Below are positions 1 to 64,000 of a stretch of DNA of 64,000 nt, in pieces. Location: contig NZ_JAFNJS010000001.1 in the NCBI RefSeq assembly GCF_019024325.1, forward strand, positions 1-64,000, written 5' to 3'. The DNA comes from Falsiroseomonas tokyonensis. Lineage in GTDB: Bacteria; Pseudomonadota; Alphaproteobacteria; Acetobacterales; Acetobacteraceae. Within the stretch, counting starts at the first letter, position 1; every line of letters starts with the position of its first letter. The notes under the pieces were generated by a model that ran no database searches, was not told the DNA's origin, and saw nothing but the letters and a program-made list of their open reading frames with translations. A program made the position numbers and the translations under genes.

Positions 1-231
1 GGCTTCGTCCAGCCGCTCGTCGAGCCGCTCATCGGGGCGAACCGCTGGTACCTCTTCTCCGACCCGCTCTCGGCGCCGGTCTACGTCTACGGTTACCTGA
101 ACGGGGCGGAGGGGCCGCAGGTCACCACCGGCCCGGTGCAGGGCGCGGATGGCGTCGAGGTCAGCGTAATCTTCGACTTCGGCGTGGGCGCCATCGACTG
201 GCGCGGCGCCTGGTTCAATCCGGGCACCTGA
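1..231 (+). CDS. Phage major capsid protein, C-terminal fragment (partial, runs off left edge)
   Basis: The window opens inside a reading frame that ends with TGA at 229-231, giving the last 76 residues of a protein. The fragment is rich in beta-type residues, contains a GANRWYLFSDP segment and ends in FNPGT. That style is what I expect at the C-terminus of the major capsid protein (often fused to a ClpP-like prohead protease) in alphaproteobacterial prophages. The next gene is a DUF2190 decoration-type protein and head-tail joining genes follow, so the position fits a capsid gene. The start, protease domain and true length are not visible. The family call rests on context more than on motifs. 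Confidence 0.6.
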   Translation, partial: GFVQPLVEPLIGANRWYLFSDPLSAPVYVYGYLNGAEGPQVTTGPVQGADGVEVSVIFDFGVGAIDWRGAWFNPGT

Positions 232-309
232 TCACCCAACCACCCCTCGTGACCCGATGCAGAGGCCGCCCACCCGGGCGGCTTCTGCGTTTCTGGAGAC
301 CCCATCCCC

Positions 310-660
310 ATGCGCAACTGCATCCGTCCCGACGCGCGCTCCGTCCCCATGGTCGTGCCCTATGCCGGCGGCATCCTCTCCGGCCAGGGCATGCTGGTCG
401 GCGCCTTCTTCGGCGTGGCCGCGGCCGACGCCGCGCAGAACGCCACCGTCGAGTGCGAGACCCGCGGCGAGTTCGAGCTCACCAAGGATCCGACCCAGGC
501 CATGGCCGCTGGCACGCGCGTTTTCTGGGACAACACCAACCGGCGCCTGACCACCACCGCGACGGGCAACTTCCAGGTCGGCGTTGTCACCGTCGCCGCC
601 CTCGCGGCCGACGCCACGGTCCGCGTCATGCTGGCCCGCGTGCCGGCCTCGGGGGCGTGA
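310..660 (+). CDS. DUF2190 family capsid decoration-like protein
   Basis: This 116-residue protein starts at the ATG after a short gap behind the capsid fragment. It has the usual DUF2190 layout: an N-terminal stretch about keeping the sample soluble (VPYAGGILSGQ), then alternating VA(A) segments and a conserved WDNTNRRLTT turn near residue 75. DUF2190 proteins are small beta proteins found next to major capsid genes and are thought to decorate or cement the capsid. Length and position agree with the family. The role on the virion is inferred from the family, not seen here. Confidence 0.8.
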   Translation: MRNCIRPDARSVPMVVPYAGGILSGQGMLVGAFFGVAAADAAQNATVECETRGEFELTKDPTQAMAAGTRVFWDNTNRRLTTTATGNFQVGVVTVAALAADATVRVMLARVPASGA

Positions 661-662
661 CC

Positions 663-1313
663 ATGGATCCCAAGGCCAGCCGGGGCTACCGCAACCGCAA
701 CCCCGGCAACATCGAGCACGTCGCCACGAACAAGTGGCTCGGCCTCGAGACGCCGCCCTCGGACGGGCGCTTCTGCCGCTTCCGCTCGCACCAGCACGGC
801 ATCCGCGCGCTGGCCCTGCTGCTGCAGAGCTACCAGGACCGGCATGGGCTGCGCACGGTCCGCGGCATCGTCGCGCGCTGGGCGCCGAGCAGCGAGAACG
901 ACACCCGCGCCTACCAGGCGGCGGTCGCCGCGCGGCTGGGGATCGGGCTCGACGACCCGATCGACCTGCACGATGCCGGCACCATGCGCGGCCTGGTCGA
1001 GGCGATCATCCGCCATGAGCTCGGCGGCATGCCCTACGCGCCGGAGACGATCGCGGAGGGACTGCGCATGGCCGGCCTGGTGCAGCCCGGCCTCGCCCAC
1101 AGCGGGACGGTCCGCGCGGCGGCGGGGTCGGTGGTCGCCGGCGTCACGGCGGCGGCGGTGGTCGATGCCGTCACGACGCTGGCGCCGCATGCCGAGGGCC
1201 TGGCTTCGGTCCTGCGGGCGCTCGGCCCCTGGGGCGTCGCCGCCGCGGTGATCGGCGCCGCAGTCTGGACCATCCACCAGCGGCTGCAGCGGCAGCGGGA
1301 GGTCACCCGATGA
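663..1313 (+). CDS. Phage structural/endolysin-like protein with C-terminal membrane segment
   Basis: The ATG at 663 directly follows the previous stop and gives 216 residues; the frame is open further upstream but that part only shadows the DUF2190 gene. Residues 7-15 read YRNRNPGNI and a WAPSSENDT motif follows near residue 75. This pattern is known from a phage family annotated as structural protein or virion lysozyme-like. A hydrophobic Ala/Val/Gly stretch at about residues 187-207 followed by a basic tail (RLQRQREVTR) looks like a membrane anchor. The next gene overlaps by ATGA and is a small coiled-coil plus hydrophobic protein, so the two may act together in lysis. Cell-wall cleavage is inferred; I cannot assign catalytic residues. 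Confidence 0.55.
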   Translation: MDPKASRGYRNRNPGNIEHVATNKWLGLETPPSDGRFCRFRSHQHGIRALALLLQSYQDRHGLRTVRGIVARWAPSSENDTRAYQAAVAARLGIGLDDPIDLHDAGTMRGLVEAIIRHELGGMPYAPETIAEGLRMAGLVQPGLAHSGTVRAAAGSVVAGVTAAAVVDAVTTLAPHAEGLASVLRALGPWGVAAAVIGAAVWTIHQRLQRQREVTR

Positions 1314-1585
1314 CGGACCACGACCGCGAACTCGGCACCATCGTCACCCGCCTGACCGAGATCGAGCGGCGGCTGGCGGAGGGCGACAAGGACATGCGCG
1401 AGCTGACGCGCACGGTGACCGAGCTGGTCAAGGCGATGGCTGGCCTGACGGCGCGGCTGTCGTTGGCGGCCGGCGGGGTGCCGGGCGCGTCGCCCGCGAT
1501 CCCGGCGACGGGCGCGGCCGCAGCCGGCGGAATCGTGGGCGCCGCAGTCGGCGCGAAGCTCGCCTCATGGCTCGGGCTCGGCTGA
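1310..1585 (+). CDS. Small coiled-coil and membrane protein, XhlA-like topology
   Basis: The ATG at 1310 overlaps the stop of the previous gene (ATGA), so translation is probably coupled. The 91-residue product begins with a heptad-like helix (residues 8-48, charged with regular Leu/Ile/Val) and ends with a Gly/Ala-rich hydrophobic segment (AAAAGGIVGAAVGAKLASW). An N-terminal coiled coil with one C-terminal membrane helix is the layout of XhlA-type proteins that help phage holins. A spanin or small tail protein is also possible. I recognise no family motif. Confidence 0.5.
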   Translation: MTDHDRELGTIVTRLTEIERRLAEGDKDMRELTRTVTELVKAMAGLTARLSLAAGGVPGASPAIPATGAAAAGGIVGAAVGAKLASWLGLG

Positions 1586-1591
1586 TCCGAC

Positions 1592-1900
1592 ATGGGCGTC
1601 TTCGACGATGCACTTGCGGTGCTCGCCGCCGACCCGAACCTGAGCGTCGAGGCGACCTACCGCGCCGCGGGCACCGGCGCGCCTCTCCCCATTCGCGTCC
1701 TGCGCTCCAGCCCTGATCGCGTGGTGGACGCCTTCGACACTCCGGTGCTGCGCGCGACCGACGTGTTGACGGTCGCCATCGCGGCCCTGCCAGCGATCGA
1801 GCCGGGCGACACCTTCAGCATCGGCCCGGACCTGCTCACCGTGGACAGCGCCGAACGGGATACCGCCGGCGTCGCCTGGCGTGTGCTGTGCCGGCGGTAG
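1592..1900 (+). CDS. Head-tail joining protein (adaptor/attachment type)
   Basis: This 102-residue protein starts MGVFDDALAVL and has a two-part layout: an N-terminal helix with AADPNLSVEATYR, then a compact beta domain with IEPGDTFSIGPDLLTV near the C-terminus. That end is typical of head-tail attachment proteins, where a late beta hairpin sits in the neck. The position between the decoration protein and the tail completion genes supports the call. Only 3 bases separate its stop from the next GTG start. Confidence 0.6.
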   Translation: MGVFDDALAVLAADPNLSVEATYRAAGTGAPLPIRVLRSSPDRVVDAFDTPVLRATDVLTVAIAALPAIEPGDTFSIGPDLLTVDSAERDTAGVAWRVLCRR

Positions 1901-1903
1901 GCC

Positions 1904-2626
1904 GTGCGCCTCTCCGCTGTCGTCGGGGATCTCCGCAAGGCGCTCGCGGAGGAGGTCCGCGCCGGTGAGCGTGCTGCCTCTCGCGCCGTGCGCGCTGAGA
2001 CCGACGCGCTCAAGGGGGAGCTCCGCCAGCAGGTCACCGGATCCCTGGGCGGCAAGGCGCGCGGCATCGCCAATGCCTGGCGCTCACAGGTCTTCCCGCG
2101 CACCGGCGTGTCGATGCGCGCCGCCGGCCTGGTCTGGAGCAAGACGCCGCTGGTGATCGACGCCTTCGAGCGTGGGGCGCTGATCCGGCCGAAGGGCGGG
2201 GGGCGGTTCCTGGCGATCGCCACCGCCTTCAACGCGGCCCGCGGCTGGCGCGGCCGCGGCGACAAGGGGCTGCGCGTCACGCCGGCCCAGATGGTCGCCT
2301 CCGGCCAGGGCTTCCTCCGGCCGTTCCGCTCAGGGCGGGGCTTCGTCTGGTGCCTGCCGCTGCGCCAGGGCGCGGCGACGGGGCGAAGGCGGCGCACGCG
2401 GCTGATCGCCGGCGGCGTCGCCGAGGTCGGCACCGCCAATCGCAAGGGCCGCGAGGCCTGGGCCCGCGGGCTGCTCGAACAGGGGATGGTGCCGATGTTT
2501 CTCCTGCTGCCCCAGGTGAAGCTGGCCAAGCGCCTCGACGTGCGTGGGGCGTCGCTGCGCGCCCTGCGGCGGCTACCGCGGCGCTTCGTGGCGGCCTGGG
2601 AAGCCGAAACGGCGAGGACCGGATGA
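1904..2626 (+). CDS. DUF6441-like phage neck/tail protein
   Basis: A GTG at 1904, three bases after the previous stop, starts a 240-residue, Arg/Ala-rich protein. The N-terminus is a long charged helix (residues 5-45). The middle contains GALIRPKGGGRFLAI and the C-terminal half FLLLPQVKLAKRLDV. These two hydrophobic beta segments around a basic loop match my memory of DUF6441, a family found in alphaproteobacterial prophage neck regions at the place of HK97 gp10-like tail completion proteins. Function is inferred from position. The stop overlaps the next start by ATGA. Confidence 0.55.
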   Translation: MRLSAVVGDLRKALAEEVRAGERAASRAVRAETDALKGELRQQVTGSLGGKARGIANAWRSQVFPRTGVSMRAAGLVWSKTPLVIDAFERGALIRPKGGGRFLAIATAFNAARGWRGRGDKGLRVTPAQMVASGQGFLRPFRSGRGFVWCLPLRQGAATGRRRRTRLIAGGVAEVGTANRKGREAWARGLLEQGMVPMFLLLPQVKLAKRLDVRGASLRALRRLPRRFVAAWEAETARTG

Positions 2627-3051
2627 GTGTGCGCGAGACCGCCTTGGTCGCCCTGCACGCCCGCCTGGGCGCCGCCCTGGCCGCGCGGAATCCCGCCCCG
2701 AAGGTCCTCCGCAACGAGACCGTGCCGCAGCGCCTGCCCACCGGCGGGCTCGTGGTGGTGCGGGACGGCGAGACGGTGGAGGAGACCGCGATCCTCTCGC
2801 CACTCGCCTGGGCGGTCGAGCACCGCGCCGAAGTCGAGGTTGTCGCGGCCACGAGCGCGCTGCTCGACGCGCTGCTGGTCGACATCGCAGCGACGATCGC
2901 CGGCGACCGCACCCTTGGCGGCGCGGTCGAGTGGGCGCAGCCCGGCGCGCCTTCCTTCGACGATGCCGAGACCGAGGGCGCCGCCGCGGCCCGCGCCGCG
3001 TCCGTCCCCGTCACGCTGTCCTTCACCGTCGCCGGCTCGCCGCTGGCCTGA
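2623..3051 (+). CDS. Tail terminator-like protein (often labelled acyl-CoA transferase)
   Basis: The ATG at 2623 overlaps the stop of the previous gene, giving 142 residues. The frame stays open upstream to 2350, but that part is a shadow of the DUF6441-like gene. The protein has an early helix, a conserved NETVPQRLPTGGLVVVRDGE turn and a Val/Ala-rich second half ending in a beta strand (VPVTLSFTVAG). Size, fold pattern and position just before the tail tube gene fit a tail terminator of the gpU type. Close relatives are commonly mislabelled as acyl-CoA transferase; nothing here supports that chemistry. Confidence 0.55.
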   Translation: MSVRETALVALHARLGAALAARNPAPKVLRNETVPQRLPTGGLVVVRDGETVEETAILSPLAWAVEHRAEVEVVAATSALLDALLVDIAATIAGDRTLGGAVEWAQPGAPSFDDAETEGAAAARAASVPVTLSFTVAGSPLA

Positions 3052-3072
3052 TCCCGCTCCCGGAGACGCCCC

Positions 3073-4029
3073 ATGCCCCGTGCCATCGGCGCGAACTCGC
3101 GCCTACTCATGATCCCCGAGGTCACCTACGGCACCGCGCCCGGCGGCAACTGGCGGCGCGTGCCCTTCCTCTCCTGCAACCTCGGCGCCGAGCAGCCGCT
3201 GCTGGACGCCGACGTCATCGGCCTCGGCGGCAATCGCGATCCCGCCGCGCCGTTCTTCGACACCGTCACGGTCGAGGGGGACGTCGTGGTGCCGGTCGAC
3301 CTGATCAACATCGGCCACTGGCTGCGGCTGCTGCTCGGCGCGCCGACCACCACCGGCACCAACCCGAACTTCACCCACACCTTCGGCTCGGGTGCCGCGA
3401 CGCTGCCCTCGCAGGCGATCGAGATCGGCTACCCCGACGTGCCGAGCTACGATGTCTGCGCCGGCGTGCGGGCCGACGCGCTGGAGATCGACTTCAGCCC
3501 AACCGGGCCGGCCACCGCGACTGTCAAGCTGATCGCCCAGGGCTCGACGCGCGCCGGCTCGTCCTCGGGCGGCACGCCGGTCGCCGCGGCCTACACCGCC
3601 TTCAACAAGGCGCAAGGCTCGATCAGCCGCGCCGGCTCGGCGCTGGCACAGGTCACGGGCGCGCGGCTCGCCTACTCGAACAGCGTCGAGGCGGTGCGCA
3701 CCATCCGTGCCGACCGCCGCATCGAGGGCGCGGATCCCGGCATCGCGCGCGCCACCGGCCAGATCACCGCACGCTTCGCGGACACCACGCTGCTGACCCA
3801 GGCGCAGAACGGCACGGCGGCGGAGTTCGCCTTCGCGTTCACCATCGACGCCAACCGCAGCCTCACCTTCACGCTGCACGAGGTCTATCTGGCGCTGGCC
3901 AAGACACCGATCGAGGGGCCTGCGGGCGTCGAGGCGAGCTTCGAGTTCCGTGCCGCCTTCAACGCGACGGCGACGCGGATGGTGACGGCAGTGCTGAAGA
4001 ACCAGCAGGCAGGGACGGAGTACGCGTGA
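3073..4029 (+). CDS. Major tail tube protein
   Basis: This 318-residue protein starts at an ATG 21 bases after the tail terminator-like gene. It is mostly predicted beta strand, with many Thr, Ala and Gly, and contains EVTYGTAP near residue 15 and WLRLLLGAPTTTG near residue 95, as in tail tube proteins of siphoviruses that carry two tube-fold copies. A second similar beta block (YSNSVEAVRTIRADRRIEG) follows from residue 200. The product would form the hollow tail tube. In a normal module the tail chaperone would come next; here about 5.5 kb of cargo separates them. Confidence 0.75.
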   Translation: MPRAIGANSRLLMIPEVTYGTAPGGNWRRVPFLSCNLGAEQPLLDADVIGLGGNRDPAAPFFDTVTVEGDVVVPVDLINIGHWLRLLLGAPTTTGTNPNFTHTFGSGAATLPSQAIEIGYPDVPSYDVCAGVRADALEIDFSPTGPATATVKLIAQGSTRAGSSSGGTPVAAAYTAFNKAQGSISRAGSALAQVTGARLAYSNSVEAVRTIRADRRIEGADPGIARATGQITARFADTTLLTQAQNGTAAEFAFAFTIDANRSLTFTLHEVYLALAKTPIEGPAGVEASFEFRAAFNATATRMVTAVLKNQQAGTEYA

Positions 4030-4331
4030 CGCGCGGAGCGGATATACTGGCTCGTAAGATCTGATCGCAGGAAGGCTGCGTCGCGTTTCTTCTACCTTAC
4101 AATAATCGAGTGGAGGAGTCAGATACTGCCGAGGAGGCAGGTGGCGCCTTGGCAGGCCTTGCTGGCCAGAGCCAGGCAACAACACGCAGCCGTCCAGACT
4201 AGATTCGGCTCCGGATCCTCTTTGACGAGATGAATGCCCGCGCTTACCCTCATCCGGTTGGCCGTCGTTTCGTCCCTCGACGTCTCGGTAGCCATAACGG
4301 CCCGAGGTGGCAGCATCTGGACGACAGCCGT
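4030..4331 (+). other. Non-coding left flank of the ABC-3C cargo
   Basis: No convincing gene is present between the tail tube stop and the first cargo gene. The first 100 bases are clearly less GC-rich than the phage genes around them (gatatactgg, ctaccttacaataatcgag). A 9-bp sequence AAGATCTGA at 4056-4064 appears inverted as TCAGATCTT at 9499-9507 on the other side of the cargo. A promoter-like sequence lies at 4222-4250. The stretch looks like the upstream control region that travelled with the cargo. Confidence 0.5.
4222..4250 (+). promoter_or_regulatory. Putative sigma70-type promoter of the ABC-3C cargo
   Basis: TTGACG at 4222-4227 and TACCCT at 4245-4250 are separated by 17 bases. This is a good match for a -35 box and a weaker one for a -10 box. 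The spacing to the ATG at 4332 leaves a leader of about 75 bases. A private promoter would let the cargo be expressed in the lysogen while tail genes are silent. This is pattern matching only. Confidence 0.35.
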
Positions 4332-4533
4332 ATGGCGCAGGATCAGACGACCGATACGCACGCGGCTGAAGGCGCAGCTTTAGGCTTTTGGTATCAAGCC
4401 TTCTACGCGCTTCTGACCCTGGTTACCTTGAGCACAGACGACGCGGCGATCGGCATCGAGCAGCTCGATGACGTCGAGCTGAAGGCCGACGGCCAGAAGT
4501 TACTCTATCAGCTCAAGCACTCGATCAGCGCTA
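4332..4533 (+). pseudogene. 5' fragment of the split ABC-3C effector
   Basis: This is the part of the effector gene before the insertion: 67 codons from ATG 4332 up to the element. It keeps the predicted nuclease core motifs (GIEQLDDVELKADG, then YQLKHS). Translation runs into the element and stops at 4623-4625, so the hybrid product would carry about 30 foreign residues. If it folds at all it would lack the whole C-terminal region that should contact the ABC partners. Confidence 0.7.
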
Positions 4534-4573
4534 TGAAGTTGCCCCAGTTCCGTGGACGGTCAGCGGGTAGGGA

Positions 4574-5425
4574 TCAGTCGTTCTCGGCCATGGCTCTGGC
4601 TTCGTATTCGATGGGCGAGAGGTAGCCCAGGGCCGAGTGGCGCCTGGTCGGGTTGTAGAAGCCCTCGATGAAGGCGAACACCGCCATCCGCGCCTCGGCC
4701 TGGGATCGGAAGCTGCGGCGGTCCAGCAGCTCGCACTCGAGGGTGGCGAAGAACGCCTCGGCCATGGCGTTGTCATACGCATCGCCGACCGAGCCGGTGG
4801 AGGGGCGGACGCCCGCTTCCTTGCATCTCAAGCCGAACGCCACGGATGTGTATTGGCTGCCCTGATCCGAGTGGTGCACGACATCGGCAGGTTTCCGCGT
4901 CGTCACCGCCATGTCGAGCGCGTCCAGCACCAGGCGCGTGCGCAGGTCGGTTGCCATGGCCCAGCCGACGATCCGGCGCGACCAGGCGTCCAGCACGACA
5001 GCGAGGAACAGGAAGCCCGCCGCGGTCGGCACGTAGGTGATGTCGGCCACCCAGAGCCGGTTCGGGCCCGCGACCCGGAAGTCGCGGCCGACCAGGTCGT
5101 TGGCGGGCCGGTGGCTCGGCTCGCGCTGCGTCGTTGTCGGGAAGCGGCGCCGGGAGACGCCGCGCAGCCCGGCCCCGCGCATCAGCCGCGCCACCCGCTT
5201 GCGGGCCACGGCCGTGCCCTCGGCCTGCAGTTCGGCATGGACCCGCGGTGCGCCATAGGTGCCGTGCGAGGCGGCATGCACGGTGCGGATCCGGCGCAGC
5301 AGCGCCGCATCGGCAGTGTCATGGGCCGAGGCTGGACGGCTGCGCCACGCGTAGTAGCCAGACACCGAGACGCCCAGCACGCGGGCCATGGTCGCGATCG
5401 GGAATTCGGCCTGGTGCGCGCTCAT
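4574..5425 (-). CDS. IS3-family transposase OrfB (DDE integrase)
   Basis: OrfB is the catalytic transposase subunit, 283 residues. The HTH_21-type region comes first (HGTYGAPRVHAEL), then the retroviral-integrase-like core. The DDE residues are visible: Asp in WVADITY, Asp in HHSDQGSQY and Glu in AMAEAFFATLE. The C-terminus has the family mark NPTRRHSALGYLSPIEYE. Length and motifs are those of a complete enzyme. The coding frame remains open upstream into orfA, consistent with production as an OrfAB fusion. Confidence 0.95.
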   Translation of the reverse strand: MSAHQAEFPIATMARVLGVSVSGYYAWRSRPASAHDTADAALLRRIRTVHAASHGTYGAPRVHAELQAEGTAVARKRVARLMRGAGLRGVSRRRFPTTTQREPSHRPANDLVGRDFRVAGPNRLWVADITYVPTAAGFLFLAVVLDAWSRRIVGWAMATDLRTRLVLDALDMAVTTRKPADVVHHSDQGSQYTSVAFGLRCKEAGVRPSTGSVGDAYDNAMAEAFFATLECELLDRRSFRSQAEARMAVFAFIEGFYNPTRRHSALGYLSPIEYEARAMAEND

Positions 5426-5733
5426 GAATTCGAAGACCCGCTGGGGGTCCTTTCCCGCGCGAACCAGGCCGCCGCCTTTGCCAAGATGTCGCGCTCCTGG
5501 CGCAGGCGATGGTTCTCACGCCGAAGCTTCGACAGTTCCTCGAGCTCCCGGCTGGTCACGCCGCCGTCCTTGCGGGTGCCGCCATCGCGCTCCGCCTGGC
5601 GCACCCAGTTCCAGATCGACTGCGCCGTCGGCTCGAACTCGCGCGAAAGGTCCTCAGGTGTTCGTCCCGATCGGACCAACTCCACCATCTGCCGCCGGAA
5701 CTCCGGCGGGTAGGGCACCCTGAATTTCGGCAT
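5422..5733 (-). CDS. IS3-family transposase OrfA
   Basis: OrfA is the DNA-binding first subunit of an IS3-type transposase. I chose ATG 5733 because a GGAGG-like site lies 7 bases before it; an in-frame ATG at 5769 is the alternative. The product of 103 residues opens with YPPEFRRQMVELVRSG and EPTAQSIWNWV, the usual helix-turn-helix, followed by a leucine-zipper helix (ELEELSKLRRENHRLRQ) that pairs subunits. Its stop overlaps the orfB ATG (ATGA). IS3 elements normally make an OrfAB fusion by a -1 frameshift. OrfB's frame is indeed -1 relative to OrfA and open upstream, but I see no canonical A6G-type slip site. Confidence 0.9.
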   Translation of the reverse strand: MPKFRVPYPPEFRRQMVELVRSGRTPEDLSREFEPTAQSIWNWVRQAERDGGTRKDGGVTSRELEELSKLRRENHRLRQERDILAKAAAWFARERTPSGSSNS

Positions 5734-5790
5734 CTCAGACACCTCCGTCTCAAGCCTCGGGGTGTCCACGAAACCGGGTCAACTCCACTA

Positions 5791-6806
5791 CGCCATCCTC
5801 GATCACGGTTAGGTCTGGATCGCTGTGGCGAACCATGAAGGTCTGGATTGACGCGCTGCCATCGTTGACCTTGGCTGAAACGACGCTGCACCTCGTCACT
5901 GTGGGAGGCATTCCCAAAGACAGCCCGCTGCTCGCGCTCACGACCCATCAAGCCGATCGGTCCGAACTGGCCGCGGCGATGACGGCCGAGGCTGAACGCG
6001 TCATGGAGGCACGTGACGCTGCCGCCAAGGCTAGCAAGAAGCTACCGTATGCCGATCGTATTGATGGTTGCTCCGCCTTTCTTGGTCTGACCGAGGCGGA
6101 GCGCCTGAATTTGCTTCGCCGCATTGAGATCCGACCGGACAGCCCGACCGTGGCCGAGGTGGAGCAGAGGATCGCTGAGCACTTCCAGTTGGTGCTCCCG
6201 GAGCATCGTGCAGCGGTAGCGAGCCGCCTCGTCGAATGGTGGGATCGACAGGTCGTCTACTCACTCTGTGGCGAGCGCGAGCGCGTCGTCACGCGCGCGG
6301 AGCTACAGGCCCAGATCATGGCGATCGTCGCCGACATCGAGCAGGCCAAGCTTGTTCCCGAGTTCGAGACCGTGAGCCACCCACAGGACTATCAGCCCGA
6401 CGGCATGCTCGCGCGCCAGATCGAGTTGGTGAAGGGCAAGCCCTACGACCTTGAGCGGGCAATCCGGGAGGAGTGGAAGGCGCGCGAGCAGCGGGCTCGC
6501 TGGCTCACTGGCAACCCCGCCATGGCGACGAGGATCACCGACTACGATCAGGTGCTGCGCGAGCACTGGTCCGATCGGCATGCCGAGATGGCCGATGCCT
6601 GCGCCGCGCTCAAGGATGACGAGAAATGCGCGTTAGGGCTGAAGCTCCTGCGTTGGACGCACTACGACGCGCCGACGACTGTCCGCCCGATCGCGGAAGG
6701 ATGGGGTGCGGCGTATTACGTTCGCGGGAGCTATCAGGTACTCGCGATCAATTTGAAGGTCGGATGGCACCCGGAGTATCAGAAGCTGCTCGGGGGTGAC
6801 GAGTGA
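5791..6806 (+). pseudogene. 3' fragment of the split ABC-3C effector
   Basis: This is the effector sequence after the insertion; the first usable ATG is at 5835 (MKVWIDALPSLTL), giving 323 residues, but no good ribosome site precedes it. The piece starts with the helix that follows the nuclease core, then a region with VTVGGIPKDSPLLALTT and a long alpha-helical C-terminal domain ending in VGWHPEYQKLLGG. The C-terminal domain is the part expected to interact with the middle component and the ABC ATPase. Without the nuclease core it should not act as an effector, although it could still bind its partners. Confidence 0.75.
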
Positions 6807-7288
6807 AGACGACTCACGACGTCTATGCCGAGACGAACCCCGCCTATTGCGCTTCCGTGCTCATCGAGTTCACGAAGGCGTACTCGTCCGCGCGGCCCGA
6901 GGGACCGGAGACGCCAATAGCGTATCTGGCTCTGCCGGTCGCATTATCTGGGGAACTAGCTGGCGCGTTCGACGGGACGAACAAGAACACCGGCTTGCTC
7001 GAATGGCTGGACCGAAGCCCTCAGGTACAGATTGGTCTCGCCGAACGCATCAACGCCTCAATGGACATCGTCACTGAGGCGATCCGCTTCGGCTGCTTCG
7101 CACGCGTCCTGGTCATGGAGGAAGGCGCGCGCTTGAGGCTTGGCGATAAGAAGATCAAACCGAGCGTCATCAGGGCACTCGGAGGGGAGCCGGCGCAGGC
7201 GATCAAGCATGCTGGGCGTCTGGGGTACTGGTTTGCGAGCGCCGGCTCGACGCGGACGGTCTTTGACATGATGGGCTTGACGGCATGA
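6803..7288 (+). CDS. ABC-3C system middle component
   Basis: This 161-residue protein starts with a GTG at 6803 that overlaps the effector stop, so the cassette is translationally coupled. It is alpha-helical, with ETNPAYCASVLIEFTKAY at the start, a central LDRSPQVQIGLAERI stretch and a C-terminal GYWFASAGSTRTVFDMMG. This size and the position between an effector and a DUF3732 ATPase match the middle component of ABC three-component systems. The role of this component is not known in detail; it is thought to bridge effector and ATPase. Its stop overlaps the ATPase ATG. Confidence 0.75.
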   Translation: MKTTHDVYAETNPAYCASVLIEFTKAYSSARPEGPETPIAYLALPVALSGELAGAFDGTNKNTGLLEWLDRSPQVQIGLAERINASMDIVTEAIRFGCFARVLVMEEGARLRLGDKKIKPSVIRALGGEPAQAIKHAGRLGYWFASAGSTRTVFDMMGLTA

Positions 7289-9243
7289 CACGCTGGAACA
7301 TCGCTACGATTTTCTTCCTCGGCGTGTCAGGCCAGCGTCGCGATGTGTCCTTCGTGCCCGACGCCCTGAATATCATTACGGGCGCCTCCGGCACTGGCAA
7401 GTCGACGCTTATCAAGGCAATCGACTACTGTCTTGGATCGAGCAGATGCGAGCTGCCGGCGCATGTGCGCCGGCGCAGCGTCGCGGTTGGCGTCAAGTGG
7501 GTCGCGGGCGACGCGGAGATGATTGTCGGGCGCGTCATCCCGCCCGTTGGCCAGGCGACAAGCACGCGCATGTTCGCGTCCGCCGGTCGAGATTTGCCCC
7601 TACCCAATACAAGCGATGACTTCGAGGGTGCCACGACGCTGGAGGCTGCGAAGGCCTTCATCGAGCGCGCGTTCGGGATCGGTGACGTGGCCTCGGAGGC
7701 GGATGTTGCCGGAGGGCGCGGGCGCGCGACCGTGCGGCATGTCACGCCATACCTCTTCGTGACCAAGGAGGTCATCTACAGCGAGTCCACACTCCTGCAC
7801 GGCCTGGAGAAGGCGGACAAGGCGCGCGACATCGTGGCAGCCATGCCTTACTTCCTGCGCGCGAGCGACGAGGCGAGTGCCGTCGAAGAGCGCCGGCTGC
7901 GGCAGCTGCAGCGGGCGCTCGAGAAGGAGGAGGCGAGAGCGCGCTCGCGCGCGGCTGCTGAGACTGCGCTCAAGCAACGCGCGACCAGTCTTCTCGCGGA
8001 AGCGCACCGCATCGGTATCGCGAGGCCGCCGTCACCCGAGGCATCGGAGGCTGCGCTCCTGGCCGAGTTGAAGACCGTATCTCAAACGCAGCTGCAGGCC
8101 GGCGTCTATCCAGAAGAAGGCGAATTTGCTGAACTCAACCGGCGTCGCCGTGAAGTCCTGGCGGAGCTCAGCGCACGCCGCCGGGGCTTACAAGCGACAC
8201 GCACAGCGCTCCGTGAGGCAACGGGCTTCCAGAGTGCCGTCGCGCGTCAGCGCGACAAGCTCATGCTGGCCGAACACCTGCACCTAGAAGGCATCGACGG
8301 GGTTTGTCCGCTTTGCGAGGCTCCATCGGAGCGCGGACGCGAGACCGCGAAGGCGCTGCAGGTGACCCTTACGAAGGTGCGTTCGGAAAGCGTTGCGGTT
8401 GAGCGGGTGAGGCCTAGGCTTGTCGAGCACGATCGCGCTCTTGAAGAGGAGATCGGGCGACTCAACGCCGAGCTTCGCCGTGTAGACGATCAGATCCAGA
8501 CTTGGCTCCGCCAGACGGAGGAGACGCGCCGTTTGGCTGATCTCGCCCAAGTTCGCGCGCATCTGCTCGGCCGGATCTCGTACTTTCTTGAGGCAAGCGT
8601 GGACGAGCCACATCAGGCCTCGCGCGACCTGAGCGTGCTGCGGGCCGAGATCGCCGAACTGGAAGCGCGGGTTGATCGCGAGGCGAAGGAGATCAAGCTG
8701 CGGCGGGCCGAGGCGAAGATATCTCAGTTCGCCTCCGAGGCCTTCGCGTCGCTGCCGACGGTGGCGCCCTGCATCGGGTCGGAGTTAGACTTCTCGTCCC
8801 GCCAGCCAGAGGTGACAGTGATCGAGGCTGACAGCGGCGCTGTGCTGCGGCTCCCAGATGTCGGATCGGACCAGAACTACTTGGCGATTCATATCGCGCT
8901 GTCTTTCGCCCTCCAACGCTACTTCGAGTCGGTGAGCGCGCCGGTGCCGGGCCTGCTTGTGCTTGACCAGATCAGCCGGCCCTACTTCCCGACGAGCGGT
9001 GAGGATGAGGACGAGGCGGAAATCTCTGGCGGCGAGGAGGATGAAGATGTGCAGGCGATGCGCAAGCACATCGACTTCTTGTTCACTGAGACGGCGCGCC
9101 GCAAGGGACTGCAGGTTCTGCTGATCGAGCACGCCTACTTCGCGGATGATCCGCGCTATGTCGCCGCAACGCGGGAAAGGTGGACGCGAGCGTCGGGAAG
9201 GGCTCTCATCCCGCTCGATTGGGCAACTCGCGGGGACGAGTAG
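7285..9243 (+). CDS. ABC-3C ATPase, DUF3732 family (Rad50-like)
   Basis: A 652-residue SMC/Rad50-type ATPase. Walker A is GASGTGKS at residues 33-40 in the context NIITGASGTGKSTLIKAIDY. Two long charged coiled-coil arms (about 195-335 and 365-485) flank a CPLC motif near residue 341, like the zinc hook of Rad50. The C-terminal head has LRLPDVGSDQNYLAIH and LLVLDQISRPYFP (about 553-568), the signature and Walker B region typical of DUF3732. An acidic run (GEDEDEAE) follows. It would sense or hold DNA and control the effector. It overlaps the middle component by ATGA and ends the cassette; a terminator hairpin follows. Confidence 0.85.
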   Translation: MTRWNIATIFFLGVSGQRRDVSFVPDALNIITGASGTGKSTLIKAIDYCLGSSRCELPAHVRRRSVAVGVKWVAGDAEMIVGRVIPPVGQATSTRMFASAGRDLPLPNTSDDFEGATTLEAAKAFIERAFGIGDVASEADVAGGRGRATVRHVTPYLFVTKEVIYSESTLLHGLEKADKARDIVAAMPYFLRASDEASAVEERRLRQLQRALEKEEARARSRAAAETALKQRATSLLAEAHRIGIARPPSPEASEAALLAELKTVSQTQLQAGVYPEEGEFAELNRRRREVLAELSARRRGLQATRTALREATGFQSAVARQRDKLMLAEHLHLEGIDGVCPLCEAPSERGRETAKALQVTLTKVRSESVAVERVRPRLVEHDRALEEEIGRLNAELRRVDDQIQTWLRQTEETRRLADLAQVRAHLLGRISYFLEASVDEPHQASRDLSVLRAEIAELEARVDREAKEIKLRRAEAKISQFASEAFASLPTVAPCIGSELDFSSRQPEVTVIEADSGAVLRLPDVGSDQNYLAIHIALSFALQRYFESVSAPVPGLLVLDQISRPYFPTSGEDEDEAEISGGEEDEDVQAMRKHIDFLFTETARRKGLQVLLIEHAYFADDPRYVAATRERWTRASGRALIPLDWATRGDE

Positions 9244-9558
9244 CCGTACAGGCTTGGGAATCCTCCTGACCGCTTCGCGATGCAGCGCATCGCGTTTTCC
9301 TGTGGCAATTGGATCCCCGCAGCGTGCTTGTGCATGCTGCAAGCCGCGAATGCTACGTGTTGCGGCGCTGCAGCTTGGCTCCATCGGCCGCTCTGCGACC
9401 TCGGACGTCCTGTAGCGGATCTCATCTCGGCCGATATCTGCCGTCACCAGTGATGGCTGGCTTACTCATGCTCAGCTCTCGGGCTTGTCCTCTCACCCTC
9501 AGATCTTGTTGTGAGCGGTCCCGCCCAGCCCGAGGTTCCCTGCGAACCGGAGAATTTC
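9244..9558 (+). other. Non-coding right flank of the ABC-3C cargo
   Basis: No supportable gene lies between the ABC-3C ATPase and the tail chaperone. The region holds the hairpin at 9276-9298, a stretch of mixed base composition unlike the phage genes, and the inverted TCAGATCTT copy at 9499-9507. The last 50 bases already look like phage DNA and carry the ribosome site of the next gene. Confidence 0.45.
9276..9298 (+). terminator. Rho-independent terminator after the ABC-3C ATPase
   Basis: CGCGATG (9276-9282) pairs perfectly with CATCGCG (9288-9294) around a 5-base loop, and TTTT follows directly. It sits 33 bases after the ATPase stop. A terminator here would keep cargo transcription out of the tail genes. 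Confidence 0.65.
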
Positions 9559-9936
9559 ATGCTCACTCTCGACCTCCCGGCCGAGCCGTATTGGCTCGAC
9601 CTGCCGCGCGGCGTCCGCGTGGAGATCCGACCCGTGACGACCGCCGTCATGGCCGCCGCGCAGGCCGCCGCCGCGCGCCGCCTCGCCGCGGTCCGCATCG
9701 CCGATCCGGACCTCGACCCCGACATGTCGCGCGGCCTCTCCTTCGCCTTCCTGGTGAAAGCTCTCGCCCGCCACGCCGTCACCGGCTGGGAGGGCGTCGG
9801 CGATGCCGCCGGCAATCCGCTGCCGCTGTCGCCCGAGGCGGTCGAGCGCCTGATGGACCTCGACGACATCGCCGCCACCTTCTGGGACCGCGCGACGGCC
9901 CCGATCGCCGCAGTGGCCGCCGAGGGAAACGGCTGA
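9559..9936 (+). CDS. Tail assembly chaperone, lambda G-like
   Basis: I chose ATG 9559 because CGGAG lies 6 bases before it; the frame is open to a GTG at 9511 but without a ribosome site. The product of 125 residues opens MLTLDLPAEPYWLDLPRGV and is otherwise helical, as tail chaperones that coat the tape measure are. It ends a few codons after the slippery sequence G GGA AAC at 9924-9930, in the correct frame for -1 slippage. A fraction of ribosomes would therefore make the longer GT protein. The tape measure gene follows, the normal order in lambda-like phages. Confidence 0.75.
   Translation: MLTLDLPAEPYWLDLPRGVRVEIRPVTTAVMAAAQAAAARRLAAVRIADPDLDPDMSRGLSFAFLVKALARHAVTGWEGVGDAAGNPLPLSPEAVERLMDLDDIAATFWDRATAPIAAVAAEGNG
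9924..9930 (+). promoter_or_regulatory. Programmed -1 ribosomal frameshift site GGGAAAC
   Basis: The heptamer reads G GGA AAC in the frame of the G-like gene, which is the canonical X XXY YYZ form. Slipping back by one base leads into an open frame that runs from here to 10250, immediately before the tape measure ATG. The zero-frame stop lies only 4 bases downstream (9934-9936). Tail chaperone pairs in many long-tailed phages use exactly this arrangement. Confidence 0.75.
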
Positions 9937-10250
9937 GGGCTCGCGCCGCCTGGCACTTCGGCCGCGGGCCCGAATACTGCCGCGGCTGCGCTGCCCTCGG
10001 CCGCGACTGCGCCGTGGCCTGCCCCTACGCCGCGCACGCGCCCACCAGCGTCCAGGGCCACGCCTGCTGGGCCGCCGGCACGGCCTGCGCCGAGGTCACC
10101 ATGGCCGGCCTGACGCTGGACACCGCCGGCGCGCTCGCCGCCGCGCGCGACCTCGGTGCCTCGGGATGGGCGGCCGCCGAACTGCTGCTCGCCATCCGCA
10201 TCGGCATGGCCGAGGGCAGTGCCGCCCGCCGCGAGGGGGAGACGACCTGA
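9930..10250 (+). CDS. Tail assembly chaperone GT extension (made by -1 frameshift)
   Basis: This is the T part of the GT fusion, read after slippage at 9924-9930; the full product would be about 230 residues. The region has no good start codon of its own, which also argues for frameshifting. It is unusually Cys-rich (YCRGCAALGRDCAVACPY, with further Cys nearby), then ends in a helix (GWAAAELLLAIRIGMAEG). The Cys spacing could bind a metal. GT proteins link the chaperone-coated tape measure to tail tube subunits. The stop is one base before the tape measure ATG. Confidence 0.7.
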   Translation, partial: RLRARAAWHFGRGPEYCRGCAALGRDCAVACPYAAHAPTSVQGHACWAAGTACAEVTMAGLTLDTAGALAAARDLGASGWAAAELLLAIRIGMAEGSAARREGETT

Positions 10251-10251
10251 C

Positions 10252-12420
10252 ATGGCCGACGCCACCCGCCGCGTCTCGGTCCGCCTCTCGCTGGACGACG
10301 CCGCCCGGGTCAAGGCCGGGCTGCGCGAGGTCGGCGAAACCGGCCAGCGCTCCCTCGACCAGATCAAGGGCGGCGCCGAGCGGGCCTCCCGCTCCCTCGA
10401 ACTGCTCGACGTCGCCACCCGCGGCATCCAGATCGCCGGCGTGGCAGTGGCCGCGCGCGCCCTGGTCCAGGCCGGCGATGCGCTCACCCAGGGCCTCTCC
10501 CGCCTGCAGAACGCCACCGGCTCGGTCGAGCGCGCCGGGCAGGTCTACGAGGCGCTGTATCGCAACGCGCTCTCCACCGGCGTCGCAGTGTCGGAGAGCG
10601 TCGACGCCTTCCAGCGCTTCTCGATCGCGGCCCGCGAGATCGGCGCCACGTCGGACCAGGTGGTCCGCCTCGTCGGCGGCCTGCAGCGCGTCGCCATCGT
10701 CTCCGGCGCGTCCACGCAGGAGATCTCCTCCGCCACGCTGCAGCTCGCCCAGGCGCTCGCCTCTGGCGTGCTGCAGGGCGACGAGCTGCGCTCCATCCTC
10801 GAGGCCATGCCGCTGCTGGCTGAGGGCCTGGCACGCGAGCTCGGTGTCTCGATCGGCGAACTCCGCAAGCTGGGCTCCGAGGGCAAGCTCACCGCCGAGC
10901 GAGTGTTCCCTGCGCTGCTGCGCGCCACCGAGCGGCTCGGCGCTGAGCTCGACCGCGCGCCGCTCTCGCTTGGCCGCGCCTTCGGGCAGCTCACGGCGGC
11001 GACCGAGAATTTTCTGGGCCAGCTCGATCGCGCCATCGGCCTGTCCAACGCGCTCGCCCGGGCGCTTTCGGCGGCAGCCCGCGCCGTCGACAGCGTCCGC
11101 CAGGGCGCAGGCCTGCGCAGCGAGGAGGAGCGCCTCGCCGGCCTCCGCCGCCAGGCCGAGGCGCTGTCGGCGCAGATCGGCCGGCTGGAGAGCGAGGGCG
11201 ACGGCCGCGACAGCCTGCGCGCCCCGGTCCGCCGCGGCAGCATCCGCCCCGGCCTGGTCGGCGCGGCCGAGCAGCAGGCCGGCGTCGACAGCCGGGCGCG
11301 CCTTGAGGAGCTGCGCCGCGACTACTTCGCCACACTGGCCGAGATCGATACCGCCGAGCGGGAGTCGCTGAACCGCCGCCTCGAGGAGCAGGAGCGTGCC
11401 GGCCAGGCCGCCGCCGACGCCCGCCGCCGCCGCACCACGCAGGATGTCCAGGAGCTCACCCGCGACCTCGACGACCGCTTCCGGATCAACCGCGAATACG
11501 AGGAGCGCGTCCGCCGGCTGCGTGAGGCCGAGGCCGCGGGTGGCGTCACCGCCGCCGAGCGCACCCGCCTCGAGACGCTGGCGCTGCAGGAGCGCGACGA
11601 GGCGCTGCGCCGGCTGGAGCCGCGCGTCGCCGCTGTGCGCCGCGCCAGCACCGAGGGCGCGCGGGAGGCGCGCGACGCCGAGCGGCAGCTGAACGACCTG
11701 CTGCGCGAGCGCGAGCGCCTGATCCAGGACAACGAGACCGCCTATGAGCGCTACCAGCGCCGGCTGGAGCGGCTCGGCGACCTGGTGCAGCGGGCCGAGC
11801 GCGCCGGCCGGCCGATCCCCGACGAGACGATCGGGCGCGAGGCGCAGCGCGCGCTGGAGGATCTGGAGGAGGCCGAGCGCCGCCTCCAGCGCAGCACCGA
11901 GGGCACACGCGAGGCGGCGCGAGAGCTCGGCTTCGCGTTCTCCTCCGCCTTCGAGGACGCGATCGTACGCGGCGACAAGCTGTCGAAGGTCATGCAGGGC
12001 CTGCTGCAGGACATCACCCGCATCATCGCGCGCCGCACCATCACCGAGCCGCTGGGCAACGCCGTCTCGGCCGGTCTCACCAGCCTCGGCGCCGGCAGTT
12101 GGTTCGACGGCATCGGCTCCTGGCTCGGCGGGCTCTTTCGGGCGGAGGGCGGGCCGGTCGCCGCCGGCCAGCCCTACATCGTCGGCGAGCGCGGGCCCGA
12201 GTGGTTCGTCCCGGACCGTGGTGGCGCCGTGCTACCCAACGGCATGGCGCCGGGCGGGCCGGTCGTCCAGCAGACCATCAATATCGACGCGCGCGGGGCG
12301 GACGCCGGCGTCGAGGCGCGGCTGCGGCTGCTCGCCGGGCAGATCGCACGGCAGGCCTCGGCGATGACGCTCGACGCCATTCGCCGCGGCGGCAGCGCCT
12401 ACGAGACGGTGCGCGGATGA
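10252..12420 (+). CDS. Tail tape measure protein
   Basis: A 722-residue protein; ATG 10252 follows the GT stop by one base, and the longer open frame upstream is shadow. The N-terminal 230 residues match tape_meas_nterm-type sequence, for example LRSILEAMPLLAEGLARELG and GKLTAERVFPALL. The middle (about 280-590) is a long charged coiled coil rich in Arg, Glu and Ala, as expected for a ruler that sets tail length. The C-terminus is Gly-rich with hydrophobic stretches (GGPVAAGQPYIVGERGPEWF) typical of the end released into the host membrane. The next start overlaps by ATGA. Confidence 0.9.
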   Translation: MADATRRVSVRLSLDDAARVKAGLREVGETGQRSLDQIKGGAERASRSLELLDVATRGIQIAGVAVAARALVQAGDALTQGLSRLQNATGSVERAGQVYEALYRNALSTGVAVSESVDAFQRFSIAAREIGATSDQVVRLVGGLQRVAIVSGASTQEISSATLQLAQALASGVLQGDELRSILEAMPLLAEGLARELGVSIGELRKLGSEGKLTAERVFPALLRATERLGAELDRAPLSLGRAFGQLTAATENFLGQLDRAIGLSNALARALSAAARAVDSVRQGAGLRSEEERLAGLRRQAEALSAQIGRLESEGDGRDSLRAPVRRGSIRPGLVGAAEQQAGVDSRARLEELRRDYFATLAEIDTAERESLNRRLEEQERAGQAAADARRRRTTQDVQELTRDLDDRFRINREYEERVRRLREAEAAGGVTAAERTRLETLALQERDEALRRLEPRVAAVRRASTEGAREARDAERQLNDLLRERERLIQDNETAYERYQRRLERLGDLVQRAERAGRPIPDETIGREAQRALEDLEEAERRLQRSTEGTREAARELGFAFSSAFEDAIVRGDKLSKVMQGLLQDITRIIARRTITEPLGNAVSAGLTSLGAGSWFDGIGSWLGGLFRAEGGPVAAGQPYIVGERGPEWFVPDRGGAVLPNGMAPGGPVVQQTINIDARGADAGVEARLRLLAGQIARQASAMTLDAIRRGGSAYETVRG

Positions 12421-13103
12421 CCGAATACGCCTGGCCCGAGGCGCTGCGGCCCTCGCGGCTGACCTTCTACCTGCAGCACAACACCACGCGCTTCGTCTCG
12501 CCGGTCACCCGCGCCACGCAGGTGCTCCGCCGGGAGGGCGCGCGCTGGGTCGCGCAGGCGACCTTCGACCCGCTCGACCGCGTGCGTGCCGGCCTGCTCG
12601 AAGGGCTGCTCGCCGCGCTCGCCGGCTCGGTGAACACCGTCCGCATCTGGGACTGGCGGCGGGAGTTCCGCACCGGCGATCCGCGTAGCCAGGGCGACGT
12701 ACCGAGCGGGCCGTTCTCCTACTCCGACGCGACGATCTTCACCGACGGCACGGGCTTCGTGGTGGGCTCGGGCAACCCGGCGCTTGCCGCCGGCGCGCCA
12801 CGCGGGGCGCTGGCGATCCAGACCGGGGGCTGGTGGCCGAACGGGGTCGCGGTCGGCGCCGGCGACCTCATCGGCCTGGCGGGTCGGCTCTACATCGCCA
12901 CCGAGACCGTGACGGCGTCCGGCGCCGGCACAGCCACCATCCCGATTGCGCCACCGCTGCGCGACGCGCTGCTGATCAACCAGCCGCTGGTGCTGACCAG
13001 GCCCACCGTCGCCATGCGCCTGGTGTCCGACGACGAGGCCGCCAACCCGACCCGGCCGGGCCGCTTCACGGCGATCACCATCCGCCTCGAGGAGGCGCTG
13101 TAG
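12417..13103 (+). CDS. Phage minor tail (distal tail-like) protein
   Basis: The ATG at 12417 overlaps the tape measure stop and gives 228 residues; the upstream part of the open frame is shadow. It begins with WPEALRPSRLTFYLQHNT and contains VNTVRIWDWRREFRTG near residue 75, a region found in tail proteins that sit between the tube end and the tip. The rest is beta-rich. The following gene starts inside its stop codon (TAGTG), so the tail-tip genes are translationally coupled. The exact family is uncertain; position is the main evidence. Confidence 0.65.
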   Translation: MTEYAWPEALRPSRLTFYLQHNTTRFVSPVTRATQVLRREGARWVAQATFDPLDRVRAGLLEGLLAALAGSVNTVRIWDWRREFRTGDPRSQGDVPSGPFSYSDATIFTDGTGFVVGSGNPALAAGAPRGALAIQTGGWWPNGVAVGAGDLIGLAGRLYIATETVTASGAGTATIPIAPPLRDALLINQPLVLTRPTVAMRLVSDDEAANPTRPGRFTAITIRLEEAL

Positions 13104-13678
13104 TGTCCGACACGCACGGCACGCCGCGGCTGTCACCGCATGCGGCTTCCTCCGCCACCTCGCCGGTCGCCGCCCCCGTCGTGCTGGTCGAGCTCGACTT
13201 CGCCTCCGGGCCCTTCCGCGCCTGGACGGGCCTCGGCCAGCTCAATTGGGCGGGGAAGCTGTTCGAGGGCGTCGGCTCAATCGGCGCCGTCGGTGAGGTC
13301 GAGGAGACGGTGGAGCTACGCGCCGTGCGGCTGACGCTGGCACTGTCGCCCGTGCCGCAGGAGGTGGTGGACATCGCGCTCGCCGAGCGGAGCTTCCGGC
13401 TGCGGCCGGCGCGGCTCTGGGGCGCGCTGCTCGACGCCGAGGGCGCCTTCGTCGCCGACCCGTTCCCGCTCTGGGCGGGGCTGATGGACACGATGGAAGT
13501 GACCGACGGCGCCGAGCCGCGGGTCGCGCTCACCTGCGAGAGCCGGCTCGTCGACCTCGAGCGCGCCGAGGTGCGCCGCTACACCGACGCCGACCAGCAG
13601 GCCGAATACCCGGGCGACCGCTTCTTCGAATACGTCCCCGCCCTGCAGGAGGCGGAAATCCGGCTGCCCGCGCAGTGA
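13103..13678 (+). CDS. Phage tail-tip accessory protein (DUF2163-like region)
   Basis: The GTG at 13103 overlaps the previous TAG and gives 191 residues. After a short leader the protein is beta-rich: VVLVELDFASGPFRAWTG, then WAGKLFEGVGSIGAVGEVEE, LRLTLALS-type strands, and TCESRLVDLERAEVRRYTDADQ. The last motif, ending near YPGDRFFEYV, is typical of minor tail proteins next to the DUF2163 group in alphaproteobacterial prophages and gene transfer agents. The next gene starts with GTG inside its stop (GTGA). Confidence 0.65.
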   Translation: MSDTHGTPRLSPHAASSATSPVAAPVVLVELDFASGPFRAWTGLGQLNWAGKLFEGVGSIGAVGEVEETVELRAVRLTLALSPVPQEVVDIALAERSFRLRPARLWGALLDAEGAFVADPFPLWAGLMDTMEVTDGAEPRVALTCESRLVDLERAEVRRYTDADQQAEYPGDRFFEYVPALQEAEIRLPAQ

Positions 13679-14028
13679 CGCGGCGACCGGACTGGGCGGT
13701 GCGGCTGGCAGCCCTGCTGTCGGCGGTGGAGACGCGCGCCTTCGACGCCCATCGCTGGAACTGCGGGCGCTTCGCTCTGGCCGCGGTCGAGGCGGTGACG
13801 GGGGAGCGGCCTGCCTTCCACGTGCTCCCTCATCTTGCGGGCTCTGCCGACAGCGCCGGCTTCCCGCGCATCGCGCCCCTGCTGGCGCGCATGGGCGACA
13901 TCGTCCTCGCCCCGGATCCCGACCGCCTCGGCGTGGTGCTGGACGCTGGCCGAGTCGCCTTCGTCGGGCCGCGCGGCCTGCTGCGCGCGCCGATCACGCT
14001 CTGCACCATCGCCTGGAGGATCGGCTGA
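13675..14028 (+). CDS. DUF6950-type phage tail-tip protein
   Basis: This 117-residue protein starts with GTG 13675 overlapping the previous TGA. It shows HRWNCGRFALAAVEAVTGERP near residue 25 and GDIVLAPDPDRLGVVLDAG, then VGPRGLLRAPI near the end. These are the hallmarks of DUF6950, which stands where NlpC/P60 cell-wall peptidases occur in related phages. The conserved Cys in NCGRF is at the place of the peptidase Cys, but a clear catalytic His is not obvious. Enzyme activity is therefore unproven. Confidence 0.65.
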   Translation: MTRRPDWAVRLAALLSAVETRAFDAHRWNCGRFALAAVEAVTGERPAFHVLPHLAGSADSAGFPRIAPLLARMGDIVLAPDPDRLGVVLDAGRVAFVGPRGLLRAPITLCTIAWRIG

Positions 14029-14029
14029 C

Positions 14030-16030
14030 ATGCCCGCCGCCGTTCCGCTGATCGCCGTCGTCGCCGGCGGCGTCGCCTCGGCCGCGGTCGGCGGCGGCAT
14101 CATCGGCGCGATCGTCGGCGCCGGGGCGGCCTTCGTCGTCTCCACCATCGGCGCCTCGGTCTTCCCGGCCAAGCGGCCGACGGCGCCGACGTCCTCGGCT
14201 TCGCCGCGCCCCGGCGACGACCCGACCGCGCCCGGCGCCGGCCGCACGCAGTCCTTCCGCCAGCCGATCACCGAGCACCAGATCGTCTTCGGCCGCTGCA
14301 AGGTCGGCGGGCCGATCGTCTTCATCCACTCCGCCACCGACGATGCCGGCCGCGCCGACGGCTGGTTCTACGCCGTCGTCGTGCTCGCCGCGCACCGCGT
14401 CCGCGCCATCGGCGATCTCTGGCTCGGCGACACCCTGGCCACCGACGCGAAGTTCGCCGGCCTGGTGCGCATCGACCGCCACCTCGGCGCTCCCGACCAG
14501 GCCGCCAACACCAACCTGATCGCCGAAACGGGGGGCAAGTGGACCGCCGATCATCGCGGTCGCGGCCGCGCCTACGTCGCCGTCCGCCTCAAGATCACCG
14601 CCGAGGCCTTCCCCTCCGGCCCGCCGAACATCGCCGCCCTGGTCGAGGGGGCGGACACCATCCTCGATCCTCGGACGGGGGTGACCGGCTGGTCGGACAA
14701 CCCGGCCCTCTGCCTCGCCTGGTACCTGACCGCGCCCTTTGGCTGGAAAGCGTCCTGGGACGACATCGACATCCCGGCCCTCATCGCCGCGGCCAACACC
14801 TGCGACGAGCTGATCGGCACCCGCGCCGGGGTGACCGAGCGGCGCTACACCGTCAACGGCCGCGTGTCGCTCGGCGAGGGCAAGATCGCCATCACCCGCA
14901 AGCTGGTCGCCGCCATGGCTGGCGCGCTGGTCGTCTCGGGCGGGCGGTTCTTCATCCACGCCGGCGGGCCGGCGCTGCCGGCCGCGACGCTCACCTCGGA
15001 TGATCTCCGGGGCGACGTCACCATCCAGGGCAGCCGGCCGCGGCGGGATCTCTTCAACGGCGTGCGCGCCGTCTACGTCGACCCGGCGAAGAACTGGCAG
15101 CCGACCGATGCGCCGCCGCTGCTCGCCTCGAACTACGTGGCCGAAGATGGCGGCGAGCAGATCTACCGCGACCTCGAGTTCCCGCTGACCACCTCGGTGG
15201 CGACCGTGCAGCGCCTGATGAAGGCTGAGCTGGAGCGGATCCGCCGCCAGCGTGAGGTGGCCTTCCCGGCCAACCTCTCGGCGCTGCGGCTGCGGCCCTG
15301 GGACGGGGTGACGGTCGCCCTCGACCGTGTCGGGCCGTTCCCGGCGCGGGTGACGGGCTGGCGGCTGTCGCCGGATGGCGGCGTGGACCTCACCCTCTCC
15401 GAAGAGGACCCGGCAGTCTGGGACTGGAACCCGGCGGTGGACGAGCGCGCCGCCGGCGACAGCCCTTCGGTCGTGCTGCCGAACCCCGGGGTGATCGCTG
15501 CCCCCACCAGCATCGCCGTTGAGACGCCGCTCGGCGCCGCCTTCGCCGCTCTCGGCGTGTCCTGGTCCGCGGTCGGCAGCGCCTACCTGGCCGGCTACGA
15601 GCTCGAGTTCCGCCCCGCCTCCGTCGCCACCTGGCAGGGCTACGGCGGCGCGCTGGGCGCGACCGCGGCGTCTATCCCCACCACCGAGCCCACCGCCTTC
15701 CGGGCGCGCGCGGTGGCCCGCAGCGGGGCAGTGTCGGGCTGGCGGGAGGCGGCCATCCCCGGCGCCGTCACGGCGCCCGCCGCGCTCGGCATCACCGGCG
15801 GCGTGCGTCTCTCGGGCGGCTTCCCGGCCGATGCCGTCCGGCTGCAGGTGTTCGAGGCCAGCAGCGCCAGCCTCGCAGCCGCAGTGAAGCTCGCGACCGA
15901 GCCCACGGCGCTGCCCTGGGACCGCACCGGCCTCACCGCGGGCCAGGCCCGCTGGTACTGGCTCCGCGCCGTCTCCGCCGAGGGCAACGTCTCGGCCCTC
16001 GCCGGGCCTATCACCGCCACCGCTCTGTAG
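14030..16030 (+). CDS. Central tail-tip/host specificity protein (J-like)
   Basis: A 666-residue protein; ATG 14030 follows the previous stop by one base. Residues 1-45 form a Gly/Ala-rich hydrophobic segment (VAGGVASAAVGGGIIGAIVG) often seen at the start of these proteins. The body carries FRQPITEHQIVFGRCKVGG, GWKASWDDIDIPALIAAAN and LRPWDGVTVALDRVGP, all typical of the J/gp15-type tip protein. From about residue 500 there is a fibronectin type III-like domain (PTSIAVETPLGAAF, LAGYELEFRP, TAFRARAVARSGAVSGW). It forms the tail tip hub that contacts the host and carries the spike. Confidence 0.85.
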   Translation: MPAAVPLIAVVAGGVASAAVGGGIIGAIVGAGAAFVVSTIGASVFPAKRPTAPTSSASPRPGDDPTAPGAGRTQSFRQPITEHQIVFGRCKVGGPIVFIHSATDDAGRADGWFYAVVVLAAHRVRAIGDLWLGDTLATDAKFAGLVRIDRHLGAPDQAANTNLIAETGGKWTADHRGRGRAYVAVRLKITAEAFPSGPPNIAALVEGADTILDPRTGVTGWSDNPALCLAWYLTAPFGWKASWDDIDIPALIAAANTCDELIGTRAGVTERRYTVNGRVSLGEGKIAITRKLVAAMAGALVVSGGRFFIHAGGPALPAATLTSDDLRGDVTIQGSRPRRDLFNGVRAVYVDPAKNWQPTDAPPLLASNYVAEDGGEQIYRDLEFPLTTSVATVQRLMKAELERIRRQREVAFPANLSALRLRPWDGVTVALDRVGPFPARVTGWRLSPDGGVDLTLSEEDPAVWDWNPAVDERAAGDSPSVVLPNPGVIAAPTSIAVETPLGAAFAALGVSWSAVGSAYLAGYELEFRPASVATWQGYGGALGATAASIPTTEPTAFRARAVARSGAVSGWREAAIPGAVTAPAALGITGGVRLSGGFPADAVRLQVFEASSASLAAAVKLATEPTALPWDRTGLTAGQARWYWLRAVSAEGNVSALAGPITATAL

Positions 16031-16040
16031 GACCCGCGAC

Positions 16041-17873
16041 ATGGCCGCCCGCATCGACGACCTGATGGTCCTCGGCCAGAACATCTCCAAGACCGATCTC
16101 GCGAAGTACCTGCGCGACCGCGAGGCGGTGCTGCCGCGCGACTTCGGCGGCCTCGGCGATGGCGCAGCCAACGACCGCGCCGCCATCCAGGCCTGCTTCG
16201 ATCGCGCCGCGGCAGACGGCAAGTTCGCGATCATCCCGCCCGGCACCTGGATCGTCGACGCCGGCGTCACGCTCGGCGGCGGCGCCCGCGGCCTGATCAT
16301 GCAGGGGGTGATCCAGTACTCCGGCGCGGCCAACGCGCCGGCCACCGTGCTGACGCTGGGCGACGGCGGCACCACCCGCAACGGCGAGAAGCTTTACCTC
16401 AACCTGCAGGTCACGCGGCAGATCCAGTCCGACTGGGCGAGCGAGGCCGACATCGGCATCCTCGCGCGCAACCTCGACTCCTCGCTGCTCGACCTCCGCC
16501 TGGTCTCAGGCTTCACGATCGGGCTGCGCACGCTGGGCGACGGCCGCGGCTTCGAGGACACCACGCTGATCCTCGGCCGCATCCTGAACAACCGCTACGG
16601 GCTCGACGCACACTGCGCCACCGCCACCGCCTGGAACACCTCGATCCGCTACTACGGCGGCCACTTCGCCTGCGCGACCGGGATCAACCCGACCATCGAC
16701 CGCTTCGGGGTGCGCTTTTCGCGGCAGGCCGGGGCCTACAACAACCACAACCGGCACATCTTCGACGGGCCGAACTTCGAGCTCCGCCAGCTCGACCCGA
16801 ACCTCGCCATCCCCTTCCTGAACGAGACGAACGGCACCGCGATCATCGCGCGGGGGATGCGCATGGAGGCGTGCTCGCCGCTCGCGGCACGGCACACCGG
16901 GGCGGCGACCGACTGCGAGTACGAGGTGGCCTGGGCGCAGACCTACGCCATCGGCATCGACTACACCGCCACGGCCACCCGGTCGGGGAACGCCGTCTAC
17001 AACCGTCACCGTGCGCCAGCGTCGCGGCTGACCCGGCTGCTGGCGAACATCCCGAACCTGCGCGCCGCGGCCTTCCGCCAAAGCAACACCGAGATCGGCG
17101 TCGAGGGGGCCTGCATCATCGCGACCTCGACCACCACCGAGACCACCATGGCGGCGCTGTCCTGGAACGGGCTGGACGGCATCGCGGCGACCGGGCGGGG
17201 GCTGCTGCTGAACGCCAACCGCGGCGTCGCCTTCGTGGTGCAGACCACGCACGCGAAGGAATTCGCGCTGGCGCATTGGCTGGTCGGCGGCGCCGATGGC
17301 GGGCGGCTCTGCGTGCGACCCTTCGACGGCGCGGGCACTGTTCGGGAGAACCAGCCGCAGGACGTGCTGGCCTCCGGCACCACGATGCAGTGGGACACCG
17401 CCTCGAAGAGCTGGCAGGCCGGCGCGGTGATGCAGGACAGCTCGCTGAACCGGCGGCAGACGGTGCGGCTCGGGGCGGGCGTCGCCTTCGCGCAGATCGG
17501 CATCATCGGCTTCGACGGGCAGATCGAGCTCGAGGCGCTGCGGCTCTACGGCCTGCCGGAGGACGCGCCAGCGATCCTCTACGGCTGCCCCTCAGTGCCG
17601 GCCGGGACGCGGACGCTGGCACTGGAGACGAGCTGGGACCTGCCGAGCCTCGGCCCCGGCGCGACGGCCAACATCGACGTCACGGTGCCCGGCGCGCGCC
17701 GGGGCGACTTCGCGGACGCCTCGCTCGACACCAGCAGCATCGCCTTCGTGCTGGACTGCCACGTGTGGAGCAACAACAGCGTGCGCGTCACCGCGCGCAA
17801 CGTCAGCGCGTCGACGGTGGACCTCGCAGCGTCGCCGCTGGCGGTGCAGGTGGTGAAGCGGCGATTCGGTTGA
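16041..17873 (+). CDS. Tail spike protein, pectate lyase-like beta helix
   Basis: A 610-residue protein lying 10 bases after the tip protein. The N-terminal 35 residues (LMVLGQNISKTDLAKYL) look like a particle-binding segment. It continues with RDFGGLGDGAANDRAAIQA, the standard start of a pectate-lyase-type right-handed beta helix, and the next 350 residues have short alternating turns with Gly, Asn and Asp. Such spikes bind, and often cleave, surface polysaccharide. The C-terminal part (from about residue 470) is beta-rich and may trimerise. It is the last structural gene, and defence cargo follows. Confidence 0.8.
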   Translation: MAARIDDLMVLGQNISKTDLAKYLRDREAVLPRDFGGLGDGAANDRAAIQACFDRAAADGKFAIIPPGTWIVDAGVTLGGGARGLIMQGVIQYSGAANAPATVLTLGDGGTTRNGEKLYLNLQVTRQIQSDWASEADIGILARNLDSSLLDLRLVSGFTIGLRTLGDGRGFEDTTLILGRILNNRYGLDAHCATATAWNTSIRYYGGHFACATGINPTIDRFGVRFSRQAGAYNNHNRHIFDGPNFELRQLDPNLAIPFLNETNGTAIIARGMRMEACSPLAARHTGAATDCEYEVAWAQTYAIGIDYTATATRSGNAVYNRHRAPASRLTRLLANIPNLRAAAFRQSNTEIGVEGACIIATSTTTETTMAALSWNGLDGIAATGRGLLLNANRGVAFVVQTTHAKEFALAHWLVGGADGGRLCVRPFDGAGTVRENQPQDVLASGTTMQWDTASKSWQAGAVMQDSSLNRRQTVRLGAGVAFAQIGIIGFDGQIELEALRLYGLPEDAPAILYGCPSVPAGTRTLALETSWDLPSLGPGATANIDVTVPGARRGDFADASLDTSSIAFVLDCHVWSNNSVRVTARNVSASTVDLAASPLAVQVVKRRFG

Positions 17874-17876
17874 GGC

Positions 17877-17925
17877 GTCTGATTGACCACCCGGACACCG
17901 CGCAACGGGCACTGCTGAATCAGAC
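17877..17925 (+). terminator. Inverted repeat after the tail operon (weak terminator candidate)
   Basis: GTCTGATT (17877-17884) is repeated inverted as AATCAGAC (17918-17925) with a 33-base spacer, just behind the tail spike stop. No T-run follows, so this is at best a hairpin that could slow RNA polymerase or protect the RNA end. A (CG)7 dinucleotide run at 17953-17966 lies just beyond it. Confidence 0.3.
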
Positions 17926-17996
17926 TAGGTTCGTCGGCCGAGGCGCAGCCCTCGCGCGCGCGCGCGAGACACCGACATAAGCGATATCAGATCGGC

Positions 17997-18025
17997 TTGC
18001 AAATCGATTTGGCATCAATCATCTT
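17997..18025 (+). promoter_or_regulatory. Possible promoter of the five-gene defence operon
   Basis: The 70 bases before 18053 are clearly AT-richer than everything around them. Within them TTGCAA (17997-18002) and CATCTT (18020-18025) are 17 bases apart. The -35 box is fair and the -10 box poor. An AAGGGA ribosome site at 18041-18046 sits 6 bases before the ATG. Confidence 0.25.
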
Positions 18026-18052
18026 GCGCCCGGGCAATTTAAGGGATGGGCG

Positions 18053-20347
18053 ATGGACGCGGTTGCGCCTCAGTCGGAACTGGAGAAGCGCGTGTCGCGC
18101 GACCAGCGGAACGCCGAGGCGGCGGTGGGCGCGGCGCAGTACGAGCTCGCGCGCTTCCGCGGCGGCCCTGAGCCCGTCGGCGGCCTGCACGGGCTGACCG
18201 ATCACGACAGGAGCCGGATGGACTACGCCTCGCAGCGACGGGCCACCCTGGAGGCGATCTCCTCAGAGCCTTTCCAGGCCATGGTCGAGGTGTACGCGGA
18301 AGTCGTCGGGGAGAACGGCAAGATCCAGGGGAAAGAGCAACTCTGGTACGCCAACGCGGCCGCATCGACGAACGAGGTCCTGAAGGGGACGGACGGCACG
18401 ATCAACGTGCTCGCCTGGACCCACCCCGGCGTCCAGATCGCCCTTGCGACGGACATCGGCGACTACAAGGACGTAAAGGCGAACGGCTACCGCCTGCGCA
18501 GCGTGGAGCCTCTCGCGAAGGCCCGCTTCGACGCCACGTCGCCGCAGCTCTCCGCGGTCTACCAGCCCGGCGGCGCCGTGCGGCCTGCGAGGGCTGTCAC
18601 TCCTGCGAAGACCGGCCTCAAGGCCGTGAAGCTGAGCATGACGAAGGACCAGGTGCACGCCTTCATCTCGCGCATGTCGGGCCTGATGATCGTCACCGGC
18701 GCACCAGGATCCGGGAAGACCACGGTCGCCTTCCAGCGCATACGCTTCCTTTACGACCAGCAGGACCAGCGCGACGGCGGCGGTCGTCTGGTGCCGTATA
18801 CGCCCGAGCTGACCCGCGTGTTTCTCGCCAACGAGAACCTTGCCGAGCAGGCGAAGGCCCTCCTCGCCAATCAGCTCGCCATCCCCACGTCCGTGGTCGA
18901 GTCTGTCGGTGACTTTGTGGACGGCTACCTGGAACAGGTCTGGATCTACAAGCACAACGCTCGGCCCCGGCAGAAGAAGCTCTCGCAGCTCGATGCTGCG
19001 GCACGGGCCGCCATCCTCGGTCTATCGGACCATCACGACCTGGGCCGTCTCTGGCAGGTCTATGAGCGTCAGATCGCAGATAGGCTTGGCGCGGCAGCAG
19101 CGGCTGACTGGGTTGCCGCCGATAAGGACAGCGCCGCGCAGCTGAAGGCCTTGGCCGCGGCGCTGGCACGCGTCGCCGGTTCGGCGACCGCCGGGATCGA
19201 TCCGTTGAAATCCCCGCTGACCATGGGCGCGGTCTACTCCGAGGTGTCGAGGGCCTACGGCGCGGCCCGCGAGAAACTGTCGGCGCGCGCCAGGAGCAAG
19301 TTCGACGAGCAGTTCCAACATTGGCTCTTCTCTGTCTACGACCCGCTGTCCGCCCTTGCCGCGTACTTCGGGGGGCGTGAGTCCGAGGCTGCGCTTCGGG
19401 TGCGCCGCGGCACCGGCGCGCGGGTGAAGGAGGCCGAGATCCTTGCCCAGGCTGTCGGGGAGTGGGCCGAGAGAGTTTACGGACCGGAGGACCGTCCTTG
19501 GCTCGCGTGGCTCCTGCGCTTTGCTCTACCGGAGCCGACGGACCCACAGGCCCGGTTTCGTGAGATGCCCTCCTCCATTGCGCCCGCGACGAGTGCCGGC
19601 GAGCGCTGGACCCACATCGCGATGGACGAGGCCCAGGACCTCTGCGTGGCGGAGGCTTCGCTGCTCGGTTCACTGGTCGACCCCGATGGCGCGCTCACGG
19701 TATCGGCTGACTTCCAGCAGATCGTAAGTCCCGTGCACGGCATGGCGACTCCGCACGCGCTGGGCGTGGGCAGATCGCTGCGGGGCAGCGGCGTGGAGCA
19801 GTTCTATCCGTTCGCCCGCAACATGCGGCAGAGCAAGCAGATCGGCCGGTTCTTGCGGGGCTTCTACGAGGCTGCCTTTAGGGAGCGTCCCACCTTCGAC
19901 GTCAACGCGGATATGGAGGACAAGAAGCCGCAGCTCATCATCGCTCAACCGCAGGACCACGCGCTGAGAATTAAGCAGATTGCGTCAGTGCTACGGCGCT
20001 CCGACGTCGTGAGCAGCGTGGCTCTCCTGCAGATCAACGAAGACGAGCAGTCGCTCAACAGGCTGCGGGCAGAGTTGGAGAAGTCGGGCGTGCTCCTGGC
20101 ACCGGCGTGGTCTGCCATTGGCGCAGGCCTTCTCACCACCTCCGTCGAGCGCATCAAGGGCCTCGAGTTCGATGCCTGCATCGTGCTCGGGCTGGAGGAC
20201 GTGGAGACGGCGGCGCTGAATTTCACCCTCAACCGCGCCTACGTGGCCCTGTCACGCCCAGCACGGCGCCTCGCACTGATCTGCAGCGAGTACCCTCCGC
20301 TCTTGCGCAAGGTCGACAAGTCTCTTTTCGACGTCACCCAGTCTTGA
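18053..20347 (+). CDS. SF1 helicase, UvrD/HelD-like, first gene of the candidate defence operon
   Basis: A 764-residue superfamily 1 helicase. Walker A is GAPGSGKTT at about residues 216-224 (LMIVTGAPGSGKTT). The DEAQD box (motif II) is near residue 525, in HIAMDEAQDLCVAEASLL. Motifs V and VI are in TTSVERIKGLEFDACIVLG and RAYVALSRPARRLAL near 700-740. The first 190 residues are not a UvrD domain. They contain DGTINVLAWTHPGVQIALAT, which reminds me of the N-terminal module of HelD, the factor that frees stalled RNA polymerase; this comparison is tentative. No nuclease motif is evident. It heads an operon with the unknown 296-residue gene 19 bases behind. AAGGGA supports the chosen ATG. Confidence 0.8.
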   Translation: MDAVAPQSELEKRVSRDQRNAEAAVGAAQYELARFRGGPEPVGGLHGLTDHDRSRMDYASQRRATLEAISSEPFQAMVEVYAEVVGENGKIQGKEQLWYANAAASTNEVLKGTDGTINVLAWTHPGVQIALATDIGDYKDVKANGYRLRSVEPLAKARFDATSPQLSAVYQPGGAVRPARAVTPAKTGLKAVKLSMTKDQVHAFISRMSGLMIVTGAPGSGKTTVAFQRIRFLYDQQDQRDGGGRLVPYTPELTRVFLANENLAEQAKALLANQLAIPTSVVESVGDFVDGYLEQVWIYKHNARPRQKKLSQLDAAARAAILGLSDHHDLGRLWQVYERQIADRLGAAAAADWVAADKDSAAQLKALAAALARVAGSATAGIDPLKSPLTMGAVYSEVSRAYGAAREKLSARARSKFDEQFQHWLFSVYDPLSALAAYFGGRESEAALRVRRGTGARVKEAEILAQAVGEWAERVYGPEDRPWLAWLLRFALPEPTDPQARFREMPSSIAPATSAGERWTHIAMDEAQDLCVAEASLLGSLVDPDGALTVSADFQQIVSPVHGMATPHALGVGRSLRGSGVEQFYPFARNMRQSKQIGRFLRGFYEAAFRERPTFDVNADMEDKKPQLIIAQPQDHALRIKQIASVLRRSDVVSSVALLQINEDEQSLNRLRAELEKSGVLLAPAWSAIGAGLLTTSVERIKGLEFDACIVLGLEDVETAALNFTLNRAYVALSRPARRLALICSEYPPLLRKVDKSLFDVTQS

Positions 20348-20366
20348 CCTCCGGAACCTCTCCAGC

Positions 20367-21257
20367 ATGTCCCACACCCAGAGCCCACCCTTGTTCCCGC
20401 AGCTGGAGCGCTTCGTCGAGCGCACAGGCCTGCTGGCCAACGCGAAGGGCATCCTCTCGGCGCGCCTGCCGCGTATCCTCGGCCAAGGACAAACCCGGGC
20501 TGAAGGGTTGGACATGCCGCCGGCAACCATCGAGCGGCAGCAGGAGCTCCTTGCGCTCTCTCTACCCGACGAGGCATCCCGCGATCCTGGGGTCCAGAGT
20601 GAGATCGCCGACGCGCGCCGCGCCGTGGACGCGCACACCGACCACATGCGGCACCCGGAGAACCGGCGGCGCTTTGCCATGCAGGTTCTTCACCGCCTGG
20701 AAGGCGTCTCGACTGGCAGTAAGGATAACCACTTCTTCGCCGGCCGGCTCGTCCTCGTGCCCGACAAGGGCGGCCAGAACTGGGCGTGGTCGATGACGCC
20801 GCACTACCCGGTCATCGCGAAAATTCCGGCCGACATTGACTACGTTGTCAGCGCCTACGCCGCTTCCGAACGCATCGTCGAGAAGTGGACCATGCCAGTG
20901 GACCGGTTCCTCGGCCGGCTGTCGCTCGCTTGGACGATGGCCCACCATTTCGGTGAGGGCGACAACGTGTTCATCGCGGACGTCGCGCGGTTCTTCAAGG
21001 TCGCGGCGCAGGATGAGCGCTTCTGGGGAAGCCCATCCCGCCGCAACTTCGAGGACGTCCCGGAAGCGGTGTTCATCGCGAACCTTATCAACTGGCGTCG
21101 CCACCGCGACGCATCCGGACAGCGAGAGAGCTTCGAACTCGTGCCGGCAACGCTCAATCAGGCCCACGGGCCCAAGTCGCGCGCCTTCTTCGTGCCGAGC
21201 AATCCGGAAGGCACGGTCGTGCGCCCCATGATCTACATCCGCAAGCAGTCGAGCTGA
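20367..21257 (+). CDS. Unrecognised protein of the candidate defence operon, 296 residues
   Basis: I do not recognise this family. The first 90 residues are helical and charged (LERFVERTGLLANAKGILS, ERQQELLALSL). From about residue 120 a mixed alpha/beta part follows with FFAGRLVLVPDKGGQNWAWS, then IDYVVSAYAASERIVEKW and SLAWTMAHHFGEGDNVFI. A polar, strand-rich end (RAFFVPSNPEGTVVRPMIYI) closes it. There is no signal peptide, membrane helix or obvious catalytic motif. It lies between the SF1 helicase and the first ATPase, with only 14 bases to the next start. It could be a specificity or adaptor subunit holding the place that TerB proteins or methylases take in related loci; that is inference. 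Confidence 0.7.
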   Translation: MSHTQSPPLFPQLERFVERTGLLANAKGILSARLPRILGQGQTRAEGLDMPPATIERQQELLALSLPDEASRDPGVQSEIADARRAVDAHTDHMRHPENRRRFAMQVLHRLEGVSTGSKDNHFFAGRLVLVPDKGGQNWAWSMTPHYPVIAKIPADIDYVVSAYAASERIVEKWTMPVDRFLGRLSLAWTMAHHFGEGDNVFIADVARFFKVAAQDERFWGSPSRRNFEDVPEAVFIANLINWRRHRDASGQRESFELVPATLNQAHGPKSRAFFVPSNPEGTVVRPMIYIRKQSS

Positions 21258-21271
21258 GAGGAAGGTCGAAC

Positions 21272-22555
21272 GTGGAAATGCTCCTCGACGCGAGTGACGC
21301 GCGACGCCTGGTGCGCAACCTCCTGAACGCACCAATCGCTCCCGGTAAGTACTCGCACTTCATCAATGTCGGCACAGATCACATCTTGGACGCTCTCGAC
21401 CAGAACTACTTCCGCGGCGAGCTGGCGGACGGGATCGGCTGCTTCAAGTACCTGGAGGGCGACTACGGTAGCGGCAAGACGCAGTTCATCAACAGCCTCG
21501 CGCAGCGCGCCAGCGAGCAGAACGTGGTGACTGCGCTTGTGACAGTAGGGAACGAGTGCCCTTTCAACTCGCCAGCGGCGATCTTCGCGGCGATCATGGA
21601 GTGCTTCAGCCCTCCGGCAGAAGCCCAGCGCGATGACAAGGGAATCGAGATTCTCATCGACTGCTGGATCGGGCGACGCATCCGACAGCTCGGCGCCGAG
21701 CCAGGTAACGACGTGCCCGAGATCGTTCAGCGCCAGATCGAGCAGCAGATCGGTGGCCTCTGGAAGGGCGCGCCCGACCCTCAGATGGCCTCCGCACTCA
21801 CGGCGCTCAGCCTGCGGTTTCTGAAGACGAATTGCGGAGCGAAAGAGGCTGTTGCCGACAGTGAGCTGATCTCCTGGATCCGCGGGGGCAATGTCCGTTC
21901 GGCCGCGCTCAAGAACCTGGGGCTATTCGAGCCGGTGCGGGACGACAATGCGTTCCGCCGCCTCAAGACCGTGATTGCGTTCCTACGGAGCAGAATGGGC
22001 TACCGCGGCTTCCTCATCGCCTTCGACGAGGGCACGCGCACGTCCTCCTTCCGCCGTGGCTCTGCCAAGCAGAAGCAGGCGATCGAGAACCTTCTCACCA
22101 TGATCAATCAGAATGCGGAGGGCGAGTTCGGCGGCGTGATGTTCTTGTACGCCGCTACGCCCGACTTCCGCTCCGAGGTGATCAGCACGTACCGCGCCCT
22201 CCAGGACCGCATCGGCAATAAGGCGTTCTCGAAAGGCAGCCCGCAGGTGCCGCTGATCAATATCGAGGAGGCGAACTCTGAGGACGTGATCTACAGCATC
22301 GGCGAGCGCCTGCTCTCGGTGTTCAGCAAGGCCTACGGCGTCACCTGGGATAAGGCGGTCCAAGCGACCAACATGAAGGCGATCGTCGCTGCGCAGAAGG
22401 CCATCCTCTTCGAGACGCCGAAGCCCCGCTTCTTCGTCTACCAGTACTGCCGCTTCCTCGAAGGGCAGCGCGAGACGCAACACTCCATCAGCGCGGAGCA
22501 GGCGAGCGACTTCGTCAACAACAACGAGCCGCCTCTGGAGGGTGATGGCACGTGA
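21272..22555 (+). CDS. BrxD-like P-loop ATPase 1
   Basis: The start is GTG 21272 with GGAAGG 6 bases upstream; an ATG two codons later is possible. The 427-residue protein has the N-terminal arrangement of DUF2791/BrxD ATPases: DARRLVRNLLNAPIAPGKY, then VGTDHILDALDQNYF and Walker A GDYGSGKT at residues 64-71. Walker B is FLIAFDEGT at about 247-255. The region EGEFGGVMFLYAATPDF may hold sensor 1. In BREX type 2/6 and Shango-type systems such ATPases work with an Lhr-like helicase. Here there are two different ones in a row, the second starting inside this gene's stop (GTGA). Confidence 0.8.
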   Translation: MEMLLDASDARRLVRNLLNAPIAPGKYSHFINVGTDHILDALDQNYFRGELADGIGCFKYLEGDYGSGKTQFINSLAQRASEQNVVTALVTVGNECPFNSPAAIFAAIMECFSPPAEAQRDDKGIEILIDCWIGRRIRQLGAEPGNDVPEIVQRQIEQQIGGLWKGAPDPQMASALTALSLRFLKTNCGAKEAVADSELISWIRGGNVRSAALKNLGLFEPVRDDNAFRRLKTVIAFLRSRMGYRGFLIAFDEGTRTSSFRRGSAKQKQAIENLLTMINQNAEGEFGGVMFLYAATPDFRSEVISTYRALQDRIGNKAFSKGSPQVPLINIEEANSEDVIYSIGERLLSVFSKAYGVTWDKAVQATNMKAIVAAQKAILFETPKPRFFVYQYCRFLEGQRETQHSISAEQASDFVNNNEPPLEGDGT

Positions 22556-24021
22556 TCTCCGCCGGCGCTCAGGTCGAACACGCGGAGTTCGGCATCGGGA
22601 AGGTGCTAGCTGTTCTCGGCGAGACCGCCACTGTCGACTTCTTTGGCGAGACTCTGGACGTGAACGTCGCCGAACTCGTCATCAAGGCTAACGGCAGTGC
22701 TGCCGCGGCAGTGCCGGCGACAAATGGGCCAACGACAGATCTCGCTTTCCGGCGCTCCTTCGAGGCGGTCAATCTCGGCGTCGTTCCTGCCGATCCGGAG
22801 CAGCTGGTGAAGCTCACCATCGGTGGCGATGAAGTCTCCGACGGCATTCGTGCTCTGCTGAGGGATGCCCCAAAGAAGGGGGCATCCCGCGTCTTTATGG
22901 GCTATTATGGCTCCGGCAAATCGCACCACCTCCGCTTGGTGAAGGCAATCGCTCTGCGTGAGGGATGGGTCACAGCGTCGCTAGAACTCGACCCAAAGGC
23001 CGCTGACCCAGCGAAGCCATCCTCGGTCTTCCAGGAGCTTATCACCGGGCTTGAATTCCCCATGCGGGCCGACGGTACGCGGAGCGAGGACTTCTTTGAC
23101 CTCATCAAGGAGATGCGTGACAACTGGACCACGGTTCGGTCGCTTCGGTACTTCCGCGGTTCCCCATGGTTCAGCAAGGGCCTCGACGCGCTCCAGTATC
23201 TCTCCCACCGCCGCGACGATCATGAGTACGTCTCTGCGGTCAGCTGGCTTGCTGGCCAGGTGAAGCAGATCAGCGCCATCCGCTCCGCGACCTGGCGGGC
23301 CGGCCATCGGGACACGATACCGGCCATGCCGCAATCCAAGGACACTGGACTGCTCTACGCCTACCAACTCGTGGTCCTTCACGAGGTGCTGCAGGCCCTT
23401 GGATACCGCGGCCTTGCCATCATCATCGACGAGGCCGAGCACGTCCGTACCTACTCGGCGAACAGATATATCAGGGCCAACAATTTCTTCGACATCCTAG
23501 CGCGGTGTGCTCACCGGCCGCGGCAGGACCTTCGCGACCCTCAGTCCGACTACCCCCACCTGCTTGCCGACGCGCCGCCTTTCTGGCGGGAGGGTCCGCA
23601 CTTCAGCCTCTTCGTCGGCTTGACGGAGGGCGAGGACACGCAGGACCTGCGCCGGAAGGCCGGCGAGATGAGCGTGCTGATCCACTCGCCCGAAGATGTG
23701 GTCCAGCTCGAGCCGCCAAGCGCTGAGGATTACGAGGCTTGGTCGGAGGCGTTCCTCGCTGAGGCGGCGGGGCGCCTGGGCCCCAAGGTAGGGGTGCTCT
23801 CCGATCCTGGCCTGCGCGGCCGCATCGCCGGCGCTCTGAGGGAGCACTTCGAGCAGACGCCGCAGTCGGAAAAGCTCCTGCGCAACTGGACAAAGATGGC
23901 GGGCTTTCCGGCCGCCGTGCTGATGAGTCAGCCGAGGCTCGTAGGCGGTGAAGAACTTCTAGCCATCGTTCAGGACGCCGCGCGCCAGGTCGCGGGCGAG
24001 GGCCTGCCCTGGGATGACTAG
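22552..24021 (+). CDS. BrxD/DUF2791-like P-loop ATPase 2 with N-terminal Tudor-like domain
   Basis: The GTG at 22552 overlaps the previous TGA; a GGAGG-like site precedes it. The first 45 residues (GAQVEHAEFGIGKVLAVLG, then TVDFFGE) match the short Tudor-like domain at the C-terminal end of PcrA/UvrD helicases and in other RNA polymerase-binding proteins. A linker follows, then a DUF2791-type ATPase: FRRSFEAVNLGVVPADPE, Walker A GYYGSGKS at 117-124, and Walker B LAIIIDEAEH at about 288-297. The C-terminal winged-helix-like part includes DVVQLEPPSAEDYEAW. The protein has 489 residues. It probably forms a mixed ring or a sequential complex with ATPase 1 and works with the helicase whose ATG overlaps its stop. 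Confidence 0.8.
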   Translation: MISAGAQVEHAEFGIGKVLAVLGETATVDFFGETLDVNVAELVIKANGSAAAAVPATNGPTTDLAFRRSFEAVNLGVVPADPEQLVKLTIGGDEVSDGIRALLRDAPKKGASRVFMGYYGSGKSHHLRLVKAIALREGWVTASLELDPKAADPAKPSSVFQELITGLEFPMRADGTRSEDFFDLIKEMRDNWTTVRSLRYFRGSPWFSKGLDALQYLSHRRDDHEYVSAVSWLAGQVKQISAIRSATWRAGHRDTIPAMPQSKDTGLLYAYQLVVLHEVLQALGYRGLAIIIDEAEHVRTYSANRYIRANNFFDILARCAHRPRQDLRDPQSDYPHLLADAPPFWREGPHFSLFVGLTEGEDTQDLRRKAGEMSVLIHSPEDVVQLEPPSAEDYEAWSEAFLAEAAGRLGPKVGVLSDPGLRGRIAGALREHFEQTPQSEKLLRNWTKMAGFPAAVLMSQPRLVGGEELLAIVQDAARQVAGEGLPWDD

Positions 24022-26059
24022 TAGCCGCTCCGACCTGGCCCGGATGATGCCGGACGCGTTCCCGGTATTCTTCACCGGGCGTCAGCCTTACGCAGGTCAG
24101 GCCATGGTGATGCCCGAGGTGGTGAGGGGCCACAATGTGCTGTTCGCGGCGCCGACCGCCTCGGGCAAGACCGAGGCTGCCGTGACGCCACTCTATCAGC
24201 GCCATATCACCTTCAAGCGCCGCGATCTCTCTACAATCTACGTTGCCCCCACGAAGGCTCTCGTCAACGACCTTTACGAACGTCTCGTCACCTATCTCGA
24301 GACGAGGCAGGCTGGCGCGGTCGCACGGTACACGGGCGACCGGCACGAGTTCCGAACAGCCTCAGGTGCGTTTTGCCTTCTAGTAACGCCGGAGGCACTC
24401 GACTCCCTCCAACTCCGCCGTCCAGAGACGTTGTCTGGGGTCCGCGCCGTCATTGTGGACGAGATCCATCTGCTCCACGGGCAGCCGCGCGGGCAGCAAC
24501 TCCGGCATGTCATCGCGCGGATTCGGAAAGCGGCCGCACCTTCCGGGTCACCTAGAGATAGGTTCCAGCTCGTTGGTATGACAGCGACGCTCGACGACAT
24601 GGCTGGCGTCGCGGAGACCTGGCTCGGTGCCGGGGCAAAGGTGCTGTCTCACGGTGCATCGCGGGACATCGAGCTGCAGTTCGTCGACATCGATGCGGAC
24701 GGAGACCCCGACAGGGAACGTGCAGGCGCCCTCGCGCGCTGGCTGCAGCGGGCTGCCGCCGAGAAGGTGCTTGTCTTCGCGAACTCCCGGAACGGGGCCC
24801 ATGGCTTGGCGGCCCACCTCCATCGGGAACTGGAGGGTACCCGCTGGCCCGTCCACCTCCACTTCGGTGCCTTAGCGGCAACAGAGCGCGAGCGCGTCGA
24901 GGACGAGATGCGCAGGAAGCGCTACGGCGTGTGTGTTGCGACTACCACGCTGGAGATCGGCATCGACATCGGCGACGTTGACACGGTCGTCCTGAGCGAT
25001 CCGCCCCGGAGCGTCAGCGGATTTCTGCAGCGTATAGGGCGCGGCAATCGCCGCAGCGATGTCTGCCGTGTTGTAGCTTTCCGGGCGACGGAAAACGACG
25101 AGCGCTTGATACGGGCCCTTGTGGACTGCGGCCGCCGCGGTGAACTCGACGATATCCACGAGTACGACCGTCCCTCGGTGCGCTTCCAGCAGATCCTGAG
25201 CCTCTGTTGGAGGGCGACGCGCCAGGACCGACCGCTGTCCGCAGCCGCGCTCTGCGCCGAAGCCGGTGCAGATGATCATAAGGCCGTCATCAACGACATG
25301 GTCGAAACCGGCTGCCTCGCCGATGTTCGTGGGGCCCTCATCCCGTGCGATCGGCTCATGGACGAGGCCGACGCCGGTCAGATCCACACGGTCATTGCCA
25401 GCCGGGTCGGAAGCGCCGTGGTCGATATTCGGACCGGCAAGACGGCCATTCGCGATGCCGACGAGTCCACGGCAGGGGGCGCCATCTTCCACGGCGGTTC
25501 GATGCGACGTTTGTTGGCGGGCTCTGAAGGCGGAGCGTACCTCGGCGGCGCAGCGGCACGTTCGCAGTCGCTTGCTAGGATCAAGGGCACCGGACCGGCG
25601 CTGCCGGTCAGCCGGAGCGTTATCTGGGGGCTGGCTCGCCAGCGCGGTTTCGATCCGGTGCGGTGGCACTTGAGCGGAGCAGAGCTCGTGACATGGGGTG
25701 GGGAGACGTACAACACGCTCCTCGGGGCCCTATTCGCCCGGCAGCTTCCCGACCGGCGCTTTGCGGTTACGCCTGACAGCGTGGCCGGCCCGGTCCATCT
25801 GCTCGATGTTTCGCTCGACTTCATACGCGAGCTGGCTCGGTCTGCGGAGGAGGCAGGCGACTTGCCGCTGAGCACGGCGACGAAATTCACAAGTCCGAGC
25901 CGATACCTCAACGAGCTATCGCCGCGGCTCGCCGCTCTGGAGAAGCGAAGCTCGATTCCTTGGAAGCCATTCTGGCGTTGGCTGGACCGCATCGAGGCAA
26001 TCGACCAGATCGGCTCCATGCCTCCAACCGGAGCGCCCCCGGGAGCGGACGCACGGTAG
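24014..26059 (+). CDS. Lhr-type SF2 DNA helicase (BrxHI/SngC-like)
   Basis: A 681-residue superfamily 2 helicase; ATG 24014 overlaps the stop region of ATPase 2 by 8 bases. Motif I is APTASGKTE at about 47-55, motif Ia APTKALVNDL, motif II DEIH at 149-152 (VDEIHLLHGQPRG), motif III GMTATLDDM, and motif VI QRIGRGNR at 339-346. The phrase FGALAATERERVEDEMRR before TTTLEIGIDIGDVD is typical of Lhr. The C-terminal 300 residues lack recognisable nuclease signatures and probably form winged-helix and DNA-gripping domains. The same pairing of an Lhr-like helicase with BrxD ATPases is known from BREX and Shango systems. It is the last gene of the operon. Confidence 0.85.
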   Translation: MTSSRSDLARMMPDAFPVFFTGRQPYAGQAMVMPEVVRGHNVLFAAPTASGKTEAAVTPLYQRHITFKRRDLSTIYVAPTKALVNDLYERLVTYLETRQAGAVARYTGDRHEFRTASGAFCLLVTPEALDSLQLRRPETLSGVRAVIVDEIHLLHGQPRGQQLRHVIARIRKAAAPSGSPRDRFQLVGMTATLDDMAGVAETWLGAGAKVLSHGASRDIELQFVDIDADGDPDRERAGALARWLQRAAAEKVLVFANSRNGAHGLAAHLHRELEGTRWPVHLHFGALAATERERVEDEMRRKRYGVCVATTTLEIGIDIGDVDTVVLSDPPRSVSGFLQRIGRGNRRSDVCRVVAFRATENDERLIRALVDCGRRGELDDIHEYDRPSVRFQQILSLCWRATRQDRPLSAAALCAEAGADDHKAVINDMVETGCLADVRGALIPCDRLMDEADAGQIHTVIASRVGSAVVDIRTGKTAIRDADESTAGGAIFHGGSMRRLLAGSEGGAYLGGAAARSQSLARIKGTGPALPVSRSVIWGLARQRGFDPVRWHLSGAELVTWGGETYNTLLGALFARQLPDRRFAVTPDSVAGPVHLLDVSLDFIRELARSAEEAGDLPLSTATKFTSPSRYLNELSPRLAALEKRSSIPWKPFWRWLDRIEAIDQIGSMPPTGAPPGADAR

Positions 26060-26475
26060 GAGAAGTGCAGCGAACACCTGCGAGAGACGTGTTGGCCTGG
26101 GTTTCAAATCCTACACCATCTTCCGGGTGCGCCGTGGCCAGATCTGCTGCGCGCGCCCGTTGGTCCACACCGGCGCAGCCGCCGGCGGCCGATCGCCTGG
26201 CGCCCTTTGCGGCCTGCCGGTGGAGTCGCGGTGTCGCCGGCGCTCGATCAGCACCCCGGCTTCCCGGCGTGAATGGAACATCTCGCGGTCCAGCAGCGTG
26301 TCACGCCGATTGCCGTTGAAGCTTTCGTCCTAGCCGTTCTTCCACGCCCGCACATGCCGCGCACCCGCCCGAAGGTGCGCAGGACCTGAAAGATTCCCTC
26401 CGGTCGCGGCGCTGCGACGACGGAGGGAGGGCGGCGCCCTCCCTGCCATCAGCAGCGCCGATCTTCAGCGCCCTT
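26060..26475. other. Junction between accessory DNA and chromosome
   Basis: No intact gene is present. The stretch contains the IS3-type remnant at about 26100-26370 and a GC-rich tail behind ppdK. If the prophage or island has a right attachment site, it should be here or in the spacer at 17874-18052. I could find no direct copy of another window sequence to prove it. Confidence 0.5.
26100..26370 (-). pseudogene. Degraded IS3-family transposase OrfB, C-terminal remnant
   Basis: On the minus strand one frame reads WKNG-stop-DESFNGNRRDTLL, then EMFHSRREAGVLIE and a worn RPPAAAP end. This is the C-terminal signature of IS3-type OrfB (ENGYxESFNGKxRDEL, later PPAPE), including the catalytic Glu of ESFN, but a stop codon replaces the usual Tyr and later residues are eroded. 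No N-terminal core or matching inverted repeats are visible. It belongs to a different IS3 subgroup from the element at 4534-5787. The remnant sits exactly between the defence operon and chromosomal ppdK. Confidence 0.65.
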
Positions 26476-29148
<2,673 letters not shown>

Positions 29149-29212
29149 TGGACGGCGTTCTCCTGTTTGGACTGTTACGGAGCCCCCAGGGGAGTGGGGG
29201 AGGCGCCGTGGC

Positions 29213-31354
29213 TCAGCCTTCGATCCTGGAAAAGTCTGCGACCGTATCCATGCCGCCCCTGAGCCGTGCGAGCAAGCGCAGCCGGTTGGCCCGGGTTGCG
29301 GGCGCGGGGTCGTTGACGATGACCTTTTCGAAAAATGCGTCGAGCGGGGCGCGGAGCGCGGCCAGGGCGGACATGGCGGCGCCGAAATTTTCGGCAAGCA
29401 AGGCCTGGGCGACCAGGGGTTCGGCCTGGTCCAGCGCCGCGGCCAGCGCCTGCTCCTCCGGCGCCACCAGCAGGGCCGGGTCGATGGGGCCGGCATGCGG
29501 CCCGTCCTTCTTGTCCTCGATCCGCAGAATGTTGGCGGCGCGCTTGGCGGCGGCCAGAAGGTTGGGGCCATCCGGGCCTTCCACCAGCGCCTTCAGCGCC
29601 TCCGCGCGGGACAGCAGGCGCAGCAGGTCGTCCTCCCCGCCCTGACCGAAGGCGGCGGCCACCAGGTCGTGCCGGGCGCCCTCGGCGCGAAGCTGCACGC
29701 GCAGGCGTTCGGCCAGGAAGTCGAGCAGCCCGGCGGCGAAGGCGGCGACCATCGGCGGGTGGGCGCCACGGGGGGCGGGCTGCCAGCCGGTCTTCAGCTT
29801 GTCCTGGGCGACGGCCATGCCGAATTCGGGGCTGGCGGTCTCGCCCAGCGCCTGGGGGAAGCCAAAGAAGGCCTCGGCCAGCGCGTCTTCCAGGCGCAGC
29901 CGCAGGCGGTTCTCGCGGATGATCCGGATGATGCCCAGCGCGGCGCGGCGCAGCGCGAAGGGGTCGCCGGAGCCGGTCGGGCGCTCGTCCACCGCAAAGA
30001 AGCCTGCGAGCATGTCGAGCTTGTCCGCCAGCGCCACGGCGATGGCGACGGGCTCGCTCGGCACCGCATCGCCCGGGCCGAGCGGCCGGTACTGCGTGCC
30101 GATCGCCTCCGCCACACGGGCGTCCTCGCCCTGGTGCAGCGCGTAGTAGCGGCCGATGGTGCCCTGCAATTCCGGGAATTCGCCGACCAGGCCCGAGGCC
30201 AGGTCCGCCTTGGCCAGTTTTGCCGCGCGGGCAGCAAGCGCCGGATCGGCGCCCAGATGCGGCGCCAGCCAGCGCGCCAGCCGCTCCAGCCGCGCCACGC
30301 GCTGCCCTTGCGTGCCCAGCTTGGCGTGGAAGACCACCGTCTCCAGCTTCGGCAGGAAGTCGTCCAGCCGCTGCTTGCGGTCCTGGTCCCAGAAGAAGCG
30401 GGCGTCGGAGAGGCGGGCGCGCAGCACGCGCTCATTGCCCGCGATCAGCGTGGCGCCGCCATCGGTGGCGGCGATATTCGCCACCAGCCCAAAGAAGGGC
30501 GCCGCGCCGCCATCCGGCTTCACCAGCGAGAAATAGCGCTGGTTCACGCGCATGGTGGTGCGCATCAGCTCGGGCGGCAGGTCCATGAAGGCGTCGTCGA
30601 TGCGGCCGAGCAGCGGCACCGGCCATTCGACCAGCCCGGCCACCTCCTCCAGCAGCCCGCGATCAGGCACCACGGCGACGCCCTGTTCGGCGGCGAGTTT
30701 CGCCAATCCTGTCTCGATCAGCGCCATGCGCGCCGCGGCATCGGGCTCCACGAAGCGGGCGCGCAGGCCGGCCTCGTAATCGGCGAGGCCCTTCACCGCG
30801 AAGACGCGGTCGGCGGCGGCCATGATGCGGTGGCCCTCGGTGAGGGTGCCGCTTTCCATCCCCGGCAGCGCGGCGATGGAGAAGGGCACAACCTTCCCGT
30901 CCAGCAGACACAGGATGCGATGCAGCGGGCGCACCCAGGTGAAGGGGCCGTTCCAGCGCATGGATTTCGGCCAGCCGAAGTTTTGGATCAGCCCCGGCAG
31001 AACCTGCGCCAGCAGGGCCGCGGCGGCGATGGTTTCGCCCGGCTTCTGCAGCACCCAGAAGCCGTTCTGGTCCACCAGTTGTTCCCGCGTGGCGCCGTGC
31101 TTGCGGAGAAAACCGTCCAGCGCCGCCGGTGGCGCCGCGGTGCGCGGGCCGCGCTCCTCCTTGCCCTCGGTGGTGACTTCGGCGCGCAGCGTCGCGGACA
31201 GGCCGATGCGGCGCGGCCCGTAGAAGGGTTTCGGTGCGCCTTCCAGCAGCGGCGCGGCGGCGGTGGCGAAGGCCTTGGCAAGATCCTCGGCGCCCCGCGC
31301 CTGCATGCGCGCCGGAATTTCCTCGCAAAACAGTTCGAGCAGAAACTCCGGCAT
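29213..31354 (-). CDS. glyS: Glycyl-tRNA synthetase beta subunit
   Basis: This is the beta subunit of the alpha2-beta2 glycyl-tRNA synthetase, 713 residues, full length. It begins PEFLLELFCEEIPARMQ, the family's fixed N-terminus, and contains LVEWPVPLLGRIDDAF, FLPKLETVVFHAKLG (GSQ-like region) and the C-terminal anticodon-binding part with ALRAPLDAFFEKVIVND. It recognises tRNA-Gly while the alpha subunit makes glycyl-adenylate. Its partner glyQ is normally adjacent, but here vapBC lies between. The start overlaps the vapC stop by one base. Confidence 0.95.
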   Translation of the reverse strand: MPEFLLELFCEEIPARMQARGAEDLAKAFATAAAPLLEGAPKPFYGPRRIGLSATLRAEVTTEGKEERGPRTAAPPAALDGFLRKHGATREQLVDQNGFWVLQKPGETIAAAALLAQVLPGLIQNFGWPKSMRWNGPFTWVRPLHRILCLLDGKVVPFSIAALPGMESGTLTEGHRIMAAADRVFAVKGLADYEAGLRARFVEPDAAARMALIETGLAKLAAEQGVAVVPDRGLLEEVAGLVEWPVPLLGRIDDAFMDLPPELMRTTMRVNQRYFSLVKPDGGAAPFFGLVANIAATDGGATLIAGNERVLRARLSDARFFWDQDRKQRLDDFLPKLETVVFHAKLGTQGQRVARLERLARWLAPHLGADPALAARAAKLAKADLASGLVGEFPELQGTIGRYYALHQGEDARVAEAIGTQYRPLGPGDAVPSEPVAIAVALADKLDMLAGFFAVDERPTGSGDPFALRRAALGIIRIIRENRLRLRLEDALAEAFFGFPQALGETASPEFGMAVAQDKLKTGWQPAPRGAHPPMVAAFAAGLLDFLAERLRVQLRAEGARHDLVAAAFGQGGEDDLLRLLSRAEALKALVEGPDGPNLLAAAKRAANILRIEDKKDGPHAGPIDPALLVAPEEQALAAALDQAEPLVAQALLAENFGAAMSALAALRAPLDAFFEKVIVNDPAPATRANRLRLLARLRGGMDTVADFSRIEG

Positions 31355-31743
31355 CAGATCGCGGCCTTCACATCGGTCTCGGAAAAATCAGCGCCCTTGA
31401 ACAGCAGCGGCGCATTGCGCTCCCGCGCCAGGGCATAGGCGAAGCAGTCGCCAAAATTCAGCGCGGCCTTGTGGCGGCCGCGGCCGTAGCGGCGCCAGGC
31501 TTCCAGCGCCAGCCGCGCCTGGGACTCCGTGACCGGCACGACCTCCGCCCCGGCATCGGCCAGAAGCTGGTCCATCCGCGGCCGGATGGCCGGGCCGGCC
31601 TGGCCCTCCGCCACCATGCCGAGTTCCAGCAGCGTGGCGGCGGAAAGCGCCACGTCCGAGGCATCGGCAAGCATCGCGGTGAAGCGTTCGGCCTCCGGCT
31701 CCTGCCGCAGGATCACCATGAAGGCGGAGGTATCGACGATCAC
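31354..31743 (-). CDS. vapC: VapC-type PIN-domain toxin
   Basis: VapC toxins are PIN-domain ribonucleases that cut specific RNAs, often tRNA, and are held in check by VapB. The 129-residue product has the acidic PIN residues in order: Asp in IVDTSAFMVIL, Glu in SAATLLELGMVAE, and Asp in LNFGDCFAYALA; another acidic residue is in LLFKGADFSETDV. These are the metal-binding positions. Length is typical. The start overlaps the vapB stop by ATGA, so toxin synthesis is coupled to the antitoxin. Confidence 0.9.
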   Translation of the reverse strand: MIVDTSAFMVILRQEPEAERFTAMLADASDVALSAATLLELGMVAEGQAGPAIRPRMDQLLADAGAEVVPVTESQARLALEAWRRYGRGRHKAALNFGDCFAYALARERNAPLLFKGADFSETDVKAAI

Positions 31744-32000
31744 CTGGGCAGGCCGTTCTCGTCATAGAGATCGCTGTGATCGCTGCTGCCCACCGGCGGG
31801 AACAGCTTGGCGGATTCGCGACCGATCGCCATCAGCGCCTCGTACTTCCGGCGCGCCCTGTCGTTCCGCACCGCCCGCTCGCTCGCCAGACGGCTTTGCA
31901 CCGCCTCGCGCAACGCGGCGGTGGTGCTGGTGCCCAGCAACTCCGCCAGCGCCTTGGCATCGGCGATCAGCGCATCGTCCTTGATGTTCAACTGGCCCAT
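31740..32000 (-). CDS. vapB: VapB-type antitoxin
   Basis: This 86-residue protein starts MGQLNIKDDALIADAKALAE and is close to the PSK_trans_fac group of VapB antitoxins: an N-terminal ribbon-helix-helix or similar DNA-binding part (LLGTSTTAALREAVQSRL) and a C-terminal tail (DHSDLYDENGLPR) that should wrap the toxin. The final DENGLP motif is typical of this group. It overlaps vapC. Two direct repeats 21 bases apart upstream are candidate operator sites. Confidence 0.9.
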   Translation of the reverse strand: MGQLNIKDDALIADAKALAELLGTSTTAALREAVQSRLASERAVRNDRARRKYEALMAIGRESAKLFPPVGSSDHSDLYDENGLPR

Positions 32001-32007
32001 GGCGCCC

Positions 32008-32039
32008 TCATGGTAGAATGGCAGCGCATCATGGTAGAA
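32008..32039 (-). promoter_or_regulatory. Candidate VapB operator: two 11-bp direct repeats
   Basis: TCATGGTAGAA occurs at 32008-32018 and again at 32029-32039. Start-to-start distance is 21 bases, two helical turns, so two antitoxin dimers could bind the same face. The first copy is 8 bases before the vapB start codon. Autorepression is usual for vapBC; binding itself is inferred. Confidence 0.45.
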
Positions 32040-32052
32040 GAACGCGATAAAG

Positions 32053-32922
32053 TCACGCGGTCTCGCCCGCGACCCAGGCCTCGCAGCAGCCCTTGGCCAG
32101 CGCCCGGACGCGGCCGATATAGGCGGCGCGTTCCGTCACGCTGATGGCGCCGCGGGCGTCCAGCAGGTTGAAGCGGTGGCTGGCCTTGATGCACTGGTCA
32201 TAGGCCGGCAGGGCCAGCGGCGGGTCATAGGCCAGCAGCGACTGGCATTCGCGCTCGGCGTCGGCGAAATGCTGGAACAGCATCGCGGTGTCGGCGCCGG
32301 TGAAATTGTGGTGGCTGTATTCGACCTCGGCGCGACGGAACACCTCGCCGTACTTCACGCCGCGGCCGTTGAAATCCAGCTCATACACATCGTCCACGTC
32401 CTGGATGAACATGGCCAGGCGTTCCAGCCCGTAGGTCATCTCGAAGGACGGCACCTCGCAGGTGATGCCGCCGACTTGCTGGAAATAGGTGAACTGGCCG
32501 ACCTCCATTCCGTCGCACCAGATCTCCCAGCCCAGCCCCCAGGCGCCGAGCGTCGGGCTTTCCCAGTCATCCTCGACGAAGCGGAAGTCATGCTTCATCG
32601 GATCGAGGCCCAGGTCGCGGTAGCTGGCCAGCAGCAGGTCCTGCGCATCGGCCGGGCTCGGCTTCATGATGACCTGATATTGGTAGTAGTGCTGCAGCCG
32701 GTTCGGATTCTCGCCATAGCGGCCATCGGAGGGCCGGCGGGAGGGCTGCACATAGGCCGCCGACCAGGGCTTCGTGCCCAGCGCGCGCAGCGTGGTGGCC
32801 GGGTGGAAGGTGCCGGCGCCGACTTCCATGTCATAGGGCTGCAGGATCAGGCAGCCCTGCGCGCTCCAGAAATTATGGAGGCGCAGGATGATGTCCTGGA
32901 AGGAGGGAGGTTTTGCGGACAT
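32053..32922 (-). CDS. glyQ: Glycyl-tRNA synthetase alpha subunit
   Basis: This is the catalytic alpha subunit of glycyl-tRNA synthetase, 289 residues. I start it at ATG 32922 ([19 protein letters not shown]), where a GGAGGGAGG site precedes; upstream open frame covers the 24-bp tandem repeat and is not conserved-looking. Class II features include [47 protein letters not shown] and [15 protein letters not shown]. Length is normal. The beta subunit gene lies downstream behind vapBC. Confidence 0.95.
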
Positions 32923-32970
32923 GCCGGGTACAGGTCTTGCCGGGGAGGTTTCGACCGCTTCAATACCCCC

Positions 32971-33018
32971 CGGCCGGGCAGGCCGGCAAGCAAGCGGCCG
33001 GGCAGCCCGGCAAGCAAG
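32971..33018 (+). repeat. 24-bp imperfect tandem repeat
   Basis: Two 24-base units at 32971-32994 and 32995-33018 differ by one base; the shared core is CGGCCGGGCA then CCGGCAAGCAAG. They lie between the glyQ start and the divergent NTF2-like gene, only 11 bases before the latter's ATG, and replace a normal ribosome site there. A recent slipped duplication is the simplest reading. Confidence 0.85.
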
Positions 33019-33028
33019 GGGCCCCTTC

Positions 33029-33463
33029 ATGACCGATGCCGAGCGCCTGATCCGCGCCTATTACGCCGCCTTCAATGCCGGTGACCGCGCCGCCATGCTG
33101 GCCCTGCTGACGGAGGATGTGATCCACGACCCGAACCAGGGCACCCGCCGCACCGGCAAGCCGGCCTTCGCCGCCTTCATGGCCGGCATGGATGCCGCCT
33201 ATGCCGAACAGCTGGCGGATCTGGTGGTGATGGTCGATGCCTCCGGCAGCCGCGCCGCCGCCGAATTCACCGTGCTCGGCCAGTATCTCCGCACCGAGGA
33301 CGGCCTGCCCGAGGCGCATGGCCAGCGCTACGCCCTGCCCGCCGGCGCCTTCCTGACCATCCGCGACGGGAAAATCGCCCGCATCGCCACCCACTACAAC
33401 CTGCCGGACTGGATCAGCCAGGTGTCGGCTCCGCCGGAGGGGGCTCGGCCGGGCCCGGCGTAA
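33029..33463 (+). CDS. SnoaL/NTF2-like protein (ketosteroid isomerase-type fold)
   Basis: The start is ATG 33029; the open frame upstream runs over the tandem repeat. The 144-residue product begins with [23 protein letters not shown], the standard first helices of the cone-shaped NTF2-like fold, and has [53 protein letters not shown]. Such proteins bind or isomerise small molecules; the substrate cannot be told. It lies divergent from glyQ and converges with another NTF2-like gene, their ends overlapping by 50 bases. Confidence 0.8.
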
Positions 33464-33833
33464 GCAGGTTCGCGTCCCGCGCCAGCCGCCAGGCGCCATC
33501 CGGCCCGCGCCGGAAGATGGACAGCGTGCTGCCCGCCATGTGCTTCATGGCGCCGCCATGCCAGGGGGTGACGGAGACGGTCACCTGGCCGCGCACCCAG
33601 GCGAGGTGGCCCTGCACCTCCACCTCCTGCACCGTGCTCGCGCCCTCGATCTTCACGCCGCGCATCGCCTGCGCCGCGGCCAGGAAGGCCTCGCGGCCAA
33701 AGGGGTCCTTGCCCGGGACCATGAAGACCACGTCCTCGGTCATCAGCCCGGCGACGGTCTCGAGGTCCCCGGCGCGGGTCGCGTCGAACCAGCGCTGGAC
33801 CAGCTTGCGGATATCGGCTTCGTCCTGGGTCAT
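33414..33833 (-). CDS. SgcJ/EcaC-type NTF2-like protein
   Basis: A 139-residue NTF2-like protein of the SgcJ/EcaC type: ADIRKLVQRWFDATRAGDLE at the start, LMTEDVVFMVPGKDPFGR next, and [25 protein letters not shown] near the end. The C-terminal tail ([12 protein letters not shown]) is Pro-rich and probably disordered, and it lies in the 50-base overlap with the convergent neighbour. Function is unknown beyond small-molecule binding or stress-linked roles suggested for the family. Confidence 0.8.
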   Translation of the reverse strand: MTQDEADIRKLVQRWFDATRAGDLETVAGLMTEDVVFMVPGKDPFGREAFLAAAQAMRGVKIEGASTVQEVEVQGHLAWVRGQVTVSVTPWHGGAMKHMAGSTLSIFRRGPDGAWRLARDANLLTPGPAEPPPAEPTPG

Positions 33834-33875
33834 CCTGCGGCCTTCCGGGGGTACGCGCGCCTCTCTCGCGCCGGA

Positions 33876-34562
33876 TCAGGCTTGGCGCAATGCCGGCCCG
33901 GTGAAATCGAGGATCAGCCGGGCGAGTTCCCCGGGCGCCTCGATGGGAATCATATGGCCGCTGCCCTCGATGACGCGGAGCTGGGCGCCGGGGATGCCGG
34001 CCGCCAACTCCTCCGATTCCGCCACGCTGCGCAGCGCATCCTGGGCGGCGGCCACCACCAGGGTGGGGCAGGCGATCTCCGCTAGGCGCGTGTCGAAGGC
34101 AGGACGCGGCAGGCTCGACTGGCGCCCGAAAACCTCCCCGCCCAGCCGGTCCCCCATGGCCCGCAGCCGGTCCACCAGGACCGTATCCCCGGCGCGGTCC
34201 GGATGCAGCCCGCGGGCGATGGCGCCGCGGCTCATCCCCCGGAAGGCCCGGCCGGAGATCGCCCCGCGTCGCGCCTGCTGGGACGCGCTGTCGCCGCGGC
34301 CGGAAGTCGCCACCAGCACCAGCGCCTGCACCCGGCCCGGCGCCATCCGCGCCACCTCCCGCGCCACGAAGCCGCCCATCGAGAAGCCGACCAGCGCGAA
34401 GCGCTCCGGCGCGCCCGCCAGCACGCGCTCCGCCATGCCCTGCAGCGTGTCGTCCTGGAACAGGTCGCCATGGTGGATCGGGCCGAGCGGGGCCAACAGC
34501 GGCGTCATCTCGTCCCAGAGCCCGGCATCCAGCATGAAGCCGGGCAACAGCACTACCGCCAC
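33876..34562 (-). CDS. Alpha/beta hydrolase
   Basis: A 228-residue alpha/beta hydrolase. The oxyanion region is VVLLPGFMLDAGLW, the nucleophile elbow GFSMGGFVA places the catalytic Ser at about residue 80, Asp is likely in VVAAAQDALRSVAE and His in GSGHMIPIEAP. The protein is short, with a small lid between elbow and Asp. Substrate is not evident. It lies divergent from the tautomerase gene and next to the NTF2-like gene on the same strand. Confidence 0.85.
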   Translation of the reverse strand: MAVVLLPGFMLDAGLWDEMTPLLAPLGPIHHGDLFQDDTLQGMAERVLAGAPERFALVGFSMGGFVAREVARMAPGRVQALVLVATSGRGDSASQQARRGAISGRAFRGMSRGAIARGLHPDRAGDTVLVDRLRAMGDRLGGEVFGRQSSLPRPAFDTRLAEIACPTLVVAAAQDALRSVAESEELAAGIPGAQLRVIEGSGHMIPIEAPGELARLILDFTGPALRQA

Positions 34563-34616
34563 GCGCTTGGCCTCTGCCCTGAAGGGACGCAGGATCGAAA
34601 GCTGAAGGAGACCGCC

Positions 34617-34802
34617 ATGCCCGAGATCATCATCTATGCCGTTGCCGGCCGCACCACCGAACAGAAGCGCGGCCTGGTCAAGGACATGACCGAGGCCATG
34701 GTGAAGAATTTCAGCGTGGCGCCGGAATCCGTGACCATCCAGATCGTCGAATCCGACAAGGATTCGAAGGCCAAGGGCGGCGTGCTGTGCAGCGAGCGGT
34801 AG
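34617..34802 (+). CDS. 4-oxalocrotonate tautomerase family protein
   Basis: A 61-residue tautomerase. The start at ATG 34617 leaves Pro as residue 1 after Met removal (MPEIIIYAVAGRTTEQKR), which is the catalytic base of the family. GGAG lies 5 bases before the start. A second typical motif is VSVAPESVTIQIVE-like at residues 32-45. The fold is a hexameric beta-alpha-beta unit. The in vivo substrate cannot be read from sequence; many members are of unknown role. It is alone on the plus strand between two minus-strand genes. Confidence 0.9.
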   Translation: MPEIIIYAVAGRTTEQKRGLVKDMTEAMVKNFSVAPESVTIQIVESDKDSKAKGGVLCSER

Positions 34803-34805
34803 GAG

Positions 34806-35624
34806 TCAAAGTCCCAGCCGCGCCCAGGCCGCCCGGTCCTCCACCGCCGCCATCGCCCCTTCCGCCAGCGCGGCGCCCGAAATCAGCCGCAGCGGCCAGG
34901 GCGGGCGGCGCGGGCCGATGGGGATCAGCTGCGCCTTCTCCCCATGCCGGGCGCGGAGTTCCGCCGTCACCTCCCCAAGCCGGTCGGCCAGGCCCAGCTC
35001 CACGGCGCGCTTGCCGGACCAGAAGCGCCCGCTGAACAGCTCGGCCTCGGGCGCCTTCAGCCGGGCGCTGCGCCGGCGGCGCACCCAGTCGCGGAAGGTC
35101 TCGTGCAGCTCCGCCAGCAGCTGTTCCAGCCGCGCCACATCCTCCGGCCGCTCCGGGCCGAAGGGATCGAGAAAACTCTTCTCGCTGCCGGCCGTGTGCA
35201 TGCGCCGGCGCACGCCGATGCGGCCGATGGCCTCCTCCAGCCCGAAGCCGGCGCTGATCACGCCGATGGACCCCAGGATGCTGGCGGGGTCGGCCACGAT
35301 CTCATCCGCCGCGCAGGCCAGCCAATAGCCGCCGGAGGCCGCGGCATCCTCGACATAGGCCGTGACCTTCACCTTCTTCTGGTCGGCCAGGCGGCGGATG
35401 CGCTGGGCCACCAGGCTGGACTGCACCGGGGACCCGCCGGGCGAGTTGATCACCAGCGCCAGTTCCGCCAGACGCTTGATGCCGAAGGCGCGGTCGAGCA
35501 GCGGGCCGGTGGTTTGCGCGCTGATCCCCGGGGCGGCGAAGGCACTCGCCCCGCGGGCGGCAATCACGCCGGACAGGCGCAGCACGGCGATGCGGGGCGG
35601 CTTGGACAGGAAGGGCAGGTTCAT
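34806..35624 (-). CDS. S49-family signal peptide peptidase-like protease (SppA type)
   Basis: A 272-residue S49 peptidase of the short SppA type. I start it at ATG 35624 (MNLPFLSKPPRIAVLRLSG). The ClpP-like fold shows LALVINSPGGSPVQSS, then the catalytic Ser in DAAASGGYWLACAAD and SILGSIGVISAGFGLEE; the general-base Lys is probably in AGSEKSFLDPF. There is no obvious N-terminal membrane anchor, so it may be soluble. It should digest leftover signal peptides or small membrane peptides. Confidence 0.85.
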   Translation of the reverse strand: MNLPFLSKPPRIAVLRLSGVIAARGASAFAAPGISAQTTGPLLDRAFGIKRLAELALVINSPGGSPVQSSLVAQRIRRLADQKKVKVTAYVEDAAASGGYWLACAADEIVADPASILGSIGVISAGFGLEEAIGRIGVRRRMHTAGSEKSFLDPFGPERPEDVARLEQLLAELHETFRDWVRRRRSARLKAPEAELFSGRFWSGKRAVELGLADRLGEVTAELRARHGEKAQLIPIGPRRPPWPLRLISGAALAEGAMAAVEDRAAWARLGL

Positions 35625-35726
35625 CCCCGATAGATGCGCCCGCCGCAGGTCCAGACAAGCATCCCGCCCCCCTTCCGCCGGGCCCGCCGACAGGTCATTG
35701 TCCGGACAACACAGCCGAGGCTCCGC

Positions 35727-36926
35727 ATGACCAAGCCGCTTCCCGTCCTCATTGCCGGTGCCGGCCCGGTTGGCATGGTGGCCGCCGCCTATCTGGCCGG
35801 GGAGGGCATTCCCGTCACCGTGGTGGAACAGGCGAAGGACCTGCCGACCGACCTCCGCGCCTCCACCTTCCACCCGCCGACGCTCGACATGCTCGGCAAG
35901 TTCGGGGTGGTGGACAGCCTGATCGAACAGGGGCTGGTCTGTCCGAACTGGCAGTTCCGCGACCGCGCCACCGGCCCCATCGCCACCTTCGACATGGGCG
36001 TTCTCTCGGCCGATACGAACCATCCCTACCGGCTGCAATGCGAGCAGTGGCGGCTGACGCAGATGCTGCGCGACCGCATGGCGGCGAATCCCGACGTCAC
36101 CTTCATCTACGACGCCCGCGCCGCCGATGCGGCGCAGGACGCGGATGGCGTGACCCTGACCATCGAGCGCGCCGATGGCAGCACGGAAAAGCTGACGGGC
36201 TCCTACCTGATCGGCGCCGATGGCGCGCGCAGCGCCGTGCGCCGCGCGGTCGGCACCGAATTCCGTGGCCAGACCATCCCGGAAATCTTCCTGTCGCTGT
36301 CGACCACCTTCCCCTTCCACGAGGCGATCCCGGACCTCGCGGATATCTCCTACATCTCCGACCCCGAGGAATGGTTCGTGCTGCTGCGCACGGCGTCCCT
36401 CTGGCGCGTGCTGTTCCCGACCGATCCGACCGAGACGGAGGAAGCGATGACGGCGCCGGCGCGGATGAATGCGCGCTTGCAGGCGGTGGTGCCCAACCCG
36501 GCGGGGTATGAGGTGGTGCATCGCACCGGCTACCGGGTGCATGAGCGAGTGGTGGACGACTATGTCCATGGCCGCATCTTCCTGGCCGGCGATGCCGCCC
36601 ATATCAACAACCCGCTCGGCGGCATGGGCATGAATGGCGGCATCCACGATGCCTTCAACCTGGCGGAGAAGCTGACCAAGGTGTGGCAGGGCGCGCCGCT
36701 GGAGAGCATGGGCCGCTACCAGCGCCAGCGCCGCAAGGTGGCGCTCGACGTCGTGCAGCAGCAGGCGCTGCGCAACCGGCAGATCCTGAACCAGCGCGAC
36801 CCGGCGGCGCGCCAGGCCTATCACGAGGAGCTGCGCGCGACGGTGGCGGATCCCGCAAAACACCGCGCCTATCTGCTGCGCTCTTCCATGATCCAATCCC
36901 TGCGCGACCTGGAGAATGTGGCATGA
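35727..36926 (+). CDS. FAD-dependent aromatic monooxygenase-like protein
   Basis: A 399-residue flavoprotein of the PheA/TfdB group. ATG 35727 starts KPLPVLIAGAGPVGMVAAAY, the FAD-binding GxGxxG. The second FAD site is FLAGDAAHINNPLGGMGMN with the Gly-Asp motif, and YLIGADGARSAVRRAVG is the DG motif. Such enzymes hydroxylate aromatic rings using NAD(P)H and O2. The protein is shorter than phenol hydroxylases, lacking their C-terminal domain. It is translationally coupled (ATGA) to an isochorismatase-like amidase, suggesting a two-step catabolic pair. Confidence 0.85.
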   Translation: MTKPLPVLIAGAGPVGMVAAAYLAGEGIPVTVVEQAKDLPTDLRASTFHPPTLDMLGKFGVVDSLIEQGLVCPNWQFRDRATGPIATFDMGVLSADTNHPYRLQCEQWRLTQMLRDRMAANPDVTFIYDARAADAAQDADGVTLTIERADGSTEKLTGSYLIGADGARSAVRRAVGTEFRGQTIPEIFLSLSTTFPFHEAIPDLADISYISDPEEWFVLLRTASLWRVLFPTDPTETEEAMTAPARMNARLQAVVPNPAGYEVVHRTGYRVHERVVDDYVHGRIFLAGDAAHINNPLGGMGMNGGIHDAFNLAEKLTKVWQGAPLESMGRYQRQRRKVALDVVQQQALRNRQILNQRDPAARQAYHEELRATVADPAKHRAYLLRSSMIQSLRDLENVA

Positions 36927-37546
36927 GCGGACATCCCGAGGCCGAGATCTACCACCGCCAGGGCATGGGCAAATCCGCCGGCATGGGCCAGCGCCCGGCG
37001 CTGGTCATGGTGGATTTCGTCGTGGGCTTTGCCGATCCCGCGCATTTCGGCGGCGGCAATATCGCGCCCGCCATCGCGCAGACTGTGAAGCTGCTGGCCT
37101 TCGCGCGCGCCCATCGCTGGCCGGTGGCGCATACCCGTGTGGTCTATGCCGAGGACGGCTCGGATGCCGGCGTCTTCACCCTGAAGGCGCCGTCGCTGCT
37201 GAAGCTGACCGAACATTCGCCGCTGTCGCAGATCGTGCCGGAGCTGACGCCGGTGGCGGGTGAGCACATCGTCCGCAAGCAGGGCGCCAGCGGCTTCTTC
37301 GATACCAACCTGGCGAGCTGGCTGCGCTACCAGGGCGCGGACACGCTGGTGGTCACGGGCTGCACCACCAGCGGCTGCGTGCGCGCGACGGTGGTGGACA
37401 GCCTGCAGCACAATTTCCGCACCATCGTCGCGACGGACTGCGTCGGCGACCGCGCGATCGGGCCGCATGAGGCGAACCTCTTCGACATGGGCCAGAAATA
37501 CGCGGATCTGATGACGCGGGCGGAGATCGAGGCGGCGGCGGGGTAA
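36923..37546 (+). CDS. Isochorismatase-family amidase (N-carbamoylsarcosine amidase-like)
   Basis: A 207-residue cysteine hydrolase; ATG 36923 overlaps the monooxygenase stop. The catalytic triad positions are visible: Asp in LVMVDFVVGFAD, Lys in HIVRKQGASGFFDT, and Cys in VVTGCTTSGCVRATV. These belong to the isochorismatase fold; the sequence is closest in style to N-carbamoylsarcosine or maleamate-type amidases. With the neighbouring monooxygenase it would fit degradation of an N-heterocycle such as a nicotinate derivative, but the substrate is inferred. Confidence 0.85.
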   Translation: MSGHPEAEIYHRQGMGKSAGMGQRPALVMVDFVVGFADPAHFGGGNIAPAIAQTVKLLAFARAHRWPVAHTRVVYAEDGSDAGVFTLKAPSLLKLTEHSPLSQIVPELTPVAGEHIVRKQGASGFFDTNLASWLRYQGADTLVVTGCTTSGCVRATVVDSLQHNFRTIVATDCVGDRAIGPHEANLFDMGQKYADLMTRAEIEAAAG

Positions 37547-37556
37547 GGTCTCCGCA

Positions 37557-38381
37557 TCACTCCGCGGCGGCGGGCAGCTTCATCCAACCGGGCACGCGCG
37601 GCGTCAGCACGGCACCACCTGCCGAAAGCGCGCCGCCCGCCGCCAGCACATCCAGCCGCAGCAGCGCCAGGCCGTGGCCATCGCGGGCGGAGCGCATCTC
37701 GCCCACCTCCACCCCGTCCCGCAGCACCGGCGTGCCGCGCGGCGGCAGGCCGCCTTCCACCGTCACCGGCACGATGCGGCGCTTCAGCAGGCCGCGATAC
37801 TTGGTCCGCGCCGTCAGCTCCTGGCCCATGTAGCAGCCCTTGGTCCAGGACACGCCGCCGAGCTCGTCGAAGCCGCCTTCCAGCAGCACGGATTTTTCCG
37901 GCTCCAGGTCGCGCGAGCCATCGGGCAGGCCGAGGCGCAGGCGATGCAGGTCCCACTCCGCTTCCTCGGCATCGGCCGCCGGGCCCACCGGCGACAGGCA
38001 GCGCCAGCCGGCCTCGGGCAGCCGCGGATCCGGCGCGGCCAGCGTGCCGGCCGGCGGCACGCTGTCGCCCCAGCCGGCCATGACGGCGAATTCGGCCGAG
38101 GCATCGCGCAGCGAGACCTTGGCGCGCAGGCGGAAGCGGGCCAGGCGCTGGATCAGCATCCCGGCCTGGGCCGCCTCCACATCCAGCAGCAGGCGCTCGG
38201 CCTCCGCCATCACGAAGAAATCGGCCAGCCACTTGCCCTGCGGCGTCAGCAGCGCGGCCCAGACCGCCCGGCCCGGGCCGGCGGCGGCGATGTCGTTGGA
38301 GACGAGGCCCTGCAGGAAGGCGACGCGGTCGGGGCCGGTCACCTCCACAACGCCACGTCCGGTCAGATGGGCTATCGGCAT
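37557..38381 (-). CDS. ygfZ: YgfZ/GcvT-family folate-binding Fe-S repair protein
   Basis: A 274-residue member of the YgfZ group, which uses tetrahydrofolate to support assembly or repair of some Fe-S clusters. ATG 38381 starts MPIAHLTGRGVVEVTGPDR. It shows FLQGLVSNDI at the start and the family signature KGCYMGQELTARTKYRG near residue 195 with its essential Cys. Length is a little short of the E. coli protein, as usual in alphaproteobacteria. It is divergent from the glycosyltransferase cluster. Confidence 0.88.
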   Translation of the reverse strand: MPIAHLTGRGVVEVTGPDRVAFLQGLVSNDIAAAGPGRAVWAALLTPQGKWLADFFVMAEAERLLLDVEAAQAGMLIQRLARFRLRAKVSLRDASAEFAVMAGWGDSVPPAGTLAAPDPRLPEAGWRCLSPVGPAADAEEAEWDLHRLRLGLPDGSRDLEPEKSVLLEGGFDELGGVSWTKGCYMGQELTARTKYRGLLKRRIVPVTVEGGLPPRGTPVLRDGVEVGEMRSARDGHGLALLRLDVLAAGGALSAGGAVLTPRVPGWMKLPAAAE

Positions 38382-38460
38382 GCAGCCCAGATGGGCGAGC
38401 CGAAGCGGCGATGCAATGTCCCCTTGGGGGCCCGGTTGGGGCGATTCCGGCGGGTGTGCT

Positions 38461-39378
38461 ATGCGCGCGCCCTGCATGCGCATCCTTTTCGTCACCGCCA
38501 CCCGGATCGGCGATGCGGTCCTTTCCACCGGGCTGCTGGACCATCTGCTCCGCACCCATCCCGGGGCGCGGATCACGGTCGCCTGCGGCCCCGCCGCGGC
38601 CGGCGTCTTTGCGCGGATGCCGGGGCTGGAGCGGCTGATCGTCCTCGCCAAGCGCCGCTTCTCCCTGCATTGGCTGGATCTCTGGCGGCAGGTGGCGACC
38701 ACGCGCTGGGACCTGGTCGTGGATTTGCGGGCCTCGGCGCTGGCCTGGATGGTGCCGGCGCGCAAGCGCCTGACCGGCAAGGGCGGCAGGCGGCCGGGGC
38801 ATCGGCTGACCCATCTCGGCGCGCTGATGGGCCTGGCGCCGCCGCCGCTGCCCGTGGTCTGGACCGCGCCGGAGGATGAGACGCGCGCGGAAACCCTGCT
38901 GCCCGGTGGCCCCTGGCTGGTGCTCGGCCCCACCGCCAACTGGGTGCAAAAAGTCTGGCCGGCGGAGCGCTTCGTGAATGTGGCGCAGGCGCTGACGGCA
39001 CCGGGCGGCGCGCTGGCCGGCGCGCGCATCGCGGTACTGGGCGGGCCGGGCACGATGGAGCGCGAGATGGCCGCGCCGGTGCTGGCCGCCTTCCCGGATG
39101 CCGTGGACCTCGTCGGCAGGCTGAGCCTGCCGGAAGTCGCCGCCGTGATGCGCCGCGCCGCGCTGTTCCTCGGCAATGATTCCGGGCTGATGCACCTGGC
39201 CGCCGCCGCCGGCGCGCCGACACTTGGCCTGTTCGGCCGCAGCAGCGCCGCCGAATACGGCCCCTGCGGCCCGCGTGCCCTGGCGGTGGAGGCCGATGGC
39301 CCGCCCTTCGAATCCCCCATGACCGACCTGCCCCAATCCCGCGTGCTGGCGGCCGCGAACCGGCTGCTCGCCGCATGA
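38461..39378 (+). CDS. Glycosyltransferase family 9 protein
   Basis: A family 9 (heptosyltransferase-like) enzyme. Two starts are close: ATG 38461 (MRAPCMRILFV) and ATG 38476 (MRILFV); I keep the first because a GGTG-like site lies upstream. The N-terminus FVTATRIGDAVLSTGLLDHL is the typical acceptor-domain opening. The nucleotide-sugar domain has LVLGPTANWVQKVWPAERF, VAVLGG-type strand and FLGNDSGLMHLAAAAGAPTLGLFG, the donor-binding motif. It probably adds a sugar to lipopolysaccharide or another envelope glycan. The next gene overlaps by ATGA. Confidence 0.88.
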   Translation: MRAPCMRILFVTATRIGDAVLSTGLLDHLLRTHPGARITVACGPAAAGVFARMPGLERLIVLAKRRFSLHWLDLWRQVATTRWDLVVDLRASALAWMVPARKRLTGKGGRRPGHRLTHLGALMGLAPPPLPVVWTAPEDETRAETLLPGGPWLVLGPTANWVQKVWPAERFVNVAQALTAPGGALAGARIAVLGGPGTMEREMAAPVLAAFPDAVDLVGRLSLPEVAAVMRRAALFLGNDSGLMHLAAAAGAPTLGLFGRSSAAEYGPCGPRALAVEADGPPFESPMTDLPQSRVLAAANRLLAA

Positions 39379-40424
39379 GGGTGGCGCATGTCATGGCCGG
39401 CGCCGTGCAGGGCGGGGCGGAGGGCTTCTTCGAGCGCCTCGTCCTCGCCCAGCATCGCGCCGGCCTCGACGTGCTGGCGGTCATCCGGCGCGAGCCCGGC
39501 CGCGCCGCAAGGCTCGAGGCAGGGGGCGTGGCGCCGCTGCAACTCGGCTTCGGCGGGCCGCTCGATTGGCTGACGGCCGGCCGGCTGCGGCGCGCCTTGC
39601 TCGGCTTCCGGCCGCAGGTGGTGGTCGCCTGGATGAACCGCGCCGCCGGCTTTGCCCGCGCCGCGACCCGGCCGGGCGATGGCTGGGCCATGGCCGGCAG
39701 GCTGGGCGGCGCCTATGCGCTGCGGCACTACGGCGCCTGCGACCTGCTGGCCGCCAATACCCAGGGCCTGTGCGACTGGATCGCGAGCCAGGGCTGGCCG
39801 GCGGATCGCGTGCGGCTGATGCCGAATTTCGCCGCCGACCTCGCCGGCGCGCCCCCCGCCACCCTGCCCTTCCCGCCCGGCGCGGTGCCGCTGCTGGCCA
39901 TGGGCCGCCTCCACCCCAACAAGGATTTTGCCACGTTGCTGCGTGCCGTCGCGCGGCTGCCGGCCGAGGTCCATCTCGCTTTGGCGGGCGAAGGGCCGGA
40001 GCGGGGGGCGCTGGAGGCGCTGGCGGGGGAACTCGGCCTCGGCGGGCGGGTGGCCTTCCTCGGCTGGCGCCAGGATGTCGGGGCGCTGCTGGCGGCCAGC
40101 CGGATGCTGGTCGTGCCGTCCCGTATCGAGCCGCTGGGCAATGTCGTGCTGGAAGGTTTTTCCGCCAATCGCCCCGTGGTGGCGACCGCCGCGGACGGGC
40201 CGCGCGAGGTGATGCGGGACGGCGAGACGGGCCGGCTGGTGCCGATCGGCGACCATGCCGCGCTGGCCGAGGCCATCGGCCAGCTGCTGGCCGACCCCGC
40301 CATGGCGGATCGCCTCGCCGCCGCCGGCCGCGCCGGCTTCATCGCCCGGCATGCGGAGGCGCCGGCCCTGGCCGCCTGGGCGGCCTTCCTCGACGAAGCG
40401 GCGGCACGAAGGGAAGCGGCCTAG
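39375..40424 (+). CDS. Glycosyltransferase family 4 protein
   Basis: A 349-residue GT-B enzyme; its ATG overlaps the previous stop. It begins MRVAHVMAGAVQGGAEGFFE, as family 4 transferases do. The donor domain has LLAMGRLHPNKDFATLLRAV and the E-x7-E region in PSRIEPLGNVVLEGFSANRPVV. Sugar and acceptor are unknown. With the neighbouring family 9 enzyme and the asparagine synthase one base later, it forms a small surface-glycan gene group. Confidence 0.88.
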   Translation: MRVAHVMAGAVQGGAEGFFERLVLAQHRAGLDVLAVIRREPGRAARLEAGGVAPLQLGFGGPLDWLTAGRLRRALLGFRPQVVVAWMNRAAGFARAATRPGDGWAMAGRLGGAYALRHYGACDLLAANTQGLCDWIASQGWPADRVRLMPNFAADLAGAPPATLPFPPGAVPLLAMGRLHPNKDFATLLRAVARLPAEVHLALAGEGPERGALEALAGELGLGGRVAFLGWRQDVGALLAASRMLVVPSRIEPLGNVVLEGFSANRPVVATAADGPREVMRDGETGRLVPIGDHAALAEAIGQLLADPAMADRLAAAGRAGFIARHAEAPALAAWAAFLDEAAARREAA

Positions 40425-42188
40425 ATGTGCGGCATTGCCGGCCTCGCCCTGAAGCAGGGCCTGACGCCTGACCCCAAGATCCTGCACGCCATGCTGGCCG
40501 CGCTGGCGCATCGCGGGCCGGATGGGCAGGGCGTGCACATCGCGGACAATGTCGGCCTGGCGCATAACCGCCTCGCCATCATCGACCTCGCCACCGGCGA
40601 CCAGCCGCTATTCGCCGGGCCCACCACCCTCGTCGCCAATGGCGAGGTCTACAACTACATCGAGCTGCGCGAGGCCCATGCGCTGGTCTGCGCGACGGGG
40701 TCCGATTGCGAGCCGCCGCTGCACCTCTATCGCCGCGACGGCGTGGCGGCGACGGCGCAGGCGATGCGCGGCATGTATGCGATCGCGCTGCACGACCGCG
40801 CCACGCGCCGCCTGATCCTGACGCGCGACCCCTTCGGCATCAAGCCGATGTACATCGCCGAGGTCGCGGGCGGCATCGCCTTCGCCTCCGAACCCCAGGC
40901 GCTGCTCGCCGCGGGGCTCGTCCAGCCGGTGGTGCGGGCGGAGGCGCGGGACGAGCTGCTGCAGTTGCAATTCACCACCGGCGCCGAGACCATCTTTGCC
41001 GGCATTTCTCGCATTCTTCCCGGCGAGACGGTGGTGATCGCGGATGGCGCCATCGTGGAACGCCATCGCCGCGCCGCGCTGCCGGAGGGCGGGCCGGTGG
41101 CGGTGACGGAGGAGGAGGCCCTCGCCCGGTTGGACGCCGCCTTCGAGGACAGCGTCCGCCTGCACCAGCGCGCCGACGTGCCCTATGGCCTGTTCCTCTC
41201 GGGCGGCATCGATTCCGGGGCCGTGCTGGCGATGATGGCGCGGCTGAACAGCCAGCCCGTGCGCGCCTTCACCGCCAGCTTCGACGTGCCCGGCGCGGCG
41301 GATGAACGCGCCGCCGCCGAAGCCGCCGCCAAGGCCCACGGCGCGCGGCACACCACCATCACGGTGACCGAGGCCGAGGTCTGGCGCGAACTGCCGAAAA
41401 TCGTGGCGGCGATGGATGATCCGGCGGCGGACTACGCCATCATCCCCACCTGGTTCCTGGCGAGCCGGGCGCGGCAGGATGTGAAGGTGGTGCTCTCCGG
41501 CGAGGGCGGCGACGAGCTCTTCGGCGGCTATGGCCGCTACCGCAGCGCCATGCGCCCCTGGTGGCTCTGGGGCCGCCGGCCGCGCGCCACCGGGGCCTTC
41601 GACCACGTGAAGGACGTGCTGCGCGACGCGCCCCGCACCTGGCGGGACGGCATCACCGCCGCCGAGGCCGCCACCGCCCTGCCCGGCCGCTCCCGCCTGC
41701 AGGCCGCCCAGGCCGCCGACATCGCCGACTGGCTGCCAAACGACCTTTTGGCCAAGCTGGACCGCTGCCTCATGGCGCATGCGCTGGAGGGCCGCACGCC
41801 CTTCCTGGACCCCGCCGTGGCGGAGTGCGCCTTCCGCCTGCCGGATTCGCTGAAGGTGCGCGGCCGCACCGGCAAATGGCTTTTGAGGACCTGGATGGCC
41901 CGGCATGCGCCGGCCTCCAAACCTTTTGCGCCGAAGCAGGGGTTCACGGTGCCGGTGGCGGCCTGGATCGGGGGCGTGGGGGACCGGCTCGGCCCGCTGG
42001 TGGCGGCGCAGCCGGGGGTGGCGGAGGTGGCGAAGCCGGATCGCGTCGCCGCCCTGTTCCGCCATGCGGCCGGCGACAAGCACCGCGGCTTCGCCGCCTG
42101 GCACCTGCTGTTCTACGCCCTGTGGCACCGCGCGCATGTGGAGCGGCGGGATGTTTCGGGGGATGTGTGGCAGGTGCTGGGCGGGTGA
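40425..42188 (+). CDS. Asparagine synthase (glutamine-hydrolysing), AsnB type
   Basis: A 587-residue glutamine-dependent asparagine synthetase-like protein starting MCGIAGLALKQG, so Cys2 is the glutaminase nucleophile. The glutaminase domain (1-200) has HRGPDGQGVHI and NGEVYNYIELRE. The synthetase domain has the ATP PP-loop YGLFLSGGIDSGAVLAMM and SGEGGDELFGGYGRYR. All hallmark residues are present. Paralogues beside glycosyltransferases often modify envelope sugars or peptides rather than making free asparagine; which applies here is open. A hairpin terminator follows. Confidence 0.88.
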   Translation: MCGIAGLALKQGLTPDPKILHAMLAALAHRGPDGQGVHIADNVGLAHNRLAIIDLATGDQPLFAGPTTLVANGEVYNYIELREAHALVCATGSDCEPPLHLYRRDGVAATAQAMRGMYAIALHDRATRRLILTRDPFGIKPMYIAEVAGGIAFASEPQALLAAGLVQPVVRAEARDELLQLQFTTGAETIFAGISRILPGETVVIADGAIVERHRRAALPEGGPVAVTEEEALARLDAAFEDSVRLHQRADVPYGLFLSGGIDSGAVLAMMARLNSQPVRAFTASFDVPGAADERAAAEAAAKAHGARHTTITVTEAEVWRELPKIVAAMDDPAADYAIIPTWFLASRARQDVKVVLSGEGGDELFGGYGRYRSAMRPWWLWGRRPRATGAFDHVKDVLRDAPRTWRDGITAAEAATALPGRSRLQAAQAADIADWLPNDLLAKLDRCLMAHALEGRTPFLDPAVAECAFRLPDSLKVRGRTGKWLLRTWMARHAPASKPFAPKQGFTVPVAAWIGGVGDRLGPLVAAQPGVAEVAKPDRVAALFRHAAGDKHRGFAAWHLLFYALWHRAHVERRDVSGDVWQVLGG

Positions 42189-42229
42189 GTGGGTGTCGCG
42201 TGGGAAGGGGCAGGTTGTCCGTGCCCGCG

Positions 42230-42276
42230 AGAGCCGTTTCGCCGAAAGCGAAGACGATGAAACGGCTCTAGCCTTT
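42230..42276 (+). terminator. Rho-independent terminator after the asparagine synthase gene
   Basis: AGAGCCGTTTC (42230-42240) pairs perfectly with GAAACGGCTCT (42259-42269) around an 18-base loop; TTTT comes shortly after at 42273-42276. A second perfect hairpin, GCCTTGCG with CGCAAGGC at 42299-42318, lies beyond and may serve the convergent cupin gene, but it has no clear T-run on that side. Confidence 0.6.
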
Positions 42277-42329
42277 TCCCCAACGTATTTTCCGAGTCGC
42301 CTTGCGAAGCCGCAAGGCTTGAAAATGCT

Positions 42330-42803
42330 CTATCCCAGGGGCGGCCCGACCAGCTCGACACCATGGCGAAGGCAGGCCTCGGCGAGCGCCTGGGCCTGCT
42401 CGGGCGAGGGTGGCCCCGCGGCATCGGGCAGGCCGTCCCGTTCGGCCGGTCGGCCGAGCGCGCGGACGAGGCCCTCGAAATCGCCGCCCCGCACGATCGT
42501 CAGGAAACGCGCTCCCTCTTGGGACTCGGCCCGGTAGGTGTGCGGGACGCCCTTCACCGTGAGGACGCTATCGCCGGCACGGGCGCGGACCTCCCGCCCG
42601 CCGGCAAGAAAGCGTAGCTCCCCCTCAAGCACGTGGAAAACCTCGTCCTCGTTCCGATGGATGTGGAGTGGCGGCGAATCGCCGAAGGGGACGCGGTGCT
42701 CGAGCACCGATAGGCCATCGGTCCCGTCCGAGTGGCGGATGCGCAGGATGACCTGCGTGTTCAGGAACCAAAGCTGTTCCAAGGATCGCTGATCGGTCGG
42801 CAT
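42330..42803 (-). CDS. Cupin-domain protein
   Basis: A 157-residue single-domain cupin. The first motif HIHRNEDEVFHVLEGELRF contains the usual His-x-His...Glu metal ligands, and GVPHTYRAES supplies the second-motif His. A helical C-terminal tail (about 115-150) follows. Metal-binding cupins range from dioxygenases and isomerases to sugar or hormone-binding proteins; no substrate is evident. The gene converges with the asparagine synthase. Confidence 0.85.
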   Translation of the reverse strand: MPTDQRSLEQLWFLNTQVILRIRHSDGTDGLSVLEHRVPFGDSPPLHIHRNEDEVFHVLEGELRFLAGGREVRARAGDSVLTVKGVPHTYRAESQEGARFLTIVRGGDFEGLVRALGRPAERDGLPDAAGPPSPEQAQALAEACLRHGVELVGPPLG

Positions 42804-42975
42804 GGATTTCGGGCCCGACGCTTCGTGGGGATGGTAGCCTGCAACATCTCCCAGCTCAGTGCCAGCGTGGAACGGTCAGGTCCGCTCCGCCATCACGCCC
42901 GGCCAGCCCCTGAGTGGCTGTGCCGCGCGCTCCAGGCCGCTTATAGAAACCTCGACAGCAGAGGAAACCGCCGCC

Positions 42976-44298
42976 ATGACCCAGACCTATGACCTCGTCC
43001 TGCGTGGCGGCACCGTGGTCCTGCCCTGGGGGATGGAGGCCACCGATGTCGGCGTCCGTGCCGGCCGCATCGCCGCCATCGGCGACCTGCGCACCGCCGC
43101 CACGGCCGAGACCATCGACTGCACAGGCCTGCATGTGCTGCCCGGCCTGATCGACAGCCACGTCCATCTGCGCGAGCCCGGCGATGCGGCGGTGGAGACC
43201 ATCGCGACCGGCACCAAGGCGGCCGTGCTCGGCGGCCTCACCACCGTCTTCGACATGCCGAACACCAACCCCTCCATCACGACGCGGGAGAAGCTGGACT
43301 GGAAGCGGGACTTCGTCGCCGGCCGCGCCTGGTGCGACATCGGCTTCTATGTCGGCGCCGCCAAGTCCAACATCGCCGAGCTCGCCGCGCTGGAAGCCGA
43401 GCCGAATGTGTGTGGCGTGAAGGTGTTTGCCGGCAGCTCCACCGGCGACCTGCTGGTCGAGGATGATGCGAGCCTCGAGGCCGTGATGCGCAGCGGCCGC
43501 CGACGCATCAGCTACCACTCGGAAGACGAGTACCGCCTGCAGGCGCGCAAGCCCGCCTACACCACCGGCATGCCGCACCGGATGCATGCCGAATGGCGCG
43601 ACGTGGAATGCGCCTTCCTTGGCACGCGGCGCCTGATGGCGCTGGCCCGCAAGACCGGCCGCCCCGCGCATATCCTGCACGTCTCCACCGCCGAGGAACT
43701 GTCCTACCTCAAGGATTTCCGCGACGTCTGCACGGTGGAGGTGCTGCTGAACCACCTGACCCAGACGGACGAGGCCTATGACCGCCTCGGCGGCTATGCC
43801 GTGATGAACCCGCCGATCCGCGATGCGCGCCACATGGCCGCCGCCTGGGCGGCGGTGGCCGATGGCACGGTGGACACCGTGGGCTCCGACCACGCGCCGC
43901 ACAGCCGCGCGGCGAAGGAACGCCCCTGGCCGGATTGCGGCGCGGGCCTGACCGGGGTGCAGACCCTGGTGCCGCTGATGCTGGACCATGTGAATGCCGG
44001 GCGCCTGTCCCTGCCCCGGCTGGTCGACCTGCTGAATGCCGGCCCGGCCCGGGTCTATGGGCTGGTCGGCAAGGGCCGCATGGCCGCGGGCTACGATGCG
44101 GACTTCACCGTGGTGGACATGAAGAAGACCCGCACCATCGAGGAAAGCTGGATCGCCTCGCCCTGCGGCTGGACGCCCTTTGCGGGCCAGAGCTGCACCG
44201 GCTGGCCGGTGATGACCATCATCCGCGGCCAGGCGGTGATGCGGGAGGATGCGGTGCTCGGCGAGCCGCTCGGCACCCCCGCGCGCTTCGCCCCCTGA
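42976..44298 (+). CDS. Dihydroorotase/amidohydrolase
   Basis: A 440-residue amidohydrolase of the dihydroorotase class I type. ATG 42976 starts TYDLVLRGGTVVLPWG. The metal ligands are visible: HVHLREPG near residue 60 (His-x-His), the likely carbamylated Lys in CGVKVFAGSSTG, His in RISYHSEDE and HILHVST, and Asp in VDTVGSDHAPHS. It would close dihydroorotate in pyrimidine synthesis. Allantoinase or hydantoinase activity cannot be excluded from sequence. A cupin gene lies divergent upstream. Confidence 0.85.
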   Translation: MTQTYDLVLRGGTVVLPWGMEATDVGVRAGRIAAIGDLRTAATAETIDCTGLHVLPGLIDSHVHLREPGDAAVETIATGTKAAVLGGLTTVFDMPNTNPSITTREKLDWKRDFVAGRAWCDIGFYVGAAKSNIAELAALEAEPNVCGVKVFAGSSTGDLLVEDDASLEAVMRSGRRRISYHSEDEYRLQARKPAYTTGMPHRMHAEWRDVECAFLGTRRLMALARKTGRPAHILHVSTAEELSYLKDFRDVCTVEVLLNHLTQTDEAYDRLGGYAVMNPPIRDARHMAAAWAAVADGTVDTVGSDHAPHSRAAKERPWPDCGAGLTGVQTLVPLMLDHVNAGRLSLPRLVDLLNAGPARVYGLVGKGRMAAGYDADFTVVDMKKTRTIEESWIASPCGWTPFAGQSCTGWPVMTIIRGQAVMREDAVLGEPLGTPARFAP

Positions 44299-44376
44299 TC
44301 GCCGGCGCGGATGACCTGGGCGGTTGAGACGGCCTCGCGCGGCTGGTAGAGCCGATCACGGGAAGCGGAGGCGGTG

Positions 44377-45840
44377 ATGGCGCAGCAGGACGAACAAGTC
44401 GTGGATTGGGCGGCCCGGCTGCGGGCCTCCCTGGCGCCGGACCAGCCCACCCCGCCGGCGGAGCCGGCCTCAGCATCCCCGCCGGCGGAGCCGGCCTCTG
44501 CATCCCAACCGGCGGAGCCGGCCTCTGCATCCCAACCGGCGGAGCCGGCCCCTGCATCCCAACCGGCGGAGCCGGCCTCTGCCATCCCGCCGGCGGACTC
44601 CGTGCCTGCGATCACAGCCGCGAAGCCGCCCGTCCCGCCCCCCGCCGCTGCCCGCACCACCCTCGCCGCGCTCAGCGCCGCGGCGGCCGAGCCTGCCGGA
44701 GCGCCGCCGCGCGGCCTGCTGGCGGCCGCCCTGCCGCCGCGGGCGGAGCCACAGGCACAGCCGGTGCATGAGCTGGGCCCGCTGGCCGCGCTGCTGAACC
44801 TCGCCCCCGCCGCGCCGCCCGCCCTGCCGCTTGGCCTGCCGCCTGGCCTGCCGCCCGCCCCGCGCCCCGCACCGCCCGCGGAACCCGCGGCCCCTTCCGG
44901 TGGCCTGCTCTCCTTCCTGGCGCAGCAGGCACCGCCGCAGCCGGCGCCGGCGATCTGGGAAGGTCCGCTCCTCAGCGCGCTCGGCGCCGCGCCCCTGCAG
45001 CCGCCCCAGGCCCCGCCCACCCCCGAGGCGCCGATATCCGAGGCCCCCTTGCCCGGTCCGGCGCCCGCACAGGCGCTGGCCAGCGCCGAGGCGATCCTGG
45101 CCAGCAAGCCGGTACTCAAATCCGCCGCCCAGGCCCCGGTGCCACCTTCGAAGCCTCGCCTCGCCCCTCCCGCCAAGCCGGCGGAGCCCGACGCGGACCC
45201 GCTCGCCCCGGCGCAGATCGCAGCCGCCTATGAGGCGGTGCATGGCAGCGCCATGCCGGCCGAGGCGGCGGGGGATGGCGCGGATTGGCTGGGCCTGGCG
45301 CGCAGCCTGGACGAGGCGAAGGAAAGCTGGCGCGCCCTGTTCCTCGGCGCGTCGCAGGCCGATCTGCCGCTCGCCGGCGCCCTCGCCGCCCGCGGCCGCG
45401 GCTTGGCCCCGGTGCTGCATGCGACGGAGTCACATCCCGGCAATTTCCGCCGGCTGCTGGCGGCGTTGGAGGCGAAGGGGCTGCAGGCCGGCGAGACGCG
45501 GCTGCTGCAGGCGGCCGTCACCACCGACCCGGACAGCCTGCCGCCAGGCGGCGCCCTTGTGCAGGGGCTGCTGGAGCGGCAGGAGGCCTGGGACTATGTC
45601 CGGGTGAGCGGGCCGCGGGTGATTGGCGGCCTGCTCAAGCGCGCCCAGCCGCTGCTGGATGCGCGGGTACGCTGGATGATGCTGCGGCTTGAAACGCGCG
45701 CCCAGGAAGCGGCGGCCATCAAGGGCCTCGGCGCCGCGAAATGGAAGCTGGTCGCGGAACGCCCCGCCCGCCTGCAGCCTGGCCTGCCGGTGACGACGGC
45801 GCAGCCTGGCATCCAGCTCTGGCGCGGCCCGCTGGCCTGA
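44377..45840 (+). CDS. Pro/Ala-rich protein with FkbM-like C-terminal domain
   Basis: The ATG at 44377 (a GTG precedes it directly) gives 487 residues. Residues 27-72 are five 9-residue repeats of the form QPAEPASAS, encoded by a 27-base tandem array. Up to about residue 290 the sequence is low-complexity Pro/Ala and probably disordered. The last 190 residues look folded: LFLGASQADLPLAGAL, ATESHPGNFRRLLAALEAKG and WDYVRVSG resemble the first strands of an FkbM-type methyltransferase, with the Glu-x-His-Pro region present. Several catalytic parts look worn, so activity is doubtful. It may be a scaffold or surface-linked protein. Confidence 0.6.
   Translation: MAQQDEQVVDWAARLRASLAPDQPTPPAEPASASPPAEPASASQPAEPASASQPAEPAPASQPAEPASAIPPADSVPAITAAKPPVPPPAAARTTLAALSAAAAEPAGAPPRGLLAAALPPRAEPQAQPVHELGPLAALLNLAPAAPPALPLGLPPGLPPAPRPAPPAEPAAPSGGLLSFLAQQAPPQPAPAIWEGPLLSALGAAPLQPPQAPPTPEAPISEAPLPGPAPAQALASAEAILASKPVLKSAAQAPVPPSKPRLAPPAKPAEPDADPLAPAQIAAAYEAVHGSAMPAEAAGDGADWLGLARSLDEAKESWRALFLGASQADLPLAGALAARGRGLAPVLHATESHPGNFRRLLAALEAKGLQAGETRLLQAAVTTDPDSLPPGGALVQGLLERQEAWDYVRVSGPRVIGGLLKRAQPLLDARVRWMMLRLETRAQEAAAIKGLGAAKWKLVAERPARLQPGLPVTTAQPGIQLWRGPLA
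44455..44589 (+). repeat. 27-bp coding tandem repeat, five copies
   Basis: Units start at 44455, 44482, 44509, 44536 and 44563, each close to CCGGCGGAGCCGGCCTCTGC plus ATCCCAA. They differ by one to three bases. The unit length is a multiple of three, so gain or loss of copies changes only the length of the Pro/Ala linker in the protein. Confidence 0.95.
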
Positions 45841-45860
45841 AGCGCCTCACAAGCGCTCCC

Positions 45861-46247
45861 TCAGGGCGGATCCGCCACGCCCCGCTGGCCGGTCAGCGGC
45901 GGCACCGTCCAGCAATCGGCGGCGCCGAGGGAGCGGGTGCAGAAGGGCTGCGGCGTTGGCGGCGAGGGCTCCGGCGCGCACCAGCTCTCACGCCGCTCCA
46001 CCCGCACCAGGGAACAGTCGCGGCCGGTGGCCCAGCTCGCCACATGATCGACCGGCGTCCGCCCGGTCAGGATCAGGGAGGCGCCGCTGGCCACCAGCAC
46101 CGGCCCGGCGGTGGCGCTGACGGTGGGGCCGATCTGGCAGCCGGCCAAAAGGGGCAGGGCCAGGGGCACGGCCAGCAGCAGCCCGGTCCGGGCCACCCTC
46201 GGCGGCCGGGTCTGCGCAGGATCGGGGCGGGCGGCGGGGCGGCGCAT
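45861..46247 (-). CDS. Small predicted lipoprotein
   Basis: A 128-residue protein. After an Arg/Pro-rich start, GLLLAVPLALPLLAGC forms a signal-peptide core with a lipobox LAGC at residues 34-37, so the mature protein would begin at Cys37 and be lipidated. The mature part (about 90 residues) has several Cys and Trp residues (DCSLVRVERRESWC, DCWTVPPL) and ends in a polar tail. I recognise no family. It converges with the preceding gene and is divergent from the yfgM-bamB-der operon. Confidence 0.55.
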   Translation of the reverse strand: MRRPAARPDPAQTRPPRVARTGLLLAVPLALPLLAGCQIGPTVSATAGPVLVASGASLILTGRTPVDHVASWATGRDCSLVRVERRESWCAPEPSPPTPQPFCTRSLGAADCWTVPPLTGQRGVADPP

Positions 46248-46344
46248 GGGGGCAGGGTAGGCGGGCGGGCTTAACGTGGCCTGTACACGCGGCTATGGTC
46301 CGGCCCCCGGCTGACCAGACCTGCTTCCGACCAGAGGATTGCCC

Positions 46345-46995
46345 GTGCCCGATATCTTCGACGAGATCGAGGAAGACCTCCGCGCCGATCGCGCCCGCCG
46401 CCTGGCGAAGCGCTGGGGCGGGCTGGCCCTCGGCGTCGTGCTGGTGGCGGTGGCCGCGGTCGGCGGCCTGCAGGCCTGGCGCTGGAACGAGGCGCGGCAG
46501 GCCGCCACCGCCGCCAATACCTTCCTCGCCCTGCACCGCACCGCGGAAGCCCCCGGCGCCGACCTGCCGGCGGTGGCGGATGGCTTCGCCGCCCTGGCGC
46601 GGGAAGCGCCCGACGGCTATCGCACCCTGGCCCGGCTGCGCGCCGCGGCGCTGAAGGCGGAGACCGGCGACCGCGCCGCCGCCCTGGCGCTGTGGGACCA
46701 GCTGGCAGGCGATACGGGGGCCGAGACGCTGTACCGGGATCTGGCAAACCTTCTCTATGTCGGCCATGCGCTGGAGACCGGGGACCCGGCGCAGCTCGCG
46801 GCCCGGATCACGCCGCTGACCCAGCCGGGCAATGCCTGGCAGGCGCCAGCGCGCGAACTGGCGGCGCTGGTCGCGATCCGCCGCGGCGAAACGGCGGAGG
46901 CGCGGCAGCAATTGCAGGCGCTGGCCGCGGATGCGGCGGCGACACCCGGGCTGCGCGAACGCGCGCAGCGGCTGGCGGCGGGGCTCGGCTCATGA
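46345..46995 (+). CDS. YfgM-like membrane-anchored TPR protein
   Basis: GTG 46345 follows an AGAGGA site at good distance (a TTG two codons earlier is the alternative) and gives 216 residues. The cytosolic start (IFDEIEEDLRADRARRLAKR) is followed by one membrane helix (LALGVVLVAVAAVGGLQAW, about residues 26-45) and TPR-like helices outside. This is the layout of YfgM, an inner-membrane protein working with SecYEG and periplasmic chaperones. Its position before bamB and der matches the conserved gene order. The bamB ATG overlaps its stop. Confidence 0.85.
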   Translation: MPDIFDEIEEDLRADRARRLAKRWGGLALGVVLVAVAAVGGLQAWRWNEARQAATAANTFLALHRTAEAPGADLPAVADGFAALAREAPDGYRTLARLRAAALKAETGDRAAALALWDQLAGDTGAETLYRDLANLLYVGHALETGDPAQLAARITPLTQPGNAWQAPARELAALVAIRRGETAEARQQLQALAADAAATPGLRERAQRLAAGLGS

Positions 46996-48323
46996 TGAAT
47001 CATTCTGTCTCCCGCCGCGCCGGCCTGCTGGGCGCGGCTGCCCTGCTCTCCGGCTGCTCGGCGCTCGATGGGATCTGGGGCAGCCGCAAGGTGCCGCTGC
47101 CCGGGGAACGTCGCAGCGTGCTGCGCGCCGATCCGCCGCTGGAAGCCGATACGAGCGCGGAGGGCAGCGTCTCCCTGCCGCCGCCCAGCCCGTTCGCGGA
47201 ATGGCCGCAGACGGGTGGCACGCCCAGCCATGCGCCCGGCCATGCCCAGTTCGGCGCGGAGCCGCGCCAGGCCTGGCGCGCCTCGATCGGCGGCGGCTCC
47301 GGCTACCGGTCCCAGCTGACCGCCGGGCCGGTGATCGCCGGCGAGACGGTCTATGCAGTCGATGCCTCCGGCCAGGTTTCCGCCTTCGCGCTGGCTGATG
47401 GCAGCCGCCGCTGGCGGGTGGAGACGACGCCGGAGGATGAAAGCGCCGGCACGGTGGGCGGCGGCGCCGCCTTCGCCGATGGCGTGCTCTATGTCGCGAC
47501 CGGCATGGCGGAGGTGCTGGCCCTGTCACCCGAGGATGGCGCGGTGCGCTGGCGCGTCCGCACGCCGGCGCCGACCCGCGGCGCGCCAACCGTGGCGGGC
47601 GGCCGGATCTTCGTGGTGACGCTGGAGAACCACCTGCTGGCGCTGTCCGTGGAGGATGGCCGCCGGCTCTGGACCCATCGCGCCGGCGCGCTGACCACCC
47701 TGCCGCTCGGCCTGCCCGCGCCGGCGGTGGAGGGCGAGGTGGTGGTGGCCGGCTTCGGCACCGGGGAGCTGACGGCGGTGCGCGCCACCGATGGCCGCGT
47801 GCTGTGGTCCGAGGGCCTCGGCACCACCGGCGCCACCAGCCTGGCCGATATCGTCGGCATCACCGGCCTGCCGGTGATCGATCGCGGCCGCGTCTTCGCC
47901 TCCGGCCTGTCCAACACCACCATCGCGGTCGACCTGCGCAGCGGCCGGCGGCTGTGGGAACGCACCTTCGGCGGCGGCACCGGCCCGGCGGCGACCGGCG
48001 ACTGGGTCTTCGCCGTCACCCGCGCTGGAGAGGCCGCGGCGGTGGGGCGGGAGGATGGCCGCATCCGCTGGGTCCGGGAGCTCGACCCCTCGCCGGAAGG
48101 CGGGCGGCGGCGGGAGGAAGCGGCGCGCTTCGGCATGCCGATCCTGGCCGGCGGCTTCGTGCTGGTCCCCTCCAGCAAGCGCGAACTGCTGATGCTGGCG
48201 CCGGGCGATGGCAGCATCGCCGGCCGCGTGCCGCTTTCGGCCGGCGTCACCCTGCCGGGCGCGGTGGCGCAGGGCACGCTGGTGCTGCTGGGCGATGACG
48301 GCACGCTGATGGGGCTGCGCTAA
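46992..48323 (+). CDS. bamB: Outer membrane protein assembly factor BamB
   Basis: A 443-residue lipoprotein of the BAM complex. The signal peptide ends in the lipobox LLSGC (Cys about residue 21). The mature protein is a PQQ-like beta propeller with repeated blade motifs such as ETVYAVDASGQVSAFALADG, GVLYVATGMAEVLALSPEDG, TENHLLALSVEDGRRLW and GRRLWERTFGG. It supports BamA in outer-membrane protein insertion. The ATG at 46992 overlaps the yfgM stop by ATGA. The gene der follows after a 96-base gap. Confidence 0.92.
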   Translation: MMNHSVSRRAGLLGAAALLSGCSALDGIWGSRKVPLPGERRSVLRADPPLEADTSAEGSVSLPPPSPFAEWPQTGGTPSHAPGHAQFGAEPRQAWRASIGGGSGYRSQLTAGPVIAGETVYAVDASGQVSAFALADGSRRWRVETTPEDESAGTVGGGAAFADGVLYVATGMAEVLALSPEDGAVRWRVRTPAPTRGAPTVAGGRIFVVTLENHLLALSVEDGRRLWTHRAGALTTLPLGLPAPAVEGEVVVAGFGTGELTAVRATDGRVLWSEGLGTTGATSLADIVGITGLPVIDRGRVFASGLSNTTIAVDLRSGRRLWERTFGGGTGPAATGDWVFAVTRAGEAAAVGREDGRIRWVRELDPSPEGGRRREEAARFGMPILAGGFVLVPSSKRELLMLAPGDGSIAGRVPLSAGVTLPGAVAQGTLVLLGDDGTLMGLR

Positions 48324-48419
48324 AGGCCGCCATTCGCGACGCGCACGGGCCATATGGCGCGCGCGGTGCTATGAGGGGACCGGCCGCGCGCACCGCGCGG
48401 CGCGGACCTTTGGAATACC

Positions 48420-49754
48420 ATGCAGACCGTCGCCATCCTCGGCCGGCCCAATGTGGGCAAATCCTCCCTGTTCAACCGCCTGGCCGGGCGGAAGATCGCG
48501 CTGGTGGACGACACCCCCGGCGTCACGCGCGACCGCAAGGAGGTCGAGGCCGAGATCGGCGGCGTGCCCGTGCGGCTGATCGACACGGCGGGGCTGGAGG
48601 AGGCGGCGCCGGATACGCTGGCCGGCCGCATGACCGCGAGTAGCGAAAGCGCGCTGCGCCAGGCGGACCTGGTGCTGTTCGTGGTCGATGTCCGCACCGG
48701 CCTGACCGCCGCCGACCGCGCCTTCGCGAGCTGGCTGCGCAAGGCGCCCTGCCCCGTGCTACTGGTGGCGAACAAGGCCGAGGGGCGGCTCGGCATGCAA
48801 GCCGCCATGGAGGCCTATGAGCTGGGCCTCGGTGATCCCATCGCCGTCTCCGCCGAGCATGGCGACGGCTTTGGGAATCTGCACGACGAGGTGCGGGACC
48901 GGCTGCAGGCGGAGCCGCGGCGGGGCAAGGAAGACCGGGAGCGGCCGCTGCGGCTGGCCATCCTGGGCCGCCCGAATGCCGGAAAATCCACGCTGCTGAA
49001 CGCCCTGGTGGGCGAGGAGCGCATGATCACCGGCCCGGAGCCCGGCCTGACGCGCGATGCCATCGCCGTCGAATTCCGCGACGCCGAGGGCCCGATCCGC
49101 ATCGTCGACACGGCCGGGCTGCGCAAGAAGGCCCGCATCGAGAAGCACCTCGAGAAGATGTCGACGGAGGCCAGCATCGCCGCGCTGAAGGAGGCGGAGG
49201 TGGTGATCCTGGTGGTCGATGCCCTGCAGGGCATGGACGAGCAGGATTTGCGGATCGGCCGGCTGGCGGAGCGCGAGGGCCGCGCGCTGGTGATCGCCTT
49301 CAACAAGTGGGATGCCGTCGAGGACCGCACGGCAACCCGGAGAAAACTCGAAGACACGCTGATGAGCAGCTTCGCGCAGATGAAGGGGATTTCCGTGGTC
49401 CCCATCTCCGCCGCGAATGGAAGGGGACTGGAGAAGCTGATGCCGACGGTGCGCACGGTCTATGAGCTGTGGAACCGTCGCGTGCCGACCGGCGAGCTGA
49501 ACCGCTGGTTCGAGACGATGAAGGAACGCCACCAGCCGCCGCTGGTGGAGGGCAAGCGCATCAAGCTGCGCTACGCCACCATGCCCAAGGCCCGCCCGCC
49601 CACCATCACCGTCTTCGGCACTCGTGCCGAGCAGCTGCCCGAGGACTACCGCCGCTACCTGGTGAACAGTTTTCGCGAGCAGTTCGACATGCCCGGCGTC
49701 CCGATCCGGCTGCATCTGCGCGGGACGGACAATCCCTACGCCGAGGAGGAGTAG
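48420..49754 (+). CDS. der: Ribosome biogenesis GTPase Der (EngA)
   Basis: A 444-residue tandem GTPase needed for 50S ribosome maturation. The first G domain has GRPNVGKSSLFN at about residue 8, DTPGVTRDRKE, DTAGLEE and NKAEG. The second has GRPNAGKSTLLN near 183, DTAGLRKKARIE and NKWD near 300. The C-terminal KH-like domain includes LPEDYRRYLVNSFREQF. Both domains look intact and length is normal. It follows yfgM-bamB. Confidence 0.97.
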   Translation: MQTVAILGRPNVGKSSLFNRLAGRKIALVDDTPGVTRDRKEVEAEIGGVPVRLIDTAGLEEAAPDTLAGRMTASSESALRQADLVLFVVDVRTGLTAADRAFASWLRKAPCPVLLVANKAEGRLGMQAAMEAYELGLGDPIAVSAEHGDGFGNLHDEVRDRLQAEPRRGKEDRERPLRLAILGRPNAGKSTLLNALVGEERMITGPEPGLTRDAIAVEFRDAEGPIRIVDTAGLRKKARIEKHLEKMSTEASIAALKEAEVVILVVDALQGMDEQDLRIGRLAEREGRALVIAFNKWDAVEDRTATRRKLEDTLMSSFAQMKGISVVPISAANGRGLEKLMPTVRTVYELWNRRVPTGELNRWFETMKERHQPPLVEGKRIKLRYATMPKARPPTITVFGTRAEQLPEDYRRYLVNSFREQFDMPGVPIRLHLRGTDNPYAEEE

Positions 49755-49772
49755 CCCCCCCGGCCGAAGGCC

Positions 49773-50177
49773 TCAGGCCGCCGCGATCGCGGCCTCGATG
49801 TCCTTCAGGGAATGGCCGGTCAGATCCTTCGGGATCTCGCCCAGCAGCTTGGCCGAGAGCGTCTTGTGGTAGTGCTTGCGCAGTTCGCCGAGGGTGCGCG
49901 GCGCGGCGATGATGACCAGGCCCTCGACATGGCCGGCCATGACCTGCTTGTTCAGCATCTCGGCCACGCCCGCCGCAAAGCCGTCCTCGTCCTGCTGGCT
50001 GTCGGAGGGGTTGGCGGAGCTGCTGGCATGGCGGCCGCCGGAGCCCTTGTTCTCGCTGTCCACCTCCGGCACCTGCATCGCGGTCAGCTGCAGCGCGCCG
50101 GCATCGCCGGTGTTCTGGAACAGGTTCAGCTTCTCGCCATCGGCGACGGCGACATAGGCATTGCTGGGAAGCTGCAT
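49773..50177 (-). CDS. Host-attachment-like protein (baeRF family)
   Basis: A 134-residue protein that opens with PSNAYVAVADGEKLNLFQN, then an acidic, Ser-rich linker (about 45-65) and a C-terminal part LVIIAAPRTLGELRKHYHKT. This pair of segments is typical of the Host_attach/baeRF family, first named in plant-associated bacteria and thought to be related to peptide release factor fold proteins. The real function is unknown. It converges with der. Confidence 0.85.
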   Translation of the reverse strand: MQLPSNAYVAVADGEKLNLFQNTGDAGALQLTAMQVPEVDSENKGSGGRHASSSANPSDSQQDEDGFAAGVAEMLNKQVMAGHVEGLVIIAAPRTLGELRKHYHKTLSAKLLGEIPKDLTGHSLKDIEAAIAAA

Positions 50178-50231
50178 GGGAACTCCTGCACGGCGAGGGC
50201 CGCATCAGAAACCAACGCGCCAGCACCCCGC

Positions 50232-50828
50232 TCAGTTCGGCCGCAGCCCCTTCACCAGCAGGCCGAGGATCGCCTCCAGCCGCGCCGGGGCGGTCTCGTC
50301 CCCGGCCTGGTCGCGGACATGGTGCGGGTGGTGGAAGCGCATGGTGGCCTCCAGCAGCAGCACCGCCGTGCCCTCCGGGTCCGCCACGCGCCAATCCCCC
50401 GCCGCCGTGCCCTGATGCAGGATGGTGGCGAGGTGGCCGCGCAGCGTCGCGACATGGGCGGCCACCGCGTCCCGGTGCTCCTCGGCCAGCAGGTGGTAGG
50501 CGGCGAAAAGCTCCGGATCGCCCAGCACCTTCTGGCGCTTCAGCCCGGCGAGGGTGCGGATGTAGCGGATCAGCCGCTCCGGCGCCGGGGTGGGATCGGC
50601 CAGGATCGGCTCCAGCGGCTCCACCACCGCATGCAGCCAGCGCGCCACCACCGCTTCCCGCAGCGCGGCCTTGCTGGGGAAGTGGCGGTAGACATTGCCA
50701 TGGCTCATGCCCAGCGCCCGGGCGACATCCACCACGGTCGCCTTGGCCGGGCCATGGCGGCGGATCAGCGCCTCCGCCGCATCCAGCATACGCAGCGCGG
50801 CGGGGTCGCGTGTGGCGGAATCGGTCAT
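50232..50828 (-). CDS. TetR-family transcriptional regulator
   Basis: A 198-residue TetR-type repressor. The helix-turn-helix is in TVVDVARALGMSHGNVYRHF, followed by SKAALREAVVARWL, and the C-terminal part is the ligand-binding helical domain. It lies 10 bases downstream of the aldo-keto reductase gene on the same strand, so the two are probably one transcript and the regulator may control the operon by feedback. Confidence 0.9.
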   Translation of the reverse strand: MTDSATRDPAALRMLDAAEALIRRHGPAKATVVDVARALGMSHGNVYRHFPSKAALREAVVARWLHAVVEPLEPILADPTPAPERLIRYIRTLAGLKRQKVLGDPELFAAYHLLAEEHRDAVAAHVATLRGHLATILHQGTAAGDWRVADPEGTAVLLLEATMRFHHPHHVRDQAGDETAPARLEAILGLLVKGLRPN

Positions 50829-50838
50829 CGCATCCTGG

Positions 50839-51834
<996 letters not shown>

Positions 51835-51922
51835 GGGATGGCTCCGTCACTGGGGTGACGGGGAGATAGCCGCGAGCATGACGAATGACAAGAGACAGAT
51901 TTTGTCATTCTAAGAAAAGCGC

Positions 51923-52687
51923 TCAGCCGCTGGCATAGCTCCGATAGATGCGCGCCACCGTCCCATCCGCCTCCAGCCGCGCCATGGCGCCGCGCAGCGC
52001 CGCGATGGGCTGGTCGCGCGGGTCCGGATGGGCGGCGAGCCAGGCGGCGATGCTCTGCAAGGCGGGGCCGGTGCGGACGCCGCCGGGGCGGCCGATTGCG
52101 TTGAATTGCTGGTGGATTTCGGGCTCCGTCGCATACCAGGCGGCGATGCGGCCCTCGGCGAGCGCCAGGGCCAGGTCCCGCCCGGTCTCCAGCACAAGCA
52201 GATTGTCCAGCCCGTTCTGCCGCAGGAACACCTCCTGCAGCCCGTTGCGCACCACGCCGATGCGGGGCACGGCGCGCGCGCCTTCGAGGTCCAGCACCGG
52301 CTTCCCCGGCAGCGTGCCCATGGCCTGCGGCACCTCCACAACCTTGGCCACCCAGGTGAACTGCGCCTCCCGCGCCGGGGTGCGGCCGAGCGGGCAGATC
52401 AGCGTGCCCGGGACGCTGCGCGCGCGGTCCACCGCATCGCCGAAGCTCAGGAAGGTGAAGCGGGGGCTGCGTCCGATGGCGCGGATGGCCTCGGCCAGAA
52501 TGTCGAGCGTGATGCCGCGCCGCCCTGGGGTGGAAGGGTCGGTGCCGGGGAAGGAGAGCGGCCGGATGTCGGAGGCGATGACCTCGAGCGGCGCATCGGC
52601 CCGCGCCAGGCGGGGCAGCGCCAGGAGGGGCAGCGCCAGCCCCGAGGCGAGGGCGGCCAGGCCGCGGCGCTTCAGGGCGGGTGCCAT
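51923..52687 (-). CDS. Periplasmic solute-binding protein (SBP_bac_3-like)
   Basis: A 254-residue exported protein. A twin-Arg-like start (KRRGLAALASGLALPLLALPRLARA) is a signal peptide, cleaved near residue 30. The mature part begins LEVIASDIRPLSFPG and contains GITLDILAEAIRAIGRSP, IGVVRNGLQEVFL and a C-terminal MARLEADGTVARIYRSY, all typical of amino-acid-type solute-binding proteins. No ABC permease or ATPase is next to it, so it may be an orphan or a sensor subunit. Confidence 0.82.
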   Translation of the reverse strand: MAPALKRRGLAALASGLALPLLALPRLARADAPLEVIASDIRPLSFPGTDPSTPGRRGITLDILAEAIRAIGRSPRFTFLSFGDAVDRARSVPGTLICPLGRTPAREAQFTWVAKVVEVPQAMGTLPGKPVLDLEGARAVPRIGVVRNGLQEVFLRQNGLDNLLVLETGRDLALALAEGRIAAWYATEPEIHQQFNAIGRPGGVRTGPALQSIAAWLAAHPDPRDQPIAALRGAMARLEADGTVARIYRSYASG

Positions 52688-52694
52688 CCTGCGC

Positions 52695-53426
52695 TCAGTG
52701 CTTCGGCGGCGGCACGAAGACCACCCGTTCGCCGTTGCGGGTCTCGCTCGGCAGGCAGAGCGCGGCCAGCGCCGGCGCCACCTCCGCCGGCTGGGTCAGC
52801 GTGGCGGGATCCTCGCCCGGCATGGCCTGGGCGCGCAGCTTGGTGGCGACGATGTCGGGGTCGAAGAGGTTCACCCGCAGCTTCGTGCTCGCCACTTCCT
52901 GCGCCCAGGTCTGCACCAGGTGCTCCATCCCCGCCTTGGTGGCGCCATAGAGGCCCCAATAGGCCTTGGGCCGCAGCACCCGACCGGTGGTGACGAAGAC
53001 GGCGCGCCCGGCCTCCGCCGCGCGCAGCGGCGGGTCGCAGGTGCGGATCAGCCGCCAGGCGGCGGCCATGTTCACGCCCACCGTCTCGGCGAAGTCCTTG
53101 GGCTCGATATGCGCCACCGGGGTCAGCTTGTTCAGCACGCCGGCATTGTGGACCAGGATGTCCAGCCGCCCGAAGCGTTCCATGATCGAAGGGCCGATCA
53201 GGTCCAGCTGCTTTTCCGCATCCCGGTGCAGGTTCAGCGTCAGCAGCGTGGCGCCGCGGCCGGTGGCGGCGCGGATCGCGTCATCCGTCTCCTCCAGCCC
53301 GCCCTGGGTGCGGGCGATGAGCACGAGCTGCGCGCCCATCCGCGCCAGTTCCACGGCGAGCGCGGCGCCGATGCCGCGGGAGGCGCCGGTGACCAGGGCA
53401 ACACGATTCTCAAGCGGAAGGCTCAC
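52695..53426 (-). CDS. Short-chain dehydrogenase/reductase
   Basis: A 243-residue SDR. The start is GTG 53426 (VSLPLENRVALVTGASRGIG). The cofactor motif TGASRGIG, the stabilising NAG in LVHNAGVLNK and the catalytic Tyr-x3-Lys in YGATKAGMEHL are all present. The Arg in IARTQGG after the second strand hints at NADP(H). Substrate is unknown. It lies next to purF in the same orientation. Confidence 0.9.
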   Translation of the reverse strand: MSLPLENRVALVTGASRGIGAALAVELARMGAQLVLIARTQGGLEETDDAIRAATGRGATLLTLNLHRDAEKQLDLIGPSIMERFGRLDILVHNAGVLNKLTPVAHIEPKDFAETVGVNMAAAWRLIRTCDPPLRAAEAGRAVFVTTGRVLRPKAYWGLYGATKAGMEHLVQTWAQEVASTKLRVNLFDPDIVATKLRAQAMPGEDPATLTQPAEVAPALAALCLPSETRNGERVVFVPPPKH

Positions 53427-53494
53427 GGCAGGGTCCCAGTTCGAAAGGCGCAGCGATGGGGGTGACGTCGCGGCCGACCGCGCAGTGGGTCCGG

Positions 53495-54979
53495 CTACCG
53501 GTTGGCGACCTGCAGCAGCGGCAGCGGACGTTCGGAATTGTCCTGCGCATCGGTCAGCGGGATGGCGTAGTCGCCGGTGAAGCAGGCGTCGCAATAGGAC
53601 GGCGCCGCCGCATCCCGCCCCGGCTTGCCGAGCGCGCGATACAGGCCATCGAGGGAGATGAAGGCCAGGCTGTCCGCGCCGATGATGCGCGCCATCTCCG
53701 CCACGTCGTGCTGCGCCGCCAGCAGCTTGGCGCGTTCCGGCGTATCGATGCCGTAGAAGCAGGAATGCGTGGTGGGCGGGGAGGAAATGCGCATATGCAC
53801 CTCCGTCGCCCCGGCCTGGCGCACCATCTCCACGATCTTCCGGCTGGTGGTGCCGCGGACGATGCTGTCGTCCACCAGCACCACGCGCTTGCCCTCGATC
53901 ATGCTGCGATTGGCGCTGTGCTTCAGCTTCACGCCGAGGTTGCGGATCTGGTCCGTCGGCTCGATGAAGGTGCGGCCGACATAATGGTTGCGGATGATGC
54001 CGAGCTCGAAGGGAATGCCGGCTTCCGTCGCATAGCCCATCGCCGCCGGCACGCCGCTGTCCGGCACGGGCACGATGACATCGGCCTCGACGCCGGACTC
54101 GCGCGCGAGCTCCGCGCCGATGCGCTTGCGCGTGTCATAGACCGGGGTGCCTTCCACGATGGAATCGGGGCGGGCGAAGTAGATGTACTCGAAAATGCAG
54201 AAGCGCGGGTTGGCCGGGCGGGCGAAGGGGCGGATGGAGCGCACCCCCGCATCGTCGATCATCACGATCTCGCCCGGCTCCACGTCCCGGACGAATTCGG
54301 CGCCGACGATATCCAGGCCGCAGGTCTCGCTGGCCAGCACATGGCCGCCGGCGGCGAGCTTGCCCAGCACCAGCGGCCGCACGCCCAGCGGATCCCGCGC
54401 GCCGATCAGCGCGCCATTGTGCAGCGCGACCAGGCTGTAGGCGCCCTGCACCTGCTTCAGCGCATCGATCAGCCGATCGATCACGGTGGAATACAGGCTG
54501 ATGGCGATGAGGTGGATGAAGACCTCGGAATCCGTCGTCGACTGGAACAGGCAGCCGCGGCGCACCAGGGCGCGCTTCAGCACATGCGCATTGGTCAGGT
54601 TGCCGTTATGCGCCACGGCGAAGCCGCCGAATTCGAAATCGGCATAAAGCGGCTGCACATTGCGCAGCGCGGTTTCCCCGGTGGTGGCGTAGCGGTTGTG
54701 GCCGACCGCGGCATGGCCCGGCAGCCGGGCAATCACCGCGGCATCGCCGAAATTGTCGCCGACCAGGCCGCGGCCCTTATGGGCGTGGAACTGCCCCTGG
54801 CTGCCCCCCTGCCCGGCCAGGGAGACGATGCCCGCCGCCTCCTGCCCCCGATGCTGCAGGGCATGCAGGCCGAGCGCGGTCAGCGCCGCGGCATCGGCGC
54901 TGCCCCAGACCCCGACGACGCCGCATTCCTCATGCGGATGGTCATCGTCACCGATATCCCACTGGCTGGCCTGGGTCAT
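53495..54979 (-). CDS. purF: Amidophosphoribosyltransferase
   Basis: PurF makes 5-phosphoribosylamine from PRPP and glutamine, the first step of purine synthesis. The 494-residue protein has the nucleophile Cys in HEECGVVGVWG at about residue 19, so a short propeptide is removed. The glutaminase domain has LHALQHRGQEAAGIVS and GHNRYATTGE; the PRPP site is VVLVDDSIVRGTTSRKI near residue 355. Length is normal. cvpA lies 10 bases upstream in the same direction. Confidence 0.97.
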   Translation of the reverse strand: MTQASQWDIGDDDHPHEECGVVGVWGSADAAALTALGLHALQHRGQEAAGIVSLAGQGGSQGQFHAHKGRGLVGDNFGDAAVIARLPGHAAVGHNRYATTGETALRNVQPLYADFEFGGFAVAHNGNLTNAHVLKRALVRRGCLFQSTTDSEVFIHLIAISLYSTVIDRLIDALKQVQGAYSLVALHNGALIGARDPLGVRPLVLGKLAAGGHVLASETCGLDIVGAEFVRDVEPGEIVMIDDAGVRSIRPFARPANPRFCIFEYIYFARPDSIVEGTPVYDTRKRIGAELARESGVEADVIVPVPDSGVPAAMGYATEAGIPFELGIIRNHYVGRTFIEPTDQIRNLGVKLKHSANRSMIEGKRVVLVDDSIVRGTTSRKIVEMVRQAGATEVHMRISSPPTTHSCFYGIDTPERAKLLAAQHDVAEMARIIGADSLAFISLDGLYRALGKPGRDAAAPSYCDACFTGDYAIPLTDAQDNSERPLPLLQVANR

Positions 54980-54988
54980 GCGCGTCCT

Positions 54989-55549
54989 TCAGATCCGGCT
55001 GCGCGCGGGGGGGCGAAGCAGCTGGTCCATGCTGGGGTCCTGGCGACCCGTGCCTTCCGGCAGGCGCGGGCGGAATTCTTCAGGCAGATGCTCCACCACC
55101 CAGGCCGCCCCCTTCGCCGCAAGCGGCAGGGACCGCGCCTGGCGGACCGGGTCCGGCCAGCGATCCGTCGCAGGCAGCACCAGGCCCGCCACGATATAGG
55201 CGATCACGATCACGAAAGCACCCCGCGCCAGTCCGAAGACCAGGCCAAGCACGCGATCCACGCCACCCAGGGCCGAGCGCTGCACATGGCCGGCCAGCCA
55301 AGCGATCAGCAGCTTGAGAATGATCAGCACCACCAGGAAGACGGCGCCGACGGCGACACCGGTGGCCAGCCAGGGCAGTTCGATATGCTGCGCCATGATG
55401 GGCGTGACGGCGGGTTCCGCGACCAGCGCAAGCACGATCGCCCCCGCCCAGGCGCCGATGCCCAGAACCTCGCGCACCAATCCGCGGAAATAGGCGAGTC
55501 CGGCCGAGAGCAGCAGCACGGCGAGGACGACGGCATCAACCCAGGTCAT
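54989..55549 (-). CDS. cvpA: CvpA family membrane protein
   Basis: A 186-residue membrane protein with four likely helices (about 5-25, 30-50, 65-87 and 103-125). It begins MTWVDAVVLAVLLLSAGLAYFRG, the usual CvpA start, followed by REVLGIGAWAGAIVLALV and the conserved DRVLGLVFGLARG loop. Its role is linked to colicin V production and purine operon maintenance in other bacteria. The C-terminal tail after residue 140 is cytosolic and polar. It is upstream of purF, the classic pairing. Confidence 0.93.
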   Translation of the reverse strand: MTWVDAVVLAVLLLSAGLAYFRGLVREVLGIGAWAGAIVLALVAEPAVTPIMAQHIELPWLATGVAVGAVFLVVLIILKLLIAWLAGHVQRSALGGVDRVLGLVFGLARGAFVIVIAYIVAGLVLPATDRWPDPVRQARSLPLAAKGAAWVVEHLPEEFRPRLPEGTGRQDPSMDQLLRPPARSRI

Positions 55550-55616
55550 CGCGCGAGCCTATAGCGGGCGGGGGGGCGGGTGTCATGGTGGCGCGGCGCG
55601 CCGCGCGACAGCCACC

Positions 55617-56591
55617 TCACACCCCGTGCCAGTCGCGGAACCAGGCCACGAACTTCGGGATTCCCTCCGTCAGGGTCGTGGTCGGCGCGAAGCCGGCGAG
55701 CGCCTGGATGGCGGAGATATCCGCGAAGGTTTCCTCCACATCCGCCACCGGGCGCGGCGCGTCCTGGATGATGGCGCGGCGGCCGAGGCCTTCCTCCAGC
55801 AGCCGCACCAGGGTCAGCACCCGCTCCGCCCGGTTGTTGCCGATGTTCAGCAGGCGGGCGCGGTCGCCATTCGCCGGCGGATGCGGCAGGCAGCCGATCA
55901 CGCCCTGCACGATGTCGTCGATATAGGTGAAGTCCCGCTTCAGCTCGCCGCCCTCGTACAGGGTAATCGGCTCCCCGGCCGCGATGGCGCGGGCGAAGCT
56001 GTAATAGGCCATGTCCGGCCGGCCCCAGGGGCCATAGACGGTGAAGAAGCGCAGCCCGGTCTGCGGCAGGCCGTAGATGTGGCTATAGGCCTGCCCAATC
56101 AGCTCATCCGCCCGCTTGGTCGCGGCGTAGAGGGAGACCGGCAGTTCCACCGGATCCGTCTCCCGGAACGGCAGCCTCGTATTGCCGCCATAGACCGAGG
56201 AGGAGGAGGCATAGACCAGGTGCCGCAGCGCCGGCATGCGCCGCGCCGCCTCCAGCAGCACCACATGGCCCATGACGTTGGAGGCCACATAGGCATAGGG
56301 GTCGATCATGGAATGCCGCACCCCGGCCTGGGCGGCCAGGTGGATGATCTCCGTGATGCCGGCCAGTTCCGGCGCCAGGCCCTCGAAGACCGCGTCGCGC
56401 TGCGCCAGGTCCAGGCGCAGGAAGGTGAAGCCCGGCCGCGGCTTCAGCCGGGCCAGCCGCGCCTCCTTCAGCGTCACGTCGTAGTAGCTGTTGACGTTGT
56501 CCAGCCCGATCACGCGCTCGCCCCGCGCCAGCAGCGCGGCGGCGACATGCGATCCGACAAAACCCGCAACTCCCGTGACGAGAATCGTCAT
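55617..56591 (-). CDS. NAD-dependent nucleotide-sugar epimerase (UDP-glucuronate 4-epimerase-like)
   Basis: A 324-residue extended SDR. The NAD site is VTGVAGFVGSHVAAALL; the catalytic Tyr-x3-Lys is in VSLYAATKRADELIG, and the HLAAQAGVRHSM and YGPWGRPDMAYYSF motifs are those of UDP-glucuronate 4-epimerases. It would supply galacturonate for lipopolysaccharide or capsule. It stands alone between cvpA and radA on the minus strand. Confidence 0.9.
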   Translation of the reverse strand: MTILVTGVAGFVGSHVAAALLARGERVIGLDNVNSYYDVTLKEARLARLKPRPGFTFLRLDLAQRDAVFEGLAPELAGITEIIHLAAQAGVRHSMIDPYAYVASNVMGHVVLLEAARRMPALRHLVYASSSSVYGGNTRLPFRETDPVELPVSLYAATKRADELIGQAYSHIYGLPQTGLRFFTVYGPWGRPDMAYYSFARAIAAGEPITLYEGGELKRDFTYIDDIVQGVIGCLPHPPANGDRARLLNIGNNRAERVLTLVRLLEEGLGRRAIIQDAPRPVADVEETFADISAIQALAGFAPTTTLTEGIPKFVAWFRDWHGV

Positions 56592-56645
56592 CCTGTCTCG
56601 ATTCCCTCCTAAAGTCGCTGTACCGCCGTCAGCTGGGCCTCCACG

Positions 56646-58073
56646 TCAAGCCTTGGGCGCGCCGGAAGCTTCGGCCGCCGGCGGGCGCTTCACCGTCTTC
56701 GCGGCGAAAATGGCGACAAGATCCGCCAGATGTCCGGTCTCCGAAAGCTTGAGGCCGGGCAGCGCCGGCGGGGTGCCGCTGCCCCGCGCGACCCGGCGCG
56801 GCAGGGTGGCGGCGGTGAAGCCGAGCTTCTGGGCCTCCCTCAGCCTGGTCTCGGCCTGGCTCACCTGGCGCACCTCGCCCGACAGGCCGACCTCCCCGAA
56901 ATAGACCGCGCCGGGGTCGGTCGGCCGGTCGGTGGCCGCCGAGATCAGCGCCGCCGCCACGGCGAGATCCGCCGCGGGCTCCGCGATGCGCAGCCCGCCG
57001 GCCACGTTCAGATAGACGTCGTTCATGCCGACGCCGAGGCCGCAGCGCGTCTCCAGCACCGCCAGCAGCATGGCCAAACGCCCGGAATCCCAGCCAACCA
57101 CCTGCCGGCGGGGGCTGCCGCCCGAGCTCGGCGAGAGCAGGCACTGCACCTCCACCAGCACCGGCCGCGTGCCCTCGATGCCCGCGAAGACGGCGCTGCC
57201 GGAGACATTGCCGCGGCGCTCCGCCAGGAAGAGGGCGGAGGGATTGGCCACCTCGACCAGCCCGCGCTCCGTCATCTCGAAGACCCCGATCTCGTCCGTC
57301 GCGCCATAGCGGTTCTTCACGGCGCGCAGGATCCGGAACTGGTGGCCGCGATCGCCTTCGAAATAGAGCGTCGCATCGACCATGTGCTCCAGCACCCGCG
57401 GCCCGGCCAGGGTGCCTTCCTTGGTGACATGGCCGACCAGCACGATGGCGAAGCCGCGCGCCTTGGCGAGGCGGATCAATTCCGCGGCACAGGCCCGCAC
57501 TTGGCTGACCGTGCCGGGCGCGGAGTCCAGCGCATCGAGCCAGACGGTCTGGATCGAGTCGATGATGACCAGCGCCACATCGCCCTCCCCCTCCAGGCTG
57601 GCGACGATGTCGCGCAGGCTGGTGGCCGCCGCCAGGCCCATGGGGGAATCGGTCAGGCCGAGGCGCGCGGCGCGCAGCCGCACCTGCTCCACCGCCTCCT
57701 CGCCCGAGATGTACAGGCTGCGGCGGCCGGAGGAGGCGATGCGGGCGGCGGCCTGCAGCAGGATGGTGGACTTGCCGATGCCGGGATCGCCGCCGACCAG
57801 CACGGCGGAGGCCGGCACCAGCCCACCGCCGAGCACGCGGTCCAGCTCCGCGATCCCGGTCAGGATGCGGGCCGGCGGGGCGGATTTGCCCTTGAGGCCG
57901 ACGAATTCCACCCGCCGCCCGCCGGCGGCCTTGGCGGCCGGGCCGGGGCCGCGCTGTTCGGCGACTTCTTCCTGGAGGGTGTTCCACTCGCCGCAGGCAT
58001 CGCAACGGCCCTGCCATTTCGGGTGCGGCGCGCCGCAGGCCTGGCAGACGTAGCGGGAGACGGGCTTGGCCAT
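56646..58073 (-). CDS. radA: DNA repair protein RadA
   Basis: RadA helps RecA-driven branch migration. The 475-residue protein starts with a four-Cys zinc finger (YVCQACGAPHPKW, then RCDACGEW). Walker A is VGGDPGIGKSTIL, Walker B VALVIIDSIQT, and the RadA-specific motif KNRYGATDEIGVFEM is present at about residue 260. The C-terminal Lon-like domain follows (GVGMNDVYLNVAGG, DPGAVYFGEVGLSGEVR). Length is normal. It ends just upstream of the epimerase gene. Confidence 0.96.
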   Translation of the reverse strand: MAKPVSRYVCQACGAPHPKWQGRCDACGEWNTLQEEVAEQRGPGPAAKAAGGRRVEFVGLKGKSAPPARILTGIAELDRVLGGGLVPASAVLVGGDPGIGKSTILLQAAARIASSGRRSLYISGEEAVEQVRLRAARLGLTDSPMGLAAATSLRDIVASLEGEGDVALVIIDSIQTVWLDALDSAPGTVSQVRACAAELIRLAKARGFAIVLVGHVTKEGTLAGPRVLEHMVDATLYFEGDRGHQFRILRAVKNRYGATDEIGVFEMTERGLVEVANPSALFLAERRGNVSGSAVFAGIEGTRPVLVEVQCLLSPSSGGSPRRQVVGWDSGRLAMLLAVLETRCGLGVGMNDVYLNVAGGLRIAEPAADLAVAAALISAATDRPTDPGAVYFGEVGLSGEVRQVSQAETRLREAQKLGFTAATLPRRVARGSGTPPALPGLKLSETGHLADLVAIFAAKTVKRPPAAEASGAPKA

Positions 58074-58075
58074 GT

Positions 58076-58768
58076 TCAGCCGCTGACCTGTTCGATATGG
58101 GGGGTGGGGCGGCCGGACCAGCGCAGCCGCCAGATGGCGCCCTGGGCCGGGGACTGCACCGCATGCGGCCAGAGCGCCACCAGGCAGGTGCCGCCCGGAT
58201 CGCGGACCGAGGGATAGAGGATGCCGTTATGCCCCGCCGCCATCACCTCCACCGCCAGCGCATTGCCGGCGGGGTAGCCGATGGCCGGGTCCGGATCCAG
58301 GCAGGCCGGCCGCGGCGCCGCCCCGCGCAGGTCCAGGAAGGCACCGGCGAAGGATGCGTGCATTTCCACATAATCGACCTCGGCCTCGAAGACGCCGGTC
58401 TCGGCCAGGTGTCCCGTCAGGTGGAAGGCCACCTCGGCCAGCGCCGTCCGGGCGGCCAGCGCCGCATACCAGGCGCCACGCTCCGGCCCGTTGAAGCGGT
58501 TCAGGCCGCGCGGGCGGGCATAGGCGAAGGCGGCGTTGACGACGGCGGCATGCGGCACCCGCGCCACCAGATCCTCCGGCGGCAGGCCGGGCAACAGGCC
58601 GGAGGCGGCATTCAGCCGGGCGCTGGTCGCCCCCTCCAGCGCCGCCAGCAGGGCGAATTCCTCATCGGTGTCGATCAGCGCGCGCAGCACGGACTCCCGT
58701 AGCCGCGCGGTGGTCACCAGGCGGGTGGTGCGGGGCAGCGCCTCCGTGCGGAGGGGAAAGCCCTTCAC
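58076..58768 (-). CDS. RES-domain toxin (NAD+ phosphorylase type)
   Basis: A 230-residue RES-domain protein, start GTG 58768 overlapping the antitoxin stop (GTGA). The domain's key residues are seen in GLNRFNGPERGAWYAALAARTALAE, where Arg, Tyr and Glu fit the RES triplet, and in GHNGILYPSVRDPGGTCLVALWP, with the conserved Ser. RES toxins in RES-Xre pairs destroy NAD+. The domain is complete. Coupled translation with the upstream Xre-type gene fits a toxin-antitoxin operon, although the antitoxin's reading frame may be disturbed near its start. Confidence 0.88.
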   Translation of the reverse strand: MKGFPLRTEALPRTTRLVTTARLRESVLRALIDTDEEFALLAALEGATSARLNAASGLLPGLPPEDLVARVPHAAVVNAAFAYARPRGLNRFNGPERGAWYAALAARTALAEVAFHLTGHLAETGVFEAEVDYVEMHASFAGAFLDLRGAAPRPACLDPDPAIGYPAGNALAVEVMAAGHNGILYPSVRDPGGTCLVALWPHAVQSPAQGAIWRLRWSGRPTPHIEQVSG

Positions 58769-59151
58769 AGCCCGCCGCGCATCGCATCCACATGCCGCCG
58801 CGCCTCGATCAGCCGGGGGATGCCACCCTCGATCATCGCCGCGACCGGCGACAGGCCGCCGAAGAGCGGGTTGCGATTGGCCAGGCGCGGCCAGCGATCG
58901 GCCATGGCATCGCCGAACAGCAGGTGCAGGCCCTTGAACAGGCCGATCAGGGCGGAGGCGCGGGTCAGCTGGTCCTGCGACAGGCTGCCGCTCCAGCGGC
59001 CGGCGCGCATGCGGTCCCAGGTGGTGGCGGAGACGCCGAGCAGGGCCGCCGCCTCCTGCCCCGTCAAATGCCAGGCCTCCGCCAGCCGCAGCAGCGCCTT
59101 CAGGGCGACGGGGATGAACCGCTCGCGCTCGGCCTCGGAGGCGAAAGTCAC
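58765..59151 (-). CDS. Xre/MbcA/ParS-type antitoxin of the RES toxin (start uncertain)
   Basis: The protein has an Xre-like helix-turn-helix with LTGQEAAALLGVSATTWDRMR and a C-terminal toxin-binding part with GLFKGLHLLFGDAMADRW and ANRNPLFGGLSPVAAMIEGG, the MbcA/ParS motif. The best start by ribosome site is ATG 59189 (GGAG 6 bases before), but that frame hits a stop after a run of eight C on the minus strand (59152-59159). The in-frame choices are GTG 59151, without a ribosome site (128 residues), or GTG 59220, inside the operator-like inverted repeat. One extra C in the run would restore the ATG start. So the gene may be phase-variable, damaged or mis-sequenced there. Confidence 0.75.
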   Translation of the reverse strand: MTFASEAERERFIPVALKALLRLAEAWHLTGQEAAALLGVSATTWDRMRAGRWSGSLSQDQLTRASALIGLFKGLHLLFGDAMADRWPRLANRNPLFGGLSPVAAMIEGGIPRLIEARRHVDAMRGGL

Positions 59152-59197
59152 GGGGGGGGCGGGCTGGGGAGGTTGGGCTGGATCTGCATGGCACGCT

Positions 59198-59227
59198 CCA
59201 TCTGGTGCCGAAGATGGCACCAGATGG
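59198..59227 (-). promoter_or_regulatory. 12-bp perfect inverted repeat, putative RES/Xre operator
   Basis: CCATCTGGTGCC (59198-59209) is followed after 6 bases by its exact inverse GGCACCAGATGG (59216-59227). It lies just before the preferred antitoxin ATG at 59189. Xre antitoxins bind such palindromes to repress their own operon, so this is the likely operator. Confidence 0.65.
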
Positions 59228-59257
59228 TGGTGAGTTCAAGTTTTGTTCACCGCCACG

Positions 59258-60055
59258 CTACTTCCGCAGCTCCATCTGGATCGGCCCCTCACGCTCCCCG
59301 CGCGCGAACTGGTCCACCATGGCGTTGCCCGTATCGCCCAGGCTGCGGGCCTCCCCGCGCCAGATGATCTGTCCGCGATGGATCATCGCCGCGTCGTCGC
59401 CGATGCGCCGCGCGCTGGCCATGTCGTGGGTGATCGACACCGCCGTGGCGCCCAGGCGCTTCACCACATCCACGATCAGCCCATCGATCACGGCGCCCAT
59501 GATGGGGTCCAGCCCCGTGGTCGGCTCGTCGAAGAAGATGATGTCGGGCTCGGCCGCGATGGCGCGGGCCAGTCCGACGCGCTTCTGCATGCCGCCCGAA
59601 AGCTCCGCCGGCGAGAGGTCGCCGACGCTGGCGGCCAGGCCCACCTGGGCCAGCACCTCCGCCGCCTTGTCGCGGGCGGCGCGGCGGGAAATGCGGCGCT
59701 GGGCCAGCAGCTTGAAGCTTACATTCTCCCATACCGGCAGGCTGTCGAACAGCGCGCCGTTCTGGAACAGCATGCCGATGCGGTCGTTCACCTGCTCCCG
59801 CTCCACCCGGGACAGTTTGGACACATCCCGCCCATCGATCTCGATGGTGCCGGCATCGGGGGTGATCAGCCCCAAAATGCATTTCAGCGTGACCGATTTG
59901 CCGGAGCCCGAGCCGCCCAGGATCACCATGGAATGCCCGGCGCGGATATCGAGGTCCACGCCATCCAGCACCTGCTTGGCGCCAAACGCCTTGCGCAGCC
60001 CCCGCAGGCGGATCTTCGGGACGTCGCTCATCGTGCCTTGGCGCGTGGAGATCAT
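59258..60055 (-). CDS. mlaF: MlaF-like ABC ATP-binding protein
   Basis: ATPase of the Mla-type lipid transport system. The 265-residue frame starts at ATG 60055, overlapping the mlaE stop; ATG 60031 (MSDVPKIRLRGLRKAF) is the other choice. Walker A is VILGGSGSGKSVTLK, the signature LSGGMQKRVGLARA and Walker B IIFFDEPTTGLDP are intact. No mlaD, mlaC or mlaB is adjacent in this window. It powers movement of phospholipids between outer and inner membranes. Confidence 0.9.
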   Translation of the reverse strand: MISTRQGTMSDVPKIRLRGLRKAFGAKQVLDGVDLDIRAGHSMVILGGSGSGKSVTLKCILGLITPDAGTIEIDGRDVSKLSRVEREQVNDRIGMLFQNGALFDSLPVWENVSFKLLAQRRISRRAARDKAAEVLAQVGLAASVGDLSPAELSGGMQKRVGLARAIAAEPDIIFFDEPTTGLDPIMGAVIDGLIVDVVKRLGATAVSITHDMASARRIGDDAAMIHRGQIIWRGEARSLGDTGNAMVDQFARGEREGPIQMELRK

Positions 60056-60870
60056 CGGCTGAACAGCACCGCGGTCAGCATATAGTCCAGCGCCAGGATC
60101 AGGATGGAGGAGGCGACCACGGCGGAGGTGGTGGCCCGCCCCACGCCCTGCGCCCCGCCACCCGACCGGTAGCCCGCCCAGCAGCCCATCAGCGTGATGA
60201 CGAAGCCGAAGACCGCCGCCTTGATCAGGCCGGAGACCACATCCGCCACCTGCAGGAAGTCGAAGGTCGCCTTGAGATAGGCGCCGGAAGCGAAGCCCAG
60301 TTGCTGCGTGCCGATCAGCCAGCCGCCCATCACGCCCAGCGTATCCGCCACCAGCACCAGCAACGGCAGCGCCAGCGTGCCGGCCAGCAGCCGCGGTGCC
60401 ACCAGGTATTTCATGGGGTTGGTGGACAGGGTGGACAGCGCGTCGATCTGGTCCGTCACCCGCATCGTGCCGATCTCGGCCGCGAAGGCGGCGCCGATGC
60501 GGCCGGCCACCATCAGCCCGGCCAGCACCGGGCCCAGTTCGCGGGTGATGGACAACACCACCACATTGGCCACCGCGCCTTCCGCATTGAAGCGGGAGAA
60601 GCCGGTATAGGATTGCAGCGCCAGCACCATGCCGGTGAAGACCGCGGTCAGCGCCACCACCGGCAGGCTGAACCAGGCGATCTCGACGAAGGCCTTCAGG
60701 AACAGGCGCCCATAGAAGGGCGGCCGCACCAGATGGCTGATTGCCTCCCCGGCAAACAGCGCGATGGCGCCGGTGGCCCGCAGCAGGCCGATGACCGCGC
60801 GGCCGAGCGCCGCGACCGGGTCCAGCAGGCGGTCCGAGAGGGTGCGCTCCAAGATCTCAGACGCCGCCAA
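60052..60870 (-). CDS. mlaE: MlaE-like ABC permease
   Basis: A 272-residue inner-membrane permease of the MlaE family. It has five to six hydrophobic helices and the family motifs ALQSYTGFSRFNAEG, ELGPVLAGLMVAGRIGAAFAAE, and MRVTDQIDALSTLSTNPMKY, which holds the EIGTMRVTEQIDAL-type loop. The C-terminal YRSGGGAQGVGRATTSAVV contacts the ATPase. It partners MlaF, encoded with an overlapping start. Its own start overlaps the end of alr by 14 bases. Confidence 0.92.
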   Translation of the reverse strand: MAASEILERTLSDRLLDPVAALGRAVIGLLRATGAIALFAGEAISHLVRPPFYGRLFLKAFVEIAWFSLPVVALTAVFTGMVLALQSYTGFSRFNAEGAVANVVVLSITRELGPVLAGLMVAGRIGAAFAAEIGTMRVTDQIDALSTLSTNPMKYLVAPRLLAGTLALPLLVLVADTLGVMGGWLIGTQQLGFASGAYLKATFDFLQVADVVSGLIKAAVFGFVITLMGCWAGYRSGGGAQGVGRATTSAVVASSILILALDYMLTAVLFSR

Positions 60871-61951
60871 GGTAATGGCGCTGGTAGCGGGACCCCAGCG
60901 AGGTCAGCACCTCATAGCCGATGGTGCCGCAGCGGGCGGCGATATCGTCCGGCGTATTCCCCGCCCCACCCACCAGCATCAGCCGGCAGCCAGGCTGCAG
61001 ATCGGGGAAGTCGCTCGCATCGAATGTCGTCAAATCCATCGAGACCCGGCCCATGAGCGGCACGGCACGGTCCTGGAACAGCGCCAGGGACCGGCCGGAC
61101 AGGCTTCGTAAGTAGCCATCGGCATAGCCCGCCGCAACGGTGGCGACCCGCACGTTGCGCGTCGCCGTGTAACCGGCCCCGTAGCCGACCGTGTCGCCGG
61201 CCCCGATTTCTCGCACTTGCAGCACCGGAACCTCGACCGTGGCCACCTGCCGCATGGGGTTCGCAGCCGCCGGCGTCGGGTTGATGCCATAGAGCGCACA
61301 GCCGGGACGGGCGAGGTCCGAGCGGAAGTCCTTGCCCAGGAACAGGCCGGAGGAATTGGCGAAGCTGCGCGGCACGCCGGGCGCGATGGCCGCCGCCGCG
61401 GCCGTGAAGCGCTGCGCCTGGAGGGCGTTCAGCGGATGCGCCGGCTCATCCGCGCAGGCCAAATGGGTCATCACGAAGCGCAGGTCGAGCCCCGCCAGCC
61501 GCCCGCGATCCTCGGCCAGCGCCGCCTGCTCCGCCGCATCCAGGCCGAGGCGGGACATGCCGGTATCCAGGTGCAGCAGCGCCGGCCGCGCCTGGCCATC
61601 GGCCCGCCCGGCCGCCGCATGGGCCTCCACATCGCCCAGGCTGTTTAGCACCGGCCAGAGCCCCGCCGCCTCATCCGCCCCCGGCGGAAAGCCGTTCAGC
61701 ACGATGATGGCCGGCCCCGCGCCCAGCGCGGCGCGCAGCGCCAGCCCCTCCGTCAGATGCGCGACGAAGAAGGTCCGGCAGCCCGCCGCCAGCAGGGCGC
61801 GCGCCACCGGCGCCGCGCCCAGCCCATAGCCATCCGCCTTCACCACCCCGGCGCAGGGCGCGCCATGCCGGGCGGACAGGTCGCGCCAATTGGCCACGAT
61901 GGCATCCAGATCGACCGTCAGCACCCCCTGCCCCGCCGCCGGCCCGCTCAC
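60857..61951 (-). CDS. alr: Alanine racemase
   Basis: A 364-residue PLP enzyme that makes D-alanine for peptidoglycan. The PLP Lys is in AGVVKADGYGLGA near residue 39; the second catalytic Tyr is in GYGAGYTATRNVRVATVAAGYADGY-type sequence near 250. The N-terminus LTVDLDAIVANWRDL and the C-terminus GRVSMDLTTFD are typical. Length is normal. It overlaps the GNAT gene upstream by ATGA and mlaE downstream. Confidence 0.95.
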   Translation of the reverse strand: MSGPAAGQGVLTVDLDAIVANWRDLSARHGAPCAGVVKADGYGLGAAPVARALLAAGCRTFFVAHLTEGLALRAALGAGPAIIVLNGFPPGADEAAGLWPVLNSLGDVEAHAAAGRADGQARPALLHLDTGMSRLGLDAAEQAALAEDRGRLAGLDLRFVMTHLACADEPAHPLNALQAQRFTAAAAAIAPGVPRSFANSSGLFLGKDFRSDLARPGCALYGINPTPAAANPMRQVATVEVPVLQVREIGAGDTVGYGAGYTATRNVRVATVAAGYADGYLRSLSGRSLALFQDRAVPLMGRVSMDLTTFDASDFPDLQPGCRLMLVGGAGNTPDDIAARCGTIGYEVLTSLGSRYQRHYLGGV

Positions 61952-62421
61952 AGGTCGTGCCGATAGACGACGAAGCCGGATTTCCGCGCCACCTGGTCAT
62001 AGAGCCGCATGGCCGCGTGGTTGGTCTCATGCGTGTTCCAATAGACCCGCCCGGCGCCGGCCGCCCGCGCCCGGTCGTACACGCCCTCGATCAAGGCCCG
62101 GCCGATGCCGCGGCCGCGCATCTCCGGCGCCGCGAAAAGGTCCTGCAGGTAGCAGCTGGCGCCCGGCAGGCTGGTGTTGCGGTGGAAGATGATATGGGCG
62201 AGGCCGACCAGCCGCCCCTCCACCTCCGCCACCAGCGCCTCCATCGGCTCCAGCGCCTGGAAGAAGCGCGACCAGGTCAGCGCGGTCTGCGCCTCGGCCG
62301 GGGCGGTGTCGCCGGACCGGCCATAGAAGGCATTGTAGCCCAGCCAGAGCGGCAGCCACCCGGCATGATCCGCCGGCGCCACCGGCCGGATGATCAGCGC
62401 AGCGCGCGGTTCAGTCGCCAT
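61948..62421 (-). CDS. GNAT-family N-acetyltransferase
   Basis: A 157-residue acetyltransferase. I start it at ATG 62421 (MATEPRAALIIRPVAPADH), overlapping the dnaB stop by 11 bases; the frame is open further up only as shadow. The acetyl-CoA site is QDLFAAPEMRGRGIGRALIEG with the R-x-x-G-x-G/A pattern. It lacks the long substrate loop of aminoglycoside acetyltransferases and is of the Gcn5-like small-molecule type. Substrate unknown. The alr gene overlaps its stop. Confidence 0.88.
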   Translation of the reverse strand: MATEPRAALIIRPVAPADHAGWLPLWLGYNAFYGRSGDTAPAEAQTALTWSRFFQALEPMEALVAEVEGRLVGLAHIIFHRNTSLPGASCYLQDLFAAPEMRGRGIGRALIEGVYDRARAAGAGRVYWNTHETNHAAMRLYDQVARKSGFVVYRHDL

Positions 62422-63949
62422 AGCCACCATCATGATGCGTATCGAGGTCGCCGAAGCGGGTGAACTCGGCCTCGAAGAACAGGCGGATGGTGCCGGTCGG
62501 GCCATGCCGCTGCTTGGCGACGATCAGCTCCGCCTTGTTGTGCGCATCCTCCATGTCCTTCTGCCACTTCTCCACCGCCTCGGTGAACTTCTGCGGATTG
62601 TCGAAGCTCAGCTCCTTCGGCTGGCGGGCCTGCAGGTAGTATTCGTCGCGGTAGATGAACATCACCACGTCGGCATCCTGCTCGATCGAGCCGGATTCAC
62701 GCAGGTCCGCCAGCTGCGGCCGCTTGTCCTCCCGCTGCTCCACCGCGCGCGACAGCTGCGACAGCGCGATGACGGGCACCGACAGCTCCTTGGCGATGGC
62801 CTTCAGACCCTGGGTGATCTGGCTGATCTCCTGCACCCGGTTCTCCGGCTTGCTGCCCGCCGCCGGGCGCATCAGCTGCAGGTAGTCGACGATGATCAGG
62901 TTCAGCCCGCGGGTCCGCTGCAAGCGCCGGCAGCGCGTCCGCAAGGCGGAGATCGTGATCGCCGGCGTGTCATCGATGAACAGCGGCAGCTGCTGCAGCT
63001 CGCGGCTCACCTCCAGGAACTTGTCGAAATCGCGCTGGCTGATCTCGCCGCGCCGGATGCGGTCGCCCGAGATTCGGCTCTCCTCCGACAGAAGACGCGT
63101 CGCCAGCTGGTCGCAGCTCATTTCCAGCGAGAAGATCGCGACGCCGCCGCGCGGCACGGCATGCGGGTCCTTCTCCTTCGCCTCCCGCAGGATCGCCCGC
63201 GCGCCGCCGAAGGCCACCTTCACCGCCAGCGCCGTCTTACCCATGCCGGGTCGCCCCGCCATGATCAGTAGGTCCGAGGGATGCAAGCCACCCAGCTTCG
63301 CATCCAGGTCCCGCAGCCCGGTGGACAACCCCGCCACGCCGCCCGGATTGGAAAAGGCCTTCTCCGCATGCTGGACCGCGGTGGCAAGGGCGCGCTCGAA
63401 GCTGACGAAACCGCCGCCCGATTCGCCGGCCCGCGACAGGTCGAACAGCGCCTGCTCGGCACTCTCCATCTGCAGCTTGCCGTCCAGCTCCGGCTCCGCG
63501 CCGAAAGCGCGGTTCACCATCACCTCGCCCAGGTCCAGCAACTGCCGGCGCAGCCAGGCGTCATGGATCACCTTGCCGTATTCGCCGGCATTGATGACGC
63601 CGACCATCGCCGTCAGCAGCTGGCCGAGATAGGCGGAACCGCCCACCTCATCGAGCAGGCCCGAATGCTCGAACTCCGCCCGCAAGGTCACGGCATCGGC
63701 CAGATGCCCAGCCTCGATGCGCCGCTGGATCGCCGCATAGATCCGGCCATGCACGGCATCGGCGAAATGATCGGCGGCCAGGAACTCCGACACCCGCTCA
63801 TAGGCCTTGTTGTTGGCCAGCAGCGCGCCCAACAGCGCCTGCTCAGCCTCCAGATTCGCCGGCGGCAAACGCTGCGACAGGCCCAACAGCCCATCACCCC
63901 CACCAAAACCACCGGAAACGCCAGGAGACGAAGAGCCAAAGGTGTTCAT
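62411..63949 (-). CDS. dnaB: Replicative DNA helicase DnaB
   Basis: A 512-residue hexameric replicative helicase. After a Gly-rich start, the N-terminal domain begins LPPANLEAEQALLGALLANN. The RecA-like domain has Walker A MAGRPGMGKTALA near residue 228, Walker B LIIVDYLQLM and the DnaB signature ALSQLSRAVEQREDKRP. There is no intein or insertion. It starts 51 bases from the right edge, so its promoter is probably within or beyond those bases. Confidence 0.97.
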   Translation of the reverse strand: MNTFGSSSPGVSGGFGGGDGLLGLSQRLPPANLEAEQALLGALLANNKAYERVSEFLAADHFADAVHGRIYAAIQRRIEAGHLADAVTLRAEFEHSGLLDEVGGSAYLGQLLTAMVGVINAGEYGKVIHDAWLRRQLLDLGEVMVNRAFGAEPELDGKLQMESAEQALFDLSRAGESGGGFVSFERALATAVQHAEKAFSNPGGVAGLSTGLRDLDAKLGGLHPSDLLIMAGRPGMGKTALAVKVAFGGARAILREAKEKDPHAVPRGGVAIFSLEMSCDQLATRLLSEESRISGDRIRRGEISQRDFDKFLEVSRELQQLPLFIDDTPAITISALRTRCRRLQRTRGLNLIIVDYLQLMRPAAGSKPENRVQEISQITQGLKAIAKELSVPVIALSQLSRAVEQREDKRPQLADLRESGSIEQDADVVMFIYRDEYYLQARQPKELSFDNPQKFTEAVEKWQKDMEDAHNKAELIVAKQRHGPTGTIRLFFEAEFTRFGDLDTHHDGGYGD

Positions 63950-64000
63950 CCCCCCACTCTACCCCACCCCCCGAGTCGCACGCGCCCCACCCAGCCTGTG

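What the first reader, a model, noticed from the sequence alone, without database searches (positions are those of the whole stretch)
18053..26059. Candidate undescribed defence operon: SF1 helicase, unknown protein, two BrxD-like ATPases, Lhr helicase
Seen: five same-strand genes with gaps of 19 and 14 bases, then a 4-base and an 8-base overlap, placed between a prophage tail spike and the chromosome. Known: DUF2791/BrxD ATPases with Lhr-like helicases form the core of BREX type 2/6 and, with a TerB protein, of Shango. Here no methylase, PglZ, BrxL, kinase or TerB gene is present; instead there is a HelD/UvrD-like SF1 helicase, an unrecognised 296-residue protein and a second ATPase. Inference: a distinct system that processes or remodels invading DNA.
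Basis: partly seen in the sequence, partly recalled or inferred. Interest (0 to 1): 0.85.

Follow-up and report, generated by a model that had tools for sequence, protein, structure and literature searches.

The report
Prophage-borne helicase and twin-ATPase operon
A compact set of five genes, carried by prophages and other regions of scattered alphaproteobacteria, joins two helicases to a pair of ATPases and a protein of unknown kind; it fits no named anti-phage system tested here and may be a new relative of them, but no function has been shown.

Summary
In detail: five same-strand genes at 18053-26059, gaps 19 and 14, overlaps 4 and 8 bases. They are a real, transferable unit. Nine distinct alphaproteobacterial loci hold the genes in the same order (63-85% protein identity; two copies visibly damaged, one cut by its contig end), and all five genes are under purifying selection. 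Three copies, the window's included, sit behind prophage tail or lysis genes; three others lie near a retron-type reverse transcriptase, a SIR2 protein, or an abortive-infection gene. PADLOC matches the ATPases and Lhr helicase to BrxD/SngB and BrxHI/SngC and does not know gene 2. It is neither BREX (no PglZ in the genome) nor Shango (no TerB, two ATPases). Plasmids of a cyanobacterium and a desulfobacterium carry a related block (small unknown protein, ATPase, ATPase, Lhr); the helicase tree joins g5 to these, apart from BrxHI and SngC. New here: g1 is nearest to HelD, the motor that strips RNA polymerase from nucleic acid, and g4 has an added N-terminal domain whose best, sub-threshold, match is the PcrA/UvrD RNA-polymerase-binding Tudor domain. 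Most likely a defence module in which paired ATPases load Lhr, perhaps linked to transcription. Function is inferred; nothing here shows phage resistance.

The parts
18053..20347 (+). g1: SF1 helicase, 764 aa, HelD-like; GSGKT and DEAQ motifs kept in all 8 orthologs aligned
   Evidence: NCBIfam HelD_BACSU 1.5e-9 best; only HelD chains in PDB at E<=0.01; lysine-to-DEAQ spacing 302-305 in 8 orthologs, against 307 and about 323 in the two HelD chains (counted by me), 181-198 in six of eight other SF1 helicases measured and 366-370 in two
20367..21257 (+). g2: 296-aa protein of unknown family, well conserved (72-80% identity to the window in 8 orthologs)
   Evidence: fold not resolved (mean pLDDT 57)
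21272..22555 (+). g3: first BrxD-like AAA+ ATPase, 427 aa, Walker A and B invariant in 9 orthologs
   Evidence: Pfam BrxC_BrxD 7.7e-43; PADLOC SngB 2.5e-27, BrxD 8.5e-24; alignment
22552..24021 (+). g4: second BrxD-like AAA+ ATPase, 489 aa, Walker A and B invariant in 9 orthologs
   Evidence: Pfam BrxC_BrxD 4.2e-17; alignment
22552..22686 (+). N-terminal Tudor-like domain of g4 (about residues 1-45)
   Evidence: 8 of the 9 orthologs scanned: PcrA_UvrD_tudor is best Pfam match in 7, E 0.0019-0.024, below cut-off; CarD_TRCF_RID in 4 (0.0034-0.072); HupF_HypC in 4 (0.040-0.093), the only match of the eighth; absent from the two plasmid homologs
24014..26059 (+). g5: Lhr/BrxHI-like SF2 helicase, 681 aa
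   Evidence: PADLOC BrxHI 1.8e-68, SngC 1.1e-55; DEAD 9.7e-30, Helicase_C 5.2e-18; alignment
25421..25441 (+). conserved VDIRTGK stretch of g5, resembling the helicase interaction motif of PcrA partners (weak lead)
   Evidence: [VL]D..TG[KDE] in 7 of 7 g5 orthologs and in 0 of 5 helicases from systems without the Tudor-like domain; motif from passages of PMC8318588
1..17873 (+). part of a prophage (tail genes) whose last cargo before the chromosome is the operon
   Evidence: not matched in the stretches of genus relatives compared

Best explanation
A mobile, prophage-carried module of the BrxD-BrxHI kind with a new composition. Shown: five genes persist together; two AAA+ ATPases with intact nucleotide-binding motifs, an Lhr-type SF2 helicase, a HelD-like SF1 motor and a conserved protein of unknown family. 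Inferred: g3 and g4 form an ORC/Cdc6-like assembly that loads or triggers the g5 helicase on incoming DNA, as PMC12839542 suggests for BrxD and BrxHI; the Tudor-like domain of g4 ties that assembly to RNA polymerase or to g5, and the HelD-like g1 strips RNA polymerase from the target, so that transcription of invading DNA stops; g2 is adaptor or effector. The likeliest role is defence of a lysogen against competing phages or plasmids.
For: Co-occurrence: 9 distinct loci have g1-g4 in order, 8 also g5 in place (one cut by the contig end), the ninth a g5 fragment. g1 profile hits 2 of 372 class genomes, the two that hold g2. Purifying selection; one clade recurs in the g1-g4 trees. Families. Mobile or defence-like neighbours at 6 of 9 loci: window, L004, L011 behind phage tail or endolysin genes, L008 a retron-type RT, L007 a SIR2 protein, L006 an Abi_C gene and a VapE-like primase. 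Operon G+C below its flanks in 6 of 7 loci measured (window 0.651 against 0.739 and 0.711). No PHROGs family for g2, g3 or g4. HelD. Tudor.
Against: No nuclease or other effector domain was recognised. No phage-resistance data. No null for neighbours; only chosen flanking ORFs were scanned; L005, L010 and L012 showed ordinary neighbours in the ORFs scanned. Tudor matches are below cut-off, the orthologs are not independent, and HupF_HypC competes in four. The HelD model also finds other SF1 helicases in 104 of 142 class genomes, E down to 2.2e-14, none above cut-off; in the window's own genome it listed the UvrD-like gene (3.6e-8) and not g1 at E<=1e-5, and in G091 the g1 ortholog at 2.4e-6. 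Folds of g1 and g2 failed. Copies in prophages could serve the phage.
Confidence: 0.58

Rival explanations
1. A prophage helper module: the five genes serve the phage's own life cycle, for example clearing RNA polymerase and R-loops from its replicating DNA, rather than defence.
For: Three copies lie behind tail or endolysin genes; helicases plus a HelD-like motor and a Tudor-like domain would suit conflict resolution.
Against: L006, L007 and L008 have defence-type neighbours and no phage late genes among the ORFs scanned; tblastn finds g2 and g4 in none of 50,697 phage records; no PHROGs family for g2, g3 or g4; the related four-gene blocks are on plasmids.
Confidence: 0.17
2. A variant of Shango or of the BrxD-BrxHI arm of type 2/6 BREX, with TerB, PglZ and methylase replaced, working the same way.
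For: g3 and g4 match SngB/BrxD and g5 matches BrxHI/SngC; the Aulosira block stands right after PglZ-BrxD-BrxHI-like genes.
Against: No TerB gene and two ATPases; no PglZ in the genome; the helicase tree separates g5 and the plasmid-block helicases from BrxHI and SngC, 100/99.
Confidence: 0.15
3. A chromosomal DNA-repair or transcription-recycling operon without a role in conflict between phage and host.
For: Lhr, HelD and PcrA/UvrD Tudor domains belong to housekeeping repair or transcription factors (established knowledge; PMC8318588, PMC8655204); three loci have ordinary neighbours in the ORFs scanned.
Against: g2 absent from the 14 other genus members searched; patchy presence, lower G+C, prophage position.
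Confidence: 0.08

Closest known systems
Shango (SngABC)
   Same: A BrxD-like ATPase followed by an Lhr-like helicase, here on plasmids (TerB annotated; the name Shango for these is mine, from their TerB-ATPase-helicase make-up)
   Different: Shango has a TerB-N protein and one ATPase; here no TerB, two ATPases, a HelD-like helicase and an unknown protein; helicases fall on different sides of a 100/99 branch
BrxD-BrxHI dyad of BREX types 2 and 6
   Same: ATPase and Lhr-type helicase side by side; BrxHI is the best PADLOC match of g5
   Different: No PglZ, BrxC or methylase in the operon; no PglZ in the genome
Unnamed four-gene block on Aulosira laxa plasmid AP018310 and Desulfomonile tiedjei plasmid NC_018026
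   Same: Small unknown protein, two BrxD-like ATPases, Lhr helicase in this order; helicases group with g5, 100/99
   Different: No g1 among the annotated neighbours and no Tudor-like stretch on the second ATPase; homology of the small protein to g2 not shown: 1 of 273 decoys scored at least as high as the Aulosira protein and 12 of 273 as the Desulfomonile one
HelD, RNA polymerase recycling motor
   Same: Best NCBIfam match and only PDB match of g1; similar length and motif spacing
   Different: 36.4 bits against a cut-off of 419; HelD is described for Gram-positives, Bacteroides and Deltaproteobacteria and was not verified elsewhere in Proteobacteria in PMC8655204 (passages read)

Membership tests
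BREX (any type) | PglZ present | tested here: not met
   PF08665 in 0 of 1 own genome (59 contigs, 99.7% complete); control rings in 2 of 14 genomes
BREX (any type) | BrxC and a methylase or its replacement in the operon | tested here: not met
   five genes, none matches a methylase; the whole genome was not searched for these
BREX type 2/6 dyad | BrxD and BrxHI homologs adjacent | tested here: met
   g4 next to g5, but g3 and g4 score 88.1 and 41.7 bits against the NCBIfam BrxD cut-off of 350
Shango | TerB N-terminal domain protein (SngA) | tested here: not met
   none of the five matches TerB or SngA; direct neighbours are a phage spike-like gene and PPDK
Shango | single SngB ATPase | tested here: not met
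   two ATPases in 9 of 9 loci
Shango | helicase orthologous to SngC | tested here: not met
   branch 100/99 separates 4 g5 rows and 2 plasmid-block helicases from 6 SngC-type and 2 BrxHI rows; inner branch to g5 is long (2.6) and four rows have unusual letter make-up
HelD | score above NCBIfam HelD/HelR cut-off | tested here: not met
   36.4 bits against 419
HelD | N-terminal antiparallel helical arm and an insertion in domain 1A | tested here: inconclusive
   spacing 303 fits an insertion; helices 9-34 and 50-71 only in a model with mean pLDDT 40
PcrA/UvrD or CarD/Mfd Tudor domain (in g4) | match above Pfam cut-off | tested here: inconclusive
   best family in 7 of 8 orthologs scanned but 14.9-18.5 bits against 23.9
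Gabija | GajA nuclease with GajB helicase | tested here: not met
   GajB matches of g1 cover short motif stretches (best 4.1e-7); no GajA match in the operon
Any anti-phage system | protects against phage | not testable with these tools
   needs infection assays

The most novel reading that the evidence does not exclude
A transcription-directed immune machine: the Tudor-like domain of g4 docks the paired-ATPase/Lhr assembly on RNA polymerase that is transcribing invading DNA, and the HelD-like g1 evicts the polymerase, so that the system finds foreign DNA through its transcription and silences it. The N-terminal stretch of g4 and g1 occur together in the nine loci, and neither was seen in the two plasmid relatives.
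Probability: 0.25. Interest if true: 0.85.

Novelty: new variant of a known kind. Interest (0 to 1): 0.6.

Why it matters
It suggests that the BrxD-BrxHI pair, known from BREX and resembled by Shango, is a module built into at least one further arrangement, with two ATPases, and it names a candidate link between a defence-like operon and RNA polymerase (HelD-like motor plus Tudor-like domain) that can be tested with purified proteins. Gene 2 is a well conserved protein with no family in the libraries searched.

Tried and rejected
Structures of g2 (mean pLDDT 57) and g1: shallow alignments, too poor for a fold search, so none was run. Homology of g2 to the small protein of the plasmid blocks: hhalign E 0.0058 with probability 6%; not supported by controls (1 of 273 decoys and 1 of 200 shuffles at or above the Aulosira protein, 12 of 273 decoys at or above the Desulfomonile one), so I call it only a positional counterpart. 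Pairing of g3 and g4 with the first and second plasmid ATPase: neither shown nor rejected (AU p 0.20 and 0.28); g3 with SngB is not rejected either (0.18). Reading g1 as a proven HelD: rejected after the control, where the own genome's listed match was its UvrD-like gene, not g1. A PcrA-interaction motif in g5: weak, since the glutamate of the motif is K or D in 6 of 7. Further relatives: the small plasmid protein was found in none of 299 proteobacterial genomes (which warns that an empty answer without a positive genome shows nothing) and not in IMG/VR; the second plasmid ATPase not in IMG/VR. The g4 profile gave short matches (85-112 positions, 28-47 bits) in 6 of 284 phylum genomes besides the own one; their surroundings were not examined. 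Genome searches scored only a few first-look candidates per genome (2, 5-6), so absences are soft. A third g2 hit, G067 (33% over 52 residues, two stops), was dropped as spurious. A repeat between the window's right end and contig C34 was sought, nothing convincing found (best 15 bases, E 0.017); the left prophage end was not located. Promoter-like sites: 0 found, 0.9 expected; terminator-like 4 found, 4.0 expected. Rows left out: L012 from the g1 alignment (g1 there lies in two frames), L005 and L010 from the g5 alignment (fragment; contig end), L011 from the Tudor scan; G004 of the 13 genus relatives was not fetched. Literature: nine PMC searches showed no paper on this operon in their listings; preprints and most subscription papers are not held, and DUF2791 returned none.

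Full report
Observation. The five ORFs exist as described, with gaps 19 and 14 and overlaps 4 and 8. To the left lie phage tail genes: tail tube, tape measure, a Phage-tail_3 protein with PHROGs tail matches and a pectate-lyase-like spike at sub-cutoff score. To the right is a pyruvate phosphate dikinase gene. Of 13 genus relatives that match this gene, 12 were fetched. In them, matches of 150 bases or more to the window's first 28 kb start only at 26424-26476; about 18 kb to the left was available in 11, none in L046. g2 was absent from the 14 other genus members searched whole. G+C of the operon is 0.651, against 0.739 for 9500-17873 and 0.711 for 26476-64000.

What the proteins are. g1 is an SF1 helicase whose four best NCBIfam families are HelD/HelR (1.5e-9 to 4.1e-6; PcrA 0.07). 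Its profile finds only HelD chains in the PDB at E<=0.01 (6yxu 2.1e-6, 6wvk 6.9e-6). The distance from the Walker A lysine to DEAQ is 302-305 in 8 orthologs. It is 307 and about 323 in the two HelD chains (counted by me from the alignments), 181-198 in six other SF1 helicases and 366-370 in two more. Against this: in a whole-genome search the HelD model found SF1 helicases in 104 of 142 class genomes, none above cut-off; in the window's genome it listed the UvrD-like gene (compare) and not g1 at E<=1e-5. So g1 is HelD-like, not a demonstrated HelD. g2 has no match in PADLOC, NCBIfam or PHROGs, a sub-cutoff Pfam match at 0.025 and no PDB match below E 0.8. g3 and g4 are BrxC/BrxD-type AAA+ ATPases (7.7e-43 and 4.2e-17) with Walker motifs invariant in 9 orthologs. 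g5 is an Lhr/BrxHI-like SF2 helicase (1.8e-68). PHROGs knows only general helicase families for g1 and g5 and none for g2-g4.

An added domain. The first 60 or so residues of g4 have no counterpart in the homologous ATPases of the Aulosira and Desulfomonile plasmids. Scanned alone in 8 of 9 orthologs, 7 have PcrA_UvrD_tudor as best Pfam family (E 0.0019-0.024), 4 also match CarD_TRCF_RID (0.0034-0.072) and 4 match HupF_HypC (0.040-0.093), all below cut-off; the eighth, L012, matches HupF_HypC alone. The PcrA and Mfd domains bind RNA polymerase (PMC8318588, abstract and passages seen). HelD frees RNA polymerase from nucleic acids (abstract openings in the listing; passages of PMC8655204). So two parts of this operon point, weakly, to RNA polymerase. 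The N-terminal stretch (9 rows of A3) and g1 (9 of 9) occur together, and neither was seen in the two plasmid blocks.

Distribution. A pattern scan of a collection of 84,980 species genomes with a g2 alignment, which reaches close relatives only, gave 7 loci: Bradyrhizobium, Pseudorhodobacter, a Mesorhizobium, Albimonas, a Methylobacteriaceae MAG, Amaricoccus and a Rhodospirillales MAG. With G091 and the window that makes nine distinct loci; L004, L009 and L013 come from contigs of one length (38001) and are taken as one, as are L008 and G741 (214527). tblastn finds g1-g4 in order in 9 of 9 and g5 in 8 of 9 (L010 cut by the contig end), with a g5 fragment in L005; in L012 g1 is split between two frames (the window itself is). 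Identities to the window run from 63 to 85%. All nine were found through g2, so the reverse matters: a g1 profile hit 2 of 372 class genomes, G000 and G091, the two that hold g2 (2 of 385 after dropping one spurious match). One search scored at most two candidates per genome. Nothing was found for g2 in 72,556 plasmid and 50,697 phage records, nor for g4 in the phages. The closest pair of loci has dN/dS 0.06-0.12 in all five genes. The clade L008,(L005,(L004,L011)) recurs in the g1-g4 trees; the place of the window's copy differs between trees, and L008's g5 is much closer to L004 than its other genes are, so some exchange within the operon is likely.

Neighbours. L004 (Albimonas, also held as a viral contig in IMG/VR) has a tail protein, a PHROG of unknown function and an endolysin-like peptidase before the operon; L011 (Amaricoccus) has the same peptidase family. 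L008 has a reverse transcriptase whose best PADLOC match is a retron type and a UvrD-like helicase; L007 has a SIR2 protein and a fragment resembling MkoA. L006 has an Abi_C gene about 3.5 kb downstream and a VapE-like primase upstream. That is 6 of 9 loci with mobile or defence-like neighbours. L005 (10 ORFs scanned), L010 and L012 showed none that I would call so; L010 has an SNF2-type helicase. I scanned chosen ORFs only and computed no chance expectation.

Wider family. Searching g4 in plasmids led to TerB-ATPase-helicase loci and to Aulosira laxa AP018310, where a block reads small unknown protein, ATPase, ATPase, Lhr helicase, directly after genes that look like PglZ-BrxD-BrxHI. Searching its proteins led to the same block on Desulfomonile tiedjei NC_018026, with no BREX core genes annotated beside it. 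Profile comparison joins their ATPases and helicase to g3 (E 1.5e-15), g4 (2.8e-10) and g5 (2.6e-54), but g3 and g4 also match the opposite ATPase. The helicase tree (14 rows, 4 of them g5) puts g5 with the two block helicases, apart from BrxHI and SngC (100/99). The ATPase tree is unresolved. Homology of their small protein to g2 is not supported by controls. Of 23 plasmid records matched by g3 I looked at the surroundings of six: three have an annotated TerB gene (Natrinema, Methylorubrum, Polymorphobacter), one is BREX-6 (Pseudanabaena), one has an unannotated gene of the same size as Natrinema's TerB gene (DL31), one a DUF805 protein (Rhizorhabdus, which I labelled SngB/SngC in the trees). 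Of the five hits of the g1 and g4 searches two are TerB loci, one the Aulosira block, one a Photobacterium plasmid hit of g1, and one record carries no annotation.

Mechanism. Best supported: paired ATPases load or trigger Lhr, as PMC12839542 suggests for BrxD and BrxHI (outline and passages seen). The RNA polymerase step by g1 and the g4 domain is inferred, and the part of g2 is unknown. The prophage setting fits defence of the lysogen, but a phage-helper role is not excluded.

Verdict. A real, transferable operon, not described in the listings of the nine literature searches; neither BREX nor Shango by tested features; a new arrangement around a known ATPase-helicase pair. Its defence function is probable by association and untested.

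Noticed in passing
window 4230-9243: A second low-G+C cargo (0.650) in the same prophage, between tail tube and tape measure: ABC-three-component genes (CTD7, MC3, DUF3732 ATPase), with transposase genes of IS3 type (rve and HTH_21 domains; type name recalled) at 4574-5769 just before them, possibly interrupting the first gene.
   Followed up: partly
L018/L022 (Aulosira laxa plasmid AP018310), 12393-24287: Genes that look like PglZ-BrxD-BrxHI followed directly by the four-gene paired-ATPase block: two ATPase-Lhr modules in one locus.
   Followed up: partly
L086, L088 and L085, L089, downstream of the Shango-like genes: Two of the five bacterial Shango-like loci seen (L086, L088; not L016, L017, L090) are followed by PD-(D/E)XK nuclease plus UvrD helicase genes; both archaeal ones (L085, L089) by metallophosphoesterase plus SMC genes, in L089 also NurA. 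DNA-end processing pairs may be recurrent partners.
   Followed up: no
G000:C34:604373-605206 and window 26424: In 10 of the 11 genus relatives with flank a glycosyltransferase-like gene stands left of PPDK; in this genome it is on another contig beside an FtsK-like gene (names are my reading of the translations), so the prophage end coincides with a rearrangement.
   Followed up: partly
L005 (G091) 6995-7561: The g5 gene is reduced to a fragment whose reading frame runs into sequence with a DNA ligase C-terminal match (1.3e-5, below cut-off), while g1-g4 stay open.
   Followed up: no
L019 (Photobacterium plasmid NZ_CP099737) 3471-11237: The only plasmid hit of g1 (28% over its C-terminal third) is an AAA ATPase gene in a row with a DEAD helicase and a DUF1998 gene, near a cytosine methylase: possibly DISARM-like (recalled), not examined.
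   Followed up: no
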